Shown: piece after piece, positions 1 to 64,000 of the stretch
Layout: every line of letters begins with the position of its first letter
Position numbering within the stretch: the first letter of the stretch is position 1
From: Rhodospirillales bacterium
GTDB taxonomy: Bacteria > Pseudomonadota > Alphaproteobacteria > ATCC43930 > CGMCC-115725
Reading direction: 5' to 3'
DNA length: 64,000 nt
Assembly: GCA_028288725.1 (NCBI GenBank)
Contig: JAQGIC010000062.1
Location: 62,001-126,000, forward strand
Made by a program: the position numbers and the translations under genes
Notes under the pieces: model-generated
Databases searched by the model: none
What the model was told of the DNA's origin: nothing
What the model saw: only the letters and a program-made list of their open reading frames with translations

Positions 1-160
1 GCTCGGTCTCGACGATCGCCCGGACCTTGGACAGCCGGTCCTGCAGCATCGAGCCCCGCACGATCCACAGCGCCGCCGCCAGCATGATCGCCAGGGACAG
101 GGCGCCCAGAATGCTTTGCAGGCCCAACTTGCGACCGATGGTCAATCTTCCGAGTTGCAC
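1..160 (-). CDS. Methyl-accepting chemotaxis protein, N-terminal fragment
   Basis: The gene runs off the left edge; only about 53 residues are visible. The start is a GTG at 160 with a GGGAGG ribosome-binding site about eight bases upstream. The fragment has a short basic N-terminus, one hydrophobic segment at about residues 16-34 and then a helix with the sequence MLQDRLSKVRAIVETE. That helix is typical of the start of a periplasmic Cache-type ligand domain in chemoreceptors, which is known of the family. It is divergent from a CheY-like / CheC-like / histidine kinase operon, which fits a sensory role. The signalling domain is outside the window, so a sensor kinase or diguanylate cyclase with the same input domain is possible. 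Confidence 0.55.
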   Translation of the reverse strand, partial: MQLGRLTIGRKLGLQSILGALSLAIMLAAALWIVRGSMLQDRLSKVRAIVETE

Positions 161-427
161 GACGCACCTCCCGCGCGAAAAGTCATTATTCTACTATTTA
201 GGCGCGATACAGCACGCCGGACCATCAGGGTGACCCGAATTCTTTAACGATACGCTTAAACAGGGCCATCAACTTGCCGGGATCAGAAGGTTATTCTTCG
301 ACCTCACGATGCTTAATTTCGCGCGCGAAGACGCTTCGGCAGTCCCCGCGTTAGTCACTCCTTTATATTGGCGCGGCGATGATCCAGGTTTCGAGCGCGG
401 CCGCCCCATCCAGGATAAGATCAGACC

Positions 428-778
428 ATGCCGGTACATATTCTTCTGCTCGACGACAGCAAGGTTGCGCGCATGGCGGCCCGCCGGATCATCTCCGAGG
501 CGGTGCCGGACGCGGTCGTGATCGACACGGGCGAGATCCCGCGCGTGTTCGAACTGATCGCCGAGACGGCGTTCGACCTGGTGCTGATCGATTACAACAT
601 GCCCGAAGAGGACGGCCTCAGCCTGGCGGCCCGGCTGGCCCTGGCCCATCCGACCCTGCGCATGGCGCTGCTGACGGCCAATATCCAGGAATCGGTGGTT
701 CAGCGCGCCCACGCGCTGGGCCTCGTGTTGCTGCCTAAGCCGCTTCGCCCCGACGCGATCCGCGACATCCTGAAATGA
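428..778 (+). CDS. CheY-like single-domain response regulator
   Basis: A 116-residue stand-alone receiver domain with no output domain. The acidic pair D9/D10, the phospho-acceptor D55 (in LIDYNMPE), the switch threonine T83 and the lysine K104 (in LLPKP) are all in the expected places, so it should be phosphorylatable. Its stop overlaps the ATG of the CheC-type gene by four bases (ATGA), indicating translational coupling with a phosphatase likely to act on it. A hybrid kinase follows. Such proteins usually relay to the flagellar motor or act as phosphate sinks; which applies here cannot be told. Confidence 0.85.
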   Translation: MPVHILLLDDSKVARMAARRIISEAVPDAVVIDTGEIPRVFELIAETAFDLVLIDYNMPEEDGLSLAARLALAHPTLRMALLTANIQESVVQRAHALGLVLLPKPLRPDAIRDILK

Positions 779-1395
779 CGGAGGCGGCCGTGGTCGAACT
801 TTCCGAGCTTGAAAAGGACGCCATCACCGAGATCATGAACGTCGGCGTCGGTCGTGCCGCCGCCTCCATGAGCCTGATGGTCAAGGAAGAGATCCAGCTG
901 TCGGTGCCGTCGGCCGAACTGCTGTACGGCGCCGCCGCGCGCGCACGGCTGGCGCGATCGTCCGACCGGATGGTCGCCGTGCGCGAGGAGTTCAAGGGCC
1001 TGCTGTGCGGTTCCGCCGCCCTGCTGTTTCCGCAGGAAAAGAGCCTGGATCTGGTCCGCATGGTGCTGGACGAGAACCTGACCGCCGAAGAAGTGACCGA
1101 ACTGGAGCAGGAAGCCCTGGTCGAGATCGGCAACATCATCCTGAACGGCTGCCTGTCGAGCGTGGCCGACGCGCTGGTCGGCGAGATCGAGACCTCCATC
1201 CCGGTGCTGATGCATGCGGATCTTTCGACCATCCTGCCGCAGTCGGAAGGCATCGAGCCGGTTCTGCTGGTCCTGACCATCGATTTCACCATCCGGTCCC
1301 GCGACATCCAGGGCCATATCGTGTTCCTGATGGACATGCAGGCGGCCAGCACCTTCCAACAGCTGATCAACAACTACATCGCATCGGTTATCTGA
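775..1395 (+). CDS. CheC-family CheY-P phosphatase
   Basis: A 206-residue protein with the duplicated CheC/CheX/FliY helix motif (D/S/E)xxxExxN. The first copy is D15, E19, N22 (in KDAITEIMN) and the second is E113, E117, N120 (in EALVEIGN). In this family the Glu and Asn of each motif position the water that attacks phospho-Asp of CheY. Both copies look intact, as in two-site CheC proteins. The gene overlaps the upstream receiver by four bases and is 10 bases from the downstream kinase, so the three are very likely one operon. No cheA, cheW, cheR or cheB is nearby. Confidence 0.8.
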   Translation: MTEAAVVELSELEKDAITEIMNVGVGRAAASMSLMVKEEIQLSVPSAELLYGAAARARLARSSDRMVAVREEFKGLLCGSAALLFPQEKSLDLVRMVLDENLTAEEVTELEQEALVEIGNIILNGCLSSVADALVGEIETSIPVLMHADLSTILPQSEGIEPVLLVLTIDFTIRSRDIQGHIVFLMDMQAASTFQQLINNYIASVI

Positions 1396-1405
1396 GACGC
1401 GGGGC

Positions 1406-3397
1406 ATGGCTGCCGGGATTTCCGATCTCACCCCCCTGATCGATCTGGTCGACCTGGGTGTCGTGCTGATCGACCACGGCCGGCGCATCGTCGCCTGGAA
1501 CGACTGGCTGGTGCTCCGGTCGGGCCTGCCCGCCGACGCGGTCCGCGGGCGCAGGCTGACGGACCTGTTCCCGGCTCTCGCCGGCTCCCGGCTCGAGAGC
1601 GTGGTCGATGCCGCGCTGAAGTCGGGCCAGGCCGCGGTGCTGTCGCGCCAGCTCAATCCCTCGCTGCTGCCGCTCCGGAACGCCGCGGGCCAACCGATCG
1701 TCCAGGCCGTGGTCGTGCGCCCCGTCCTGCTCGGCGCCGAGAACCTATGCCTGATCCAGGTGCGTGACGAGACGGCTGCTGCGACGCGCGAGCGGCTGCT
1801 GCGCGAGAACCAGCGGCAATTGTCCGAAGCGCGCGAGGTCGCCGACCGGGCCAACCGGTCGAAAAGCGAGTTTCTGGCCAATATGAGCCATGAGATCCGC
1901 ACACCGATGAATGCGGTGATCGGGTTGACCCATCTGTTGCTGTCGGGAACCGCTTCGTCGCTGCAACGCGACTATCTCGACAAGATCCGCCATGCCGCCG
2001 GCTCGCTGTTGGGGATCATCAACGAGATTCTGGATTTCTCGAAGATCGAGGCCGGCCACCTGGTGCTGGAGCAGACGCCGATCGAACTCGATCAATTGAT
2101 CGCGCTCGTCATCGACCTCGCCGCCGTGCGCGCCGGCGAGCAGGGGCTTGAACTGCTGGTCGAAACCCGGCCCGACGTGCCCCGCAGCGTGGTCGGCGAC
2201 AGCGTGCGGCTCAGCCAGGTGCTGAACAACCTGTTGAGCAATGCCACCAAATTCACCAACACCGGCGAGATTCTGCTGACGGTCGAGCGCGTGCCCACGC
2301 CGGACGATATCGTCCGCCTGCGCTTCGGCGTCGAGGATACCGGCATCGGGCTCGATGCCGCCGAGCAGGGGCGGTTGTTCCGGCCCTTCGTGCAGGCCGA
2401 CGGGTCGACCACGCGCCGGTTCGGCGGCACCGGCCTGGGTCTCGCGATCAGCAAGCGCCTGGTCACTCTGATGGGCGGCGAAATCGGCGTCGAAAGCGTG
2501 CCCGGGCGTGGCAGCCTGTTCTGGTTCACCGCCGATTTCGGCCGCCTCGACGCGGCCGAACCCGCCGTCCGCGCGAAATCCGGGGCTCGCGCGCTGGTCG
2601 CGATCGCCCATCCGACCGCGCGACGGCTGATGCTCGCGGCTCTCGAAGCGCTCGGCCTCGCGGTCGCCGGCGTCGAGGACGGCTTCTCCGCGGTCGAGGG
2701 CCTGATCGAGGCCGCGGGGGCCGGGCGGCCCTATGATCTGCTGGTCATCGATGGGCTGGCGGCGCGGATCGATGGGTTGGAGGCGGCGGATTGGGTCCGC
2801 CGCCGGCCGGAAATCGGCGCAACCAAAATCCTGGCGCTGGCCGGCGTGCGCGAGCGCGAGCGGTATCAACAGGCGCTCGCCACCGGGCTGATCGACGGGT
2901 TGCTGGTCAAGCCGGTCGATCGCGCGGCGCTCGGCATGCTCGTCACCCAGGCGCTGACCCGGCGCGCGATGCCGGTGGCGGCACCGGTGCTGGCAGAGCC
3001 ATCGACACCCTCGGCGCGCGGCCGGGTGTTGCTGGTCGAAGACAACGAGATCAATCAGTTGGTTGCGGGCGAGGTGCTGCGCCGGGCGGGTTTCACGGTA
3101 GAGATCGCCGGCAATGGCGTCGAGGCCCTGGCCGCGGTGACGCGCGACGGCGCCGATTTCATCGCCGTCCTGATGGATCTGCAGATGCCGGTCATGGATG
3201 GTTACGAGGCGACGCGGCGGATTCGCGCCCATGGTGCCGGCAGCCTGCCGATCATCGCGGTGACCGCTCATGCGCTCGCCGACGAACGGCAGAAATGTCT
3301 CGATGCCGGGATGGACGGCTTCCTGTCGAAGCCATTCGATCCGGTCGATCTGATCGCCATCGTCGAACAGCGGCGACTGGATGCGGCCGTGCCGTAA
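1406..3397 (+). CDS. Hybrid sensor histidine kinase with two receiver domains
   Basis: A cytoplasmic 663-residue protein without membrane segments. Domain order: PAS-like sensor (about 8-120), helix, HisKA with phospho-acceptor H162 (in ANMSHEIRTPMN), HATPase_c (N box around N274-N279, DTGIG at 311-315, GGTGLGL at 340-346), a first receiver (about 393-515) and a second receiver (about 540-655). The second receiver is complete: E545/D546, D591 (LMDLQMPVMDG) and K642 (SKPF). The first keeps D449 and K502 but lacks the N-terminal acidic pair (AIAHP at about 399-403), so it is probably a pseudo-receiver. It follows the CheC-type gene at once and may phosphorylate the CheY-like protein (inference). 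Confidence 0.9.
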   Translation: MAAGISDLTPLIDLVDLGVVLIDHGRRIVAWNDWLVLRSGLPADAVRGRRLTDLFPALAGSRLESVVDAALKSGQAAVLSRQLNPSLLPLRNAAGQPIVQAVVVRPVLLGAENLCLIQVRDETAAATRERLLRENQRQLSEAREVADRANRSKSEFLANMSHEIRTPMNAVIGLTHLLLSGTASSLQRDYLDKIRHAAGSLLGIINEILDFSKIEAGHLVLEQTPIELDQLIALVIDLAAVRAGEQGLELLVETRPDVPRSVVGDSVRLSQVLNNLLSNATKFTNTGEILLTVERVPTPDDIVRLRFGVEDTGIGLDAAEQGRLFRPFVQADGSTTRRFGGTGLGLAISKRLVTLMGGEIGVESVPGRGSLFWFTADFGRLDAAEPAVRAKSGARALVAIAHPTARRLMLAALEALGLAVAGVEDGFSAVEGLIEAAGAGRPYDLLVIDGLAARIDGLEAADWVRRRPEIGATKILALAGVRERERYQQALATGLIDGLLVKPVDRAALGMLVTQALTRRAMPVAAPVLAEPSTPSARGRVLLVEDNEINQLVAGEVLRRAGFTVEIAGNGVEALAAVTRDGADFIAVLMDLQMPVMDGYEATRRIRAHGAGSLPIIAVTAHALADERQKCLDAGMDGFLSKPFDPVDLIAIVEQRRLDAAVP

Positions 3398-3451
3398 GCC
3401 GGGCTGCCCGATCTGATCGCGGCGCTCGTCATCGCCTGGGGCGGGCCGTGG

Positions 3452-5347
3452 CTACTTGACGAAACCCAGCGCGCGGGGAACCGCCAGCGTCATTTCCGGC
3501 ACGAAGGCCAGCACCAGCAGGCAGGCCAGCATCAGCAGCAGATATTTCGCGATCGGCCGCGCGGTCTGCTCGATCGGCACATTGCCGACCGCGCAGCTGG
3601 TATAGAGCCCGAGGCCCAGCGGCGGGGCGAACAGGCCGATGCCCATGGCGATGATCAGCACGATGCCGTAATGCAGCGGGTCGAAGCCGAACTGCTGGGC
3701 AACGGGTAGCAACAGCGGCCCGAAGATGATCAGCGCCGGCGCGCCCTCGAGCGCCGCCCCCATGATGATCAGGAGCGCGATCGACACCAGCATGAAGACC
3801 CAGCCGCCGCCATTGCCGTGGGCGAGCGCGATCAGCACATGGGCCAGGCCCTGGGGCACCTGATCGATGGTCAGCACGAAGGCGACGGTCTGCGAGGCGG
3901 CGACGACGAACAGGATCATGCCGCTCAAGGTCGCGGCACCGACGAACAGCTTGGCGGTCTTGGCCAAGGTCAGCTCGCGGAACACCAGCGCCCCGACGGC
4001 GATGGCATAGAACACGGCGAAGGCGGCGACCTCGGTCGCGGTCGCGAAGCCGGAACGATAGCCGCCGAAGATGATGACGATCACGCCCAGGCTGACGATG
4101 CCGCTGCCGATCAATTGCAGCAGCGTGCGGCCCGACGGCTCCAGCGGCGCCGGCTTCGCCTTCGACGACATCACGAACACGCCGCCGATCAGCGCCAAGG
4201 CCATGAAGCCCGCCGGCACCAGCCCGGCCGCGAACAGCCCGCCGATCGAGATATTGGCGACATAGCCCAGGATGATCATGTTGATGCAGGGCGGGATCGT
4301 CTCGGCCATGATCGCGCTGGCCGCCAGCAATGCCACACCGTCGGCCGGGTCCTGGCCGGACCGGCGCATCGCCGGGATCATCACCGTGCCGACGGCTGTG
4401 ACGTCGGCCAGTTTCGAGCCGGAAATGCCCGAGAACAGCACCATGCTCAAGACGGTGACGATACCGAGACCGCCCGGCCGCTCGCCGACCATGCGGCGCA
4501 GCAGCTCGATGAGCCGCACCGACATGCCGTTCACTTCCATGGCGAGGCCGGTCAGCACGAAGAACGGGATCGCCAGCAGCACGAAATTATCGATGCCGGC
4601 CGCGGCCTGCTGGGCGAATACCGCCAGCGGGATATCGCCGTCGGTCGCGAGAAACGTGAGCGCGCACAGGCAGAGCGCGAAGGCGATCGGCACGCCGCCG
4701 GCAAGGCACAGCGCGAAACTGATCAGCAGCACGCTGAGCGGGCTGGGCGCGAAGTCCGGCAGGGCCAGTTCCCAGGCGAGCAGCACTGCCACGAGCAGGA
4801 TCAGGCCGCCCAACGCCAGCGCGCGCGGCCGGGCCGGCGCCTCGATCAGGTGGCCGGCGGCGAACAGGCTCATCGCCGCCCCGCCGATCACCATCGGATA
4901 GATGAACAGATTCTGCGGCAAGCCGTAGGATGTCACCTGCTCCGCGGCCGTGCGGCTGTAGTCCCAGGCATAGAAGGTCAGGGCGACCGCGACCGCGAAC
5001 ACGACCCAGAGCCCGGCCGCCTCGACCAGCGCTCGGCGATCGGGGCCGAGCCGGGCCAGGAGCGCCTGGATGCCGACATGCCGCCGCTCGGCGAGCGCCG
5101 CCGCCCCGCCCAGGAACGCCAGCAGGACGAGCAGGCCGCGCGCCACCTCGTCGCCCCATTGCAGCGGGTCGTGGAAGGCATAGCGATAGATCACCGACAG
5201 GCAGACCACGATCAGGTCGGCCAACAGGGTCAGCGCCGCCGCCGCCTCGACCGTCCGGCGCAGGATCAGAATGCCGGATTGCGCGATCCGTGCCGCCAGA
5301 TGCTGCGGCACGACGGGCAGGGTCCGCATATCGGTTCCGAGCGCCAT
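3452..5347 (-). CDS. TRAP transporter fused small and large permease subunits (DctQM)
   Basis: A 631-residue inner-membrane protein. Residues about 1-175 are the four-helix DctQ part and about 190-631 the multi-spanning DctM part. The latter shows the family patterns IPFFVLTGLAMEVNG and SGISGSKLADVTAVGTVMIP. Fused DctQM proteins are a known TRAP subtype. It takes up a carboxylate-type solute delivered by the periplasmic DctP, driven by the sodium or proton gradient (family knowledge). It starts six bases after the DctP stop, so they share a transcript. An alternative start lies six codons downstream (MRTL). Confidence 0.92.
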   Translation of the reverse strand: MALGTDMRTLPVVPQHLAARIAQSGILILRRTVEAAAALTLLADLIVVCLSVIYRYAFHDPLQWGDEVARGLLVLLAFLGGAAALAERRHVGIQALLARLGPDRRALVEAAGLWVVFAVAVALTFYAWDYSRTAAEQVTSYGLPQNLFIYPMVIGGAAMSLFAAGHLIEAPARPRALALGGLILLVAVLLAWELALPDFAPSPLSVLLISFALCLAGGVPIAFALCLCALTFLATDGDIPLAVFAQQAAAGIDNFVLLAIPFFVLTGLAMEVNGMSVRLIELLRRMVGERPGGLGIVTVLSMVLFSGISGSKLADVTAVGTVMIPAMRRSGQDPADGVALLAASAIMAETIPPCINMIILGYVANISIGGLFAAGLVPAGFMALALIGGVFVMSSKAKPAPLEPSGRTLLQLIGSGIVSLGVIVIIFGGYRSGFATATEVAAFAVFYAIAVGALVFRELTLAKTAKLFVGAATLSGMILFVVAASQTVAFVLTIDQVPQGLAHVLIALAHGNGGGWVFMLVSIALLIIMGAALEGAPALIIFGPLLLPVAQQFGFDPLHYGIVLIIAMGIGLFAPPLGLGLYTSCAVGNVPIEQTARPIAKYLLLMLACLLVLAFVPEMTLAVPRALGFVK

Positions 5348-5353
5348 CGGGTG

Positions 5354-6373
5354 TCAGGCCTGACCGATGGCGTCGAGGATCGGCCTGGTGTTGGGATATT
5401 GCTTGGCGAACTCGTCCCACAGCGGCAGGACCAGGGCGCGATAGGCCGCACGATCGGCCTCGACGGTCGCGACGCCGTTGTTCTTCAGCGTGGCGAAGGC
5501 GGCGCTCTCGATCTCGGCCGCCTTGCCGCGCTGATATCTGGTGGCCTCGGCGGCGGCTTCCTTGAACGGGCCCTGCAGTTCGGCCGGGATCTTCTTCAGC
5601 GCGCGCTGACTGACGATCGCTGTCTGCGGGTTGTAGATATGCCTGGTCAGCGTGATCTGCTTGGCGATCTCGTACCATTTCAGCGCCAGGACCGTCGGCG
5701 CGTCATGCTCGGCGCCGTCGATCACGCCGGTCTGCAGGCCGGTATAGACCTCGCCCAGCGACATGGGCGTGGGGGCGGCGCCCATCGCCTTCAGCGTGGC
5801 GACGAAATTCGGCACCGGCAGCACGCGGATCTTCATGCCCTTCAATTCGGCCGGCCCCGGCGCCGGCGCGCGGGCCGTGACGTTGCGGCCGCCGAAGCTG
5901 ACGCCCCAGGCCAGCACCTCCACCCCGGCCTTGTCGGCAAAGATCCGGTTCAGGTGCTCTCCGGCCATGCCGTCGAGCTTGGTGCCGCTCGCTTCCAGCG
6001 ACGGGAACAGGAAACCCAGGTCCAGCACGCCGACCTCGGGCGCCACCGTCGCCCAGATCGACGAGCCCGAGATCATCATGTCGACGATGCCCAGCTTCAC
6101 CTGGCCGACGATGTCGGATTCCTTGCCCAGCTGATTGTCCGGGAAATAATTCACGGTGATCTGGTCGCCGACCTTGGCCTTGAGGTTCTTGGTGAACTGG
6201 TCGTACCAGACCCAATGGGCCGAATTCGGATCGGACGGCAGCGACGACGACATGCGCAGCGCCACCGGTGCCGCAAGCGCCCGGCGCGACAGCAGGGGCA
6301 TGGCGAGACTGGTGCCGGCCAGAGCGGCGGCGCCGAGAGCGAAGCCGCGACGCGAAAAGCGCTGATCGTTCAT
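5354..6373 (-). CDS. TRAP transporter periplasmic substrate-binding protein (DctP family)
   Basis: 339 residues from the ATG at 6373, preceded by GGGAGGGAT. The N-terminus has a twin-arginine-like signal (SRRGFALGAAAL, R8/R9) ending near ALA-AP at about residue 35. The mature part has DctP features: NYFPDNQLGKESDIVGQVKLG, then DLGFLFPS and KWYEIAKQITLT. It should capture an organic acid in the periplasm and pass it to the adjacent DctQM. The neighbouring lactonase and AroE-like dehydrogenase suggest a sugar acid or cyclitol acid rather than a C4-dicarboxylate (inference). A candidate regulator site lies 50-68 bases upstream of the start. Confidence 0.9.
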   Translation of the reverse strand: MNDQRFSRRGFALGAAALAGTSLAMPLLSRRALAAPVALRMSSSLPSDPNSAHWVWYDQFTKNLKAKVGDQITVNYFPDNQLGKESDIVGQVKLGIVDMMISGSSIWATVAPEVGVLDLGFLFPSLEASGTKLDGMAGEHLNRIFADKAGVEVLAWGVSFGGRNVTARAPAPGPAELKGMKIRVLPVPNFVATLKAMGAAPTPMSLGEVYTGLQTGVIDGAEHDAPTVLALKWYEIAKQITLTRHIYNPQTAIVSQRALKKIPAELQGPFKEAAAEATRYQRGKAAEIESAAFATLKNNGVATVEADRAAYRALVLPLWDEFAKQYPNTRPILDAIGQA

Positions 6374-6422
6374 AGGATCCCTCCCCAGGGCCGTCCCGCT
6401 CACAGGCGAAACTTGTATGGTT

Positions 6423-6441
6423 ATCGTACAAATACACCACC
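6423..6441. promoter_or_regulatory. Candidate GntR/FadR-type operator before dctP
   Basis: TTGTATGGTTATCGTACAA is an imperfect palindrome with perfect TTGTA/TACAA ends, the shape usual for FadR-subfamily GntR operators. It lies 50 bases upstream of the dctP start. A second copy sharing 13 of 19 bases is at 7435-7453, in the divergent region beside the regulator gene. Confidence 0.5.
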
Positions 6442-6480
6442 ACAGACCGGGAAAGGCGTCAACAGAGACGACTCGGGCGC

Positions 6481-7368
6481 CTAACCGCCGTAGCGGTTGG
6501 CCTCTTGCCCCTTGATGCCCAGCTCGAGCGCGAACAGGCCGCCCGCTTTCGGCGCATCGCCCGCTTCCTGCCAGTTGTTGCCGCCGAGCGAGGTGACATA
6601 ACCGGTGGTCAGGTCCGGTCCACCGAAGGCGAGCTTGGTCACGCGCTTGACCGGCATCGGCACGATCCGATCGACCCGGCCGGCCGGCGTGAAGCGCACC
6701 AATTCGCCGCCGGTGATGCCGGCCATCCAATAGAAACCCGCGGCATCGACCGCCCCGCCGTCCGGCCGCCCGGCCAGATCGCGCGTGTCGAAGAACACCC
6801 GGCGCTCGCCCATCGTGCCCTGGTCCGGGTCATAGTCGGCGACCCAGATGGTGCGGATCTTGGCGGTCGAATCCGAAAAATAGAATTTGGTCCCGTCCGG
6901 GCTGAACGCCATGCCGTTGATGGTCCAGAACCCTTGCATCATGCGGGTGCAGCGGCCGTCGGGGTCGAGGCGATAGACGGCACCCGTCGGCTGGATACCG
7001 TGCTTGTGCATGCGCATGGTGCCGGCCCAGAACCGGCCCCGGGTGTCGACCGCGCCGTCGTTGAAGCGGTTGCACGGCTCGTCCGCCTCGGGCGTGGCCA
7101 GCCGCTCGATCGCGCCGGTCGAGGGATCGAAAAAGGCGAAGCCGCTCTTCAGCGCCAGCACCACGCCGCCGCTCTCGCGCAACTGGACGCAGGCGACGGG
7201 TTCGCCTAGATCCCAATGCTGGTCCTTGCCGCTCGCCGGGTCGAAGCGATGCAGCAGGCCGCCGTCGATATCGACCCACCACAGCACCTGTTCGCGTTCG
7301 CACCAGACGGGTCCCTCGCCGGTCACGGCATGGGCATCGACGACGAGGCGGGCGGCGGGTGCGGTCAT
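6481..7368 (-). CDS. SMP-30/gluconolactonase family lactonase
   Basis: A 295-residue six-bladed beta-propeller enzyme. The metal-ligand motifs of the SMP-30/regucalcin family are present: E in TGEGPVW near the N-terminus, N in CNRFNDGAVD, N in TINGMAFSPDG and D in GRPDGGAVD. These enzymes hydrolyse sugar lactones to aldonic acids in a divalent-metal-dependent reaction. The ATG at 7368 is chosen because family similarity begins there; upstream codons would run into the divergent promoter. It is first in the order lactonase, dctP, dctQM and is divergent from the GntR gene, so its substrate is probably made from, or is, the compound imported by the TRAP system (inference). Confidence 0.88.
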   Translation of the reverse strand: MTAPAARLVVDAHAVTGEGPVWCEREQVLWWVDIDGGLLHRFDPASGKDQHWDLGEPVACVQLRESGGVVLALKSGFAFFDPSTGAIERLATPEADEPCNRFNDGAVDTRGRFWAGTMRMHKHGIQPTGAVYRLDPDGRCTRMMQGFWTINGMAFSPDGTKFYFSDSTAKIRTIWVADYDPDQGTMGERRVFFDTRDLAGRPDGGAVDAAGFYWMAGITGGELVRFTPAGRVDRIVPMPVKRVTKLAFGGPDLTTGYVTSLGGNNWQEAGDAPKAGGLFALELGIKGQEANRYGG

Positions 7369-7426
7369 GGCGTTCAGTCCCAGCAAACGGAATGGTGACC
7401 CCAGAAATAACAGCACTGGACGAGCG

Positions 7427-7453
7427 ATGGCAATTTGCCATGTTATCAGACAA
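7427..7453. promoter_or_regulatory. Divergent operator region between lactonase and gntR genes
   Basis: Two overlapping elements sit between the divergent starts. One is a perfect 7-1-7 palindrome ATGGCAATTTGCCAT at 7427-7441. The other is TTGCCATGTTATCAGACAA at 7435-7453, which matches the site before dctP with the shared core GTTATCNNACAA. The position suits autoregulation by the adjacent GntR protein. Confidence 0.5.
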
Positions 7454-7495
7454 GATACATTTCCCGTTCCGTGTGCTGGAACAAATGGTGAGGCC

Positions 7496-8233
7496 ATGGC
7501 CAGAAGCCCGACTGAATTTTCCCCGGTGACTCTGCCCTTGAGCCGCACCGCCCAACTGGTCGAACATCTGGGCACCGACATCCGGGCCGGCCGCTATAAG
7601 CCGACCGAGCGCCTGCCGACCGAGCAGGAGCTGATGGCCCGGTTCGACGTCAGCCGGACCGTAGTGCGCGAGGCGGTCGCCAGCCTCAAGGCCGAGGGGC
7701 TGGTCGTGACCCGGCAGGGCTCCGGTGCGTTCGTGGCGCAGAACCCGACCGGCAAACCGTTCCGCATCGTCCAGGACGATCTGACCTCGATCACCGAGGT
7801 GTTGAACGTGCTGCAGCTTCGGCTCGCGGTCGAGGTCGAGGTCGCCGGCGATGCCGCCATCAAGCGCGATCAGCTGAGGCTCGACGACATGGCCCGCTGC
7901 CTCGAGCAGATCGACGCGGCGGTCAGGGCCGGCGATGCCGCGATCGAGGCCGATTACGAATTCCACCTCTCGATCGCGCGGGCGACCGGCAATCCCTATT
8001 TCGAGCGCTTCATGCGCTTCCTCGGCACCGTGCTGATTCCGCGCCAAACCGTGCGGGCCGGGATCGAGGACCCGCGCGCCCAGCGCGCCTATCTGGACCA
8101 GGTCCAGGCCGAACACCGCGCGATCTATCAGGCGATCCGGGACGCCGATCCGATCGCCGCCCGCGCGGCCGCCCGCGCCCATCTGGAAGCCGGCCGAGAG
8201 CGCTACCGCACCATTTCGCGCGAAGCGGTCTGA
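7496..8233 (+). CDS. GntR-family transcriptional regulator, FadR/FCD subfamily
   Basis: 245 residues from the ATG at 7496. The N-terminal winged helix-turn-helix (about 15-80) carries the GntR signature LPTEQELMARFDVSRTVVRE followed by the wing GSGAFV. The C-terminal FCD domain is all-helical and has the expected Asp/His metal or ligand residues (DYEFHLSIA, HRAIYQAI, ARAHLEAG). FCD regulators usually respond to organic acids or sugar acids. The gene is divergent from the lactonase/TRAP genes and 25 bases upstream of the AroE-like gene, so it probably controls both arms. No longer start is credible because upstream sequence is promoter DNA. Confidence 0.9.
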   Translation: MARSPTEFSPVTLPLSRTAQLVEHLGTDIRAGRYKPTERLPTEQELMARFDVSRTVVREAVASLKAEGLVVTRQGSGAFVAQNPTGKPFRIVQDDLTSITEVLNVLQLRLAVEVEVAGDAAIKRDQLRLDDMARCLEQIDAAVRAGDAAIEADYEFHLSIARATGNPYFERFMRFLGTVLIPRQTVRAGIEDPRAQRAYLDQVQAEHRAIYQAIRDADPIAARAAARAHLEAGRERYRTISREAV

Positions 8234-8258
8234 GCGTCTTATCCTACCGGAGTTGAAT

Positions 8259-9056
8259 TTGAGCGAAATTACAGGCCAGACAAGGCTTTACGCGATCATG
8301 GGCGAGCCGATCGCGCAGGTCCGCGCGCCCATGGTGTTCAACCGGCTGTTCGCGGAGGCCGGGCTGGACGCGCGCATGGTGGCATTTCAGGTCGGACCGG
8401 AACATCTGAAGATGGCGCTGGACGGGCTGTATCACCTGGCCAACCTCGACGGGCTGATCGTGACCGTGCCGCACAAGATCGCGATCCTGCCGCTGTTGGC
8501 CGAGCTGGCGCCGATGGCAGCGCGGTCGGGCGCGGTCAACATCATCAAGCGCCGGCCGCAAGGCGGCTGGATCGGCGAGATGGTCGACGGCCTGGGCTTC
8601 GCCGAGGGATTGCGGAGCGCCGGACACGACGTCGCCGGCCGGCGCGTGCTGATCGTGGGCGCCGGCGGGGCCGGCGTCGCGATCGCCTTCGCGCTGGCCC
8701 TGCACGGCTGTGGTGAAATCAGCGTATACGATGTCGACCGGCGCCGCGCCGCGGCCCTGGTCGATCGGCTGCAGGCCGACGGGCGCGCCGCCACGATCGC
8801 CGCGTCGCCGGATCCGGCCGGCTTCCCGGTCGCGATCAACGCCACGCCGGTCGGCATGAAGCCGGATGATCCGCTGCCGTTCGATGTGACCCGGGTCGAT
8901 GCCGGGGCGCTGGTTGCCGAGGTGATCATGAAGCCGCGCGAGACGCGGCTGATCGAGCTGGCGCGGGCGCAAGGCAATCCGACGGTGCTGGGCGAACGGA
9001 TGCTGGACTATCAGGCGCCGTTCGTGCTGGATTTCTTCGGGATTCGAAGACATTAG
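8259..9056 (+). CDS. Shikimate dehydrogenase-like oxidoreductase (AroE paralogue)
   Basis: About 265 residues. The start is taken as TTG at 8259, six bases after GGAG; a TTG at 8253 would have no spacing. Family features: catalytic lysine K73 in IVTVPHK, catalytic aspartate D110 in EMVDGLGF, the NAD(P) loop GAGGAGVA and NATPVGM. The usual N-terminal H-S-x-S-P, whose serines hold the shikimate carboxylate, reads Q20-V-R-A-P24, so both serines are lost. Shikimate is therefore an unlikely substrate; a quinate-like or other polyol acid is possible (inference). It lies in the GntR/TRAP/lactonase locus rather than with aromatic biosynthesis genes. Confidence 0.82.
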   Translation: MSEITGQTRLYAIMGEPIAQVRAPMVFNRLFAEAGLDARMVAFQVGPEHLKMALDGLYHLANLDGLIVTVPHKIAILPLLAELAPMAARSGAVNIIKRRPQGGWIGEMVDGLGFAEGLRSAGHDVAGRRVLIVGAGGAGVAIAFALALHGCGEISVYDVDRRRAAALVDRLQADGRAATIAASPDPAGFPVAINATPVGMKPDDPLPFDVTRVDAGALVAEVIMKPRETRLIELARAQGNPTVLGERMLDYQAPFVLDFFGIRRH

Positions 9057-9109
9057 CCCTCTACCGCCATTTGCGGGAGAGGGAGGGTGCCCAACCGGTC
9101 ACGGTTGGG
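9057..9109. repeat. Pair of GC-rich hairpins after the AroE-like gene
   Basis: Directly after the stop codon, CCCTCTACCGC (9057-9067) pairs with GCGGGAGAGGG (9073-9083), with one mismatch. It is followed by the perfect hairpin CCCAACCG-GTCA-CGGTTGGG (9090-9109). No T run follows, so this is a palindromic intergenic repeat or a weak terminator rather than a classical intrinsic terminator. No second copy is seen in the window. Confidence 0.5.
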
Positions 9110-9160
9110 AAGGGTGAGCAACTGTCTTTCTCAGGCGATTTGGGCTGCCATTTGACGCCG

Positions 9161-9210
9161 TCGCGCATGAGGGCGTTGAGGGGCGTGGCCTCATGTCATC
9201 GCGCTCTCTA
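9161..9210. repeat. Dispersed palindrome, type B (diverged copy)
   Basis: An imperfect palindrome with left part TCGCGCATGAGG and right part GGCCTCATGTCATCGCGC followed by TCTCTA. It matches the type B units at 11568, 26520 and 31559. The last three bases (9208-9210, CTA) are the complement of the hisE stop codon TAG. The copy lies between convergent genes. Confidence 0.6.
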
Positions 9211-9531
9211 GGCCGCCGTCGGCTTGGGCAATTTCTCGGCGATGCCCAGCATCGCCTCGCGCCGGGTCATCTCCGCCCAGATCTCCCCCGGCGTGATATC
9301 CATGTGCGCCCAGAGCACGGCGAGATTATAGAGCAGGTCGACGCTCTCCAGCACCACGCCCTCGCGATTGCCGACGGCGGCGTCGATCGCGACCTCGATC
9401 GCTTCCTCGCCCAGCTTCTGGGCGATCTTGGCCGTACCGGTCGCCATCAGCTTGGCGGTGCGCGACGACCCGGCGGGAGCGCCCTTGCGGGCGATCACGG
9501 CGGCATACAGCCGATCGATCGGATCGCTCAT
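9208..9531 (-). CDS. hisE: Phosphoribosyl-ATP diphosphatase
   Basis: A 107-residue all-helical MazG-like enzyme. The motif SRTAKLMATGTAKIAQKLGE followed by EAIEVAIDA, and the acidic block ESVDLLYNLAVLW, are diagnostic for HisE. It hydrolyses phosphoribosyl-ATP to phosphoribosyl-AMP in the second step of histidine synthesis in the cytoplasm. The length is normal for a stand-alone HisE. No other his gene is nearby, so the gene is detached from the histidine operon. Its stop codon is the end of a dispersed palindrome. Confidence 0.92.
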   Translation of the reverse strand: MSDPIDRLYAAVIARKGAPAGSSRTAKLMATGTAKIAQKLGEEAIEVAIDAAVGNREGVVLESVDLLYNLAVLWAHMDITPGEIWAEMTRREAMLGIAEKLPKPTAA

Positions 9532-9709
9532 CGCCTACCCCCTGTGGAAATCATGCCGCACAATAGGTCGTGCTGCCGAAGCACGCCGCAAGATGGATCA
9601 ATCGGGCAATTGGTCTAGACATCCGGCGCGGCGGCGCCATCGCGCACATAAAGCCGTCCCGAATTGTGCTAGGCAGAAAGCGGAAACCCCTCCGGAAGGC
9701 GCCCCGCCC

Positions 9710-10849
9710 ATGACCGCTCCCACCGCTGCCTACGACCTCGCCATCGTCGGTGCCGGCATCATCGGGCTGGGCCATGCGCTGGCGGCGGCGCGTTGGGGGT
9801 TGAAGATCATCGTCATCGATCGCGATGCCCAGGCGAACGGGGCCTCGATCCGCAATTTCGGCTTCATCACCGTCACGGGTCAGGCGGCCGGCGACATGTG
9901 GCGCCGGGCGCGCCGGGCGCGCGACGTCTGGGACGAGATCGTCGGACCCGCCGGCATTCCGGTCGTTCATCGCGGCACGGCGATCCTCGCGCGCAGCGAC
10001 GAGGCGCTGGCCGTCGCCCGGGAATTCGCCGGCGGCGAGATGGGCGAGGGCTGTCAGGTCCTGCCGCCGTCGGCGCTCGACGAAAAAATGCCGGTCGCGC
10101 GCCGCGACGGGGTCCGGGGCTTCCTGTGGAGCCCGCACGAGCTTCGGGTCGAGCCGCGCACGGCGGTGCCGGCGGTGGCCACCTGGTTGGAAGCCGTCCA
10201 TGGCGTGACGTTCCTGCGCGGCGCCGCGGTGACCGAGGTGGCGCCGCCCCGGGTCGAGACCAGCCGCGGCCCGGTCCGCGCGAACAAGGTCGTCGTCTGC
10301 CCGGGCCCCGATCTGGTGACCCTGTTTCCGGAAACGATCGCCAAATATCGCCCGACCCTGTGCAAGCTGCACATGCTGCGCCTGGCCCCGCAGGGGCCGG
10401 GCTGGACGCTGGGCGCCTCGATGATGATGGACCTGAGCTTCGGCCGCTATCTGGGCTTCGACGGCTGTCCCAGCGTCGCAGCACTCAGGGCGCGGATCGC
10501 GCGGCTGGAACCGGAAACGCTGGCGAACGGCATCCATCTGATCGTCGTGCAGAGCGCCGACGGCTCGCTCGTGGTCGGCGATTCCCATCACTACGCGCCG
10601 ACGCCCGACCCGTTCGCGCCCGACGCGGTCGATCAACTGATCCTGCGCCACGCCAAGGAAACCCTGGATCTGGCCGACGATCGCATCGTCGAGCGCTGGA
10701 CCGGCATCTATCCTTCGTCGGCGAACGACGTCCCCGCCTTCTTCGACACGCCGCTGCCGGACGTCCGGGTCGCGATGGTGACGAGCGGCGCCGGCATGAG
10801 CACGGGCTTCGCCTTGGCCGAGGAAGTGATTGCCGATCTGTACGCGTAG
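9710..10849 (+). CDS. Glycine-oxidase-like FAD oxidoreductase of phosphonate clusters (TIGR03364 type)
   Basis: 379 residues from the ATG at 9710, with GGAAGG ten bases upstream. The N-terminal FAD motif is IVGAGIIGLGHALAAARWG with an acidic end (VIDRD). The sequence ASIRNFGFITVTGQ is characteristic of the DAAO/glycine-oxidase subfamily that recurs beside phosphonate-breakdown genes (family knowledge, PbfC/PbfD-like). The C-terminal FAD contact is VTSGAGMSTGFALAEEV. It faces phnX across a palindromic repeat. Because no phnW is present, it may oxidatively deaminate aminoethylphosphonate or its N-methyl form to phosphonoacetaldehyde for PhnX (inference). A general amino-acid oxidase is the alternative. 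Confidence 0.78.
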   Translation: MTAPTAAYDLAIVGAGIIGLGHALAAARWGLKIIVIDRDAQANGASIRNFGFITVTGQAAGDMWRRARRARDVWDEIVGPAGIPVVHRGTAILARSDEALAVAREFAGGEMGEGCQVLPPSALDEKMPVARRDGVRGFLWSPHELRVEPRTAVPAVATWLEAVHGVTFLRGAAVTEVAPPRVETSRGPVRANKVVVCPGPDLVTLFPETIAKYRPTLCKLHMLRLAPQGPGWTLGASMMMDLSFGRYLGFDGCPSVAALRARIARLEPETLANGIHLIVVQSADGSLVVGDSHHYAPTPDPFAPDAVDQLILRHAKETLDLADDRIVERWTGIYPSSANDVPAFFDTPLPDVRVAMVTSGAGMSTGFALAEEVIADLYA

Positions 10850-10865
10850 ATTGTACGGATAGGGG

Positions 10866-11570
10866 ATGAACCTCGACGAAGCCTTCTATCGTTTGATCCT
10901 GGCGCTGGTCTGCGGCGCGCTCATCGGCATCGAACGACAATGGCGCCAGAAGATGGCGGGTCTGCGCACCAACGTGCTGGTCGCGATCGGTGCCGCGGCT
11001 TTCGTGCTGTTCGCCTATCGGGTGACCCCCATCGGCGACGCCACGCGCATGGCCGGCCAGGTCGTGACCGGCATCGGTTTCCTCGGCGCCGGCGTGATCA
11101 TGCACGAGGGCGTCAATGTCCATGGGCTGAACACCGCCGCGACGCTCTGGTGCTCGGCCGCGGTCGGCATGTTCGCCGGCGCCGGCCTGCTGGCCGAGGC
11201 CGCGATCTTCGCCGTCTTCGTCACGCTGACCAACCTGGTCATGCGCCCGATCGTGACGCTCATCAACCGCTTTACCGGACCGGCGGCCGAGATCGAGCAG
11301 CATTACGTGATCAAGGTCGTGGCCGCCAAGGCCGACGAGGCGCGGCTGCGCGCCGGCCTGCTGGAGGCGCTCGAGGCCGGGCACCTGGGCCTGCAGCAGT
11401 TGAAGAGCATCGGCCTCGACGAAGGCGAGATCGAGATCACGGCGACGATCGTCGCCCCCCATCGCGAAGACGCCAAGCTGGAGGCGATCGTCAGCCGCGC
11501 CAGCCTGCAACCCTCGGTCAGCGCCGCCAAATGGCAGGTGGCGCCGAGCGAGCGGACACCGTCGGACTAG
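10866..11570 (+). CDS. MgtC/SapB family inner-membrane protein
   Basis: 234 residues. The N-terminal half has about four membrane segments with the MgtC/SapB patterns CGALIGIERQWRQKMAGLRT, VVTGIGFLGAGVIM and GLNTAATLWCSAAVGM. The C-terminal half (about 145-234) is a soluble ACT-like regulatory domain. MgtC proteins modulate F-type ATPase or ion homeostasis, notably under low magnesium (family knowledge). It follows the FAD oxidoreductase by 16 bases and is probably co-transcribed with it. Its TAG stop is the first three bases of a type B palindrome. Confidence 0.88.
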   Translation: MNLDEAFYRLILALVCGALIGIERQWRQKMAGLRTNVLVAIGAAAFVLFAYRVTPIGDATRMAGQVVTGIGFLGAGVIMHEGVNVHGLNTAATLWCSAAVGMFAGAGLLAEAAIFAVFVTLTNLVMRPIVTLINRFTGPAAEIEQHYVIKVVAAKADEARLRAGLLEALEAGHLGLQQLKSIGLDEGEIEITATIVAPHREDAKLEAIVSRASLQPSVSAAKWQVAPSERTPSD

Positions 11571-11682
11571 AGCGCGATGATATGAGGCCTGCTCGGTCTC
11601 ATATCTGAATCGCGCTCTAAATCAAATATTTAGAGACTGATTCACCGATCAAACCGAGCTGGTTTGATCGGATCAGGCTCTA
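11568..11682. repeat. Composite 115-bp palindromic element (B unit, spacer, A unit)
   Basis: Unit B is 11568-11619, with arms TAGAGCGCGAT / ATCGCGCTCTA and inner ATATGAG / CTCATAT. An 11-bp spacer is at 11620-11630. Unit A is 11631-11682, with arms CCGATCAAACC / GGTTTGATCGG. The first three bases are the stop codon of the mgtC-like gene and the last three (CTA) are the phnX stop read on the other strand. The same composite occurs in reverse orientation at 31496-31610. Confidence 0.85.
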
Positions 11683-12498
11683 AGGTTGTTCGCCCCGGGC
11701 CATCCGACCCTCGATCGCATCCAGGACCGGCAGCAGGTCGGCCACGCTGTCGATGACGTAATGCGCACCTGAAAGCGTCAGCGCGCGGGCCGCGGTCGCA
11801 CGACGCTCGGCGAATTCCGCCGGCGCCAGGGCCGCGGTCTCGGCCGCCGACAGGCCGAAGCCGTTGCCGCTGACCGACAATCCCACGGTCCAGGTGCCGG
11901 CATTCAGCCCTTCCTCGATGCCGGGCACCGTGTCATCGACCTTGATGACGGAGGCCGGCGCCCAGATGCCGAGGTCGGTGAAGCAGCGATACATCATCAG
12001 CGGGCCGGGCCGGCCTTCGCTCAGATCGCCGGCGCAGACCAGATTGTCGGGCACATAGCCGGCCTCGGCCGCGATCGGCGCCAGCACGTCCATGATCGGC
12101 CGGTTGTAGCCGGTGGTCGATCCGATCTTGAGACCGCGGGCGCGCAATGCCGCGACCGTGTCGAGCGCGCCGGGGATGAGGTCGGCGAACCGCGGCACGA
12201 CCTCGGCATTCAACGGCGTGAACACTTCATAGATCCGATCCGCGTCCGCGTCGGCGAAGGTGCTGCCATGGGCCGCCTGCCAGCGCGCGGCCACGGCCGG
12301 CTGCCGGCCGACCGCCTGGATATGCTGCCACTTCGGCAGGCCCATGGGCGCCCGCGCCTCGGCGATCGAGATTTCGACGCCGAAGCGTTTGAAGACCTCG
12401 ACGAACACGCCCATCGGCGCCCGGCTGCCGTGGTCGACGATGGTGCCGGCCCAGTCGAACACGACCGCCTGGATCTTGCCGCCGTAAGGTCGGACCAT
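11680..12498 (-). CDS. phnX: Phosphonoacetaldehyde hydrolase
   Basis: A 272-residue HAD-superfamily enzyme. The signature AVVFDWAGTIVDHGSRAP contains nucleophile D15 and the alanine A17 that replaces the usual second Asp in PhnX. K56 in MGLPKWQHIQAV matches the Schiff-base lysine. TTGYNRPIMDVL and IKVDDTVPGIEEG complete the active site. It cleaves phosphonoacetaldehyde to acetaldehyde and phosphate. It is the last gene of phnS-T-U-V-X on the minus strand, 133 bases beyond the permease. The ATG at 12498 follows AGGGGAA. Confidence 0.95.
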   Translation of the reverse strand: MVRPYGGKIQAVVFDWAGTIVDHGSRAPMGVFVEVFKRFGVEISIAEARAPMGLPKWQHIQAVGRQPAVAARWQAAHGSTFADADADRIYEVFTPLNAEVVPRFADLIPGALDTVAALRARGLKIGSTTGYNRPIMDVLAPIAAEAGYVPDNLVCAGDLSEGRPGPLMMYRCFTDLGIWAPASVIKVDDTVPGIEEGLNAGTWTVGLSVSGNGFGLSAAETAALAPAEFAERRATAARALTLSGAHYVIDSVADLLPVLDAIEGRMARGEQP

Positions 12499-12631
12499 AG
12501 AAATTCCCCTTTTATGCCCTCAGGCGCCGGGCGCACGCCTGCGCGGGCTTGGCTCGCTTCGCGGGGCCCAATGGCCCTGATATCAGCACCGATCGGTTCG
12601 CACCAGTTCATGAGCCGGTTGTCGCCGCAGT

Positions 12632-13429
12632 TTAGCGCGGCGCGACCTTGGTCGGAATGCGCGACAGGCCGATCAGCACCGCGAGCGTGGTCAGGATCAG
12701 CAGGATGGTCAGAGCCGAACCCTCGAACACGTCGCCCCGGTCGGTCAGCGAGAAGATCCCGACCGGCAGGGTGACCCAGCCGGGCGGATAGATCATCACG
12801 GTGGCACCCAGTTCGCCCATCGAGAGCGCGAAGCTGAGGCTGAAGGCGGCGATCAGATGCGGCAGGATCAGCGGGATCGTGACATGGCGCAGCCGATAGG
12901 CCGGGCGGGCGCCCAGGCTTTCGGCGATCTGCTCGAAATCGGGCGACATGCGGGCGAGGCCGGCCGAGACATTGCCGTAGGTAAAGGCCGAAATCAGGAT
13001 CATGTGCGCGATGAACACGATGGTGCTGGTGCCGTTCAACAGGATCGGCGGCCGGCTGAACGCGACCAGCAACCCCAGGCCGACCGAAACGGACGGCACG
13101 GCGCTCGGGATGAAGAACAGGAGATCGAGGATCCGGCGCAGCAGGCCGGTGTGGGCGCGCAACGCCAGCGCCGCCCAGGTGCCGAGCAACAGTGCCAGGG
13201 CGCTGGCGACCACGCCGGTCACCACGCTGGTCCACAGCGCCTCGCCCGAGGCGCCGGAGACGGCGTCCAGATAGTGCTCTCCCGTCGGCATCGACGGCAG
13301 CACGTCGTTCCATTGCCCGGCGAAGCTGGCGGCCAGGATGATGGCGAGCGGTGCCACATAGACGGCAGCGATCAGCGCCGCGGCGAAGCTCCAGCATAGC
13401 CAGCGGCCGGACCTAGACCACACCAGCAT
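12632..13429 (-). CDS. 2-aminoethylphosphonate ABC transporter permease (PhnV-like)
   Basis: A 265-residue inner-membrane protein with six predicted segments and the permease EAA loop (AESLGARPAYRLRHVTIPL). It is the second of two related permeases; its start overlaps the end of the PhnU-like gene by 17 bases. The call as a phosphonate importer rests on the operon, which ends in phnX. By sequence alone it could be any iron- or polyamine-type ABC permease. Confidence 0.82.
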   Translation of the reverse strand: MLVWSRSGRWLCWSFAAALIAAVYVAPLAIILAASFAGQWNDVLPSMPTGEHYLDAVSGASGEALWTSVVTGVVASALALLLGTWAALALRAHTGLLRRILDLLFFIPSAVPSVSVGLGLLVAFSRPPILLNGTSTIVFIAHMILISAFTYGNVSAGLARMSPDFEQIAESLGARPAYRLRHVTIPLILPHLIAAFSLSFALSMGELGATVMIYPPGWVTLPVGIFSLTDRGDVFEGSALTILLILTTLAVLIGLSRIPTKVAPR

Positions 13430-14282
13430 TGCGACCTCCGACCCGGGCGATCACCGCGCGATAGACCAGATAGAGCGACAGCGACAGGGCCACGTTGATG
13501 ACGGCGATGACGCAGGCGGCGGTATAGTCGAACTCCTGGATCGCCTTGTCATAGACCAGGAGCGGCAGGGTGATGACGCCCTTGGCGCCGATGAACAGCA
13601 CGATGCCGAACTCGTTGACCGTCAGCAGCAGGCACAGGCTGCCGCCGGCCAGCAGCGCCGGCATGGCGGCCGGCAGGATGATCTGGCGCACGATGCGGGG
13701 CGCCCGCGCGCCCAGGCTGCTCGCGACCTCGATCTGGGATGCTTCGATCAGCGAAAAGGCGGCCATCAGCGGGCGCAGCACGAAGGGCGTATAGACCGTG
13801 ATCTCGGCCAGAATCACGCCCCAGGGCGAATAGAGAAAATCGACCGGCGGCGTCTCGAAGCCGAACAGCTCGACCAGCGCGCCGTTCACCACCCCGGCCG
13901 AGCCGTAGATGAAGGTGAAGGCCAAGGCCGCCAGAAAGGTCGGCAGCGCGATGAACGTGTCGATGAAGCGGGCGATCTCCTTGGCACCCGGAAACGGCAC
14001 GAAGGACAGCACCAGCGCGATCGCGAAGCCCAGCATCAGACAGCCGGCGCTGGCGGCGACCGCGATCCAGGCCGTGTGCCACAGCGCGCCCAGGAACAGG
14101 CCCGAACGGAACACGGCGGCGAAATGGTCGAGCGAGACAGTGGTGCCGTCGCCGGTCAACGCCTGAGTCGCGATCAGCGACAGCGGATAGAAGAACAGCC
14201 CCGTCAGGACGAGGAGCGGCGGGAGAATCCATAGCCGGCCGCCGGCGGCGGCCAATGGACGGGCGAGTGCGGCCTCACTCAT
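13413..14282 (-). CDS. 2-aminoethylphosphonate ABC transporter permease (PhnU-like)
   Basis: A 289-residue inner-membrane permease. The N-terminal segment is followed by a large periplasmic loop and a BPD transport domain with the EAA loop ASSLGARAPRIVRQIILPA. It overlaps the end of the ATPase gene by eight bases and the next permease by 17, so the subunits are translationally coupled. Together with the PhnV-like partner it forms the membrane channel. Specificity is inferred from the linked phnX. Confidence 0.82.
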   Translation of the reverse strand: MSEAALARPLAAAGGRLWILPPLLVLTGLFFYPLSLIATQALTGDGTTVSLDHFAAVFRSGLFLGALWHTAWIAVAASAGCLMLGFAIALVLSFVPFPGAKEIARFIDTFIALPTFLAALAFTFIYGSAGVVNGALVELFGFETPPVDFLYSPWGVILAEITVYTPFVLRPLMAAFSLIEASQIEVASSLGARAPRIVRQIILPAAMPALLAGGSLCLLLTVNEFGIVLFIGAKGVITLPLLVYDKAIQEFDYTAACVIAVINVALSLSLYLVYRAVIARVGGRNAGVV

Positions 14283-15384
14283 GCGCGATCAGCGTGGCGT
14301 CGACCTGGGCGAAGCCCAGGTCGAACGGGGCGCCCTGGGCCGGCGGCTCGCGCAGCGGCGCCGATACCAGGCGCAGCACCGTCCCGGCGCAATCGAGCGT
14401 CAGGACGTGATGGTCGCCCTGCCATTGCACGTGGGTGACGGCCGCGCCCAGGCGGTTGCCATGGTGCGGTTCGGCCAGCCGCAGGTCGTGCGGCCGGATG
14501 CACAGCAGGCACTCCGCCCCGGCCGCCAGCGTGGGGTGGGCCGGCACGGTCAAACCCACATCGCCGAAGCGCACGCGGACCAGGCCGACCTCGGCCGGCC
14601 CCTCGATCCGGACCGGCAGCAGGTTCGCCCGGCCCAGGAACTCGGCGGTGAAGCGGTTCGGCGGCCGGCTATAGAGCCCGTGCGACGGCCCGAACGAGCA
14701 GAGCCGACCATCCTTCATGATGGCGATGCGGTCGGCCAGCGTCAGCGCTTCGGTCTGGTCGTGGGTGACATAGAGCACGGTCAGGTTCGGCAGATCGCGG
14801 TGCAGCTTCGCCAATTCCTCGACCATCGAGCGGCGGATCTGGGCGTCGAGCGCCGACAGGGGCTCATCCAGCAGCAGCACGCGCGGCTGCACCGCCAGGG
14901 CGCGGGCGATCGCGACCCGCTGCTGCTGACCGCCGGACAATTCGCGCGGAAACCGGCCGACATAGGCGGCCATGCCGACCAGGCGCAGGCATTCCTTGAC
15001 CCGGTCGGCGATCAGCCCGGTTTCGGTCTTTTGCGCGCGGAGACCGAAGGCGACATTGTCCTCGATCTTCATATGCGGGAACAGCGCGTAATTCTGCACG
15101 ACCATGCCGATGCCCCGGGCATAGGGGGGCAGGTCGGTGACGTCGGTCTCGCCGATGCGGACCCGACCGGAGGTCGGCCGAACGAAACCCGCGACCGCAC
15201 GCAGCGCCGTGGTCTTGCCCGATCCGGACGGACCGATCAACGCCATGATCTCGCCGCGCTGGATCTGCAGCGAGAAATCGCTCAGCACCACCGTGCCGCG
15301 ATAGGCGACGGTGATGCCTTCGAACGAAATACCCTCGCCGCCCGTCATGGACGGCGAGGGGGATTTCGAACCGGCCAAACCCAT
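14275..15384 (-). CDS. 2-aminoethylphosphonate ABC transporter ATP-binding protein (PhnT-like)
   Basis: 369 residues from the ATG at 15384, five bases after the binding-protein stop; an internal ATG at 15348 is a possible alternative. Walker A is GPSGSGKTT, the signature is LSGGQQQR, Walker B is VLLLDEPLSALDAQ and the switch histidine is in YVTHDQTEA. A C-terminal TOBE-type domain (about 270-369) includes CIRPHDLRLAEP. It powers the PhnU/PhnV channel. It belongs to the Fe/spermidine/AEP importer class; phosphonate is the likely substrate because of the neighbouring phnX. Confidence 0.87.
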   Translation of the reverse strand: MGLAGSKSPSPSMTGGEGISFEGITVAYRGTVVLSDFSLQIQRGEIMALIGPSGSGKTTALRAVAGFVRPTSGRVRIGETDVTDLPPYARGIGMVVQNYALFPHMKIEDNVAFGLRAQKTETGLIADRVKECLRLVGMAAYVGRFPRELSGGQQQRVAIARALAVQPRVLLLDEPLSALDAQIRRSMVEELAKLHRDLPNLTVLYVTHDQTEALTLADRIAIMKDGRLCSFGPSHGLYSRPPNRFTAEFLGRANLLPVRIEGPAEVGLVRVRFGDVGLTVPAHPTLAAGAECLLCIRPHDLRLAEPHHGNRLGAAVTHVQWQGDHHVLTLDCAGTVLRLVSAPLREPPAQGAPFDLGFAQVDATLIAHE

Positions 15385-15389
15385 GGGGC

Positions 15390-16421
15390 CTAGCTGCCGG
15401 TGACCTGATGCCACTTGGCGACGTCGGCCTGCAGATCGGTCAGGACCTGCGCCCAATCCGGCGTCCAGACTTCGACGCCTTCCATCAGCTTATGCAGGTT
15501 CTTGAACGCCTCGTCGGTCGGCGTCACGTCCTTGCGCACCGGCAGGCCCTGGGCGACCGAGGTGACCGTCGCCTGTGCCTCTTTCGTCAGCAGAAAATCG
15601 ATCAGTTTCTTGCCGGCGTCGGCGTTGGGCGCGCCCTTGACCAGGCCGACATAGTAGGGCAGCGCGAAGGTGGTGCGCTTGCCGTCCGGGCCGGCCGGCC
15701 AGAACACGCGGATGTTCGGGTCCTGCGCCATCTGCGAGATGTTCATCTGCAGATCGCCGTTGGCGACATGCAACTCGCCCTTGTTCACGAGCGCGGTCAG
15801 CTTGCCGGTCGAGGCGGACGGGCCGACGTTGTTCTCCTGCAGCTTCTGCAGGAACGAGAAGCCGGCATCCTTGCTGCCGAAGGCATGGAACACTTCGATC
15901 ATCACGGCGGTGCCGTCGCCGGCCTGGCCGGGGGTCGAGTACTGGATCTTGCCCTTGAATTTCGGGTCGAGCAGATCGGTGAAGAACACCGGCGGCGTCT
16001 TCAGCACGGCGCTGTCGTAGATGAAGTCCATGTAATTGTTGACCAGCGCCAGATAGAGCCCCTTCGGGTCCTTCTGCTCGGTCGCGATCTGATCGGCGCC
16101 TGCCGGGGTATAGGGCTGCAGCAGCCCGTCGACCGCGGCCTTCTGGATGAAGGGCGGCAGGGTCACCAGCACGTCGGCCTGCGGATTGGTCGCTTCCTTG
16201 GCGACGCGCTCGACCACACCGCCGGAACCGGCCTCGACATATTGAACCTTGACGCCGGTCGCCTTGGTATAGGCGGCGAACTGAGTCTCGTACCAGCTGG
16301 CCTTGCCGTCGTGCAGGCCGTCGGCGCTATAGACGGTGACGACGTCGCCGGCGGCCCGGGCCGGCCCCGCGCCAAGAACCGCGAGCCCCAAACCGACGAC
16401 GGCGAGTTTCTTGATCAACAT
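15390..16421 (-). CDS. 2-aminoethylphosphonate ABC transporter substrate-binding protein (PhnS-like)
   Basis: 343 residues from the ATG at 16421, preceded by GGGAGGA. The signal peptide [17 protein letters not shown]... ends in ARA-AG at about residue 24. The mature part is a class F periplasmic-binding protein ([52 protein letters not shown]). A 10-codon N-terminal extension is possible but lacks a ribosome-binding site. It is first in the operon phnS-T-U-V-X, so it should capture aminoethylphosphonate in the periplasm. An iron(III)-binding role is the main alternative, made unlikely by the linkage to phnX. Confidence 0.86.
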
Positions 16422-16660
16422 GTTCGGTCCTCCCAACAAAAGTGCGGGCACCTTAATCGCCCGAGATGACGACGGTGTTACAGGCAGGGACGGAAGTGGC
16501 GCGCGGTCTCAAGCGATCACCGGCCCTGTGTCGCCGGCTGGACGTAAACGGTTTCATGCAATTAGCTTGCCGCGGTATCCCCGGCGCCCACCGGTCGGCG
16601 CAAACGCGCGAACCGTTCCGATCTTTGCAGCCTGACGCATCCGTGCCAGCCAGGCATTTC
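16422..16660. other. Upstream region of the phosphonate importer
   Basis: About 240 bases without a convincing gene on either strand. It should hold the phnS promoter on the minus strand. A weak Pho-box-like pattern is at 16466-16483 (minus strand: CTGTAAC, ACCG, TCGTCAT), 45 bases before the start codon, matching about 10 of 14 consensus positions. Nothing else was recognised. Confidence 0.35.
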
Positions 16661-16801
16661 ATGTCGCTCGATGACACTGCGAGCCTGGTTCGTAGCGACG
16701 GCAGCGCGGCGCGCGATCTTCTCGATGATGCCGCCCAATCGGACACAGCGCTGACCGTGCAGTTCAACGATCGCATGACGATCTGGACGCGCCCCGCCTA
16801 A
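16661..16801 (+). CDS. Doubtful small ORF (46 residues)
   Basis: An open frame from the ATG at 16661 to TAA at 16801, with no convincing ribosome-binding site. The frame stays open upstream to 16466. The product MSLDDTASLVRSDGSAARD... ends in ALTVQFNDRMTIWTRPA, which faintly resembles the C-terminal tail of exonuclease VII large subunits (LVRDxxG...LTLRFxDG). It could be a gene remnant or a chance frame. It faces the hypothetical gene at 16804 with a two-base gap. Confidence 0.2.
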   Translation: MSLDDTASLVRSDGSAARDLLDDAAQSDTALTVQFNDRMTIWTRPA

Positions 16802-16803
16802 GG

Positions 16804-17160
16804 CTAAGATCCGATCCCCTGGGCTATCCGGGCCTGATAGTCGACGGCGTCGCTGAAATTTGTGGCAACGCGGAGCGCGCGGGCAATCGCCTCCGGGTTT
16901 GCGGCCTTGCCGACGGCTGCGGCGAAGATAAGGATGGCGCGGCGGGCATCGCCGTTGACGGCGAGAGAGAGGGCGTCGATGGATGTCGCCTTGCCGGACG
17001 GCACCGCGGTGCTGGTCGCGCCGGCCCGCTGCTCGGCGGCAAAGCGGCGGATCGCCGTCGCATCCTCCGCCGTCGGAACTTCCACCTCCACACGGACGAA
17101 GGCGCGCTTCTCACGATGTCGACGTACGCGGAGGGTTGCATCAACGACAAGCCGGGTCAT
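16804..17160 (-). CDS. Hypothetical protein, 118 residues
   Basis: Not recognised. The product is soluble and Ala/Arg/Val-rich, with a basic N-terminus (TRLVVDATLRVRRHREKR) and a C-terminal helical half (AILIFAAAVGKAANPEAIARAL). No signal peptide or membrane segment is seen. The ATG at 17160 follows AGGGA with suitable spacing. Immediately upstream lie two perfect palindromes with the core GTTTCCGGAAAC, suggesting tight regulation. Codon use resembles the neighbours. Function unknown. Confidence 0.5.
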   Translation of the reverse strand: MTRLVVDATLRVRRHREKRAFVRVEVEVPTAEDATAIRRFAAEQRAGATSTAVPSGKATSIDALSLAVNGDARRAILIFAAAVGKAANPEAIARALRVATNFSDAVDYQARIAQGIGS

Positions 17161-17182
17161 GTACGGTCCCTAAACGGGTGAA

Positions 17183-17222
17183 GCGTTTCCGGAAACGCGA
17201 GCCCCCGTGTTTCCGGAAACAC
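17183..17222. promoter_or_regulatory. Twin 16-bp palindromes, candidate operator
   Basis: GCGTTTCCGGAAACGC (17183-17198) and GTGTTTCCGGAAACAC (17207-17222) are both perfect palindromes with the same 12-base core GTTTCCGGAAAC, centred 24 bases apart. They lie 23-62 bases upstream of the hypothetical gene start at 17160. The central CCGG palindrome resembles LacI-family operators, but no such regulator is in the window. Confidence 0.6.
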
Positions 17223-17523
17223 AGATGGAGCCAGTCTTGGAGATTTGGCAATGCGCGGTCTCATCGCGCGCCCCCAGACCTGCCCGGCACGCGCAGCCGC
17301 TCCAGTTGACGCCGCGGGCGGCACTCCCCTATGGTCGGAGCCATGGCGATGACGGTGATATACGGCGCGTTTCCCGCGCGAATTATCCGCCCGGCTCCTT
17401 GATCGCAAGGGGTCGGGATCGTTCGTCTGCGCCGGCGCGCCCGCGGCCAGCGTCTTCTTATTCTGGCCGTTTTCGAGGCGCTTCGTTCCCCCTGGGGTCG
17501 GTGCCCGCGGCCGCAGCTCCCGG
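17223..17523. other. Leader region before ileS
   Basis: About 300 bases with no convincing gene. It must contain the ileS promoter or leader. No T-box (which would be unexpected in this group), tRNA or clear riboswitch fold was recognised. Confidence 0.4.
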
Positions 17524-20370
17524 ATGACCATTGCCATGTCCGTCGATTACCGACCGACCGTCTTTCTGCCGCAGACCGATTTCCCGATGAAGGCCGAGTT
17601 GCCGAAGCGCGAGCCGGCGCTGCTCGGGCGCTGGCAGGAAACCGGCCTCTACGAACAACTGCGCGCCAAGTCCGAGGGCCGCGAGAAATTCGTGCTGCAT
17701 GACGGTCCGCCCTATGCCAACGGCAATCTGCATATGGGCCACGCGCTCAACAAGATCCTGAAGGACATCGTGGTCAGGACCCAGCAGATGCTGGGCAAGG
17801 ATTCGGTCTATGTCCCCGGCTGGGACTGCCACGGCCTGCCGATCGAATGGAAGATCGAGGAGAAATACCGGGCGGCCAAGCAGAACAAGGACGATGTGCC
17901 GATCGACGAGTTCCGCCGCGAATGCCGGGCCTTCGCCGAACATTGGGTCGATGTGCAGCGGGACGAATTCAAGCGCCTGGGCGTGATGGGCGATTGGGAC
18001 GATCCGTACCTGACCATGGCCTATCCGGCCGAGGCGCAGATCGTGCGCGAGATCGGCAAGTTCCTGATGAACGGCGGCTTGTTCCAGGGGGCCCGGCCGA
18101 TCATGTGGTCGGTGGTCGAGCAGACGGCCCTGGCCGAGGCCGAGGTCGAATATCACGACCATACCTCGCGCACGATCCATGTCCGCTTCAAGGTCGTGGC
18201 CCCGTCCGTGCCGGCGCTCGACGGCGCCTCGGTCGTGATCTGGACCACGACGCCCTGGACCATGCCGGCCAACCGGGCGATCGCGTTCGGCGCGGCGTTC
18301 GACTATGCGGTGGTCCGGGTCGATGCGGTCGCCGACGGCAGCGAGGCCGTGGTCGGGGAAAAGCTGGTGCTGGGCGAAGCGCTGATCGACCAGGTCGCCA
18401 AGGAGGTCGGCATCGCCGCCTGGACCGTGCTGGCCAGGTTCAAGGGCGCGGAACTCGCCGGTACGCTCGGGGCCCATCCGCTCAGGGGCCAGGGCTATGA
18501 TTTCGACGTGCCGCTATTGCCGGGCGACTTCGTCACGACCGATGCCGGCACCGGCTTCGTCCATATCGCGCCCAGCCATGGCGAGGACGATTTCCAGCTG
18601 GGCCAGGCCCACGGCATCGAAGTGCCGCAGACCGTGGCGAACGACGGCAGCTATTACGACCATGTGCCGCTGTTCGCCGGCAAGCGGGTCTATACGCCCT
18701 ATGGCAAGCCGGGCGACGCCAATCCGGCGGTGATCGAGGCGATCGAGGCCGCCGGCGGGCTGCTGAAGGCCGGCACGCTGGTGCATTCTTATCCGCATTC
18801 CTGGCGCTCCAAGGCGCCGCTCATTTTCCGCACCACGCCGCAATGGTTCATCTCGATGGAGACGAACGATCTCAGGCAGACGGCGCTGCAGGCGATCGAG
18901 GATACGCGGTGGGTCCCGGCCGCCGGCCAGAACCGCATCCGCGCGATGATCGAAACGCGGCCCGACTGGTGCATCTCGCGCCAGCGCGCCTGGGGCGTGC
19001 CGATCGCGGTCTTCGTCGACAAGCGCACGCGCCAGCCGTTGCGCGACCAGGGCGTGATCGACCGGATCGCCGCCGCGGTCGAGCGCGAGGGCGCCGACGT
19101 CTGGTTCACCGCACCCGCATCCCAATTTCTCGGCAACGGCTACAATGCCGAGGATTACGAGAAGGTCACCGACATCGTCGATGTCTGGTTCGACTCGGGC
19201 TCGACCCACTCGTTCGTGCTGGAGCAGCGACCGGATCTGAAATGGCCGGCCTCGCTCTATCTGGAAGGCTCCGACCAGCATCGCGGCTGGTTCCATTCCT
19301 CGCTCCTGGAGAGCTGCGGCACGCGCGGCCGCGCGCCCTACGATGCGGTGCTGACCCATGGCTTCGTGCTCGACGAGCAGGGCCGCAAGATGTCGAAGTC
19401 GCTGGGCAACATCACCGCCCCCCAGGACGTGATCGACCAGTCCGGCGCCGATATCCTCAGGCTCTGGGTCGTGGCGTCGGACTATTACGAGGATCTCCGC
19501 ATCGGCAAGGAGATCCTGAAGTATCAGGCGGACGTCTATCGGCGCCTGCGCAATACGCTGCGCTATCTCCTGGGCGCGCTCGAGGGTTTCGCGCCCGCCG
19601 AGCGGGTCGAGCCGGCCGGGATGCCGGATCTGGAGCGATGGGTGCTGCATCGCCTGAAGGAACTCGACGGCGTGATGCGCGAGAGCACCGAGGCGTTCGA
19701 TTTCCACCGGATGTATACCGAGCTGCATCAATTCTGCTCGGTCGATCTGTCGGCGTTCTATTTCGACATCCGCAAGGACGCGCTCTATTGCGACCGGCCG
19801 GACGATCCGCGCCGGCGTGCCGTGCGCACGGTGATGGATATCGTGTTCGACAGCCTGGCCAAGTGGCTGGCGCCGATCCTGTGCTTCACCGCCGAGGAAG
19901 CGTGGCTCGCCCGCCACGGCGACGCGGCCGACGTCAGCGTGCATCTGGAGGTGTTTCCGACCCTGCCCGACGCCTGGATCGCCCCCGATCTGGCCCAGCG
20001 CTGGTCGACCATCCGCGATCTGCGCCGGGTCGTGACCGGCGCCATCGAGCTGGAACGGGCCGCCAAGCGCATCGGCTCCAGCCTGCAGGCGAGCGTTACG
20101 CTCTACGCCGACACGGCGGTCGAGGCGGCGCTGGCCGGCCATGATCTGGCCGAGATCTGCATCGTGTCCGAGGCGACCCTCAGCCTGGATGCCGCCCCAG
20201 CGGGCGCCTTCGCCATGGCCGACGTGCCGGGCATCGCGGTCACGGTCGGCCTGGCGTCGGGCGAGAAATGTCAGCGCTGCTGGCGGGTTCTGCCGGAAGT
20301 GACGACGATCGCGGCCCATCCGGATCTGTGCGGCCGCTGCGCCGACGCGGTCGATCATCACCATGGCTGA
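17524..20370 (+). CDS. ileS: Isoleucyl-tRNA synthetase
   Basis: A 948-residue class I aminoacyl-tRNA synthetase of the bacterial type. The HIGH motif is HMGH at residues 70-73 (in GPPYANGNLHMGHALNKIL) and KMSKS is at 622-626. The editing domain (about 200-390) has WTTTPWTMPANRAIAF. A C-terminal zinc finger has C916/C919 and C936/C939. It charges tRNA-Ile in the cytoplasm. ATGs at 17524 and 17536 are both possible starts. In many relatives lspA follows ileS, but here a DUF3035 lipoprotein gene follows after 108 bases. Confidence 0.97.
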   Translation: MTIAMSVDYRPTVFLPQTDFPMKAELPKREPALLGRWQETGLYEQLRAKSEGREKFVLHDGPPYANGNLHMGHALNKILKDIVVRTQQMLGKDSVYVPGWDCHGLPIEWKIEEKYRAAKQNKDDVPIDEFRRECRAFAEHWVDVQRDEFKRLGVMGDWDDPYLTMAYPAEAQIVREIGKFLMNGGLFQGARPIMWSVVEQTALAEAEVEYHDHTSRTIHVRFKVVAPSVPALDGASVVIWTTTPWTMPANRAIAFGAAFDYAVVRVDAVADGSEAVVGEKLVLGEALIDQVAKEVGIAAWTVLARFKGAELAGTLGAHPLRGQGYDFDVPLLPGDFVTTDAGTGFVHIAPSHGEDDFQLGQAHGIEVPQTVANDGSYYDHVPLFAGKRVYTPYGKPGDANPAVIEAIEAAGGLLKAGTLVHSYPHSWRSKAPLIFRTTPQWFISMETNDLRQTALQAIEDTRWVPAAGQNRIRAMIETRPDWCISRQRAWGVPIAVFVDKRTRQPLRDQGVIDRIAAAVEREGADVWFTAPASQFLGNGYNAEDYEKVTDIVDVWFDSGSTHSFVLEQRPDLKWPASLYLEGSDQHRGWFHSSLLESCGTRGRAPYDAVLTHGFVLDEQGRKMSKSLGNITAPQDVIDQSGADILRLWVVASDYYEDLRIGKEILKYQADVYRRLRNTLRYLLGALEGFAPAERVEPAGMPDLERWVLHRLKELDGVMRESTEAFDFHRMYTELHQFCSVDLSAFYFDIRKDALYCDRPDDPRRRAVRTVMDIVFDSLAKWLAPILCFTAEEAWLARHGDAADVSVHLEVFPTLPDAWIAPDLAQRWSTIRDLRRVVTGAIELERAAKRIGSSLQASVTLYADTAVEAALAGHDLAEICIVSEATLSLDAAPAGAFAMADVPGIAVTVGLASGEKCQRCWRVLPEVTTIAAHPDLCGRCADAVDHHHG

Positions 20371-20388
20371 GCCCGAATTTATGCGGGC
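20371..20388 (+). terminator. Short hairpin after ileS
   Basis: GCCCG (20371-20375) and CGGGC (20384-20388) form a five-base-pair stem with an eight-base AT-rich loop directly after the ileS stop. There is no T tract. Weak evidence. Confidence 0.25.
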
Positions 20389-20478
20389 CCCATTCATAAG
20401 TAACGCCGCGGCTCGGCGACGGCTTGCTGCCGGCGCCGGAGTCGCGTACATAGGCGCGTCCTTCAGGTTGGGATCGGC

Positions 20479-21072
20479 ATGAAACGAACGGCATATCTTG
20501 GCACGACACTCGCCCTCCTCGTGATGGGTCTGAGTGGTTGCAGCGACACGCGCAAGGCGCTCGGCATCGACAAAGCCCCGCCCGACGAATTCACCGTCGT
20601 CTCGGGCGCGCCCTTGACGATGCCACCGGACTTCAATCTGCGCCCGCCGCGCAGCCCCTCGGACAAGCCGCCGTCCGAGACGGCCGCGCAGGCCGGTCGT
20701 CAGACGGTGTTCCGCGTTGCTGATTCGAAGGCCCAGCCCGGCGCGGCCGCCGCGCCGAAGATCGGCAGCAACGGCAAGCCGCTCAGCGCCGGCGAACAGG
20801 CGCTGATCTCCAAGGCCGGCGCCGGCGGCGCCGATCCGTCGATCCGTCAGCAGGTCGACAAGGATACCAGCCAGCTCAACGCCGACAGCAGCGGCGGCTT
20901 CGTCGACAGCCTGCTGTTCTGGCGCGAACCTGCGACCCCGGGCGAGGCGGTCGATGCCCAGCGCGAGGCGCAGCGTCTGCGCGAGAACTCGGCGCTCGGC
21001 AAGGCACCCTCGGCCGGCGATACGCCGCAGATCCAGCGCACGCAACGTGCCTGGCTCGAAGGAATCTTCTAA
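20479..21072 (+). CDS. DUF3035 (BamF-type) outer-membrane lipoprotein
   Basis: 197 residues with a lipoprotein signal: hydrophobic stretch at residues 6-19 and lipobox LSGC, lipidated C21. The sequence after it (SDTRKALGIDKAPPDEFTVVSGAPLTMPPDFNL) is the hallmark of the alphaproteobacterial DUF3035 family, linked to BamF of the beta-barrel assembly machine. The remainder is Pro/Ala-rich and probably flexible. It comes immediately before two M16 peptidase genes, the usual arrangement. It is likely anchored to the inner face of the outer membrane. Confidence 0.82.
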   Translation: MKRTAYLGTTLALLVMGLSGCSDTRKALGIDKAPPDEFTVVSGAPLTMPPDFNLRPPRSPSDKPPSETAAQAGRQTVFRVADSKAQPGAAAAPKIGSNGKPLSAGEQALISKAGAGGADPSIRQQVDKDTSQLNADSSGGFVDSLLFWREPATPGEAVDAQREAQRLRENSALGKAPSAGDTPQIQRTQRAWLEGIF

Positions 21073-21152
21073 ACAGCCACGTTCACGATCAGTGCGGATC
21101 GACCGGAGGGGGCAATCTCTTCCGGTCGCGCACAGCCGGAAGGCAGGTCCCG

Positions 21153-22559
21153 ATGCGCCGTACCGCCGCCCGATTGCTCACGACGGCTGCGGCCGTCGTT
21201 CTGTTCGGATCCGTTCTCGGAACGGCCTCGGCCGCCCCGCTGTTCGGCGAAAGCGAATTCACGCTGCCGAACGGGCTCGAAGTGGTGGTCGTGCCGAACC
21301 ATCGCGCGCCCAACGTCACTCAGATGGTCTGGTACAAGGTCGGCGCCGCGGATGAAGAGCGCGGCTGGTCCGGCGTCGCGCATTTCCTCGAACATCTGAT
21401 GTTCAAGGGCACCAAGACCCTGAAGCCCAAGGAATTCTCGGAACTCGTGGCGCGCAACGGCGGCCAGGAGAACGCGTTCACCAGCTGGGACTATACCGCC
21501 TATTACCAGACCGTCGCGATCGACAGCCTGCCGCTGGTCATGCGGCTCGAATCCGATCGGATGCATAATCTGGTCATCACCGACGAGCAGCTGCTACCCG
21601 AACGCAAGGTCATTCTGGAAGAATGGCGCATGCGCATCGGCAATGTACCGTCGTCCCAGCTCGACGAGCAGGTCGAGGCGGCGCTCTACCTCAACCACCC
21701 CTACCGGATCCCGGTGCTGGGCTGGAGCGAGGAGATGGCAAAGCTGGATCTGCCGCACGAACGGCGCTTCTACGACACCTGGTACGCGCCCAACAACGCG
21801 ATCCTGATCGTCGCCGGCGACGTCACGGTCGACCAGGTCAGGAAGCTCGCCACGCAATATTACGGCAAGATTCCGCGCAAAGCCTTACCGGAGCGGCTGC
21901 GTCCGACCGAGCCGATGCGCGAGGCCAATGCCACGGTCGAACTCATGAGCAACCGGGTGCGCAACCCGATCTGGAGCCGCGTCTATCTGGCGCCCAGCTA
22001 TCACGGCGGCGACACCAAATACGCCTATGCGCTGGAAGTGCTGGCCGAAGTGCTGGGCGGCGGCGCCAACAGCCGGCTGCATAAATCCCTGGTGCTCGAC
22101 CAGCAGATCGCGACCGGCGCCGGCGCCGGCTACGATCCGCAGCGGCTCGATCTCGGCAAATTCAGCTATTACGTCAGCCCGCGCGTCGGCACGACGATCG
22201 ATGCCGCGGCCGAGGCGGCCCAGGCCGTCGTCGCCAAGGTGCTGAGCGACGGCATCACCGCCGAAGAGGTCGACCGCGCCAAGAGCCGGCTGCAGAACGA
22301 AGTGCTCTACGCCAACGACAGCCTGTCCCAGCCGGGCAACGCCATCGGCCGGGCGCTCACCACCGGCTCGACGCTGGCCGATCTCGACGCCTGGCCCGAC
22401 CGGATCGGTGCCGTCACCGTGGACGAGGTCAACGCCGCCGCCCATGCCGTGCTGGACGGCAAGACCTCGGTCACCGCCCGTCTGCTGCCGGCAAAGCCGG
22501 GCACTCCCGGGGCCGACAAGCCCGTGCCGACGCAGATGCTGCCGGAGCAAATTCGATGA
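21153..22559 (+). CDS. M16-family zinc peptidase, catalytic member
   Basis: 468 residues with a signal peptide (cleavage near ASA-AP, about residue 28), so it should be periplasmic. The inverted zinc motif HFLEH has H77, E80 and H81. The third ligand is provided by the glutamates in ERKVILEEWR (E156/E157). The C-terminal half is the second, non-catalytic M16 domain (NRVRNPIWSRVYLAPSYHGG). It overlaps by four bases with the next gene, its inactive partner. M16 pairs degrade peptides within a closed chamber (family knowledge). Confidence 0.92.
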   Translation: MRRTAARLLTTAAAVVLFGSVLGTASAAPLFGESEFTLPNGLEVVVVPNHRAPNVTQMVWYKVGAADEERGWSGVAHFLEHLMFKGTKTLKPKEFSELVARNGGQENAFTSWDYTAYYQTVAIDSLPLVMRLESDRMHNLVITDEQLLPERKVILEEWRMRIGNVPSSQLDEQVEAALYLNHPYRIPVLGWSEEMAKLDLPHERRFYDTWYAPNNAILIVAGDVTVDQVRKLATQYYGKIPRKALPERLRPTEPMREANATVELMSNRVRNPIWSRVYLAPSYHGGDTKYAYALEVLAEVLGGGANSRLHKSLVLDQQIATGAGAGYDPQRLDLGKFSYYVSPRVGTTIDAAAEAAQAVVAKVLSDGITAEEVDRAKSRLQNEVLYANDSLSQPGNAIGRALTTGSTLADLDAWPDRIGAVTVDEVNAAAHAVLDGKTSVTARLLPAKPGTPGADKPVPTQMLPEQIR

Positions 22560-23896
22560 GCCGCCGTCTCGTCCTCCTCGGCCTGGCGCTGGGGGCCCTC
22601 ATGGCCCGGCCGGCCGGCGCCGTCACGGTCGAAAAGGTCACGAGCCCCGGCGGCATCGAGGCCTGGCTGGTCGAGGATCACGTCCAGAAGGTCATCAGCC
22701 TCAGCTACGCCTTCCATACCGGCGCCGCCGAGGATCCGGCCGACAAGAGCGGCCTGACCGAATTCGTTGCCTCGACGCTGGACGAGGGGGCGGGCGATCT
22801 CGATTCCCGGGCATTCCAGGGCAGGCTCGAGGATCTGTCCTCGTCCATCTCGTTCGAGCCGGCGCAGGATTTCTTCGAAGGCCATGTCCGCACCGTCTCG
22901 CCGCATCGCGACGAGGTGTTCGACCTCTTGCGCCTGTCGCTGACCCAGCCGCGCTTCGACGAGCCGGCCGTCGCCCGGGTGCGCGACCAGATCACCAAGG
23001 CGATCGCGGCCCGCGCCGAAGAGCCGAACGCGCTCGCGGCCAAGATCTGGTGGCGCTCGAATTTCCCGGGCCAGCCCTACGGCCGGCCGCTGCTGGGCGC
23101 CGCCAAGACCGTGGGCACCATCACGATCGACGATCTCAGATCCTATGTGCAGACCCGGTTCGGCCGCGACCAGCTGAAGATCGCGGTGGTCGGCGATCTG
23201 ACCCCGGACGAGCTGAAGCCGCTGCTCGACAAGACCTTCGGCACCCTGCCGGCGACCGTGACGGAGCCGCCGGGGCCGGCCGATGGGACGCCGGCCGATG
23301 GCGGCAAGCTGCTGCTGGTCAAGAAGCCGGTGCCGCAGTCGATCATCCTGTTCGGCCAGGCGGCGCTGCCGATCGCCGACAAGGATTATTACACCTTCCT
23401 GGTGCTGAACAACGTGCTGGGCGGCGGCACTTTCTCGACCCGGCTCGAGCATGCGGTGCGCGAGGAAAAGGGTCTGGCCTATTCGATCGGCACCGGTCTG
23501 TCGAACTATGACCATGCCGCCCTGCTGTTCGGCCAGGCCGGCACCCAGAACGCCAAGGCCAGCGAGACGATCGCCATCATCCGCCAGGAATGGGCGCGCT
23601 TCGCGGCCGACGGTCCGACCGCCAAGGAATTGAAGGACGCCAAGACCTATCTCGAGGGCGCCTATGCGCTCGGCCTGGATTCGACACTGTCGATCGCCGA
23701 GAGGCTGCTGTTCTTCCAGACCCACGGCCTGCCCAGCGACTATTTCGACCGGCGCAAGGGCCTGATCGAAAAGGTCACGCTCGCCGATGCCAAGCGCGTC
23801 GCGAAGCTGGTGCTCGACCCGGCCAAGCTCGCCTTCGTCGTGGTCGGCGATCCCGAGGGCGTGACGCCGGACCAGGTGGTCGATCCGACCGATTGA
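22556..23896 (+). CDS. M16-family peptidase, inactive partner
   Basis: 446 residues with a signal peptide (MSRRLVLLGLALGALMARPAGA). It has two M16 domains, but where the catalytic member has HxxEH this one reads GLTEFVAS, so it lacks the zinc ligands. The conserved RLEHAVREEKGLAYSIGTGL, which binds substrate in this family, is intact. ATGA overlap with the active member supports an obligate heterodimer, like mitochondrial processing peptidase alpha/beta. It is periplasmic by prediction. Confidence 0.9.
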   Translation: MSRRLVLLGLALGALMARPAGAVTVEKVTSPGGIEAWLVEDHVQKVISLSYAFHTGAAEDPADKSGLTEFVASTLDEGAGDLDSRAFQGRLEDLSSSISFEPAQDFFEGHVRTVSPHRDEVFDLLRLSLTQPRFDEPAVARVRDQITKAIAARAEEPNALAAKIWWRSNFPGQPYGRPLLGAAKTVGTITIDDLRSYVQTRFGRDQLKIAVVGDLTPDELKPLLDKTFGTLPATVTEPPGPADGTPADGGKLLLVKKPVPQSIILFGQAALPIADKDYYTFLVLNNVLGGGTFSTRLEHAVREEKGLAYSIGTGLSNYDHAALLFGQAGTQNAKASETIAIIRQEWARFAADGPTAKELKDAKTYLEGAYALGLDSTLSIAERLLFFQTHGLPSDYFDRRKGLIEKVTLADAKRVAKLVLDPAKLAFVVVGDPEGVTPDQVVDPTD

Positions 23897-23905
23897 CCCC
23901 GGCGC

Positions 23906-24586
23906 TCAGTCGAGCAGCCCGCGGCGGTCCAGCAAGCGCGTGAGCGCCGCCGTGTCGGCGGCGATCGCGTCGGCGCCCGCCGCGGCCAGGGTATCGGCCT
24001 GCCCGGGCGGGCAATGGCCGCCGCCGCAGAAGCCGATCGCCAACATGCCGGCCGCCTTGGCGGCTTCGACGCCGGGGACGCTATCCTCGACGACCAGGCA
24101 GTGCTCCGGCCGCACCGCCCGGCGGGCGGCCGCGTGCAGGAACAGGTCCGGCGCGGGCTTGCCGCGGGCAACGTCGACCGCGCTGAACACCCGGTCCCCG
24201 AACAGCGGTGCATAGCCGCCGAGCGAAAGCGCCAGCGTCAGCCGATCGGGCGGGCTCGACGAGGCGACGCAGCGGTCGATCTTCACCCGCGCCGCCAGGG
24301 CGGGCATGCCGGCGACCGGCTCAAGCTCGGTCCGGAACGTCTCGAACAGACGCGACTGCACCTGATCGGCATAGTCGCTGGGCAGCGGCCGGTCCCATAG
24401 CGCCGCCAGCATGGCCTGATTGTCCTTGCGGCTGCGGCCGATGGCGCGCCGGCAGAATTCCTCGTGCGAAATCGGATGGCCGAGCCGGTGCAGTACCGCG
24501 ACCTCGACCCGGCAGGCGAGCACTTCGCTATCGACGAGAACGCCATCGCAATCGAAGATGATGAGGGTGGTTGGCGTCGTAGCCAC
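23906..24586 (-). CDS. HAD-superfamily phosphatase (beta-phosphoglucomutase / phosphoglycolate phosphatase-like)
   Basis: 226 residues. HAD motif I is IIFDCDGVLVDSE (D11/D13), motif II ASSSPPDRL, motif III the lysine in GKPAPDLF and motif IV EDSVPGVEAA. The helical cap lies between motifs I and II, as in the subfamily that acts on small phosphosugars or phosphoglycolate. The start appears to be GTG at 24586. The substrate cannot be assigned. It is divergent from mutL and ends 10 bases from the convergent M16 gene. Confidence 0.85.
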   Translation of the reverse strand: MATTPTTLIIFDCDGVLVDSEVLACRVEVAVLHRLGHPISHEEFCRRAIGRSRKDNQAMLAALWDRPLPSDYADQVQSRLFETFRTELEPVAGMPALAARVKIDRCVASSSPPDRLTLALSLGGYAPLFGDRVFSAVDVARGKPAPDLFLHAAARRAVRPEHCLVVEDSVPGVEAAKAAGMLAIGFCGGGHCPPGQADTLAAAGADAIAADTAALTRLLDRRGLLD

Positions 24587-24648
24587 GATATATAGTGTTC
24601 CTTCGTGAAAGAGCTCCTTCGTTCTAGCAAGCCCAACAGCCGAGCGCC

Positions 24649-26478
24649 ATGTCGAACCCGATCCGCCAGCTTCCGACCGTGCTCGTCAACCGCATCGCCG
24701 CGGGCGAGGTGGTCGAGCGCCCGGCCTCCGCCGTCAAGGAACTGGTCGAGAACGCGATCGACGCCGGTGCCAGCCATATCGAGATCAGCCTGCGCGAGGG
24801 CGGCCAGAGCCTGATCGTGGTCAGCGACGACGGCATTGGCATGAGCCCGGACGGGCTGATGCTGGCGGTCGACCGCCATTGCACGTCGAAGCTGCCCGAT
24901 GACGATCTGATGGCGATCGCGACGCTGGGCTTCCGCGGCGAGGCGCTGCCCTCGATCGGCGCCGTCGCGCGGCTGACCCTGACCAGCCGGGCGCGCGGTG
25001 CCGCCGAGGCCTGGAGCCTGGCGGTCGACGGCGGCGACAAGGGCCGGCCGGCCCCGGCCGCGTTCGGCCAGGGCACGCGGGTCGAGGTGCGCGACCTGTT
25101 CTATGCGACACCGGCCCGGCTGAAGTTCATGAAGACGCCGCGGACCGAGCGCGACCAGGCGGTCGACATGGTCAAGCGCCTGGCCATGGCCCATCCCGAA
25201 ATCGCCTTTACCGTGCTGGCCGACGACGACCGGGCCATGCTGCGCCTCGGGGCCGCCCCATTGGCCGATCCGGTCGAGGAACGTCTGTCGCGGCTCTCCG
25301 CCGTGCTCGGCCGCGATTTCGCCGATAATGCGCTGCCGATCGAGGCCGCGCGCGAGGGCATTCGCCTGACCGGTTTCGCGGGATTGCCGACGCTCAACCG
25401 GGCGACCTCGCGCGAGCAATATCTGTTCGTCAACGGCCGGCCGGTGCGCGACAAGCTGCTGACCGGGGCGGTGCGCGGCGCGTACCAGGATTTCCTGGCC
25501 GGCGACCGCCATCCGATGGTGGCCTTGTTCGTCGATCTGCCGTCGGGCGAGGTCGACGTCAATGTCCATCCGGCCAAGGCCGAGGTGCGGTTCCGCGATC
25601 CGGCGCTGGTGCGCGGGCTGATCGTCGGCGCGCTGAAGCACACGCTGAATGCCGCCGGCCATCGCGCCTCCACCACGGTGGCCAACGCGACGATCGACGC
25701 GCTGCGTCCCGGTGCCGCCCTGCCGGCCCATGGCGGCGGGGGCTGGAACGGCTCCTACGGCAGCTATCGCCCGTCGCCGATGCCGCTCGGCCTGGCCGAG
25801 GCCGTGGCCGCCGCCTATGCCCCGGCACCGAACCTGTTCGAGGATGGCCTGCCTGCCGCGGCTCCGCCCGGTGCCGACAGCTTTCCGGTGCCGGAGCAAT
25901 TCCCGCTCGGCGCCGCCCGGGCCCAGTTGCACGACACTTACATCGTCGCCCAGACCGCCCAGGGCATCGTCATCGTCGATCAGCACGCCGCCCATGAACG
26001 GCTGGTCTACGAACGGATGAAGGAAGCGCTCGCCGCGAGCGGCGTGAAGCGTCAGGCGCTGCTGCTGCCCGAAGTGGTCGAACTCGACGAGGCCTCGGCC
26101 GATCGGTTGGGCGGCCGGGCCGAGGAACTGGCCGAGCTCGGCCTGATACTGGAGCCGTTCGGCGCCGGCGCGGTCGTGGTGCGCGAGGTCCCGGCGCTGC
26201 TCGGCGATTGCGACGTGAAGGGTCTGGTGCGCGATCTGGCCGAGGAACTGGCCGAATTCGGCGCCGCCCTGTCGCTCAAGGAACGGCTCGAAGCGGTCTG
26301 CGGCACGCTCGCCTGCCACGGCAGCGTCCGCGCCGGCCGGCGGCTCAATCCGGCGGAGATGAACGCGCTCCTGCGCCAGATGGAGGCGACACCCCATTCC
26401 GGCCAATGCAACCACGGCCGCCCGACCTATGTCGAGTTGAAGCTGGGCGACATCGAACGGCTGTTCGGCCGGCGCTGA
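24649..26478 (+). CDS. mutL: DNA mismatch repair protein MutL
   Basis: 609 residues. The N-terminal GHKL ATPase shows N35 ([12 protein letters not shown]), DGIGM at 61-65 and GFRGEAL at 94-100. The C-terminal dimerisation and endonuclease domain has the metal motif [12 protein letters not shown] (D444 onward), [12 protein letters not shown] and QCNHGRPT. The endonuclease motif implies a nicking MutL of the type used by bacteria without MutH. The middle linker (about 330-420) is Pro/Ala-rich. It acts with MutS (not in the window) after replication. Confidence 0.96.
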
Positions 26479-26519
26479 TCCATGGCCCGTCGACGGCGCC
26501 GCATTCCCAACATGCGATT

Positions 26520-26571
26520 TGGCGGATGCGTCAGACATGAGGCCAAGCCGGCCTCATGTCATCGCGCATCA
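26520..26571. repeat. Dispersed palindrome, type B (diverged copy)
   Basis: The inner arms ACATGAGGCC / GGCCTCATGT enclose AAGCC. The right end TCATCGCGC is shared with the type B units at 11568 and 31559. The last three bases (26569-26571, TCA) are the complement of the TGA stop of the CBS-domain gene. It lies between convergent mutL and the CBS gene. Confidence 0.65.
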
Positions 26572-27015
26572 ATGGGCCGGGGACCCCGAGGCATGGCGCG
26601 TGGCGTCGCGCGAGGCCAGCTTCGAGACCTGCCCAAAGAGGTCCTGAGGCGCGCGCAACGCCAAATCCGAGAGCGAGAGAATGCCGACCATCCGCTTCTG
26701 GCGGTTCAGCACCGGCATGTGATGGATCTGCTTTTCCCCCATGCGCTGCACGGCTTCGTCGAGACTCTCGTCGTCGAAGCACCAGGTGACGCCCTTCGTC
26801 ATCACGGCCCTCGCCCTGGTGGACCGCGGGTCGGCACCCTCGGCGACGGCACGGCAGGCGAGATCGCGATCGGTGATCATGCCGATCAGGCGATCATGCT
26901 CGCCGATGGGCAGACACCCGATGTTCTTGTCCCGCATCGTCCGCGCCGCCTCTAAAAGCGAGATGTCCGGAGCGATCCATTCGGCATGGGACGTCATGGC
27001 TTCTCGAATCAGCAT
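26569..27015 (-). CDS. Paired CBS-domain protein
   Basis: 148 residues from the ATG at 27015, which has a strong AGGAGG site. Two CBS motifs fill the protein: about 1-65 (REAMTSHAEWIAPDISLLEAARTM, GMITDRDLACRAV) and about 70-130 (VMTKGVTWCFDDESLDEAVQRM, GILSLSDLALRA). CBS pairs bind adenosine nucleotides and act as energy sensors. No enzyme domain is attached, so the partner is unknown. Longer upstream frames are rejected because the ribosome-binding site fixes this start. Confidence 0.9.
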   Translation of the reverse strand: MLIREAMTSHAEWIAPDISLLEAARTMRDKNIGCLPIGEHDRLIGMITDRDLACRAVAEGADPRSTRARAVMTKGVTWCFDDESLDEAVQRMGEKQIHHMPVLNRQKRMVGILSLSDLALRAPQDLFGQVSKLASRDATRHASGSPAH

Positions 27016-27430
27016 GTTTTCCTCCTGCGTCAAGCGGCTCCGGATCCGTCGCTTTTTGTTCGTCGCGGCGCCGGCGCGGCCGTTCTGCGATCGGCAGGAC
27101 GGTCCTATGCCCGACGCCGAACGCCCAGCCTCCGCGAGGCCATGCGATCGTCCGGAAACCTGATTTGAGAGTGGAATGCGCTTCGGCAAGAGGGGAGCAA
27201 CACACCCCATAAAGCCAGATGCCATCGCCACGATACTCCCATCGATGTGGCGCGGCCAACTCGGAATGCGGCGGTTCGGAATGCGGCGGTTGCGGCCAGG
27301 AAGATTCGACGATGCGTCGCCGGATCCGGCCCTGGCGTGATCGATCTGACACGAATCTGCCATCGGGTCTTCGTGACAATTTGCGCCGCGCTGCGTTAGC
27401 AGCGAAGCGAAATGCCGCGGGAGAAGCCGG
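27016..27430. other. 415-base non-coding region with a 15-bp tandem repeat
   Basis: It lies between the divergent CBS and lipoprotein genes. TCGGAATGCGGCGGT occurs twice in tandem at 27261-27290. No convincing gene, operator or RNA was recognised in the rest. Confidence 0.4.
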
Positions 27431-28543
27431 TTGCCGACTGCCGAAACGCGAGGGGCGCGTCGCTCCACCGCCGCCGCGGTCCTGATTCTGGGCTGTGGCC
27501 TGCTGGGCGGCTGCCTCGGGCTCAGTCCCAGCCGCCTCGACAACGATCAGCTAGGCTATTCCCAGGCCTTGGGCGATGCGGACAAGCGACAGACCCTGCT
27601 GAACGTCGTGCGCCTGCGCTATGGCGATTCGCCGACTTTCCTGCAGGCGACGCAGGTGATCTCGGCCTACCAGCTGCAGCAGAACGCGACCGGCGGGTTC
27701 GAACTGCTTCCGGCCGCCAGCGCCGGCACGTTCCTCACCGGCGGTGCCACGGCACAATTGCAGCAGAGCCCGACCTTTACGTTTCAGCCGCTGACCGGCG
27801 AGCAGTTCGCCCAAAGCTTCATCCATCCGCTGCCGCCGGCCGACCTGCTGTCGCTCGCGATCGGCGGCCTGCCGATCGACGTGCTGTTCCGCCTGGGCGT
27901 GCAATCGATCAACGGGCTGAACAATGCCTCCGCCTTGAGCGACGTGAATGCATCCGGGTCCGCCGAGTTTTTCTTGCTGCTCTATGATCTGCGCAGACTG
28001 CAGATCGCCGGCCTGCTCAGCATCACGCTGCAGCACGAGCCGGTCCCGGCCAAGGGCGACCAGCAGCATGCCGATCCGGGCCGCGTCTATCTCTCCTTGG
28101 CGCCCGCGACCGATCCGGGCCAGGCGGCGATCGCCGCCGAGGTCCGCCACCTGATCGGCGTGCCCGCGACCGCGAGCCAGATCGAGGTGATCTACGGCCG
28201 CTTCGCCGCGAAGGGGCAGGTCGCGATCTTCACCCGATCGATGCTGGGGGCGCTGGAGCAGCTCGCGATCCAGACCGATGTGCCGGGATCGGACGTGACG
28301 GGAGGCCGCACGCAATCGACGGTCGGCAATATCGGCGTGGAACACCGGCCGGTCGTGGTCATCCAATCCGGCGCGGCAGCACCACCCGACGCCTTCACGG
28401 CGGTGCCGTACCATCAGACCTGGTTCTGGATCGCCAACGACGATTTCGACAGCAAGCTCGCCTATACCGTGCTCCAGCTATTGCTGGCGCTGTCCCGGGC
28501 ACCGAGCGCGCCGGGCACCATCGTGACCATCCCGGCGCATTAG
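27431..28543 (+). CDS. Hypothetical lipoprotein, 370 residues
   Basis: The start is taken as TTG at 27431, with GGGAGAAG five bases upstream; the ATG at 27412 is in another frame. A lipoprotein signal follows, with lipobox LLGGC (C28). The mature part starts with ADKRQTLLNVVRLRYGDSPTF, a pattern I associate with an uncharacterised family of proteobacterial lipoproteins. It may have a Gly/Ala/Thr-rich surface segment (about 85-110). Function unknown. It is convergent with rsmD; the 3' ends overlap by four bases. Confidence 0.75.
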   Translation: MPTAETRGARRSTAAAVLILGCGLLGGCLGLSPSRLDNDQLGYSQALGDADKRQTLLNVVRLRYGDSPTFLQATQVISAYQLQQNATGGFELLPAASAGTFLTGGATAQLQQSPTFTFQPLTGEQFAQSFIHPLPPADLLSLAIGGLPIDVLFRLGVQSINGLNNASALSDVNASGSAEFFLLLYDLRRLQIAGLLSITLQHEPVPAKGDQQHADPGRVYLSLAPATDPGQAAIAAEVRHLIGVPATASQIEVIYGRFAAKGQVAIFTRSMLGALEQLAIQTDVPGSDVTGGRTQSTVGNIGVEHRPVVVIQSGAAAPPDAFTAVPYHQTWFWIANDDFDSKLAYTVLQLLLALSRAPSAPGTIVTIPAH

Positions 28544-29109
28544 GCGGCGCCGGCGTAGCGCATCAGGATCAAGCGCGCGGCGCCGTAGCGCCGCTCGTCC
28601 TCGATGGCGAACCCGTCGGGGGCGGCGAATTCCTCCTTGGCGCCGACCTCGAGCACGACGATGGCGCCCGCCGCGATCCAGCCGGCCGCGACCAGGTTCT
28701 TCAAGGTCGGCGGCGCGATGTTCTTGCCGTAGGGCGGGTCGAGGAACACCAGCGAGCAGGGCTGCGGCGCCCTGGCCGGGGCGACCGCGTCGCCGCGCAG
28801 GATGGTGACGCGCGATCCTTCCTTCAGCGCCGCGACATTGATCTTGATCGTCTCGAGCGCGACCGGCGCCAGCTCCAGGAACGTGACATGGCCGGCCCCG
28901 CGCGACAGCGCTTCCAGGCCGATGGCACCGGTGCCGGCGAAGGCATCCAGCACGCGGGCGCCGGCGATCGGCGAGCCGGCGGCAGCCCAGCGGCCGTGCT
29001 CCAGGATGTTGAACAGCGATTCGCGCGCCCGGTCGCTGGTCGGGCGGACCTTGTCGCCCTCGGGAACGGCGATCGGCCGCCCGCGGTGACTACCGCCGAC
29101 GATCCGCAT
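28540..29109 (-). CDS. rsmD: 16S rRNA (guanine966-N2)-methyltransferase
   Basis: 189 residues starting at MRIVGGSHRGRPI (ATG at 29109). The SAM-binding loop is LDAFAGTGAIGLEALSRGA, followed by TFLELAP, and the catalytic motif is FLDPPYGK. These define RsmD, which methylates G966 of 16S rRNA in the small subunit. The start lies 20 bases inside the end of the upstream pseudouridine synthase gene. Longer frames upstream are just the low-complexity tail of that gene read in another frame. Confidence 0.93.
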   Translation of the reverse strand: MRIVGGSHRGRPIAVPEGDKVRPTSDRARESLFNILEHGRWAAAGSPIAGARVLDAFAGTGAIGLEALSRGAGHVTFLELAPVALETIKINVAALKEGSRVTILRGDAVAPARAPQPCSLVFLDPPYGKNIAPPTLKNLVAAGWIAAGAIVVLEVGAKEEFAAPDGFAIEDERRYGAARLILMRYAGAA

Positions 29110-30226
29110 TGCGCGGGCCTCCCGGCTTCTTCGGCGCATCGCCCGACCGGGACGGCGCGCGTTCTGTGCGGGCGCCGGCCGGCTTGGGTCCGGCCGGACG
29201 TGGGGCCGGCCGGCCGGGCGGGCGGTCCGCCGATCTGTCGGCCGATCGTTCCGGCGCCGCCCGCGGGCCTGCGGGCTTGGCGCCGGTTCTGGCGACGGGC
29301 TTGCCATAGGCCGGCCGGCCCTCGGCCGATCGCTCGTCCGCGGGCGCCGGCGGACGGCCGCGCTTCGGTGCCGGCTCGACCGCGCGATGGGGTTTCGGAA
29401 TCCGGACTTTGCCCTTGGGCGCCGCCGGCTCGTCCTTCAGCGTCAGGGTCCGGCGCGCGGCCCCCTTGTCCTTGGCGGCGCCCAGGCCCAGCTGGTCGCG
29501 CAGCACGCGGCGCGGCACTTCCTCGATCGCGCCGCGCGGCAGCAGGCCCAGCTGGAACGGCCCGTAGGACAGGCGCAGCAGCCGGGTCACGACATAGCCC
29601 AGATGCTCGAACACCTTGCGGATCTCGCGGTTCTTGCCCTCGGTCAGCGCCACCGTCACCCAGGCGTTGGAGCCCTTCTGGCGCTCGAACTCGACCTCGA
29701 TCTTGCCATAGCGCACGCCGTCGATGACCACGCCGTCGGTCAGCGCCAGGAAGCGCTCCGGCTCGACCGTGCCATGGACGCGGACCTTGTAGCGCCGGAC
29801 CCAGCCGGTCGAGGGCAGCTCCAGCTTGCGCGCCAGCTCGCCGTCGTTGGTCAGCAGCAGCAGCCCTTCGGAATTCAGATCCAGGCGGCCCACGGAAATG
29901 ACCCGGCCCAGTTCCGGCGGCAGCGTGTCGAACAGGGTCTCGCGGCCCTTCTCGTCGCGGTGCGAGGTCACCAGGCCGGCCGGCTTGTGGTAGCGCCACA
30001 GCTTGGACGGCGCCGGCTCCTTCAGCGGCTTGCCGTCGACCATCACGATCGAGCCGGGCGTGACGACGAAGGCCGGCGTCAGCAGGACCTTGCCATCGAC
30101 TGCGACGCGGCCTTCCTCGATCCAGCGCTCGGCATCGCGCCTGGAGCACAGGCCGGCGCGCGCCAGCACCTTGGCGATCCGGTCGCCCTTGGGTCCGCCG
30201 GCGTCGGGACCGGTGTCGTCGCTCAT
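29090..30226 (-). CDS. RluB/RsuA-family rRNA pseudouridine synthase with long basic tail
   Basis: 378 residues. An N-terminal S4 RNA-binding domain (about 14-65, RIAKVLARAGLCSRRDAERW) is followed by the catalytic domain with GRLDLNSEGLLLLTNDG (catalytic D116) and EGKNREIRKVFEHLGY. The length of the core matches RluB. From about residue 255 the protein is an Arg/Pro/Ala-rich low-complexity tail of some 120 residues, common in alphaproteobacterial members and likely RNA-binding. RluB modifies U2605 of 23S rRNA (family knowledge); RluE/RluF-type specificity cannot be excluded. Confidence 0.9.
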   Translation of the reverse strand: MSDDTGPDAGGPKGDRIAKVLARAGLCSRRDAERWIEEGRVAVDGKVLLTPAFVVTPGSIVMVDGKPLKEPAPSKLWRYHKPAGLVTSHRDEKGRETLFDTLPPELGRVISVGRLDLNSEGLLLLTNDGELARKLELPSTGWVRRYKVRVHGTVEPERFLALTDGVVIDGVRYGKIEVEFERQKGSNAWVTVALTEGKNREIRKVFEHLGYVVTRLLRLSYGPFQLGLLPRGAIEEVPRRVLRDQLGLGAAKDKGAARRTLTLKDEPAAPKGKVRIPKPHRAVEPAPKRGRPPAPADERSAEGRPAYGKPVARTGAKPAGPRAAPERSADRSADRPPGRPAPRPAGPKPAGARTERAPSRSGDAPKKPGGPRNADRRR

Positions 30227-30228
30227 GT

Positions 30229-30948
30229 CTATCGTCCTTGGGCCGCCGCGACGAAGGCGCGCATCAGCGCCTCGTCGGCCGGGCCGATCTCGAATTCGGG
30301 GTGCCATTGCACGCCGATGCAGAAGCGCCGGCCCGGCAGCTCGATGCCTTCGATCACGCCGTCGGGCGCGACCGCGTCCACTACCACGCCGGGGCCGACG
30401 GTCTTGACCGCCTGATGATGGGCCGAATTGACCGCGAAGCGGGCTGTCGCCACGATGTCGTGCAGGATCGTGCCGGGCGTGATCGTCACGTCATGGCCGG
30501 GCTCGTTGCGCGGGTTGGGCTGCTCATGGGCCAGCGGATCCGCGATCTCGTCCGGGATATGCTGGACCAGCGTGCCGCCCAACGCCACGTTCAGCAGTTG
30601 CTGGCCGCCGCAGATGCCCAGCACCGGCTTGTCGGCCGCCAGCGCCGCGCGCGTGATCGCCAGTTCGAACGCGGTGCGCCGGTCCTTGGTCGTGACGCTG
30701 TCATGGCGGCTTTCGGCGCCGAACAGTGCTGGATCGACATCGAACGCGCCGCCGGTCACGATCAGACCGTCGATCAGCTCGAGATACCGGGCCGCCTGCT
30801 CCGGCTCGTGCGGCAGCAGGATCGGCAGGCCGCCGGCGCGCACGACCGCCCCGCAGTAATTCTCGCGGATCGCGTACCAGGGAAATTTGGAGTAGCCACC
30901 GGGCTTCTCCGAATCGAGAGTAAGGCCGATGATTACGGGGCGGGACAT
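30229..30948 (-). CDS. Class I glutamine amidotransferase-like hydrolase (peptidase C26, PuuD-like)
   Basis: 239 residues. The nucleophile is C113 in VLGICGGQQLLN, with the His-Glu of the triad in VQWHPEFE. NSAHHQAVK is typical of the gamma-glutamyl-GABA hydrolase group (PuuD) of polyamine breakdown. No other puu genes are nearby, so the substrate is uncertain. It is first in a run with the pseudouridine synthase (two-base gap) and rsmD. A 10-bp-arm inverted repeat sits 9-33 bases upstream of its start. Confidence 0.85.
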   Translation of the reverse strand: MSRPVIIGLTLDSEKPGGYSKFPWYAIRENYCGAVVRAGGLPILLPHEPEQAARYLELIDGLIVTGGAFDVDPALFGAESRHDSVTTKDRRTAFELAITRAALAADKPVLGICGGQQLLNVALGGTLVQHIPDEIADPLAHEQPNPRNEPGHDVTITPGTILHDIVATARFAVNSAHHQAVKTVGPGVVVDAVAPDGVIEGIELPGRRFCIGVQWHPEFEIGPADEALMRAFVAAAQGR

Positions 30949-30956
30949 GGGCGATC

Positions 30957-30981
30957 CTTATGGTCGAAGCCCGACCATAAG
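30957..30981. promoter_or_regulatory. 25-bp inverted repeat between divergent genes
   Basis: CTTATGGTCG (30957-30966) and CGACCATAAG (30972-30981) are perfect 10-base arms around AAGCC. It sits in the 67-base divergent interval, eight bases upstream of the amidotransferase start. It could be an operator or an RNA hairpin in the leader. Confidence 0.5.
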
Positions 30982-31015
30982 CGTCCCCGGAAACGCGCGC
31001 AACGCCAGGGAACGC

Positions 31016-31498
31016 ATGGGTATGGGGCGTATAGGGGCCAGGGAGACCAAAGAACCGACCTTGATGGATCGGGCGCTCGACCAGGCGCGGGCGGCCGCGG
31101 TCGCGGGCGAAGTGCCGGTCGGCGCCGTGCTGGTCGAGGCCGCGACCGGCCGCATTCTGGCCCTGACGCGCAACCGGATCGAGGAATTGAAGGACCCGAC
31201 CGCCCATGCCGAGATCCTGGCGATCCGCGCCGGCTCGGCCGCGCTGGGCAGTCCGCGCTTGGCCGGCTGCGACCTTTACGTGACGCTGGAGCCTTGTCCG
31301 ATGTGCGCCGCCGCGATCGCCTTCGCCCGGCTGCGCCGGGTCTATTACGGCGCCGGCGATCCCAAGGGCGGGGCGGTCGATCACGGCGTCCGTCTGTTCG
31401 ACCAGCCGACCTGCCATCACCGGCCGGAGGTCTATGGCGGTATCGGCGAGACCGAGGCGGCCGGTTTGTTGCGCGAGTTCTTCCGGGCCCGCCGCTAG
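31016..31498 (+). CDS. tadA: tRNA-specific adenosine(34) deaminase
   Basis: 160 residues from the ATG at 31016 (CAGGGAA upstream); a shorter start at 31064 (MDRALDQA) would match the family's usual N-terminus. Zinc and catalytic motifs of cytidine/deoxycytidylate deaminases are present: H64-A-E66 and PCPMC with C94/C97. EVPVGAVLV and DPKGGAVDHGV fit TadA, which makes inosine at the wobble position of tRNA-Arg(ACG). Its TAG stop forms the first three bases of a type A palindrome. Confidence 0.93.
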   Translation: MGMGRIGARETKEPTLMDRALDQARAAAVAGEVPVGAVLVEAATGRILALTRNRIEELKDPTAHAEILAIRAGSAALGSPRLAGCDLYVTLEPCPMCAAAIAFARLRRVYYGAGDPKGGAVDHGVRLFDQPTCHHRPEVYGGIGETEAAGLLREFFRARR

Positions 31499-31610
31499 AG
31501 CCTGATCCGATCAAGCCGGCTCGGCTTGATCGGTGAATCAGTCTCTAAACATATGATTTAGAAGGCAATTCAGATGTGAGGCCGAGCAGGCCTCATATCA
31601 TCGCGCGCTA
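31496..31610. repeat. Composite 115-bp palindromic element, inverted copy (A unit, spacer, B unit)
   Basis: Unit A is 31496-31547 (arms CCGATCAAGCC / GGCTTGATCGG, each changed at the same position relative to the 11.6-kb copy, so pairing is kept). An 11-bp spacer is at 31548-31558 and unit B at 31559-31610. The whole is the reverse complement of the element at 11568-11682, with the same spacer length. The first three bases are the tadA stop codon. Confidence 0.85.
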
Positions 31611-31712
31611 GCCCTGCGCGTGCGGCAGGGCGCCCTGCAGTCGGGTACCCTGGACGGGATGCTTGCGCATACAAATATGACCGCTGTCCCGTTCCGCCAG
31701 GCAGCCCTCCCC

Positions 31713-32909
31713 ATGTCCGAGCCCACGACCGTCGAAGTTCCGCTGACCCAACGCGCCGTGCTCGTCATGGCCGGCGCCTGTGGGTTCGGTGCCGCCAACA
31801 TCTATTACAATCAGCCGATGCTGGCCGATATCGTGCGCGATCTGGGCAGCCCGGCCGCCGCCGGCGTGGTCCCGACCGTGACCCAGGTCGGCTATGCGCT
31901 GGGCCTGTTGCTGCTGTCGCCGCTCGGCGACCGGTTCGATCGCAAGACCCTGATCCTGGGCAAGCTGGTCGGCCTCATCCTGGCGCTGGGCCTGGCCGCG
32001 ATCTCGACCAATCTCGTCACCCTGGCCGTGGCCAGCCTCGCGATCGGCGTGCTGACCACCTTCATCCAGCAGATCGTGCCGATGGCGGCCCATCTGGCGG
32101 CCCCGGCCAAGCGCGGCCAGGTCGTGGGCACGGTCATGAGCGGCCTGCTGATCGGCATCCTGGGCGGCCGGGTGCTGTCGGGCATCGTCGCCGAGCATCT
32201 GGGCTGGCGCGAGATGTTCGCAATCGCCGCCGGCATGATGATCGTGCTGTGGGGCGTGCTGTTCGTCCTGCTGCCGCGCACCGCGCCGACCTCGGGCCTG
32301 GGTTATCCGGCGCTGATGCGGTCGCTCTGGCACCTGTTCCGGGCCGAGCGCGTGCTGCGCGAGGCCTCGGCGGTCGGCGGGCTGATGTTCGCCGCCTTCA
32401 GCGCCTTCTGGGCGACCTTGACGCTCTATCTGGCCAGTCCCGTCTATCATCTGGGGCCGGAGGCCGCGGGCCTGTTCGGGCTGGTCGGCATCGCCGGCGC
32501 GCTGGCCGCCCCCCTGGCCGGCCGTCTGGCCGATCGCGGCGGGCCCCGCCGGACGGTCGGCATCGCCATCGTCGTCGCCTTCGCGGCCTATGCCGTGTTC
32601 GCCGTCGCCGGCCAGTCGCTCTGGGGCCTGGTCGCCGGCGTGCTGCTGCTCGATCTGGGCGTTCAGGGCGCCATGGTCTCCAACCAGTCGCGCATCTACG
32701 CGCTCCGCCCGGAATCGCGCAGCCGCGTCAACACGGTCTATATGGTGATCTATTTCGCCGGCGGCTCGACCGGCTCGGCCTTGGGCGCGCTCGCCTGGAA
32801 TTACGGCGGCTGGCTCGCGGTCTCGGGCGTCGGCTTGGGCCTGGCCCTGCTGGCCTTCGCGATCCATGCCTTGAGCCCGCGCGACGCGGTCGCGAATGCC
32901 GCGGCCTAA
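31713..32909 (+). CDS. Major facilitator superfamily transporter
   Basis: About 398 residues from the ATG at 31713; an in-frame ATG at 31659 would add 18 residues. It has 12 hydrophobic segments, and the MFS motif A is LGDRFDRKTLI between segments 2 and 3. The second half repeats it as AGRLADRGGPRRT. The N-terminal YYNQPML is seen in the drug/sugar efflux-type MFS group. The substrate is unknown and the neighbours give no clue. It begins about 100 bases after the composite palindrome. Confidence 0.85.
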   Translation: MSEPTTVEVPLTQRAVLVMAGACGFGAANIYYNQPMLADIVRDLGSPAAAGVVPTVTQVGYALGLLLLSPLGDRFDRKTLILGKLVGLILALGLAAISTNLVTLAVASLAIGVLTTFIQQIVPMAAHLAAPAKRGQVVGTVMSGLLIGILGGRVLSGIVAEHLGWREMFAIAAGMMIVLWGVLFVLLPRTAPTSGLGYPALMRSLWHLFRAERVLREASAVGGLMFAAFSAFWATLTLYLASPVYHLGPEAAGLFGLVGIAGALAAPLAGRLADRGGPRRTVGIAIVVAFAAYAVFAVAGQSLWGLVAGVLLLDLGVQGAMVSNQSRIYALRPESRSRVNTVYMVIYFAGGSTGSALGALAWNYGGWLAVSGVGLGLALLAFAIHALSPRDAVANAAA

Positions 32910-32964
32910 TCGCTTGCCAGCGGCCGGTCGTCCGAAGGACATTGCGATACGATCATTCGAGGGG

Positions 32965-33957
32965 ATGAGCAGAGTGGGACGTGGCGCGCTTCTGATTCTG
33001 GGTCTCGGCCTGTTGTTGGCCGGACCGGCCCGCGCCGATGCGCGACACTGGGACATGCCGACCGAATATCCCCATGATTCCATGCCGGGCGCCGGGGTCG
33101 ACCGCTTTGCCGCGGAATTGAACGAGCGCAGCCACGGCGCGATCGTGGTTACGCCCAGCTACGATGCGGCGCTGGGCTTCAAGGGCATCGCCCTGTTGCG
33201 CGCGATCGAGGGCGGCACGCTGCCGCTCGGCGACAGTTTCGCCGGGCCGCTGGGCGAAATGGCACCGATCTTCCTGCTGTCGTCGCTGCCCTTCGTCGCG
33301 ACCTCGTTCGAGGATGCGCTGCGGCTCTATCGTGTCGCCAGGCCCGCCTATGAGGCGGCATTCGCCCAGCATCATCAGCGCCTGCTCTATGCCACGCCCT
33401 GGCCGCCGACCGGCCTCTGGGCGAAGCATCCGGTGCTGACGCCGGCCGATCTCGCCGGCCTGTCGCTGCGCGCCTATGACGAGACCAGCCGGCAGGTTAT
33501 GACGGCGAGCGGTGCCGAGGCCGTCTACCTCTCCTTTGCCGATGCCATGCCGCGCCTCAAGGACGGCTCGCTCCAGGGCGTGCTGTCGTCGGGCGACGGC
33601 GGTGCCGGCCGCAAGCTGTGGGATTATCTGCCCAGCTTCACCGCGATCAACTATGCCGTCCCGCTCAGCCTCGCCAGCATCAACGAAGATGCGTACCTGG
33701 CTTTGCCGGTCGAACAGCGTCAGGCGGTCGAGGCGGCCGCGCACGCGACCGAAATCGCGCAATGGCAATTGGTCCGCGTCCGGCTCGAGGCGAATTACGC
33801 GACCATGCGCGCCAACCATGTCGAGATCGCCCAGGCGCCGGGGCCGGCGTTGAAGGATCTGCTGGCGAAATCCGCCGATGGCGCGATCACCGCCTGGAAG
33901 GCCCAGATCGGCCGGGACGGCGCTGCGGTGCTCGCCGCCTACCAGACCCAGCATTAG
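32965..33957 (+). CDS. Orphan TRAP-type periplasmic binding protein (DctP-like)
   Basis: About 330 residues from the ATG at 32965. A GTG at 32974 has better spacing from GAGGGG and may be the true start. Signal peptide: GALLILGLGLLLAGPARADA. The mature part has DctP traits: MPTEYPHDSMPGAGVDRFAAELNERS, SGAEAVYLSFADAMPRLKDG, PSFTAINYAVPLSLASINEDAY. No DctQ or DctM gene is adjacent, so it must work with a distant permease or act as a sensor or chaperone. Its TAG stop starts a type A palindrome. Confidence 0.8.
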   Translation: MSRVGRGALLILGLGLLLAGPARADARHWDMPTEYPHDSMPGAGVDRFAAELNERSHGAIVVTPSYDAALGFKGIALLRAIEGGTLPLGDSFAGPLGEMAPIFLLSSLPFVATSFEDALRLYRVARPAYEAAFAQHHQRLLYATPWPPTGLWAKHPVLTPADLAGLSLRAYDETSRQVMTASGAEAVYLSFADAMPRLKDGSLQGVLSSGDGGAGRKLWDYLPSFTAINYAVPLSLASINEDAYLALPVEQRQAVEAAAHATEIAQWQLVRVRLEANYATMRANHVEIAQAPGPALKDLLAKSADGAITAWKAQIGRDGAAVLAAYQTQH

Positions 33958-34006
33958 AGCCTGATCCGATCAAACCGGCTCGGTTTGATCGGTGCATCAG
34001 TCTCCA
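33955..34006. repeat. Dispersed palindrome, type A
   Basis: A 52-bp unit with arms CCGATCAAACC / GGTTTGATCGG around GGCTC-type centre bases. The first three bases are the stop codon of the DctP-like gene. After it only a short stretch like the composite's spacer remains before the next gene, so the B unit is missing here. Confidence 0.8.
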
Positions 34007-34011
34007 AGCAT

Positions 34012-34773
34012 TTAGGGAAACTGGTCGTCCGGCCAGGCCTGATCGCTTTCCCAGAAGCCGATCGGGTTGTTGGTCGTGCCGTGCCAGCCCGCGGCATAGC
34101 GATAGGTCGTCAGATCGACGACGAACTCTTGCTGGTCGGCCCAGGCCGGATTGGCCCAGTTCGGATGACAGGCGATGACCTGGATCGCCTTGCCCGTGCC
34201 GGGCTTGCCGTCGGGTCCGGGCGTCGTGTCGTCGACGATCCGCCAGGCGTTCTTGAGCGAACTGACCAGCACCGCGCGGTCGGGCAGGTCCTCGGCGCGC
34301 AATTGGCCGTGGTCGACCACCATCAGGCTGGTTTCCAGACCGGCGTAGGACCCGACACCCAAGCTGTGATCGCCGCTGACCAGGAAAGTCGGGGCGCCGT
34401 CATGGAGCTGCTGCCGTTCGATATCGGCCAACGGCACGTCGAAGCTCCGGTCGACGACGACCGCGCCCGTCGCATCCATCAGGCGCAGATGCGCGTTCTT
34501 CAGCGGCGCCTTGGCGAGGATCTTGCGCAGCGGGTCGCCTTCGGACAGGACCAGATCCAGATCGGTGGTCTGCTGCCACATCTCGGCCCTGAGCGTCGGC
34601 GTAATCCGGCTGTCCTCCAGGAGCTGCACCGATCCTGCGATGCCGTTCACGGCTGGGTCGAGCGCCAGGCTCCTGTGAATCGCGTAGCCGTCGGGCGCGG
34701 CCGGCTCGCCCGCCCGGGCCGGGGCGGCGAGCGCCAGGGCGAGCAGGCAGAGCGCCGTGCGGATCGAGGCCAC
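34012..34773 (-). CDS. Secreted hypothetical protein
   Basis: About 253 residues from a GTG at 34773 that begins a signal peptide (ASIRTALCLLALALAAPARA-GE). A longer ATG start at 34854 would overlap purD by 73 bases. The mature protein has no recognised motif. It has DLDLVLSEGDPLRKILAKAPLKNAHLRLMD-type alpha/beta sequence and a C-terminal part rich in Trp and Asn (CHPNWANPAWADQQEF). It is probably periplasmic or secreted. It starts eight bases after purD on the same strand and may be co-transcribed. Confidence 0.65.
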   Translation of the reverse strand: MASIRTALCLLALALAAPARAGEPAAPDGYAIHRSLALDPAVNGIAGSVQLLEDSRITPTLRAEMWQQTTDLDLVLSEGDPLRKILAKAPLKNAHLRLMDATGAVVVDRSFDVPLADIERQQLHDGAPTFLVSGDHSLGVGSYAGLETSLMVVDHGQLRAEDLPDRAVLVSSLKNAWRIVDDTTPGPDGKPGTGKAIQVIACHPNWANPAWADQQEFVVDLTTYRYAAGWHGTTNNPIGFWESDQAWPDDQFP

Positions 34774-34781
34774 GGGCGCGA

Positions 34782-36074
34782 TCAGTGCTTGCCGCCCTGC
34801 TCGCGGGCGACGGCGCGCCAGCCGATGTCGCGCCGGCAGAAGCCCTCGGGCCATTGGATCTTATCGACCGCCAGATAGGCCCGGGCCTGGGCCTCGGCAA
34901 CCGAGGCGCCGAGCGCGGTCACGACCAGAACCCGGCCGCCGTCGGCGACGATCTTATCGGCCCTCCACGCGGTGCCGGCATGGAAGACTTCCACCGTGGG
35001 CGCCGCCGTCGCGGCGGCGTCGAGCCCGGCGATCGCGGTGCCCTTGCGCGGCGTTTCGGGGTAACCCTCCGCCGCCATGACCACGCCCAACGCCGCCTCC
35101 GGGCGCCAGTCGAGCGTGGTCCGGTCGAGCGTGCCTTCGCGGGATGCGATCAGCGCCGGCAACACGTCCGACTTCAGCCGGCGCAGCAGCACCTCGCATT
35201 CCGGATCGCCGAAGCGGACGTTGTATTCGATCAGCTGCGGCCCGGTGGCGGTCAGCATCAGTCCGGCGAACAGCACACCCCTGAACGGCTTGCCCTCGGC
35301 CGCCATGCCGGCAAGCGTCGGGCGGATGATGCGGTCCATCACGTCGCGCTCCAGCGCGGGCGTCAGCGCCGGGGCCGGGGAATAGGCGCCCATGCCGCCG
35401 GTGTTGGGGCCGGTATCGCCGTCGCCGACCGCCTTGTGATCCTGGGCGGACGCGAGCGGAATGGCGGTCTTGCCGTCGACCAGCGCGAAGAAGCTCACTT
35501 CCTCGCCGGCCAGATATTCCTCGATCACGATCTCGATGCCGGCATCGCCGAAGCGACGGTCGAGCATCATGGCGTCGACCGCTTCCAGCGCCTCGTCCAG
35601 CTTCATGGCGACGACCACGCCCTTGCCGGCAGCGAGCCCGTCGGCCTTGACCACGATCGGCGCGCCGCGCCGGCGGATCTCGGCCTTGGCCGCGTCCGGA
35701 TCGGTCGTGCGCAGATAAGACCCGGTCGGCACGCCGTATTTGGCGCAGAGATCCTTGGTGAAACCTTTCGATCCTTCGAGCTCGGCCGCGGCCTTGGACG
35801 GCCCAAAGCATTTGAAGCCATGGGCCTCCAGATGATCGACCAGGCCGGCGACCAGCGGCGCTTCCGGTCCGACCACGACGAAATCGATGCGTTCGGCGCG
35901 GGCCAGCGCCAGCAGGCCGTCGAGGTCGGTAACGCCGACGGGGCGGCAATCGGCCAGATCCTGGATGCCGGCGTTGCCGGGCGCACAGATCAGCGCGTCG
36001 CACAGCGGCGAGGCCTTCATCGCCCAGCAGAGCGCATGTTCGCGCGCGCCGGACCCCACGACCAGAATTCGCAT
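34782..36074 (-). CDS. purD: Phosphoribosylamine-glycine ligase
   Basis: 430 residues from the ATG at 36074 (GAGGG upstream); a GTG two codons earlier is possible. It has an ATP-grasp fold with N-terminal [40 protein letters not shown] and the metal-binding [12 protein letters not shown]. It joins glycine to phosphoribosylamine in the second step of purine synthesis. The length is standard. It is divergent from xseA across 74 bases. Confidence 0.96.
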
Positions 36075-36148
36075 CGCCACCCTCGTCCTGAAATCACATG
36101 TGTCTTGAAAGCACTGTCGCCCGTCGGCCGGCTTTCATATCATAGCCC

Positions 36149-37756
36149 ATGGTTTCGGATATCCCCCCCTCGCAGCCCGGCGCCCCTGCGCCCGGCACAA
36201 GTCCCTCGAATGTCCCGGTCTATTCGGTCGGCGAGATTTCCGGCGCGCTGAAACGGACGATCGAGCAGGCCTACGGCTATGTCCGCGTGCGCGGCGAGAT
36301 CAGCGGCTGCAAGCGCCATGGCTCGGGCCATATCTATCTGGCGCTGAAGGACATGGATGCCGTGATCGACGCCGTGTGCTGGCGCGGCTCCACGGGCCGG
36401 CTGAAGGTCGATCCGGCCGACGGCATCGAGGTGATCGCGACCGGTCGCCTCACCACCTTCCCCGGCCGTTCGAAGTATCAGATGGTGATCGAGCAGATGG
36501 AGCTCGCCGGGGAAGGCGCGCTGCTGAAGCTGCTGGAAGACCGCAAGCGCAAGCTCATGGCCGAAGGCCTGTTCGCGGCGGAGCGCAAGCGGGCGCTGCC
36601 TTATCTGCCGACGGTCATCGGCGTCGTGACCTCGCCGACCGGCGCCGTCATCCGCGACATCCTGCATCGCCTCAACGAGCGCTTTCCGCGCCATGTGCTG
36701 CTGTGGCCGGTCGCGGTTCAGGGCGAGACGGCGGCCGAGCAGGTCGCGCGCGCCATCGACGGCTTCAACCGGATCGAACCGGGCGGCCCGATCCCGCGCC
36801 CGGATCTGATCATCGTGGCGCGCGGTGGCGGCAGCCTCGAAGACCTGATGGCCTTCAACGAGGAGATCGTCGTCCGCGCGGCGGCGGCGAGCACAATTCC
36901 GCTCATCTCCGCGGTCGGGCACGAGACCGACACGACCTTGATCGATTTCGCCAGCGATCGGCGCGCGCCGACGCCGACCGCGGCTGCCGAAATGGCCGTG
37001 CCGGTGCGGCTCGACCTCCTGACCGAGGTGCGCGGCCTGGGCGGCCGGCTCGATGCGGCCTCGATCCGCCTGGTCGAGGACCGGCGCCTGCGGCTCGACG
37101 GGCTTGCGCGGGGCCTGCCCGATCCGGTCCGCCTGATAGAGGCGGCGGAACAGCGGCTCGACGACCGGGCCGAGCGGCTGAAGCTGTCGATCGGCGCGCT
37201 ACTGCGCGACCGGGCGGCGCGCATCGCGACCGCGGCGGCGCAGCTGAAGCATCCGCGCCAGCAGATCGCCGAGCATGAGCGGCATCTGGCCGGAACCGCG
37301 CTCCGCCTGCGGCCGGCGCTCGACCGGGCCCTGGAGCGCGCCGCCGAACGGGTGGGATTGGTCGGCGACCGGCTCCGTGCCGTGCCGATGCTGCCGGCGA
37401 TCGATCGGCGGGCACAGGATGTGGCGGCGCTCGGACTCCGGCTCGACGCCGCTGCCCGGCGCGACACGGCGGCGCGGGGCGAACGGCTCAACCGAATGAC
37501 CCAGGTGCTGGAGTCGCTGTCGCCGTTCAAGGTGCTGGAGCGCGGCTATGCCGTGGTGGAGGATCGCGCCGGTCAGCCGCTCGATGCCCGTGCGATCGAG
37601 CCCGGGATGGCGCTGACGTTGCGCTTCCATGACGCGACCGTCGCGGCCCGGGCCGAGGCCCGCGCCGCCGGCCTGGACGATCAACCGCCGCCGGCGCCGA
37701 AGCCGGCGAAGAAAACCAAGCCCGAGCCGGAAGCGCGGCAGCCGAGTTTGTTCTAA
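36149..37756 (+). CDS. xseA: Exodeoxyribonuclease VII large subunit
   Basis: 535 residues. An N-terminal OB-fold (about 18-115; YSVGEISGALKRTIEQAYG, GHIYLALKD) precedes the catalytic domain with VVTSPTGAVIRDILHRLNERFP, ARGGGSLEDLMAFNEE and SAVGHETDTTLIDFASDRRAPTPTAAAE. A long helical coiled-coil region (about 290-450) follows, then a C-terminal segment (VLERGYAVVEDRAG). The enzyme degrades single-stranded DNA together with XseB (not in the window). It is followed by a type A palindrome. Confidence 0.96.
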   Translation: MVSDIPPSQPGAPAPGTSPSNVPVYSVGEISGALKRTIEQAYGYVRVRGEISGCKRHGSGHIYLALKDMDAVIDAVCWRGSTGRLKVDPADGIEVIATGRLTTFPGRSKYQMVIEQMELAGEGALLKLLEDRKRKLMAEGLFAAERKRALPYLPTVIGVVTSPTGAVIRDILHRLNERFPRHVLLWPVAVQGETAAEQVARAIDGFNRIEPGGPIPRPDLIIVARGGGSLEDLMAFNEEIVVRAAAASTIPLISAVGHETDTTLIDFASDRRAPTPTAAAEMAVPVRLDLLTEVRGLGGRLDAASIRLVEDRRLRLDGLARGLPDPVRLIEAAEQRLDDRAERLKLSIGALLRDRAARIATAAAQLKHPRQQIAEHERHLAGTALRLRPALDRALERAAERVGLVGDRLRAVPMLPAIDRRAQDVAALGLRLDAAARRDTAARGERLNRMTQVLESLSPFKVLERGYAVVEDRAGQPLDARAIEPGMALTLRFHDATVAARAEARAAGLDDQPPPAPKPAKKTKPEPEARQPSLF

Positions 37757-37785
37757 TCAGATTGATGAGTTGTGGTCCTGCCCAC

Positions 37786-37834
37786 TCGAGCCTGATCCGA
37801 CCGAACCGAGCCGGTTCGATCGGATCAGGCTCTA
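37786..37834. repeat. Dispersed palindrome, type A
   Basis: GAGCCTGATCC and GGATCAGGCTC are long outer arms, with inner CGAACCG / GGTTCGATCGG. This is the most symmetrical copy in the window. The last three bases (37832-37834, CTA) are the complement of the stop codon of the acetyltransferase gene. It sits between convergent xseA and that gene. Confidence 0.8.
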
Positions 37835-38266
37835 GGAGCGCCGCTCCATCGCCTTCTCCGGCTCGGCGATCACGGTGAAGCCGAATTGCCCGTACAGCCC
37901 GTGGGCGTCGCGGGTGAACAGGCTCCAGCGTCGTAGATCCTGCAGGTCGGGATGCGCCAGGATGGCGCCGACCAGGAATTTCGACAGGCCTCGGCCGCGA
38001 TGGCTCGCCAGGACCCAGACATCGGACAGATTGGCGAAGGTGGCGTAATCGGTGACGACGCGGGCCCAGCCGACCAGCATGCCGTCGGGCGCATAGATGC
38101 CGAACGGCAGGGAATGGGCGAAGGCGCGCGCGACCTTGTCGAAGCTGCGCCCCTCGGCCCAATAGCTCTCGGTCGAGAGCGTGCGATGGATCAGGTCCAG
38201 ATCCAGACGCGCCGGATCGGTGCTGATGGTGAAGTCGTCGCGGGTGAGCTCAAAGATCGGGATCAT
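37832..38266 (-). CDS. GNAT-family N-acetyltransferase
   Basis: 144 residues. The acetyl-CoA loop (Q/R)xxGxG is HRGRGLSKFLVGAIL, preceded by the beta-strand LSDVWVLASH. The C-terminal LYGQFGFTVI is typical of the fold. The substrate is not predictable. The gene precedes the lpxL-like gene's end by ten bases on the same strand, so it may be read through from the lipid A operon. Confidence 0.85.
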   Translation of the reverse strand: MIPIFELTRDDFTISTDPARLDLDLIHRTLSTESYWAEGRSFDKVARAFAHSLPFGIYAPDGMLVGWARVVTDYATFANLSDVWVLASHRGRGLSKFLVGAILAHPDLQDLRRWSLFTRDAHGLYGQFGFTVIAEPEKAMERRS

Positions 38267-38276
38267 GGAAACCTCG

Positions 38277-39161
38277 TTAGTCCGGCCAGCGCCGGTGCAG
38301 CCAGAACCAATGGCCGGGCCGCGCCCGGATCCAGCCTTCCAGCATGTGGTTGATCATCGTCATCAGGGCCAGCGTATCGGCGGCCCTGTCGCCGCTCGCC
38401 GGCAAGTCATGGGGCGGAAACACCGTGACCTGGAAGCGCGATCCGGGCAGCCGCTCGACCCGGGCCGGCAGCACCGTGCAGTCGTAGCGCAGCGCCAGCT
38501 CGGCGATCGCCGGGGCGGTCATGGCATCGCGGCCGAAGAAGGGCACGGCGATGCCGTCGTTCATCTTCTGGTCGACCAGCATGCACAGCGACTGGCCGGC
38601 CTTGATCGCGCCCAGGATCTTGCGGGCGCCCTGCGGGCCCTTTGGAATCGGGTCGGCACCCAGGTCGCGGCGCAGCTGGGTCATCATGCGGTCGACCAAA
38701 GGATTGTTCGCGGCGCGATAGATCGCGGCCAGCTTCAGGCCGTAGAGCGCGGCGGCGAGGGCCGCGACCTCCCAATTGCCGAAATGGCCGGAATAGAAGA
38801 TCAGCGGCTTGCCCCGCGCGATCGCGGCATCGACATGCTCCAGTCCGGTCGCCTGGATCGCCGCGCCGGGGGCGAAGGCATCCATGGTCTTCAGATGCGG
38901 AAACTCGCCGACGACCCGACCCAGATTGTCCCACATCTCCAGGATCGCCCGATCCCGCGCCGCCGCGTCCAGTTCGGGCAGGGCACGGGCCAGGTTGCGC
39001 CGCGCGCGCCGGGTGATGCCAAGGCGCGGCCCGATCATGCGCGCGATCCAGCCGCCCAACGCCGAGGCGCGGGGGCGCGAGAGCGTCCCGAACAGGCGCA
39101 TGGCGAGGCCGGCGAAAGCCGCTTCGATACGTTGGCCGGTGCGGATGTGCTCGTCGGTCAT
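38277..39161 (-). CDS. Lipid A biosynthesis acyltransferase (LpxL/HtrB family)
   Basis: 294 residues. The catalytic H(x)4(D/E) motif is HFGNWE, followed by the conserved KGPQGARKIL-type and VDQKMNDGIAVPFFGRDAMT segments. An N-terminal membrane-association helix is present. It transfers a secondary acyl chain to the Kdo2-lipid IVA precursor on the inner membrane. Its start overlaps the lpxK stop by four bases. It is the last lipid A gene in the operon msbA-like, DUF374, waaA, lpxK, lpxL. Confidence 0.9.
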   Translation of the reverse strand: MTDEHIRTGQRIEAAFAGLAMRLFGTLSRPRASALGGWIARMIGPRLGITRRARRNLARALPELDAAARDRAILEMWDNLGRVVGEFPHLKTMDAFAPGAAIQATGLEHVDAAIARGKPLIFYSGHFGNWEVAALAAALYGLKLAAIYRAANNPLVDRMMTQLRRDLGADPIPKGPQGARKILGAIKAGQSLCMLVDQKMNDGIAVPFFGRDAMTAPAIAELALRYDCTVLPARVERLPGSRFQVTVFPPHDLPASGDRAADTLALMTMINHMLEGWIRARPGHWFWLHRRWPD

Positions 39162-40141
39162 CCGGCCCCCAGCAGCGGTCGGATCAGCCGCCGGATCAGC
39201 GCTTCGTCGTCCGGGCGGTCCCAGGCGAGCCGGACCGCCAGGGTCTCGACCCGGGCGCGCAGCCCGGCAGGCAGGCGGACCCAGTCCTTGGTCGTCGTGA
39301 CGGCGACGGCACCGGCCTGGTCCGCTTCGCGCAGCAGATCGGCCATTTCCCCGGGCCGGTAGGGATGATGATCGGGAAAGCCGATCCCGGCGATCAGCTC
39401 GACGCCGAGGGCGGTCAGGCTGTCGAAGAATTTCTGCGGCCGGCCGATGCCGGCGAAAGCGACGATTCGGCGGCCGCGCCAGGGCCCGGCATCGCCGCTC
39501 GGCACCAGCCGCGCATGGGCCACGGGCAGGTCGCGGGCCAGATCGGCACCGAGATCGTCCCGGTCGTCGCCGATCAGCACGACCGCCTGGGCGCGGGCCA
39601 GGCCGCGCGCGCGGGGTTCGCGCAACGGCCCGGCCGGCATGACGCGGCCATTGCCGAAGCCATAGCCGGCATCGACCACCATCAGCGCCAGATCCTTGAC
39701 CAGCGACGGGTTCTGCAGGCCGTCGTCCATCAGGATCAGCCCGGCGCCGGCGGCGGCGGCGGCACGGCCGCCGGCCGGCCGGTCATGGGCGACCCAGGTC
39801 GGCGCCGCGGCGGCCAGCAGCAGCGCCTCGTCGCCGACGGCGCGGAAATCCTGGGTCGCGGGATCGACGCGGACCGGGCCCGACAAGGCACCGCCATAGC
39901 CGCGCGTCAGGATATGCGGGTGATGGCCGTCGGCGCTCAGCATTCGAGCCAGCTCCAGGGTCACCGGCGTCTTGCCGGCGCCGCCCGCCACCAGATTGCC
40001 GACGCAGAGCACGGGCACGGAAGCCTGCGCCGGCCGGGCCAGCGCCCGGCGCAGCGCGCCGGCCGCGGCGAAAACCTGCGCGGCCGGTTCGAGCGCCAGC
40101 GCTTGCCAGCCGCGCCGGCGCCAGAAGTCAGGCGCTTGCAT
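39158..40141 (-). CDS. lpxK: Tetraacyldisaccharide 4'-kinase
   Basis: 327 residues with an N-terminal membrane segment near FAAAGALRRALA. The P-loop is VGNLVAGGAGKTPVTLEL, and DDGLQNPSL matches the conserved catalytic segment of LpxK. It phosphorylates the 4' position of the lipid A disaccharide at the inner membrane. The start overlaps the end of waaA by 14 bases and the stop overlaps the lpxL-like start by four. Length is usual. Confidence 0.95.
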   Translation of the reverse strand: MQAPDFWRRRGWQALALEPAAQVFAAAGALRRALARPAQASVPVLCVGNLVAGGAGKTPVTLELARMLSADGHHPHILTRGYGGALSGPVRVDPATQDFRAVGDEALLLAAAAPTWVAHDRPAGGRAAAAAGAGLILMDDGLQNPSLVKDLALMVVDAGYGFGNGRVMPAGPLREPRARGLARAQAVVLIGDDRDDLGADLARDLPVAHARLVPSGDAGPWRGRRIVAFAGIGRPQKFFDSLTALGVELIAGIGFPDHHPYRPGEMADLLREADQAGAVAVTTTKDWVRLPAGLRARVETLAVRLAWDRPDDEALIRRLIRPLLGAG

Positions 40142-41435
40142 GGCGCGGTTCGGCCGGCTGCAAGGGGACGATCAGCGGTTCCAGCCGGGCCATGACGCCA
40201 TCGACGACGCCGCTCTGCGCCTCGGCTGCCGTCCGGGCGGCGAGGCCCATCGCCGTGCGGCGCGCGGGCTTGTCCAGCAGGGCGGCAACGGTCGCGGCCA
40301 GGCTGGCGGCGTCCGCAACCTCCAGGGCCGCGCCGGCCGCATGGAGGACGGCCGCGTTGGCCGCGCAATTGACCATGTCCGGCCCATGCAGGATGGCGGC
40401 GCCCAGCAGGGCCGGCTCGATCGGGTTATGGCCGCCGAGCGTGCCGGGCGGCAGCAGGGAGCCTGCGACCAGCACGATGCCGCCCAGCCGATAGAACAGC
40501 CCCATCTCGCCGAGCGTGTCGGCCAGATAGACTGCCGTCGCGGGCTGGATCGGTTCGCCGGCCGAGCGGCTGGCCACGCTCAACCCCCGGGCCGCGAGCA
40601 GCGCCGCGATCGCGGGCGCGCGGCTCGGATGCCGCGGAGCGAGCAGGGTCAGGAGGTCCGGGTGCCTGGCCGCCAGAATGCCATGGGCCTCGGCCACGAT
40701 CGTTTCCTCGCCCTCATGGGTCTGGGCGGCGAGCCAGACCGGCCGGTCGCCGATCGCTCGGGCCAGCGCCGCCAGCTCCGCCGGGTCGGCCGGCAGGGGG
40801 GCGGCCGAGGATTTGAGGTCGCCGACCGTCACGGCCGCGCGCGCGCCCAGCCGGTTGAGCCGGGCCGCCTGGGCCGCATCCTGGGCCAGTACCAGATCGA
40901 AACAGCCGAGCAGATGGCCGATCATGCCCGGAAAGCGCTGCCAGCCGCGCATCGACCGTTCGGACATCTTGGCATTCAGCAGCACCATCGGCACGCCACG
41001 TCGACGGGTTCCGGCGACCAGATTGGGCCAGAGCTCCGATTCGACCCAGATGGCCAGATCCGGCCGCCAATGGCTCAGAAATCCCTCGACCGCGTCCGGG
41101 TGATCGATCGGTACGTAGTGATGGAAGGCCCGGGCCGGCAGGCGCTGCGCCAGGAGCGAGGCCGAGGTGACGGTGCCGGAGGTCACCAGCACCTCCGCCG
41201 TCGGCAACCGGTCGAGCAGCCGGTCGATCAGCGGCAGCAGCGACAGCGACTCGCCGACGCTCGCCGCATGAGCCCAGATCAGCGGCCCGGCCGGGCGCGG
41301 CTTCGCCGCGCGGCCGAAACGTTCGTCGCGCCGGGCCGGATCCTCCTTGCCGCGCCGGGCGCGGCGGGCGAGGAACAGTTTGACGACCGGCAGAGCCGCG
41401 CGGGTCGCCAGCCGGTACGCGGCAAGCCAGCTCAC
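40128..41435 (-). CDS. waaA: 3-deoxy-D-manno-octulosonic acid (Kdo) transferase
   Basis: 435 residues from a GTG at 41435 that overlaps the stop of the DUF374 gene (GTGA). GT30 family: HAASVGESLSLLPLIDRLL, TSGTVTSASLLAQRLP, WVESELWPNLV, LNAKMSERSMRGW, and the nucleotide-sugar binding GGHNPIEPALLGAAILHGPDM. It adds Kdo to lipid IVA. Longer frames upstream are antisense or out-of-frame shadow of the neighbouring gene. It is placed between DUF374 and lpxK, the classic order. Confidence 0.95.
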   Translation of the reverse strand: MSWLAAYRLATRAALPVVKLFLARRARRGKEDPARRDERFGRAAKPRPAGPLIWAHAASVGESLSLLPLIDRLLDRLPTAEVLVTSGTVTSASLLAQRLPARAFHHYVPIDHPDAVEGFLSHWRPDLAIWVESELWPNLVAGTRRRGVPMVLLNAKMSERSMRGWQRFPGMIGHLLGCFDLVLAQDAAQAARLNRLGARAAVTVGDLKSSAAPLPADPAELAALARAIGDRPVWLAAQTHEGEETIVAEAHGILAARHPDLLTLLAPRHPSRAPAIAALLAARGLSVASRSAGEPIQPATAVYLADTLGEMGLFYRLGGIVLVAGSLLPPGTLGGHNPIEPALLGAAILHGPDMVNCAANAAVLHAAGAALEVADAASLAATVAALLDKPARRTAMGLAARTAAEAQSGVVDGVMARLEPLIVPLQPAEPRHASA

Positions 41436-42148
41436 GGCAAAGGCGCCCGGACGGCCGGCGCGGGGTCGATCGGGGCGTGGCCGCAGCGCCGGTCCGCCTC
41501 GGCGGTGAGCGCGTTCATCCGATCTTCCAGCAGCAGGCGCAGGCGCTCCTGCTCGGTCGCGTCCGCGTCCGACGGCACCAGGACCGGCTCGCCCCACAGG
41601 AACAGGCCGCGGCTGAACGGCAGGGCCAGATGAAACCGGTCCCAGCTGCCGAGCAGACGGCGCTGCGTGGTGGCGTAGCTCAACGGGATGATCGGCACCC
41701 GGCCCAGGCGCGCGGCCGCGATCACGCCGGCGCTCGCCCGCATGCAAGGGCCGCGCGGTCCGTCGGGCGTGAATCCCACGTTCTGGCCGCCGTTCAATGC
41801 CCGCACGATGGCGCGCAACGCGCTCGATCCGCCCTTGGACTTCGACCCGACAATCGTTCCGAGACCGAAATGACGAATGGCATCCGCGATGATGCGGCCA
41901 TCGGTATGACCCGAGATCAGCATGTTCATGGCGGCGTCGCGCGGCCAGGCCATCGGCGCCATCAGCAGACGGCCATGCCAGAACGCGAGAATGAACGGCT
42001 TGCCCTCGCGCCAATATTCCGCCGGCACCTCGCCGGCCTCGGTCGTGAACCGGCTCGTGGCATGGACCAGGCGAATATAGGCGGCGACCAACCGGCAGAG
42101 CAGCTGCCGGGTCCGATCCGCCCGAAGGATCCGTTTGGTCCAGCCCAT
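41432..42148 (-). CDS. DUF374 lysophospholipid-type acyltransferase
   Basis: 238 residues from the ATG at 42148. The acyltransferase H(x)4D block is represented by FWHGRLLMAP and SGHTDGRIIADAI, and VGFTPDGPRGPCMRASAGVIAAARLG is the DUF374 hallmark. The family is found between msbA and waaA in many alphaproteobacteria and is presumed to act on lipid A or a phospholipid. It has a four-base gap from the upstream ABC gene and a four-base overlap with waaA. Confidence 0.9.
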   Translation of the reverse strand: MGWTKRILRADRTRQLLCRLVAAYIRLVHATSRFTTEAGEVPAEYWREGKPFILAFWHGRLLMAPMAWPRDAAMNMLISGHTDGRIIADAIRHFGLGTIVGSKSKGGSSALRAIVRALNGGQNVGFTPDGPRGPCMRASAGVIAAARLGRVPIIPLSYATTQRRLLGSWDRFHLALPFSRGLFLWGEPVLVPSDADATEQERLRLLLEDRMNALTAEADRRCGHAPIDPAPAVRAPLP

Positions 42149-42152
42149 GGCG

Positions 42153-44000
42153 TCAGCCGTGAACCTCCACCAGCACGCCGTCGACGTCCGGGTCGGCGAA
42201 TTGCAGGTCCCAGAGGCGGGCATAGCTGCCCCGGCGCAGCAGCAGTTCCTGGTGGCGGCCCGCCTCGACGACGCGGCCGTGCTCGATGACATAGATCAGA
42301 TCGGCGTCGCTGATGGTCGACAGGCGATGGGCGATGACCACCGAGGTCCGGCCGGTCATCAGCACCTTGAGCGCATCCTGCACCTGACGCTCCGATTCGG
42401 TATCGAGCGCCGAGGTCGCCTCGTCCAGCAGCAGGATCGGCGCGTTCTTCAGCATGGCGCGCGCGATCGACAGGCGCTGGCGTTGGCCGCCCGACAGGCG
42501 GGTGCCCAGTTCGCCCACGACCGTGTCGTAGCCCATCGGCAGGTCGACGATGAAATCATGGGCGGCGGCGGCCTTGGCGGCGGCCACGATCTCCGCCTCG
42601 TCGGCGCCGGGCTTGCCATAGGCGATATTGGCGCGAACCGTGTCGTCGAACAGGCTGACTTCCTGGCTGACTAGGCCGATGGCGCCGCGCAGCGAGACGA
42701 GGGTTGCCTCGCGGATATCCTGTCCGTCGATGGTCAGCCGGCCGCCGGTGACGTCGTAGAAGCGCGGGATGAGGTTGAGCACGGTCGATTTGCCGGCGCC
42801 GGACGGGCCGACCAGTGCCACCTTGCAGCCGGCGGGGATGTTCAGATCGATCGCGTTCAGTACCGCGTCGCCGGTGCGATAGGCGAAGCTGACCTGTTCC
42901 AGCTTGATGCCGCCCTTGGTCACCCGCAGCGGCCGGGCGTCCGGCCGATCCTGGATCGCCGGCTCGATATCGATGATCTCGAAGATGCGCTGGGCGGCGG
43001 CCATGCCTTCCTGGACCTGCACATTGAGGCCGCTCAATTGCTTGAACGGCTGATAGGCCAGCATCAGGGCGGTGACGAAGGACAGGAAATCGCCGGCGGT
43101 GCGTATGCCGTGGGTCACCTGCCAGCCGCCATAGAGAATGACCAGCGCGATGCCGACGCCGCCCAGGCTCTCCATCAGCGGCGACGAGGCGGCGCGCACG
43201 CGGGACGCGCGGACGAACAGCCGGTAGATCCGTTCGGTCAGCGCCGTGGCGCGCGCGGTCTCGTGCGCCTCCATGCCATAGGCCTTCACATGGCGGGCAC
43301 CCTGAAACACCTGGCTCAAGAGCGCGTTGAAATGGCCCATCTCGTCCTGGAAATTCAGCGAGACCTTGCGCATGCGCCGGCTCATCCGCCGCACCGGGGC
43401 GATGGCGAACGGAAAGACGAAGAAGGCGACGATGCCCAGGAGCCAGTCCTGGTAGAACATCGTCGCCAGCAGGCCGATCAGGGTCAGCGCCTGCTGGCCC
43501 AATACGGTGAAGACCTGGGTCGAGGCGAAGCGCAGCTGATTGGCGTCGGTCGTGAAGCGCGAGATCAGCTGACCGCTCGGCGTCGCCTGGAACAGGGCCA
43601 GGTCCGCATGGACCAGACGGCTGAACAGCCGATTCTGGATATCGGCGACCACGCGCTGGCCGACCGTGGTCATCAGCACGGTCTGGAAATAGCTGGAGAT
43701 GCCCTTGACGACCGCCAGAACCATGGCGGCGCCGGCGATCAGGTACAGGGTCGAATAGGCGGCCCCCTCCTTGAAGGCATCGTCCAGCACATATTTAACC
43801 AGCAGGGCATTGGCCGAGGTGGCGAGCGCCGCGACGGCGCCGCACACGACCGAAACGGCAAGCTTACCCCAATGATGCCGCGCGAAGTCGCGGATCAGCC
43901 GGCGCATCAGGCGCACGCTGCCCGGGCCCCGGTCCGGTGTCGGGCGGGCGGGCGGTTCTAGCTCTCGGGTCTTGGCCTTGTCGGCGGCCGGGTCGGTCAA
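42153..44000 (-). CDS. Lipid A export ABC transporter (MsbA-like)
   Basis: A 615-residue half-transporter. Six membrane segments fill residues about 45-350. The nucleotide-binding domain has Walker A GPSGAGKS, signature LSGGQRQR, Walker B ILLLDEATSALD and AHRLSTI. The N-terminus has a 30-residue hydrophilic extension. It flips lipid A-core across the inner membrane. It is first of the lipid A operon. Other multidrug-type exporters look alike; the operon makes MsbA the best call. Confidence 0.92.
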   Translation of the reverse strand: MTDPAADKAKTRELEPPARPTPDRGPGSVRLMRRLIRDFARHHWGKLAVSVVCGAVAALATSANALLVKYVLDDAFKEGAAYSTLYLIAGAAMVLAVVKGISSYFQTVLMTTVGQRVVADIQNRLFSRLVHADLALFQATPSGQLISRFTTDANQLRFASTQVFTVLGQQALTLIGLLATMFYQDWLLGIVAFFVFPFAIAPVRRMSRRMRKVSLNFQDEMGHFNALLSQVFQGARHVKAYGMEAHETARATALTERIYRLFVRASRVRAASSPLMESLGGVGIALVILYGGWQVTHGIRTAGDFLSFVTALMLAYQPFKQLSGLNVQVQEGMAAAQRIFEIIDIEPAIQDRPDARPLRVTKGGIKLEQVSFAYRTGDAVLNAIDLNIPAGCKVALVGPSGAGKSTVLNLIPRFYDVTGGRLTIDGQDIREATLVSLRGAIGLVSQEVSLFDDTVRANIAYGKPGADEAEIVAAAKAAAAHDFIVDLPMGYDTVVGELGTRLSGGQRQRLSIARAMLKNAPILLLDEATSALDTESERQVQDALKVLMTGRTSVVIAHRLSTISDADLIYVIEHGRVVEAGRHQELLLRRGSYARLWDLQFADPDVDGVLVEVHG

Positions 44001-44116
44001 GGATGCGCCTTTTCATCGAGGGGGCAGCGCGCTTGTAGCGCCCCGACCGGCCCGCTGGCAATCACGACCCGACGCGGGCGGCTTTGCAGCCGCCGCGACT
44101 CGGGTCGTCCCTGATT

Positions 44117-45118
44117 CTATCCGAAACGATGCAGATTCGACAGGAACTGCTGTGCCGAGGTCGCCCAGGAGAATTCGAGCGCCCGGGCGCGGCAGGCCTC
44201 GGGGTCGATGTCGAGGCAGGCCAGCGCCGCCTTGCGCAGGTCCCAATCCAGCACGCCGACGCCGGAATCCTCTATGAGATCGATCGGGCCCGGCACCGGC
44301 AAGGCCGCGATCGGCACGCCCGACGCCAGCGCTTCCAGCATGACCAGGCCGAATGTGTCGGTCTTGCTCGGGAACACGAACACGTCGCTCATGGCGTAGA
44401 AATTGGCCAGGTCCTCGCCCTCCTGCCGCCCGACGAAGCGGACGTCGGGATAGCGCCGCCGCAGCGCGTCCCGCTCCGGCCCGTCGCCGACCACCAGCTT
44501 GGTGCCGGGCAGATCCAGGTCCAGAAAGGCCGGCAGGTTCTTCTCGACCGCGACGCGGCCGACATAGGTGAAGATCGGCCGCGCCCAATCGGTCGCCGGC
44601 TTGGACAGCAGCGGCCGGAACTGGGTCAGATCGACGCCCCGGGTCCAGCGCGACAATTGGGTGAAGCCGTGATCGGCCAGTTCCTGCCGGATCGAATCGG
44701 TCGCGACCATGACCGAGGCGGCCGGCGCGTGGAACCAGCGCAGCAGCTCATAGGTCCATTTCGGCGGGATGCCGAAGCGCGCCTCGATATAATCGGGGAA
44801 TTTGGTGTGGAACGAGGTGGTGAAGGGCAGGTCGTGGCGCCGGCAATAGCGGCGCGCGGCCAGGCCCAGCGGCCCCTCGGTCACGATATGGATCGAGTCG
44901 GGCTGCGCCTGGCTCAAGATCCGCTCCAGCTCGAAGCCCGGCACCAGGGCCAGGCGGATCTCGTGATAGGTCGGGCAGGGGACGGTGGTGAACTGCTGCG
45001 GCGTCACCATCAGCACTTCATGGCCGACCAGTTCCAGCTCGCGCGTCAATTCCAACAGCGTGCGCACCACGCCGTTGGTCTGCGGCAACCAGGCATCGGT
45101 GACGATCGCGATGCGCAT
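44117..45118 (-). CDS. GT4-family glycosyltransferase (Agt-like)
   Basis: 333 residues. N-terminal RIAIVTDAWLPQTNGVVRTL is the acceptor domain; the C-terminal GT-B domain has FTYVGRVAVEKNLPAFL, VVGDGPERD and the E(x)7E-type FPSKTDTFGLVMLEALASGVP. It follows the metallophosphoesterase gene by 22 bases. This pairing resembles plcP/agt of alphaproteobacteria, in which Agt glycosylates diacylglycerol to form glycolipids when phosphate is scarce (family knowledge). A lipopolysaccharide glycosyltransferase is the alternative. Confidence 0.85.
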   Translation of the reverse strand: MRIAIVTDAWLPQTNGVVRTLLELTRELELVGHEVLMVTPQQFTTVPCPTYHEIRLALVPGFELERILSQAQPDSIHIVTEGPLGLAARRYCRRHDLPFTTSFHTKFPDYIEARFGIPPKWTYELLRWFHAPAASVMVATDSIRQELADHGFTQLSRWTRGVDLTQFRPLLSKPATDWARPIFTYVGRVAVEKNLPAFLDLDLPGTKLVVGDGPERDALRRRYPDVRFVGRQEGEDLANFYAMSDVFVFPSKTDTFGLVMLEALASGVPIAALPVPGPIDLIEDSGVGVLDWDLRKAALACLDIDPEACRARALEFSWATSAQQFLSNLHRFG

Positions 45119-45140
45119 GGGCGTCTCCAGGGACCGGGCC

Positions 45141-45950
45141 TCAGGCGACCGGCATGGCGGGTCTGAGCGCGCGGGTCAGCGGATCGAAGGCCCGGAGCTC
45201 CATCCAATGGACGATCTCCAGCTTGCCATCGAAATGCTCGACCAGTGCCGTACAGCTTTCGACCCAGTCGCCGTCGTTGCAATAGAGCACGCCGTCGATC
45301 AGCTTCATCTCGGCCTTATGGATATGGCCGCACACGATGCCGTCGACGCCGCGGCGCCGGGCTTCCTCGGCGACCGCCGTCTCGTAATTGCCGACGAACT
45401 CGACCGCGTTCTTGACCTTGCCCTTGAGGTAGGCCGACAGCGACCAATAGCCGTAGCCGAGCCGGCGGCGGATCAGGTTGAACACGACGTTCAGGCCCAG
45501 CACGGTCGAATAGGCCCAGTCGCCCAGGTGCGCCAGCCATTTGGCGTATTTGACCACGCCGTCGAACTGGTCGCCGTGGATGACCAGCAGCCGCTTGCCG
45601 TCGGCGGTCACGTGGATCGCCTCGTCCTGCAGCTGGATGCCGCCCAGCTGCAGGGCCGCGCCCGAGAAGTCGCGCAGGCATTCGTCGTGATTGCCGGGGA
45701 TGTAGACGACCTTGGTGCCCTTGCGCACCTTGCGCAGGATCTTCTGGATCACGTCATTGTGGCTCTGGGCCCAGAACCACGACTTCTTCATCCGCCATCC
45801 GTCGAAGATGTCGCCGACCAGATACAGATATTCGGATTCGCTGGCGCGCAGGAAATCGAGCAGGAATTCCGCCTGGCACCCGCGCGTGCCCAGATGCACG
45901 TCGGAGATCCAGATTGCGCGGTATTCTCTATCCGGGCCGAGGTAAGTCAT
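45141..45950 (-). CDS. Metallophosphoesterase, PlcP/LpxH-like
   Basis: 269 residues. All calcineurin-type metal motifs are present: DVHLG (D17/H19), GDIFD, GNHDE, HGDQFD and GHIHKAE. It is often annotated as UDP-2,3-diacylglucosamine diphosphatase. However, its position directly before a GT4 gene matches PlcP, a phospholipase C that releases diacylglycerol for glycolipid synthesis in phosphorus stress (family knowledge; here inference). Most alphaproteobacteria use LpxI for lipid A, which also favours PlcP. It is preceded by an AT-rich promoter region. Confidence 0.82.
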   Translation of the reverse strand: MTYLGPDREYRAIWISDVHLGTRGCQAEFLLDFLRASESEYLYLVGDIFDGWRMKKSWFWAQSHNDVIQKILRKVRKGTKVVYIPGNHDECLRDFSGAALQLGGIQLQDEAIHVTADGKRLLVIHGDQFDGVVKYAKWLAHLGDWAYSTVLGLNVVFNLIRRRLGYGYWSLSAYLKGKVKNAVEFVGNYETAVAEEARRRGVDGIVCGHIHKAEMKLIDGVLYCNDGDWVESCTALVEHFDGKLEIVHWMELRAFDPLTRALRPAMPVA

Positions 45951-46110
45951 GGTCCGTCGCGCTCCGCGCCTCAGGTAATTTCCTGGGAGCAGAAGATAGT
46001 GATTCTACATTTAGTGTCAAGCAGTAATCGTTAACTACTAAATGTAATATTGCCGAGACATCAAGTTCATATTGTTGTCACAAAGTATTCACAATAGAAT
46101 TACTGAAGAC
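45951..46110 (-). promoter_or_regulatory. AT-rich promoter region of the metallophosphoesterase / GT4 pair
   Basis: From about 45990 to 46110 the DNA is markedly AT-rich within a GC-rich window. It contains a 10-bp perfect inverted repeat TACATTTAGT (46006-46015) / ACTAAATGTA (46037-46046) with a 21-base gap. A direct-repeat pattern TTGTCAC, AAAG, TATTCAC lies at 46075-46092 on the plus strand. Confidence 0.45.
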
Positions 46111-46127
46111 GGGCGCGTTACGCGCCC
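46111..46127 (-). terminator. Hairpin spanning the pmbA stop codon
   Basis: GGGCGCG-TTA-CGCGCCC is a perfect seven-base-pair stem whose three-base loop is exactly the complement of the pmbA stop codon TAA (46118-46120). AT-rich DNA follows on the transcribed side but no T run, so termination is plausible but unproven. Confidence 0.45.
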
Positions 46128-47461
46128 GCGACCGTCATGCCGTCGATCCGGACGGTGGGCGCATTGGTCCCGCCGCGGAACACCAGATCATCGGCCGGCG
46201 TCAGGTTCCGGAACATCTCGATCAGATTGCCGGCGACGGTGATCTCGTTGACCGGAAAGGCAATTTCGCCCTTCTCGATCCAGAAGCCCGAAGCCCCGCG
46301 GCTATAGTCGCCGGTTACGCCGTTGACGCCCTGACCCATCAGGGAGGTGATGTAGAGCCCGCTTTCGATATCGGCAATCAGGTCCTTCTGGCTCACCGTG
46401 CCGGCCGCCATGTAGAGATTGGTCGTCGACGGGCCCGGCGGGCCGGAGGTGCCGCGCGACGCATGGCCGGTCGTCTTCAGGCCCAATTGCCGGGCCGAGC
46501 GCAGATCGAGCAGCCAGGTCGTCAGCACGCCATCCTCGATCAGCGCGCGACGCTGGTTGGCGATGCCCTCGCCGTCGAACGGCTTGGAGCGATGGCCGCG
46601 CGGGCGATGCGGATCGTCGATGATGTCGACCGCGGCCGGGAAGATGCGCTGGCCGAGCTTTTCTTTCAGGAAACTCGTTTTGCGCGCGATCGACGGACCG
46701 GAAATGGCGCCGGCCAGATGGCCGACCAGCCCCGACGCGACGCGCGGGTCATAGACGACCGGCACCTTGGCCGTCGGCATCTTGCGGGCGCCGACCCGGC
46801 GGATGGCGCGCTCGCCGGCGCGCTGGCCGACCTCGTCGGGATCGTCCAGGTCGGCCCCGTAGACCGCGCTGGAATAATCATATTCGCCTTCCATGCCGTC
46901 GCCGGTGCCGGCGATGACCGAGACGCTGACGCCATGGCCCGACCCGGCATAGCCGCCGGCGAAACCATTGGATGCGGCGAGCGCCACCCGGCTGTAGCTC
47001 CAGCTCGCCTCCGCCCCGTTCGAATTGGTGACGCCGCCGACGGCGCGCGCGGTCGCTTCGGCGCGCGCGGCCCGGTCGATCAGCACGGATGTCGCCGGCT
47101 CGTCCGGATCGACCATGTCCAGCTCGGGCCAGGTCCGAGCGATCTGGTCCGGATCGGCGATGCCGCAGAACTCGTCCTCGGGCACGACCCGGGCCATGGC
47201 GACGGCGCGTTCGACCAGGGCATCGAGCGCGCTCCGGGTCCGGTCGTTCGACGACACGATCGCCTGGCGCCGGCCGATCAGCACGCGCAGGCCCAGGTCA
47301 TAGCCCTCCGACCGTTCCAGCTTTTCGATCTGGCCCAGGCGCTGGGCATGGGCGATCGAAACGCCTTCGAACAGCACGCCGTCGGCGTGATCCGCGCCGG
47401 CGCGCTTGGCGCGCGCAATCAGGTCGGTCAACAGATCGAGAGCTTGGGCGGTCGGCGTCAT
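46118..47461 (-). CDS. pmbA: TldE/PmbA-family metalloprotease subunit
   Basis: 447 residues. The TldD/TldE fold is evident from GADHADGVLFEG, SGHGVSVSVIAG and, at the C-terminus, SRGASGFWIEKGEIAFPVNEITVAGNL. TldE lacks the HExxxH motif, which resides in TldD; tldD lies at the right end of this window. The TldD/TldE pair degrades unfolded peptides and matures some peptide antibiotics. The ATG at 47461 fits the family N-terminus. The stop codon lies in a hairpin loop. Confidence 0.93.
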   Translation of the reverse strand: MTPTAQALDLLTDLIARAKRAGADHADGVLFEGVSIAHAQRLGQIEKLERSEGYDLGLRVLIGRRQAIVSSNDRTRSALDALVERAVAMARVVPEDEFCGIADPDQIARTWPELDMVDPDEPATSVLIDRAARAEATARAVGGVTNSNGAEASWSYSRVALAASNGFAGGYAGSGHGVSVSVIAGTGDGMEGEYDYSSAVYGADLDDPDEVGQRAGERAIRRVGARKMPTAKVPVVYDPRVASGLVGHLAGAISGPSIARKTSFLKEKLGQRIFPAAVDIIDDPHRPRGHRSKPFDGEGIANQRRALIEDGVLTTWLLDLRSARQLGLKTTGHASRGTSGPPGPSTTNLYMAAGTVSQKDLIADIESGLYITSLMGQGVNGVTGDYSRGASGFWIEKGEIAFPVNEITVAGNLIEMFRNLTPADDLVFRGGTNAPTVRIDGMTVAGA

Positions 47462-47662
47462 CGGGCATCCTCAGGACAAATCTACAGGTCTTGGGCGACA
47501 TTCTAGGCCGGCAGGCGGGCCGGCGGCCAGCCCCAGGGTGACGTGGGGCCGATCAGATCCGCTTCCGCTTCGCCCTCGGCTGGTGTAGACGGCAGAGAAG
47601 GGCGTTTGTTGCATGTGAAAATGCCCGAGCCATAGCACCGACTGCCGCGAAGGGTCCCACCG

Positions 47663-49348
47663 GTGAACCAGAAGACTTCCGAACCCTTGTCCGACATTGC
47701 CATCGCCCGCGCGGCGCGGCCCGCGCCGATCGAGGAGATCGCGGCGCAGCTCAATATTCCCCCGGCGGCGGTCTATCGCTACGGCCCGCACAAGGCGAAG
47801 CTGGCGATGGATTTCGTCGGCACGGCGCGCGCGGCCAAGCGCGGCAAACTGATCCTGGTGACGGCGATCAGCCCGACCCCGGCCGGCGAGGGCAAGACCA
47901 CGACGACGGTCGGTTTGGGCGACGCCCTGAAGCGCATCGGCCAGCGCGTGGCGATCTGCCTGCGCGAACCCTCGCTCGGGCCCTGTTTCGGCGCCAAAGG
48001 GGGTGCTGCCGGCGGCGGCTATGCCCAGGTCGTGCCGATGGACGAGATCAACCTGCATTTCACCGGCGATTTCCACGCGATCGGGGCGGCCAACAATCTG
48101 CTGGCCGCGATGATCGACAACCATATCTATTGGGGCAACCTGCTCGACCTCGATCCGCGCCGCATCAGCTGGAAGCGCGCGATGGACCTGAACGACCGGG
48201 CGCTCAGGCAGATCGTGGTCGGCCTCGGCAACAATGGCGCCGCGCGCGAAGACGGCTTCGACATCACCGTGGCCAGCGAGATCATGGCGATCTTCTGCCT
48301 GGCGACCTCGCTCGACGATCTGAAGGAGCGGCTCGGCCGCATCGTGATCGGCGAGACGCGCAGCCGCAGGCGGGTGCTGGCATCGGAACTGAACGCCCAT
48401 GGCGCGCTGACCGCGCTGCTGAAGGACGCATTTCAGCCCAATCTGGTCCAGTCGATCGAGCATACGCCGGCCTTCGTCCATGGCGGGCCGTTCGCCAACA
48501 TCGCCCATGGCTGCAACACGGTGCTGGCGACCCAGACCGCGCTGGGGCTGGCGGACTATGTCGTGACCGAGGCCGGCTTCGGCGCCGACCTGGGTGCGGA
48601 GAAATTCCTCGACATCAAGTGCCGCATGGCGGGCCTCGCCCCCTCGGCCGCGGTCGTGGTCGCGACCATCCGGGCGCTCAAGATGCATGGCGGTGTCGCG
48701 AAGACCGATCTCGGTGCCGAAAATGTCGCGGCCGTGCGGGCGGGGGGCGCGAACCTGAAGCGCCATGTCGCCAACCTGCAGAAATTCGGCCTGCCGGTCG
48801 TGGTCGCCCTCAATCACTTCACGTCCGATACCGAGGCCGAGGCCGAGGCGGTGCGCGCGATCGGCGCCGAACTGGGCGTCGCGGTCGAGGTCTGCCGCCA
48901 TTGGGCCGACGGCAGCGCCGGCGCCACGGGCCTGGCCGAAGAGGTGGTGCGGCTGGCCGAAAGCGGTGCCGCCCGGTTCAAGCCGCTCTATCCGAACGAC
49001 ATGCCGCTCGCCCGGAAGATCGAGACCATCGCGCGCGAGATCTATGGCGCCAAGGACATCGCGATCGTGCCGGCCGCGGCCAAGAAGCTGGTGGCGCTCG
49101 AGGCCGACGGCTTCGGCTATCTGCCGGTCTGCATGGCCAAGACCCAATACAGCTTCTCGACCGATCCCGACCTGCGCGGCGCGCCCGAGGGCCATACCAT
49201 CCCGGTGCGCGACATCCGGCTCTCGGCCGGCGCCGGCTTCGTCGTCGTGCTGTGCGGCGACATCATGACGATGCCGGGATTACCCAGGCGTCCGGCGGCG
49301 GAGCTGATCGGGGTGGATGCGAAGGGCGAGATCACGGGGTTGAGCTGA
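47663..49348 (+). CDS. fhs: Formate-tetrahydrofolate ligase
   Basis: 561 residues from a GTG at 47663. The P-loop-like ATP motif is [15 protein letters not shown] (residues about 70-84), followed by [23 protein letters not shown] and [11 protein letters not shown], all diagnostic. It makes 10-formyl-tetrahydrofolate from formate, ATP and tetrahydrofolate, feeding one-carbon metabolism. Length is standard for the monofunctional enzyme. No folD or other one-carbon gene is adjacent. It is divergent from pmbA across 201 bases. Confidence 0.96.
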
Positions 49349-49360
49349 GAGCCTTTCATT

Positions 49361-49380
49361 TGTAAGGAAAATTCCTTACA
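49361..49380 (+). promoter_or_regulatory. Palindromic operator of the toxin-antitoxin module
   Basis: TGTAAGGAAAATTCCTTACA has perfect nine-base arms around AA. It lies 25-45 bases upstream of the antitoxin ATG, where a promoter would be, and is noticeably AT-rich. Autorepression by the antitoxin or the complex is the natural reading. Confidence 0.65.
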
Positions 49381-49405
49381 TTTCTCTTCGACAAAGGAGG
49401 AGATC

Positions 49406-49660
49406 ATGGGTGTTCCGAAACTCGTGGTCAGCAAGGTGACCAGCAAGGCACAGACGACGGTGCCCCAGGAAGTTCGCGCCGTACTGGGTATCGAACCTGG
49501 TGACACGCTCGGTTATCGGATCGAGAATGGCCGGGTCAGCCTCACGCGGGTCCAGCCCTCCGCGGAGGCGTGGCTTGCCGCGAACAGGGAAGCGTTGCTG
49601 GAGATGGCAGCCTGGGACCGCGAGAATGAGATTTTCGCACCGGACCAGCGGCTGTTCTGA
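49406..49660 (+). CDS. AbrB-type antitoxin with CcdA-like C-terminal tail
   Basis: 84 residues with a strong AAAGGAGGAG ribosome-binding site. Residues about 5-48 form a SpoVT/AbrB swapped-hairpin DNA-binding domain (VVSKVTSKAQTTVPQEVRAVLG, PGDTLGYRIENGRVSL). Residues 54-84 align without gaps to residues 42-72 of F-plasmid CcdA, with E54, W56, A58, N60, E62, E66, A68, N74, F77, A78 and R82 identical (11 of 31, from memory). CcdA normally has a ribbon-helix-helix N-terminus, so this looks like a domain-swapped antitoxin. Its stop overlaps the toxin start. Confidence 0.85.
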   Translation: MGVPKLVVSKVTSKAQTTVPQEVRAVLGIEPGDTLGYRIENGRVSLTRVQPSAEAWLAANREALLEMAAWDRENEIFAPDQRLF

Positions 49661-49965
49661 TGCAGTACGACGTTCACCGCAACCCGCGGAGGGGATCGAC
49701 GGCACCTTACCTCCTCGATATTCAACAGGACCTTCTGCGCGATCTCGACACGCGTGTCGTCATTCCGCTGGTCCCGTCCGATCGGTTCAAGCGCCTGTCG
49801 GCAACGCTCCATCCCGTGTTTCAAATCGACGGTCGCCTGCATGTCTTGCTGACCCACAGACTTGCAGCCATCCATCGCCGGGATCTGGGCGAGACGGTTG
49901 TCAATCTAGCCGTCCGATCGGTCGAAATCGGTGCCGCTGTCGATATCTTGCGTTCAGGTGTCTAG
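49660..49965 (+). CDS. ccdB: CcdB-family toxin
   Basis: 101 residues, the same length as F-plasmid CcdB. It shares the N-terminal MQ and V5, the pattern (D)xQxD around residues 20-24, RVVIPL at about 32-37, HPVFQIDG and GETVVNL. CcdB poisons DNA gyrase. The C-terminal triplet needed for poisoning in the F protein (W99-G100-I101) is S99-G100-V101 here, so activity may be weaker or different. The ATG overlaps the antitoxin TGA. It ends two bases before the convergent ubiD stop. Confidence 0.88.
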   Translation: MQYDVHRNPRRGSTAPYLLDIQQDLLRDLDTRVVIPLVPSDRFKRLSATLHPVFQIDGRLHVLLTHRLAAIHRRDLGETVVNLAVRSVEIGAAVDILRSGV

Positions 49966-49967
49966 CC

Positions 49968-51476
49968 TCACTTCCAGATCGGCTTGCCCGAGCCCGGCAG
50001 CCCATAGCTCGCCCATTTCTCGGTGACCCGGTCGATGATGTCGTCGGCCATGCGGATCTTGGTGCCCCATTCGCGGTGGGTTTCGGGCGGCCATTTGTTG
50101 GTCGCGTCCAGGCCGATCTTGCCGCCGAGGCCGCTTTCGGGCGAGGCGAAGTCCATATAGTCGATCGGTGTGCCCTCGATCACGGTGATGTCGCGCGCCG
50201 GGTCCATTCGCGTGGAAATGGCCCACATCACGTCCTTCCACTCGCGCGCGTCGATGTCGTCGTCCACCACGATGACGAATTTCGTGTACATGAACTGGCG
50301 CAAGAACGACCAGACGCCCATCATCACCCGCTTGGCATGGCCGGGGTAGGCCTTCTTCATCGAGACCACGGCGATGCGGTAGGAACAGCCCTCGGGCGGC
50401 AGCCAGAAATCGACGATCTCGGGGAATTGCTGGGTCAGGAGCGGGATGAACACCTCGTTCAGCGCCTCGCCCAGCACCGAAGGCTCGTCGGGCGGCCGGC
50501 CGGTGAAGGTCGAGAGATAGATCGGCTTCCGGCGCATGGTGATGGCCGAGACGCGGAACACCGGGAACGGCTCGACATTGTTGTAATAGCCGGTGTGGTC
50601 GCCGTACGGTCCCTCATCGCCGAACTCGTCGAGCATGACATGGCCCTCGATCACGATCTCGGCCTGGGCCGGGACCTTCAAGGGGATCGAGACGCAATCG
50701 ACCAGGTCGACCTTCTTGCCGCGCAGCAGGCCGGCGAACTGATATTCCGACAGCGTGTCCGGCACCGGCGTCACGGCCGCCAGGATCGTGCCGGGATCGG
50801 CGCCGATCACGGCGGCCGCCGGCAGCGGTTCGCGTTTTTCGGCACCCCAGCGGCGATAATGCTGGGCCCCGCCGCGATGCTTCAGCCAGCGCATCAGCGT
50901 GGTGTTCTTTGACGTCACCTGCATGCGGTAGATGCCCAGGTTGAACGCGTCCTCGCGCCCGGCACCGGGGCCCTTGGTCACGATCAGCGGCCAGGTGATG
51001 AGCGGCGCCGGCTCGCCGGGCCAGCAGCCCTGGATCGGCAGGGCACCCAGATCGATGTCGTCGCCGCGCAGGATCACTTCCTGGCACGGTGCCGAGCTGA
51101 CCGTCCGCGGCTTCATCGCCAGCACGGTCTTCAACAGCGGCAACAGTTCGAGCGCCTCGCGCCAGCCGCCGGGCGGCTCCGGCTGCTTCAGGAACGCGAG
51201 GGTTTCGCCCACTTCGCGCAGCTGGTGCGGCTCGCGGTCCATGCCCCAGGCGACGCGCTCGACCGTGCCGAACAGATTGACCAGCACCGGCATGGGCGAG
51301 CGCGTGCCGTCCGCCATGGTGACATGCTCGAACAGCACGGCCGGGCCCTTTTCGGCCAGCAGCCGGGTCTGGATCTCGGTCATCTCCAGCGCGGTCGAAA
51401 CCGGCGTCGATACGCGCACCAGCCGTCCGGCGGCCTCGAGCCGGTCGATGAAGTCGCGCAGGCTGGCATAGGGCAT
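49968..51476 (-). CDS. ubiD: UbiD-family decarboxylase (4-hydroxy-3-polyprenylbenzoate decarboxylase)
   Basis: 502 residues from the ATG at 51476 ([19 protein letters not shown]). UbiD traits include the prenylated-FMN and metal-binding [35 protein letters not shown] and the acid cluster [19 protein letters not shown]. It removes the carboxyl group of the prenylated ring in ubiquinone synthesis, using prenyl-FMN made by UbiX (not seen here). ubiA lies a kilobase away on the same strand, supporting this role. Length is normal. Confidence 0.93.
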
Positions 51477-51630
51477 CCGGAAAGCCTCGGTCGTGACGGG
51501 AAAACCGACTATAACGTGAACAGGCGCCCGAGCCAGAGCAAGGCAGGGCTGAACAGAGCCATCTTGCAGTGCGGCATAGGCTGGCGCATGCTCCGGCCTC
51601 TTCTCCCCAGGCATTTTAATGAGGCACCAG

Positions 51631-51870
51631 ATGGCGTTCTGGGTTGTCGGCGGTGAATATACCGGCACGGATTTCAAGTCGATCGCACCGGGCAAGGTGC
51701 TGGAGCGGCATGGCCCGTTCGAGGATTACAAGCACGCCCATGATATCTGGGCGTCGCGCGCCTGGGCGACGGTCGATGACTGCCAATCGCGTTTCCGCAT
51801 CGTCGAGGGCGATGCCACGGGACCCGGCACCGGTCCGGCCCTGGCCGAAGGCCAGCCGGCAAAGGCTTAG
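51631..51870 (+). CDS. DUF4170-like small protein
   Basis: 79 residues from the ATG at 51631, six bases after GAGG; an upstream in-frame ATG at 51619 lacks a site. The sequence [19 protein letters not shown] and RAWATVDDC fits the small alphaproteobacterial DUF4170 family as I recall it. It is soluble and alpha/beta, with no signal peptide. Function unknown. It is divergent from ubiD and its 3' end overlaps the convergent methyltransferase by four bases. Confidence 0.7.
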
Positions 51871-52529
51871 GGCAACAGCTTCCAGACGATGCCTTCGCGG
51901 CTCTCGCGGTCTTCCAGCTCCAGGCTGGTCGGCACGTCGTAGCGCGCGACCAGGGCCAGCCCATGGGTCGGCTTGTAGGTGCGGCCGGGGTCGCCCATCA
52001 GCACCTCGATGCCGCGGCCGGCATGGATGCGCAGCCAGGCGGTCAACCGCTCGGCCAGCGGCTTCTCATAGCACATGTCGCCGACCAGGATGATGTCGAC
52101 CGCCGGATCGCGATCGATCATATCCTCGCGGAACAGCTCGATCTCAACGCCGTTCAGTCGGGCGTTCAGCCCAATGGCGGCGCAGGCGACCGGGTCGATC
52201 TCAGCGGCGCGAACCAGGCGCGCGCCGGCCAGCATCGCCGCGATGCCGACCAGGCCCGAGCCCGCGCCGAAATCCAGGATGCGCCGATTGGCCCAGCGTT
52301 CGCGCGGGCTGTCCAGCACGTGGCGTGCGAGCGCCTGGCCGCCGGCCCAGGCAAAGGCCCAGAACGGCGGCGGCACGTTGGCCTGCTCCAGCGCCGTCTC
52401 GCTCGCCTCCCAGATCGGCGTGATCTCGGTCGCCAGATGCAGCTTCAGCTCCGGCAGCAGCGAGGGGCTGGCGATCGCGGTGTTCCTCAGAATGAAATCG
52501 TAGGCCTGGTCGCTGCTGAGCGGCGTCAA
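51867..52529 (-). CDS. Class I SAM methyltransferase, PrmA/ETFBKMT-like
   Basis: 220 residues. The start is taken as TTG at 52529, which overlaps the ubiA stop (TTGA); no ATG exists in the conserved part. The SAM loop is ILDFGAGSGLVGIAAMLAGA, with acidic AAEIDPVA and post-I motif DIILVGDMCYEKPL. The N-terminal FILRNTAIASPSLLPELKLHLATEITPIWEASE is typical of bacterial relatives of the electron-transfer-flavoprotein lysine methyltransferase. It probably methylates a protein. Translational coupling with ubiA is likely. Confidence 0.85.
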   Translation of the reverse strand: MTPLSSDQAYDFILRNTAIASPSLLPELKLHLATEITPIWEASETALEQANVPPPFWAFAWAGGQALARHVLDSPRERWANRRILDFGAGSGLVGIAAMLAGARLVRAAEIDPVACAAIGLNARLNGVEIELFREDMIDRDPAVDIILVGDMCYEKPLAERLTAWLRIHAGRGIEVLMGDPGRTYKPTHGLALVARYDVPTSLELEDRESREGIVWKLLP

Positions 52530-53440
52530 TGGACCGACGCCAGCAGGCAGCCGATCAGGATGATCAGGCCCGCGTCGCGGTTCGACTTGAACTTGGCCAG
52601 GCAATCGGCCTGATCGTCCATTTTCCAGGTCGCGATCTGCCAGCCGAAATGACCGGCGAGCACGGCCAAGGCCAGAAAGCTCGGCCAGCCGGCCCCGGCG
52701 ATCCAGAAGGCGAAGCCGATGCCGGCGAGCGTCACCAGCGCGAAGCCCGAGATCCACTGCTTGCTGCGCGCGCCAAAGCGCAGCGCGGTCGATTTGACGC
52801 CGATCTCGATATCGTCCGCCTTGTCCTGATGCGCATAGATCGTATCGTAATGCAGGGTCCAGGCGACGCCGGCCAGGTAGAGCAGCACGGCCGGCCAACC
52901 GACGCGACCGGTCACGGCGGTCCAGGCGACCATGGCGCCCCAGTTGAAATTGAGCCCCAGGAACAGCTGCGGCCAATAGGTGATGCGCTTCATGAACGGA
53001 TAGGCCGCGACGATCGCCAGGATCGAGACGCCCAAGCCGACGGCGAGCCCGTTCATGCTCAACAGCACGGCGGCGCCGATCGCCAGCTGCAGCACCAGAA
53101 ACACCACGGCCTGCCAGACCGCGACCCGGCCGGACGGGATCGGCCGGCCGCGCGTGCGCTCGACCGCGCCGTCGTATTTCCGATCGACGATATCGTTCAG
53201 CGTGCAGCCGGCACCGCGCATGACCACGGCGCCCAGCCAGAACAGGAAGAACAGGCCGAGATCGGGCCGGTCGGGTGCCGCCAGCGCCAGGCTCCACCAG
53301 CCGGGCAGCAGCAGCAGCCACCAGCCGATCGGCCGATCCAGCCGGGCCAACTGGGCGTAGGGCAGCGCCCAGCCCGGCAGGACCCGGTCGAGCCAGCCGC
53401 CGGTGCGGATATCGGTGAAACCGCCCATCATCATGCGCAT
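52526..53440 (-). CDS. ubiA: 4-hydroxybenzoate polyprenyltransferase
   Basis: 304 residues with about eight membrane helices. The first Asp-rich motif is GCTLNDIVDRKYDGAVERT and the second is YDTIYAHQDKADDIEIGVKS. These bind magnesium-prenyl diphosphate. It prenylates 4-hydroxybenzoate in ubiquinone synthesis. Several N-terminal methionines (MRMMMGG) make the exact start uncertain by a few codons. It overlaps the following methyltransferase gene by four bases. Confidence 0.94.
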   Translation of the reverse strand: MRMMMGGFTDIRTGGWLDRVLPGWALPYAQLARLDRPIGWWLLLLPGWWSLALAAPDRPDLGLFFLFWLGAVVMRGAGCTLNDIVDRKYDGAVERTRGRPIPSGRVAVWQAVVFLVLQLAIGAAVLLSMNGLAVGLGVSILAIVAAYPFMKRITYWPQLFLGLNFNWGAMVAWTAVTGRVGWPAVLLYLAGVAWTLHYDTIYAHQDKADDIEIGVKSTALRFGARSKQWISGFALVTLAGIGFAFWIAGAGWPSFLALAVLAGHFGWQIATWKMDDQADCLAKFKSNRDAGLIILIGCLLASVH

Positions 53441-53497
53441 GGGCTAGCTCTAGCGCGGATATGCGGCGCCGGATAGGTCCCGGCGCCGCATGGCACC

Positions 53498-54274
53498 TCA
53501 GGCGGCGCTGTTCTTGAGCGCGGCCAGCCGCTCGCTCAGGCTTTGCGGCTGGGTCGGCTTGCCCTGGGCGCCGGCGAGTGCCGCCGCGATGTTCGGATCG
53601 TCGGTCTCGGGCGTGGTCGGCTTTAGGAGCGCCGCCTTGGAATTCTGCGCCTCGGCCGCCTGGCGATCCTTTTCGGCGGCGTCATGCATCGCCTTGAGCG
53701 CGATATTGACGCTGGATCCGCTCGACCCCAGGCCGGCGGCGCTGCGCGCCATATCGGCCCGTTCGGTCGCGGCATCCTTGGCCAGGCGCGCGCGCTCCAT
53801 GTCGCGCTGGGCGCGTTCCAGGTCGCCGCGGGCGCCTTTGAGCTTCTCGCCCAGCGTCGAATAGGCGTCCTCCAGCTGCGCCACGAAATCATGGGCGTCG
53901 GCGGCGTCCTTCTTGCCCTGCTCGACCTCGGGCGTCATCTGCTCCAACAGGCCGATCAGCGTGCCCAGGCTCTTTTCCAGCGACGCCTTGCGCGCCGGGT
54001 CGGTCGTGGCCTCGATCTGGGCCTGCAGGCTGTCGGCCGCGGTCATGCGCTGATGCAGCAGCACGTTCGCGGTATCCAATGATTTCTGGGTCTCGGTGAA
54101 GCGGGCGCGCGCCTTGGCCACATTCAGCCCCAGCTCGTCCAGCTTGGCTTCCATGGTCTTGAGCTCGGCCTCGGACGCCCCGGTCGGGTCCCATTTCACA
54201 TAGAGTTCGATGCTGCTCTGCACGGCCTGGTCGGCCTTGACGCCGAGCAGGCTCTTGAAGAAGGAAAGGCCCAT
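53498..54274 (-). CDS. Coiled-coil protein of a DUF2491 cluster (PspA/YjfJ position)
   Basis: 258 residues, almost all helical, Ala/Glu/Lys-rich and without signal peptide. A short amphipathic N-terminus (MGLSFFKSLLGVKADQAVQ) precedes a long coiled coil (about 35-185) and a flexible tail. This matches the shape of PspA/IM30 proteins, which bind membranes by an N-terminal amphipathic helix. It is downstream of a DUF2491 gene, and in Escherichia the DUF2491 gene yjfK adjoins yjfJ, a PspA relative. Sequence similarity to PspA is not obvious by eye. Confidence 0.6.
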   Translation of the reverse strand: MGLSFFKSLLGVKADQAVQSSIELYVKWDPTGASEAELKTMEAKLDELGLNVAKARARFTETQKSLDTANVLLHQRMTAADSLQAQIEATTDPARKASLEKSLGTLIGLLEQMTPEVEQGKKDAADAHDFVAQLEDAYSTLGEKLKGARGDLERAQRDMERARLAKDAATERADMARSAAGLGSSGSSVNIALKAMHDAAEKDRQAAEAQNSKAALLKPTTPETDDPNIAAALAGAQGKPTQPQSLSERLAALKNSAA

Positions 54275-54307
54275 TTGAAATCTCCCGTATGAGGGTGGCC
54301 CGCCGGA

Positions 54308-54964
54308 TCAGGCGAGCGTGAGCGCGGCCGGATTGAGATCGATGCCGGCATGGAGATCGACCCATGCCTGGTCCCGATCCTCGACGACCCCGAGCATCAG
54401 ATACTCGGTCTGCGGCGCCGGATCGGCGAGGCCGGTCGGGCGCGCATAGAGCATGGCGCGGGTACTCATCGAGAATTTGTCGTTCAGCGTCGTGACGGTG
54501 GTATCGAACTGGATCGGCTCGATCCGCCCGGTGCCGGGCGACCAGGCCCGGTCATAGAGCTGGCCGTCGAGCGTCTGGAACTGCGGCCAGCCGACCAGGC
54601 CCTGGTCCTCGTTCAGCCAGACGTCCCAGGTCGCCTCGTCCGGCGGGCTCTCGCGGTCGATCAGCGTGAAGAAGCGGCATTCCTCGACCGCACCCGCGGC
54701 CGAGACGGCCAGCTGGAGGAACGCGCCGCTCTCGCCCAGATGCAGCCGGGTCAGCGATACCCCGCCCGATTGCAGCGACGAGACGGCGGTCACCACCAGC
54801 CTGTCGCCGCCGGTCGGGTCTGCGACCTTGGTGGCGCCGGCGGCCAGAACGAAAGGCGTCGGATCCGGCTCCATGACCATGCCCACGCGGAACAGGCTAT
54901 GGTGATAGGGGGCACCCGACAGCTTGTATTTGATCAGGTTGGCGAGCGCCTGGAACGAGGACAT
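54308..54964 (-). CDS. DUF2491 (YjfK-like) protein
   Basis: 218 residues from the ATG at 54964. The C-terminal part (GLVGWPQFQTLDGQLYDRAW, AMLYARPTG, EYLMLGVVED, AWVDLHAGIDLNPAALTL) is characteristic of DUF2491. There is no signal peptide or membrane segment. The family is uncharacterised; it occurs beside PspA-like proteins and membrane proteins thought to deal with envelope stress (context knowledge). It lies between a membrane-anchored protein and a coiled-coil protein, all on one strand with gaps of about 23 and 33 bases. Confidence 0.78.
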   Translation of the reverse strand: MSSFQALANLIKYKLSGAPYHHSLFRVGMVMEPDPTPFVLAAGATKVADPTGGDRLVVTAVSSLQSGGVSLTRLHLGESGAFLQLAVSAAGAVEECRFFTLIDRESPPDEATWDVWLNEDQGLVGWPQFQTLDGQLYDRAWSPGTGRIEPIQFDTTVTTLNDKFSMSTRAMLYARPTGLADPAPQTEYLMLGVVEDRDQAWVDLHAGIDLNPAALTLA

Positions 54965-54987
54965 CGCTGACAAGCTCCGATAAGGGT

Positions 54988-55866
54988 TCAGGCCAGGCGC
55001 GAGCGGCGGAACAGCATCAGCCCGCCGCCGAGGACCAGCATGCCGAGCAGGAAATACAGCACCGGATGGCCGGTGCTGGGCGCGGGGGCCGCGACCGCAT
55101 GCTCGGATGCCAGCGCCAGGTCGGGCTTGGCGTCGGGCGGCATATAGTTCGGGTCGCGCGGCTGGCCCTCCAGCGTCTGGGTCCGGGCGTCGAGTGCCGC
55201 CAGCTTCTGCTTCAGCTCCGCATCGTCGGCCGACAGGCGATCGGCCTCGCGGCGCCAATCCTGATATCCCTGGTCCTGCTGGTGATTGTAGAACCAGGCG
55301 GCATGGCTCGCATTGCTGACCGAATCGAGCATGAACCACAGGAACAGCGCGTCCCACATGCCGAACGAGGAGTAGGAGCGATAGGCATAGCCCGGCGGTC
55401 CCCAGCCCATGCCGCCGTACCAGGCGCTGCGGCTCGAATACCAGCCGTCGTAGCTGCTGTAATGGCCGGCATAGCCGCGGAAGGCCGGCGCGACCGGGGC
55501 GACCGGCGGGTTGGAGCGGGCATAGGCCGCGCGCTCCTGCTGGGCCGAATAATTCTTGAGCGCGCTGCCGGAGGTCTGGCGCGACAGGGCGGCATCGCTG
55601 CCGGACTGGGCGCGGGGCGTGGCCACGCTGGGTGCCGCGGTCGATTGACCGGGCAGGGCATAGCCCTTGGACGAGGTGCCGGCGCCACTGGGCGCCGACG
55701 GCGCCATCGGGGCTGGTGCTGCCGGGGCCGGCGCGGCCGGGCGGCTATAGCCGTTGCTGGTGCGGGGCGCCGACGAGGCTGTGGCCTTGGCGTCGGCGGC
55801 TGCCGGGTTCAGGACCAGAAAGGCCGACATCATCAGGATGACGACCGCATTCACCCATGTGCGCAT
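54988..55866 (-). CDS. Exported protein with C-terminal membrane anchor
   Basis: 292 residues from the ATG at 55866. Signal peptide: AVVILMMSAFLVLNPAAADA. Then a Pro/Ala/Ser-rich stretch (about 25-120), a Tyr/Gly/Ser-rich block (YAGHYSSYDGWYSSRSAWYGG), a hydrophobic segment WDALFLWFMLDSV, a charged coiled coil (about 205-245) and a final membrane helix HPVLYFLLGMLVLGGGLML followed by basic residues. It is probably an envelope-spanning anchor. No family recognised. It is first of the three-gene DUF2491 cluster. Confidence 0.7.
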   Translation of the reverse strand: MRTWVNAVVILMMSAFLVLNPAAADAKATASSAPRTSNGYSRPAAPAPAAPAPMAPSAPSGAGTSSKGYALPGQSTAAPSVATPRAQSGSDAALSRQTSGSALKNYSAQQERAAYARSNPPVAPVAPAFRGYAGHYSSYDGWYSSRSAWYGGMGWGPPGYAYRSYSSFGMWDALFLWFMLDSVSNASHAAWFYNHQQDQGYQDWRREADRLSADDAELKQKLAALDARTQTLEGQPRDPNYMPPDAKPDLALASEHAVAAPAPSTGHPVLYFLLGMLVLGGGLMLFRRSRLA

Positions 55867-56002
55867 AAGCGGAGCGAAGCCTCTTGTTCGGATTGCCGGC
55901 CGCGGAGCGAGTGCTGCCGAGATATAGCGACGCGGGCACCGGACGCAAGGCCTGATCGGCACGCTTCATCGGCGTGCTTCCCCGGCGGCCCCGGTCGATG
56001 CT

Positions 56003-56806
56003 ATGCCGCTCGCCATGGATGATGCAGATCAGGATATCGCCGCCCGCCTGTTCGTGGCCGCGCCCTTGGCGGCCGGTCTGGCCGTGCCGCTCGATGCCGA
56101 TCAGGCGCATTATCTGCGCGCCGTGCTGCGGCTCGGCCCCGGCGGGATCTTGAGCCTGTTCAACGGCACCCAGGGCGAATGGCGCGGCCGGATCGTCGAA
56201 CTGGGCAAGAACAAGGGCCTGGTGGCGCTGGAGGCGCAGACGCGGCTGCAGGATGTCCCGCGCGATCTGTGGCTCGCCTTCGCCCCGGTCAAGCGGGCGC
56301 GCATCGACTATATCGCCGAAAAGGCGACCGAACTGGGCGTGACCCGCCTGCTGCCGATCCTGACGCGCCGGACCAATGTCGGCCGGGTCAATGTGGACCG
56401 GCTGCAGGCGAATGCGCGCGAAGCGGCGGAGCAGACCGAGCGTCTGGGCGTCCCCATCGTCGAGGCGCCGCAGCCGCTCGACCGGTTCCTCGATGCCTTT
56501 CCGGCCGGCCGCCGGCTGATGGTGTGCGACGAGACCGGCACGGCCCCTTCGATCGCGGCCGTGCTGGCCGATCCGGCCGCCGCCGCGGCCGACTGGGCCA
56601 TCCTGATCGGGCCCGAGGGCGGCTTCGCGCCCGAAGAGCTTGACCGGCTGCGCAAATTCGCCTTCGTTACCGCCGTCGGCCTCGGTCCCCGGGTTCTGCG
56701 TGCCGATACGGCGGCGCTGGCGTCGCTCGCCGTGTTTCAGGCGCTCGCCGGCGATTGGAATACCCGGCGCGGCGCTCTTCCATCGGCCGCCGCCGTCCCC
56801 ATCTGA
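56003..56806 (+). CDS. rsmE: 16S rRNA (uracil1498-N3)-methyltransferase
   Basis: 267 residues. An N-terminal PUA-like domain (ADQAHYLRAVLRLGPGG) precedes the SPOUT knot, with KATELGVTRLLPILTRRTNV, ILIGPEGGFAPEELDRL and LGPRVLRADTAALASLAVFQ. It methylates U1498 in the decoding region of 16S rRNA. An internal ATG four codons in (MDDADQ) is an equally good start. It is 54 bases ahead of gshA on the same strand. Confidence 0.94.
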   Translation: MPLAMDDADQDIAARLFVAAPLAAGLAVPLDADQAHYLRAVLRLGPGGILSLFNGTQGEWRGRIVELGKNKGLVALEAQTRLQDVPRDLWLAFAPVKRARIDYIAEKATELGVTRLLPILTRRTNVGRVNVDRLQANAREAAEQTERLGVPIVEAPQPLDRFLDAFPAGRRLMVCDETGTAPSIAAVLADPAAAAADWAILIGPEGGFAPEELDRLRKFAFVTAVGLGPRVLRADTAALASLAVFQALAGDWNTRRGALPSAAAVPI

Positions 56807-56860
56807 TCCATTCCCGCCCGTGCCGACGGGTCGTATCTTTCGTCTGAGGCCCCGACGTCC

Positions 56861-58225
56861 ATGTCCGCTCCCCCGAGTACGCGCGGCGCCACGATCGCCA
56901 GCAAAAGCCAGCTGGTCGAGTATATCGCCGAGGGTTCGAAGCCCGAGGCCGCCTGGCGCATCGGCACCGAACACGAGAAATTCGTGTTCCGTCTGGCCGA
57001 TCACTATCCCGTCGGCTACGACGGTCCGCAGGGGATCCGCGCGCTGCTGGAAGGCATGCAGCGGTTCGGCTGGGAGCCGGTCTACGAGAACGACCAGCCG
57101 GTGGCGCTGCTGCAGGGCCTGTGTTCGATCACGCTCGAACCCGGCGGCCAGTTCGAACTGTCGGGCGCGCCGCTCGAGACCATTCATGAGACCTGTTCCG
57201 AGGTGAACGGCCATCTGCGCCAGGTGCGCGAGGTGGCGGGCGAGCTCGGCATCGGCATGATCGGCCTGGGATTCGAGCCGAAATGGACGCGGGCCGACAT
57301 GCAGTTCATGCCCAAGGCGCGCAGCGACATCATGCGGCACTATATGCCCAAGGTCGGCAGCATGGGCCTCGACATGATGCACCGGACCTGCACGGTCCAG
57401 GTCAATCTCGACTTCTCGTCCGAAGCCGACATGGTGAAGAAGTTCCGCACCAGCCTGGCGCTGCAGCCGGTCGCGACGGCCCTGTTCGCCAACTCGCCCT
57501 TTTCGGAGGGCAAGCCGAACGGCTTCCTCTCCTATCGCAGCCACGTCTGGACCGACACGGACAACGACCGCTCGGGCATGCTGCCCTTCGTGTTCGAGGA
57601 CGGCTTCGGCTTCGAGCGCTATGTCGACTACCTGCTCGATGTGCCGATGTATTTCGTCTATCGCGACGGCAAATACATCGATGCCGCCGGGCAGTCGTTC
57701 CGCGATTTCATCGCCGGCCGGCTGCCGGCGCTGCCGGGGGAACTCCCGCATATGGGCGACTGGTCGGATCATCTGACCACGGCCTTTCCCGAGGTGCGCC
57801 TGAAGAAATTCCTGGAAATGCGCGGCGCCGACGGCGGTCCCTGGCGCCGGCTGTGCGCGCTCCCGGCCTTATGGGTCGGCCTGCTCTACGATGCCCAAGC
57901 GCTCGATGCGGCGGCCCAGCTGGTCAAGGATTGGACGGTCGAGGAGATCACCCAGCTGCGGGCGTCCGTGCCGCGCCGGGGCCTGGCCGTGCCGTTCCGC
58001 GGCCGGACGCTCCGCGAAGTGGCGCTCGACATGCTGGCGATCGCGCGCGACGGCCTGCATCGCCGCGCCCGGCGCAACAATGTCGGCGACGACGAAGGCT
58101 TCTTCCTGGACACGCTGTTCCAGATCGCCGGCTCCGGCCGCACGCCGGCCGAGGAGCTGCTGTCGGACTACGAGACCAAATGGAACCGCTCGGTCGATCC
58201 GGTCTTTACGGATTATGCCTATTGA
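56861..58225 (+). CDS. gshA: Glutamate-cysteine ligase, plant/alphaproteobacterial type
   Basis: 454 residues. Diagnostic sequence: [52 protein letters not shown] and [24 protein letters not shown]. It makes gamma-glutamylcysteine, the first step of glutathione synthesis, in the cytoplasm. The plant-type enzyme is the usual one in alphaproteobacteria. No gshB is nearby, although the upstream neighbour rsmE often adjoins glutathione genes. Confidence 0.95.
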
Positions 58226-58255
58226 TAGGCCCGTTCTGATCTGACAGGGGACGCC

Positions 58256-59620
58256 ATGGCGGCCGCTCGGACGATTATCCTGATGCTGTTCGCCGTGGCC
58301 ATCGCCGTTGCGGATGCCGCGGCAGAGACGCCGCTCCTGACCGGGGCGGCCGCATACGGCGACTGGCGGGGCGATGCGCCCGGCGTCGGGCGCCTGATTC
58401 GCCCCGAGGATGCGCCGCCGCCCTATGCCAACGGATCGGCGAGCAACCCGCCGGACGTCGTTGCCCGCCCGAACGGTGCGACCCTCAAGGTGCCACCGGG
58501 CTTCGCGGTCACCGAATTCACGCACGGCCTGACCAATCCGCGCCAGATCCGGGTGGCGCCCAACGGCGATATCTTCGTGGCGGAAACGGAGGTCGACCGG
58601 ATCCGGGTGCTTCGCGCCGCCGACGGTGCCGCGACGCCGGCGGTCGACCAGGTATTTGCAAAGGGCCTGGACCAGCCGTTCGGCATGGCCTTCTATCCAC
58701 CGGGCCCGGCGCCGGCCTACCTCTATGTTGCCAACGGGAATTCGATCGTCCGCTTCCCCTATCGGGCGGGTGACCTGGCGCCGCCCGGCAAGCCGGAGGT
58801 CATGGTGAAGAGCCTGACCCGATCGAGCGGCGGTCATTCGACGCGCGATATCGCGTTCTCGGCCGACGAGCAGCGCATGTATGTCTCCGTCGGTTCCGGC
58901 TCGAACGATGCCGAGGGGATGGGCGCGCTCACGGAGGCGACGCCCGCCGCTTGGGATGCGGCTCGGGGGCCCGGCGCCGCCTGGGGCAGCGAAGAGAACC
59001 GCGCCGCCGTGCTGATGTTCTCGCCCAACGGCATCGTGCCTCAGCTCTATGCGACGGGACTGCGCAATTGCGTGACGCTGGTGCTGGAGCCGCGCAGCGA
59101 TACGCCCTGGTGTGCCACGAACGAGCGCGACGGGTTGGGCGACAATCTGCCGGCCGACTATGTGACGTCGGTGCATGAGCAACGCTTTTATGGCTGGCCC
59201 TGGTACTATATCGGCGCGCATGAGGATCCGCGGCACAAGGGCGAACGGCCCGATCTCGCCGCCCGCGTGACCGTGCCCGACGTGCTGCTGCAGCCGCATT
59301 CGGCGCCGCTGGGCCTGGTGTTCTACGATCCGCCGCCGGGCGCCAAGGCCGCCTTTCCCGCGGAATTTCGCGGCAATGCCTTCGTGGCATTGCACGGTTC
59401 GTGGAACCGGTCGAAGCGGACCGGCTACAAGCTGGTGCGCCTGCCGCTGAAGAACGGCGTCCCCGATGGCAGCACCCGGGACTTCCTGACCGGCTTCGTG
59501 GTCGACGACGACAGGGTCTGGGGCCGGCCGGTCGGCGTGGCGGTCGCCCATGACGGGGCGCTGCTGATGACCGAGGACGGCAACGGTACGATCTGGCGGA
59601 TCGCCCCGACCGGGCGCTAA
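58256..59620 (+). CDS. PQQ-dependent sugar/sorbosone dehydrogenase-like beta-propeller protein
   Basis: 454 residues with a signal peptide (cleavage near DAAAE, about residue 23), so periplasmic. The soluble-glucose-dehydrogenase fold is indicated by PPGFAVTEFTHGLTNPRQIRVAPNGDIFVAE, GLDQPFGMAFYP, YATGLRNCVTLVLEP and HGSWNRSKRTGYKLVRLPL. Family members oxidise sugars with PQQ and pass electrons to the respiratory chain; many have unknown substrates. No PQQ synthesis genes are in the window. It ends four bases from the convergent yjbQ. Confidence 0.85.
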   Translation: MAAARTIILMLFAVAIAVADAAAETPLLTGAAAYGDWRGDAPGVGRLIRPEDAPPPYANGSASNPPDVVARPNGATLKVPPGFAVTEFTHGLTNPRQIRVAPNGDIFVAETEVDRIRVLRAADGAATPAVDQVFAKGLDQPFGMAFYPPGPAPAYLYVANGNSIVRFPYRAGDLAPPGKPEVMVKSLTRSSGGHSTRDIAFSADEQRMYVSVGSGSNDAEGMGALTEATPAAWDAARGPGAAWGSEENRAAVLMFSPNGIVPQLYATGLRNCVTLVLEPRSDTPWCATNERDGLGDNLPADYVTSVHEQRFYGWPWYYIGAHEDPRHKGERPDLAARVTVPDVLLQPHSAPLGLVFYDPPPGAKAAFPAEFRGNAFVALHGSWNRSKRTGYKLVRLPLKNGVPDGSTRDFLTGFVVDDDRVWGRPVGVAVAHDGALLMTEDGNGTIWRIAPTGR

Positions 59621-59624
59621 CGCG

Positions 59625-60044
59625 CTAATCGCCCAGCGCGTGCAGCACCAGTTCGCGCCGATGCGGCCGGCGGCGGTGCTCGAAGACATAGATGCCTTGC
59701 CAGGTGCCGAGCACCATCCGGCCGCGCTCGAACGGGACCTGGAGCTGGGTCTGGGTCAGCGCCGCGCGCACATGGGCCGGCATGTCGTCCGGGCCTTCGG
59801 CGGTATGGCGATAGAGCGGATCGCCCTCCGGCACCAGCCGGCGGAAAAAGGCGATGAGGTCGCGCTGCACGTCCGGGTCGGCATTCTCCTGGATCAGGAG
59901 CGAGGCCGAGGTATGGCGGCAGAACACCGTCAACAGCCCGTCGTTCAGGCCGGCGCCGGCCAGCCACAGGGCGATCCGGTCGGTGACGTCGATCAGGTCG
60001 CCGCCGCCGGTTTCGACGGTGAGCCGGGCCTGAGCCTGTCTCAC
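59625..60044 (-). CDS. yjbQ: YjbQ/UPF0047 family protein
   Basis: 139 residues from a GTG at 60044 that overlaps the stop of the preceding gene (GTGA). The signature is CRHTSASLLIQENADPDVQRDL, with PDDMPAHVRAAL and LGTWQGIYVFEHR. The family is annotated as secondary thiamine-phosphate synthase because it can rescue thiE mutants; its true role is unclear. It is the last of a four-gene run that starts with a glycoside hydrolase. Confidence 0.92.
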   Translation of the reverse strand: MRQAQARLTVETGGGDLIDVTDRIALWLAGAGLNDGLLTVFCRHTSASLLIQENADPDVQRDLIAFFRRLVPEGDPLYRHTAEGPDDMPAHVRAALTQTQLQVPFERGRMVLGTWQGIYVFEHRRRPHRRELVLHALGD

Positions 60045-60541
60045 GGGGTCCCGGTCCGGTCCACGACCCGGACGAAATCCATCCAGCGCCCGTCCGGGCC
60101 CTGGCAGGTTTGGGCGGTCGCCGGATCGGTCAGGATCACGCCGCCGAAGCGCCATAGCTTGCGCCAGATATCGATCTCGCCCAGGCCGCGGTCATGGATG
60201 CGCGCCTGCAGCCGTCGTTCGACATAGCGCTGGCCGACGGTCTGGTACAGCGCGAAACCGGCGACCGCGCTGGCGATGCCCGCATACGGGCCCAGGAACC
60301 ACCAGATGGCGACGATGACGATGACGATCGCATAGGCCCAGCGATTGCCGTCGGCTTCCAGGCCGAGCGGGAAATCCATGTGCGACAGCTTCGCGCAATT
60401 GACCGTGACGCGGATCCGCGCCGTCTCGTGCAGCGCGCGCAGCCGCAACAGCATGTCGCGCTCGTCCGGTCCCGACGGCTGGGGCGCCGGCACGGACGCG
60501 CTTTCGGGCGGCGGCGGCGGAATGGGGTGAAGCATGCTCAT
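60041..60541 (-). CDS. Two-segment membrane protein, unknown function
   Basis: 166 residues from the ATG at 60541, preceded by GGAGAGG. The N-terminus is Pro-rich (PIPPPPPESASVPAPQPSGP), followed by a helical segment with LLRLRALHETARIRVTVNC. A hydrophobic hairpin lies at about 76-112 (WAYAIVIVIVAIWWFLGPYA, IASAVAGFALY). The C-terminal part is cytoplasmic and charged. No family recognised. It overlaps yjbQ by four bases and begins 46 bases after the acetyltransferase. Confidence 0.7.
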   Translation of the reverse strand: MSMLHPIPPPPPESASVPAPQPSGPDERDMLLRLRALHETARIRVTVNCAKLSHMDFPLGLEADGNRWAYAIVIVIVAIWWFLGPYAGIASAVAGFALYQTVGQRYVERRLQARIHDRGLGEIDIWRKLWRFGGVILTDPATAQTCQGPDGRWMDFVRVVDRTGTP

Positions 60542-60587
60542 GGTCGCCTCTCCAACCATGTTTCGACCGGCGCGGCAAGCGACATCG

Positions 60588-61178
60588 CTAGACGGGCTTG
60601 GGCGCCGATGGATTTGAGAGCGCGGTCAGCACATGGTCGCGCCAGGCGCCGTCGATATAGAGATAGTCGCGCGCGATGCCCTCCGGCGCGAAGCCCAGCC
60701 GGCGGGCCAACCCGGCGCTGCGCTCGTTCGACGGCATGTAGTTCAGCATGATCCGGTGCAGCTTCAAGGCCTCGAACACATGGCGGATCGCCGCCTCCAG
60801 CGCCTCGCGCATCAGCCCGCGGCCCTCCAGCCGATAGTCGAGCGCATAGCCCAGATAGCAGGCCTGGAACGGTCCGCGGAAGATCTGGGTGAAATTCACC
60901 ACGCCCAGGACCGGGCCGCCCAGGTTCCGTTCGGGGAACAGCATGAACCGGAGCGCCGTCCCGGCGCGCTCGTCGGCGGCGAATTGCTCGAGCCGGCGGC
61001 GCCAGGCGGCGACCGACAGCTCCTCGCTGCCGCGCGGGCCGGACCAGCGCGCGACATGATCCCAATTCTCGCGCTGATAGGCCACGACCCGGGGGGCGGC
61101 TTCCAAGGGGGCGAGCGTCAGGGTCAGGCGCGGCGTCTCGATCCGGGCCAGCGGTTCGAGCGTGGCCGACACATTCAT
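60588..61178 (-). CDS. RimJ/RimL-type GNAT acetyltransferase
   Basis: 196 residues from the ATG at 61178. GNAT features: IETPRLTLTLAPLEAA at the N-terminus, YALDYRLEGRGLMREALEAAIRHVFE with the acetyl-CoA loop, and LNYMPSNERSAGLARRLGFAPEG, typical of RimJ ribosomal-protein N-terminal acetyltransferases. Its start overlaps the glycoside hydrolase stop (ATGA), so the two are coupled. A role on a ribosomal protein is possible but unproven. Confidence 0.88.
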   Translation of the reverse strand: MNVSATLEPLARIETPRLTLTLAPLEAAPRVVAYQRENWDHVARWSGPRGSEELSVAAWRRRLEQFAADERAGTALRFMLFPERNLGGPVLGVVNFTQIFRGPFQACYLGYALDYRLEGRGLMREALEAAIRHVFEALKLHRIMLNYMPSNERSAGLARRLGFAPEGIARDYLYIDGAWRDHVLTALSNPSAPKPV

Positions 61179-63145
61179 GAAACGCGGCCGAGCCGGGCCA
61201 CGGACCAGCGTTTCGGCCGGGCCCAGCCCTGCTCCGGCGGCATGCCCGACAGCGACATCCAGCGCGAGCGGTGCCACGCAGTGGCCGACACCTCGATGCG
61301 CACCAACCCGCCGGTCGGCGGACCGTCCAGGCCGAGCGCCGCCCAGGGCAGCAGGCTTTCCGACGTGATGCGCGGCTGATCGGCGCCGAAATAGCTGGTG
61401 ATCGCGCCCGAGACCGGGCGGCATTGCGGTGCCGGATCCGCCGGCACCGCGGCGATGCCGGCGCACAGCAGCGCCGTCATCGGCGGGTGGTCCTTCACCT
61501 TGGTCTTGGGCGGGATGAAATAGAGCGTGAAATGCTTGGTGCCGCCGCCCGCGTCGACGCCCAGCTCGACCCGATAGGCCTCGGCCAGCGGAAAGGCGCC
61601 GTCATAGGCCAACAGGTCCAGATCGTAATAATCCTGGCCGATGGTGGCGAGCGCCAGGCCGTCGCGATTCCAGGCGAGATAGGCCTCGCCGAACGGCACC
61701 TCGCCCGGTGCCGCGATCAGCGCCGGCAGCAGGGCCGCCTGCTTCGGCCAATCCACCAGCGTCCGATCGCCGACCGCGACCTCGGCATAGGGGATCGAGA
61801 TCTCCCGGCGGTCGCTTTGACGCGCCAGGTCCGGGCCGGCCGCGGCATGCAGCGCCGGCAGTTGGTGGTTGATCGCCGAAACGGCGCTCAACAGCCGTTC
61901 GTAGGGGCGGTTGTCGATGTCGACCAGGCCGAAATCATAATCCTCGCCATCCGCCCGGCCGCCCTTCGGATGGTCGGCATATTGGAACCAGTGCATCCCG
62001 ATCAGATCGGGAATATGGACGAACTGGCCGATCGCGGCCGCCGCACCCTTGGCGCGCTCGGCCTGGGTCTCGACCGTCATCAGATGGCCGTTGTTCTTGT
62101 TGCCGGTCCGGTTCTCGTTCGCGGCATAGAACCATTCGGACACCAGCACCGGCTTGCCGCCGGTCAGCTGATGCAGCCCGTCGAAAAAATAGCGCGCGAC
62201 CCAGCCGTCCTGGCTGTCGACGTTGTAGTTGGTCGCGATCGCATCGACATGGCGGGCCTCGGCGCGAATCGCGACCGGGTCGTAATAGATCGGCAGCCGG
62301 TCGCCGAAGATCAGCGCCTGGGGGTCGGCGGCGCGGATCGATTGCTCGACCAGCGCGTAATAGCGTTCGGCCAGGATACCGGTCCAGGCGCGCACCGCCT
62401 GGATGCCGTTGCCGCCGGGCCGGAGCCTGGTAATGGCCTCGGTCCGGAGCAGGCCCGGCCAGTCGGCGACGTCGGGCGGCGGCTGGAAATCCGCAGCGAA
62501 GCGCTGCCAATCGCCGCCGTAGAATTGCTCGAGTGCCGCCACCCAGCGCTGCTTGGTGAAGTTCGACGCCGGCGCCTTGCCGTAGAACACGAACAGCGCG
62601 CCGTTCCACCAGCCGACCTCGTTATCGGTGAAATAGCCGATGCGATAGGGACTGTCCTTATAGGGACGGACCAGGGTGACCGCTTGGCGACGCATGTCCC
62701 GCTCGGTCGCCGGATCGAACGGATCGAACCAATGGAAACGGCTGAGGCGCCCCAGCTCCAGGTCGGGGATCTGCGGCAGCTTCAACTGATCGGGCGGCAG
62801 CGACCAGCCGCCGGCCGAATTGAAGCCCCAGGACCGCACCCGGGTCGTGGCCTCGTCGACCCAGGCCTCGATCGTCGGCGCGAAGGCGGTCCAGCTGTAC
62901 CAGATCCGATCGTCGGCGACCCGCTGCGGCGCACCGCCGTCCAGCACATTGACGCCGGCCGAGAAGAACCGGTCGCCGCAGGGCGTCACCAGCCAGGCCG
63001 TGCCCTGGTCGCGCGCGACGCTCCAGCGGCCGGTCGGCGCCTGGTCCAGATCGCATGCGCCGGCGAAGGCCGGACCGGCGAGGGTCAGGCCGAGGCCGCA
63101 GATGGCGGCAAAGGTATGGGCCGCAAGGTTCGAAAGCGGTCGCAT
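61175..63145 (-). CDS. Secreted glycoside hydrolase-like protein (TIM-barrel, GH-A clan type)
   Basis: About 656 residues (a GTG one codon earlier is also possible). Signal peptide: AAICGLGLTLAGPAFAG. The barrel (about 60-430) has a candidate acid/base E176 in FTDNEVGWW, where the Asn before Glu is typical of clan A, and a candidate nucleophile E337 in VLVSEWFYAANEN. The pattern recalls beta-agarase/GH42-like enzymes. Residues about 470-600 form a CBM9-like beta domain. It probably acts on an extracellular or periplasmic polysaccharide. The first gene of a four-gene run. Confidence 0.78.
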   Translation of the reverse strand: MRPLSNLAAHTFAAICGLGLTLAGPAFAGACDLDQAPTGRWSVARDQGTAWLVTPCGDRFFSAGVNVLDGGAPQRVADDRIWYSWTAFAPTIEAWVDEATTRVRSWGFNSAGGWSLPPDQLKLPQIPDLELGRLSRFHWFDPFDPATERDMRRQAVTLVRPYKDSPYRIGYFTDNEVGWWNGALFVFYGKAPASNFTKQRWVAALEQFYGGDWQRFAADFQPPPDVADWPGLLRTEAITRLRPGGNGIQAVRAWTGILAERYYALVEQSIRAADPQALIFGDRLPIYYDPVAIRAEARHVDAIATNYNVDSQDGWVARYFFDGLHQLTGGKPVLVSEWFYAANENRTGNKNNGHLMTVETQAERAKGAAAAIGQFVHIPDLIGMHWFQYADHPKGGRADGEDYDFGLVDIDNRPYERLLSAVSAINHQLPALHAAAGPDLARQSDRREISIPYAEVAVGDRTLVDWPKQAALLPALIAAPGEVPFGEAYLAWNRDGLALATIGQDYYDLDLLAYDGAFPLAEAYRVELGVDAGGGTKHFTLYFIPPKTKVKDHPPMTALLCAGIAAVPADPAPQCRPVSGAITSYFGADQPRITSESLLPWAALGLDGPPTGGLVRIEVSATAWHRSRWMSLSGMPPEQGWARPKRWSVARLGRVS

Positions 63146-63173
63146 CACACTCTACTGATGGGGCGGGTGCGAT

Positions 63174-64000
63174 TCAGGACGCCGTGCCGCCGACGGTCAG
63201 TCCATCCATGCGCAGGGTCGGCTGGCCGACGCCGACCGGGACGCCCTGGCCGTCCTTGCCGCAGGTGCCGACGCCGTCGTCCAGCTTCATGTCGTTGCCG
63301 ATCATGGTGATCTTGTTGAGCGCCTCCGGCCCGTTGCCGATCAAGGTGGCGCCCTTGACCGGACGGGTGATCCTGCCGTCCTCGATCAGATAGGCCTCCG
63401 ATGCCGAGAACACGAACTTGCCGTTGGTGATATCGACCTGGCCGCCACCGAAATTGGCGGCATAGAGACCGCGCTTGACCGACTTCAGGATCTCGTCCGG
63501 CGAATGGCTGCCGTTCAGCATCACCGTGTTGGTCATGCGCGGCATCGGATGATGGGCATAGCTCTGGCGCCGGCCGTTGCCGGTCGCCGGCACGCCCATC
63601 AGGCGCGCGTTCATGCGATCCTGCATATAGCCCTTCAGGATGCCGTCCTCGATCAGCACCGTCCGGCTCGACGGCGTGCCCTCGTCGTCGACGGTGATCG
63701 AGCCGCGCCGGTTCGGGATGGTGCCGTCATCCACCACGGTCACCCCCGCCGACGCCACGCGCTCGCCGACCCGGCCTGAAAAGATCGACAGGCCCTTGCG
63801 GTTGAAATCGCCTTCCAGCCCGTGGCCGACCGCCTCATGCAGCATGATGCCGGGCCAGCCGGCGCCCAGCACCACGGTCATTTCGCCGGCCGGGGCCGGG
63901 ATCGAGTCCAGATTGACCAGCGCGCCGCGCAGTGCCTCGTCGACCTGGGCCCGCCATTGGCCGGGATCGAGATAGAGATCATAGGCGGTGCGCCCGCCGG
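63174..64000 (-). CDS. tldD: TldD metalloprotease subunit (N-terminus cut by window end)
   Basis: About 275 C-terminal residues are visible; the gene continues past 64000. The zinc motif HExxxH is [11 protein letters not shown]. Other conserved blocks: [50 protein letters not shown] and [30 protein letters not shown]. It forms the catalytic half of the TldD/TldE complex with the pmbA product at 46.1 kb. The gene ends 25 bases upstream of the glycoside hydrolase GTG on the same strand. Confidence 0.95.

Follow-up and report, generated by a model that had tools for sequence, protein, structure and literature searches.

The closest described systems to the repeat analysed here are the RUP, CIR and RIME repeats and the IS630-family elements ISRm2011-2 and ISRm10. 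In the accessible text of a 2007 review, the RUP of Streptococcus pneumoniae is a 107-bp element with ~108 intergenic copies, ends like those of a resident IS630 and TA at the target, and is thought to be a miniature element moved by IS630-Spn1 at TA (PMC2229807). The same text describes CIR (Caulobacter CcrM-associated intergenic repeats; Chen and Shapiro 2003) as alphaproteobacterial and intergenic, ~110 bp long, with two long hairpin arms, a linker, TA at the termini and GANTC at or in the terminal loop, gives no TIR and an uncertain TSD for them, and in its section 7 treats the mechanism of their mobility and the role of GANTC as undetermined (PMC2229807). A 2024 MITE review mentions CIR, in its accessible part, only as strictly intergenic (PMC10969869), and the name RIME (Rhizobium-specific intergenic mosaic element; Osteras et al. 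1995) is cited in the available portion of PMC2573895. In the titles, abstract openings and cited passages of the open-licence literature searched, no paper was recognised that assigns CIR or RIME to an IS630 parent.

The window, the whole 64-kb stretch of DNA analysed, contains two 115-bp composites in inverted orientation, 11568-11682 (+) and 31496-31610 (-), both consisting of a 52-bp unit B, an 11-bp linker and a 52-bp unit A (Table 1), and a sequence-only reading that had described a B-spacer-A element and an inverted twin with equal unit and spacer lengths was correct in this. In a repeat search the inverted pair extends to 119 nt with 90% complementarity. Each arm forms an inner and an outer stem separated by a 3-nt bulge, and GAATC at positions 40-44 spans the junction of the bulge and the outer stem. 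The two hairpin arms, the linker, the length close to 110 bp, the GANTC and the TA termini are shared with CIR, whereas the placement of GANTC at the bulge between the inner and outer stems instead of the terminal loop, together with the matching ends and the TA duplication, differs from it; the composite is therefore termed CIR-like and is set apart from CIR by description.

Table 1. Coordinates of the composites, related repeats and associated features (window positions unless a contig of the source genome, G000, is given)
Feature	Coordinates	Strand	Remarks
Composite B-linker-A, 115 bp	11568..11682	+	CTAA site between two convergent genes; empty site in G001 (same genus)
Unit B hairpin, 52 bp	11568..11619	+	Outer end TAGAGCGCGATGA, similar to the terminal repeat of IS630 (ISRm2011-2 type)
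Linker, 11 bp, A+T-rich, AATCAAATATT	11620..11630	+	
Unit A hairpin, 52 bp	11631..11682	+	Outer end TAGAGCCTGATCCG, read inward from 11682
TAG at left end of composite	11568..11570	+	Stop codon of gene 10866-11570 (+)
TAG at right end of composite	11680..11682	-	Stop codon of convergent gene 11680-12498 (-)
CcrM site GAATC	11607..11611		40 bp from left end
CcrM site GATTC (GAATC read from right end)	11639..11643		40 bp from right end
Second composite, 115 bp	31496..31610	-	CTAG site; precise empty site in G001
TAG from second composite	31496..31498	+	Stop codon of gene 30929-31498 (+)
CcrM site, A arm of second composite	31535..31539		B-arm site decayed
A-only copy	33955..34004	-	Its TAG ends gene 32896-33957
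A-only copy, right arm on both sides	37788..37834	+	Perfected palindrome
B end fragment	9186..9207	-	
B fragment, ends missing	26531..26567	-	
IS5/IS427-like element L179	G000:C67:34833-35054		16-bp perfect repeat ACAGCGTTGACATTCA abutting CTAG on both sides
IS5/IS427-like element L180	G000:C142:22530-22739		

The source genome (5.54 Mb, 146 contigs) contains at least 40 full or near-full matches to the composite among the best 40 of 207 candidates. The left 21 bp of B, with up to 3 mismatches, is found at 113 places and the right 20 bp of A at 165, with none for the reversed-pattern control in either case, and the repeat is thus far above chance. Iterated nhmmer searches with A and B on 387,510 bases around matches, fetched around ~103 of the 113 B-end and ~100 of the 165 A-end places, gave 147 clusters comprising 81 composites, 34 A-only copies, 26 B-only copies and 6 others. 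The source genome holds at least 81 composites (a family of ~100 copies) in which the order and orientation of the units are always B-linker-A, and the length is exactly 115 bp in 37 of the 51 with both ends intact; among the copies at contig ends, at least one or two look like assembly duplicates with the same right flank (C130/C131, C120/C138). The composite is not limited to two sites, and the twin 20 kb away, to which the earlier reading had given weight, forms with its partner two of these composites, a pair with no meaning of its own. The suggestion that single units are partial derivatives is partly right: the linker is kept upstream in 18 of the 34 A-only copies, but downstream in no more than 6 of the 26 B-only copies.

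Variant arrangements occur among the copies. A third hairpin module (ACGCTTGG or AACGCTTGG) lies beside the linker or the TAGAG end of the composite at G000:C137:3751, C115:40342, C62:12575 and C111:33595, which suggests a modular exchange of arms around a constant linker. At G000:C126:12210, C130:41565, C38:29531, C46:11833, C9:87204 and C89:48230 the B units are longer and carry a nested hairpin in the loop (CCTGCCGACGAGCTTCGCTCG...); these may represent an older form. In solo units of ~52 bp at G000:C65:2599, C142:13653 and C105:16119 the left arm of B is fused to an inverted left arm of A with loss of the linker, and two of these three have C..G flanks.

The composite begins with TAGAGC and ends with GCTCTA. 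The base preceding the left TAG is C at 49 of the 54 intact left ends in the source genome, compared with a background of 1531 of 5580 TA dinucleotides following C in the same DNA, and the base following the right CTA is G in 55 or A in 18 of the 76 intact right ends (73/76 G or A). The left end remains TAG in the 15 cases with A in the right flank, and the duplicated bases are thus TA within a CTAR target. Another genome of the same genus, G001, is largely collinear with the window over 29000-48900, and no full composite copy was found in it. Among the six composites of contig C80, two have precise empty sites in G001, those starting at window 11568 and 31496: the flanks of the former meet at a TAA stop, the gene having its TAA where the composite now starts, and those of the latter meet at a TGA stop with the element absent. 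Two other C80 loci are without the element in G001 with less clean flanks, one has both flanks placed, and the left flank of one C80 composite has no match in that genome. The flank statistics and the two precise empty sites together show the TA target duplication expected of an IS630-derived MITE, and the flanking duplications that the sequence-only reading proposed to look for are this TA at CTAR.

Genes were called with our own codon-usage caller trained on the window, and 125 intact ends with enough flank were classed. The TAG of the element is exactly the stop codon of the neighbouring gene at 59 of these (27 B ends and 32 A ends). A gap separates a further 41 from the gene 3' end that they face, 19 are directed at a gene 5' end (one overlapping) and the remaining 6 are more than 400 bp from any gene; a gene 3' end is thus faced by 100 of the 125, and at none of the 125 ends in the source genome does a gene run into the element. 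At least one stop is supplied by 50 of the 81 composites and both stops by 9, including 11568-11682. A 516-codon reading frame at window 31608 was rejected as a shadow frame let through by a crude G+C filter. With repeats excluded, 13 of the 40 CTAR sites in the window are at stops, 18 are intergenic and 9 intragenic, and the corresponding counts for 82 sites in 126 kb of G001 are 15, 45 and 22, so that CTAR is already concentrated at stops and outside genes; insertions are missing from the intragenic CTAR sites, and stop sites are used at least at their share. The G after the duplicated TA at the start of the element and the C before the TA at its end would re-create TAG at each end, so landing in a CTAR stop codon, even one common to two overlapping convergent genes, would leave each gene a stop, and intragenic insertions are absent, presumably purged. 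Stop-codon landing would be a simple, low-cost route of spread for a high-copy element in a gene-dense, G+C-rich genome.

The placement at gene 3' ends, 59 ends lying at the stop itself, could also be produced by a structured RNA or terminator selected there with compensatory changes that keep the stem, and a folded RNA under selection was one of the two explanations offered by the sequence-only reading. The fold is very stable: the two strands of 11568-11682 have z of -10.8 and -9.4, and 31496-31610 (+) has -5.8. The paired change noted earlier (AAACC/GGTTT versus AAGCC/GGCTT) is real, as 33 distinct full-length copies include 18 with A-T and 13 with G-C at pair 86-96. Both-sided changes occur in 13 of the 33 copies at this pair, in 5 at pair 14-36 and in 3 at pair 21-29, but these are the only three stem pairs with both-sided change in more than one copy, and the 1551 stem-pair cells include 27 double changes, 28 single changes and 69 broken pairs. 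Normal arms are present in 76 of the 115 A units; 14 carry the right arm twice and 1 the left arm twice, and the other 24 are unclassed, a few of them plainly belonging to these types. Replacement of one whole arm by a copy of the other is seen in at least 14 A units. Arm copying at the DNA level yields compensation as well and explains the perfected palindromes and compensatory changes without RNA selection, so the covariation that had been proposed as a check is seen in the arms, at few pairs, and is explained equally well by copying. Covariation was rejected as main evidence, the varying pairs being too few and confounded in this way. A search of the window with Rfam gave no match at gathering level, and the TA footprint and the absence of the burst from G001 also argue against selection on an RNA, which is considered improbable; a structured RNA at gene 3' ends can be a by-product of a miniature mobile element.

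The source genome has one IS630 gene (PF13358; NF033545 146.8 bits with a cut-off of 100), at L060 964-2028, present in two overlapping frames, both open, around an A7 run, and an A7 or A8 run lies at a like place in all 8 relatives checked. The element, a single copy with TAGAGCCGGATGA and TAGAGCGGGATGA at its ends, has T and A as flanking bases (TTAA) instead of CTAR; its locus (L060 1-3423, G000:C109) adjoins reading frames that by eye are ABC-transporter-like. The best named plasmid matches are to ISRm2011-2 of Sinorhizobium with 72% DNA identity. Of the 60 plasmid IS630 matches listed, 16 were read, picked for different genera. Ends were resolved for 13 alphaproteobacterial elements, five others being unresolved, and two outgroups were included. 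TAGAGC is present at both ends in 12 of the 13, and the outgroups have TACAGC and TATAGT. The resident IS630 and composite ends are not identical, the first 13 bases of B having 11 and 12 identities with the two resident ends. The composite has IS630-matching terminal repeats, both beginning TAGAGC, and an autonomous partner in the genome, as in an IS630-derived MITE. With 17 nt removed, a choice made to put GANTC in register so that the alignment is supportive and not blind, the B and A arms match the resident upstream end at 25 and 24 of 35 positions, and of the 13 upstream ends compared this one scores highest for both. Shuffled sequences in which TAGAGC and GANTC are kept score as high in fractions of 0.0022 (B) and 0.0042 (A), and the B arm treated in this way also has 19-21 of 35 identities with several IS630 downstream ends.

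GAATC is placed 40 bp from the outer end of each arm and is kept in 30 of 33 distinct 115-bp copies per side, although in young copies it is not clearly better retained than other positions of the element (mean site divergence 6%). Of the 13 alphaproteobacterial IS630 elements, 12 have GANTC at position 23 counted from the transposase-proximal end and none has it there at the distal end; most of the additional sites fall at 30-36 and 53-59. These 13 elements have 35 GANTC sites in 1950 terminal bp (75-bp stretches) against 5 in 11,737 internal bp, and shuffled ends give 6.7 on average and 13 at most. The motif TA[AGC]AGC-N16-GANTC is found in 20 of 47 IS630 loci, always on the transposase strand, and was not found in 190,105 bases of control DNA (window and G001). 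Positions 40 and 23 differ by 17 nt, roughly the length of the inner-hairpin loop together with its returning strand. The source genome carries a CcrM-like gene, which has a RAMA domain and matches NF050803 over 346 of 366 residues with 608.8 bits, below the cut-off of 830; the control for the RAMA-domain search matched only Caulobacter vibrioides among 14 genomes. GANTC is strongly under-represented in the window (65 observed, ~189 expected from base composition), and 3 of the sites are in the two composites. GcrA depends on GANTC methylation, according to the accessible part of PMC3667746, and the positions of the sites suggest that CcrM methylation or GcrA may gate transposase expression or binding. 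Methylation sites at the transposase-proximal end could in this way couple transposition to replication, as in IS10 and IS50, which are controlled by Dam methylation; those act through GATC and Dam in enterobacteria, whereas the present sites are GANTC for CcrM, known from sequence.

The composite is very probably a non-autonomous miniature IS630 (Tc1/mariner-superfamily) element. The mobilised miniature element put forward by the sequence-only reading is what the copy number, exact length, TA duplication, CTAR target, empty sites and matching IS630 point to. A transposase of ISRm2011-2 type would recognise the TAGAGC ends and insert the composite at CTAR with duplication of TA, and the resident IS630 is the candidate for moving it. 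Each 52-bp arm would represent the transposase-proximal (upstream) IS630 end, including the CcrM site, with the addition of a 17-nt hairpin return strand, and both arms probably derive from the upstream end of the resident element. The likeness to RUP consists in ends matching a resident IS630, a TA target and a high intergenic copy number, and the two are compared as mechanism only; the composite differs from RUP in having two hairpin arms and a linker, a CTAR target, stop reuse and CcrM sites at a fixed distance, and its relatives are alphaproteobacterial. ISRm2011-2 and ISRm10 share with it the TAGAGC ends, and with the resident element the transposase subgroup and GANTC at 23 of the upstream end, but are autonomous, 1.05 kb long with a transposase, and without such hairpin arms. 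IS630 elements prefer CTAG, and the pSymA copy of ISRm2011-2 has CTAG flanks.

A CTAG site is also used in this genome by the IS5/IS427 group, which has three DUF4096 matches, and the 16-bp perfect inverted repeat of one of these elements abuts CTAG on both sides; a miniature element of such a transposase is nevertheless very unlikely, as that inverted repeat is unlike the composite, whereas IS630 ends match at TAGAGC and beyond with the GANTC offset. Spread of a REP/BIME-type repeat by a RAYT (TnpA-REP, Y1) transposase, for which the earlier reading proposed a search and which would suit small palindromic units paired in a fixed intergenic composite, is barely credible, since Y1_Tnp (PF01797) has 0 matches in the genome and matches in 5 of 14 control genomes by the same search, and the 52-bp units with TA-duplicating ends are unlike REP, for which we know of no target duplication.

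A pattern scan of named genomes with the B arm matched at least 80 loci, and among the matches listed 80 of 80 are in Rhizobium. The 107 Rhizobium copies share the B arm and linker with the composite, are 115 bp long in 32 of the 46 with both ends found, and have an A arm that differs in sequence from that of the source genome. C precedes 67 of 79 left ends, and G follows 36 and A follows 16 of 54 right ends, in agreement with CTAR flanks. With genes called by our own codon-usage script, exact stop reuse occurs at 19 of 79 left ends and 4 of 54 right ends, and 8 of the 79 left ends are called as run into by a gene. These Rhizobium copies are probably the published RIME1. The pattern CTAGAGC-N88..110-GCTCTAR matched in 29 of 144 genomes of the class; its backwards-pattern control differs from it in composition and in many genomes gives more matches than the pattern itself, so the per-genome counts were not used and the 66 listed places outside the source genome were judged by fold and GANTC position. 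Of these, 45 fold strongly (z below -3), 32 of them with GANTC at 23 or 40 from an end, compared with 1 of the remaining 21 places. Elements similar to the composite occur across the class and in Rhizobium. The sequence of the composite itself was matched in only 3 of 61 near relatives, the source genome included and the two others in part, and the family therefore looks like a recent, lineage-specific burst.

The composite is a new sequence family of a known kind, a CIR/RIME-like repeat with a RUP-like mechanism, and within the literature searched the IS630 parent group, the CTAR and stop-codon landing and the exact 23/40 GANTC offset appear to be new. It is possible, and proposed here tentatively, that the CcrM-tagged two-armed repeats of alphaproteobacteria (the composite, the Rhizobium repeats and probably CIR and RIME) are miniature IS630 elements of the ISRm2011-2/ISRm10 type built from the transposase-proximal end, that GANTC at 23, or at 40 with the 17-nt strand, subjects the expression or the binding of the transposase to cell-cycle control by CcrM/GcrA, and that CTAR together with the first base of the element itself allows stop codons to be colonised without loss of function. 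This would be an alphaproteobacterial counterpart of Dam-gated transposition. The IS630-matching ends suggest an origin for puzzling methylation-tagged repeats in related bacteria, and the parent group, the target rule and the exact offset of the methylation site make the questions of CIR mobility and of the role of GANTC testable with one transposase and one methylase mutant.
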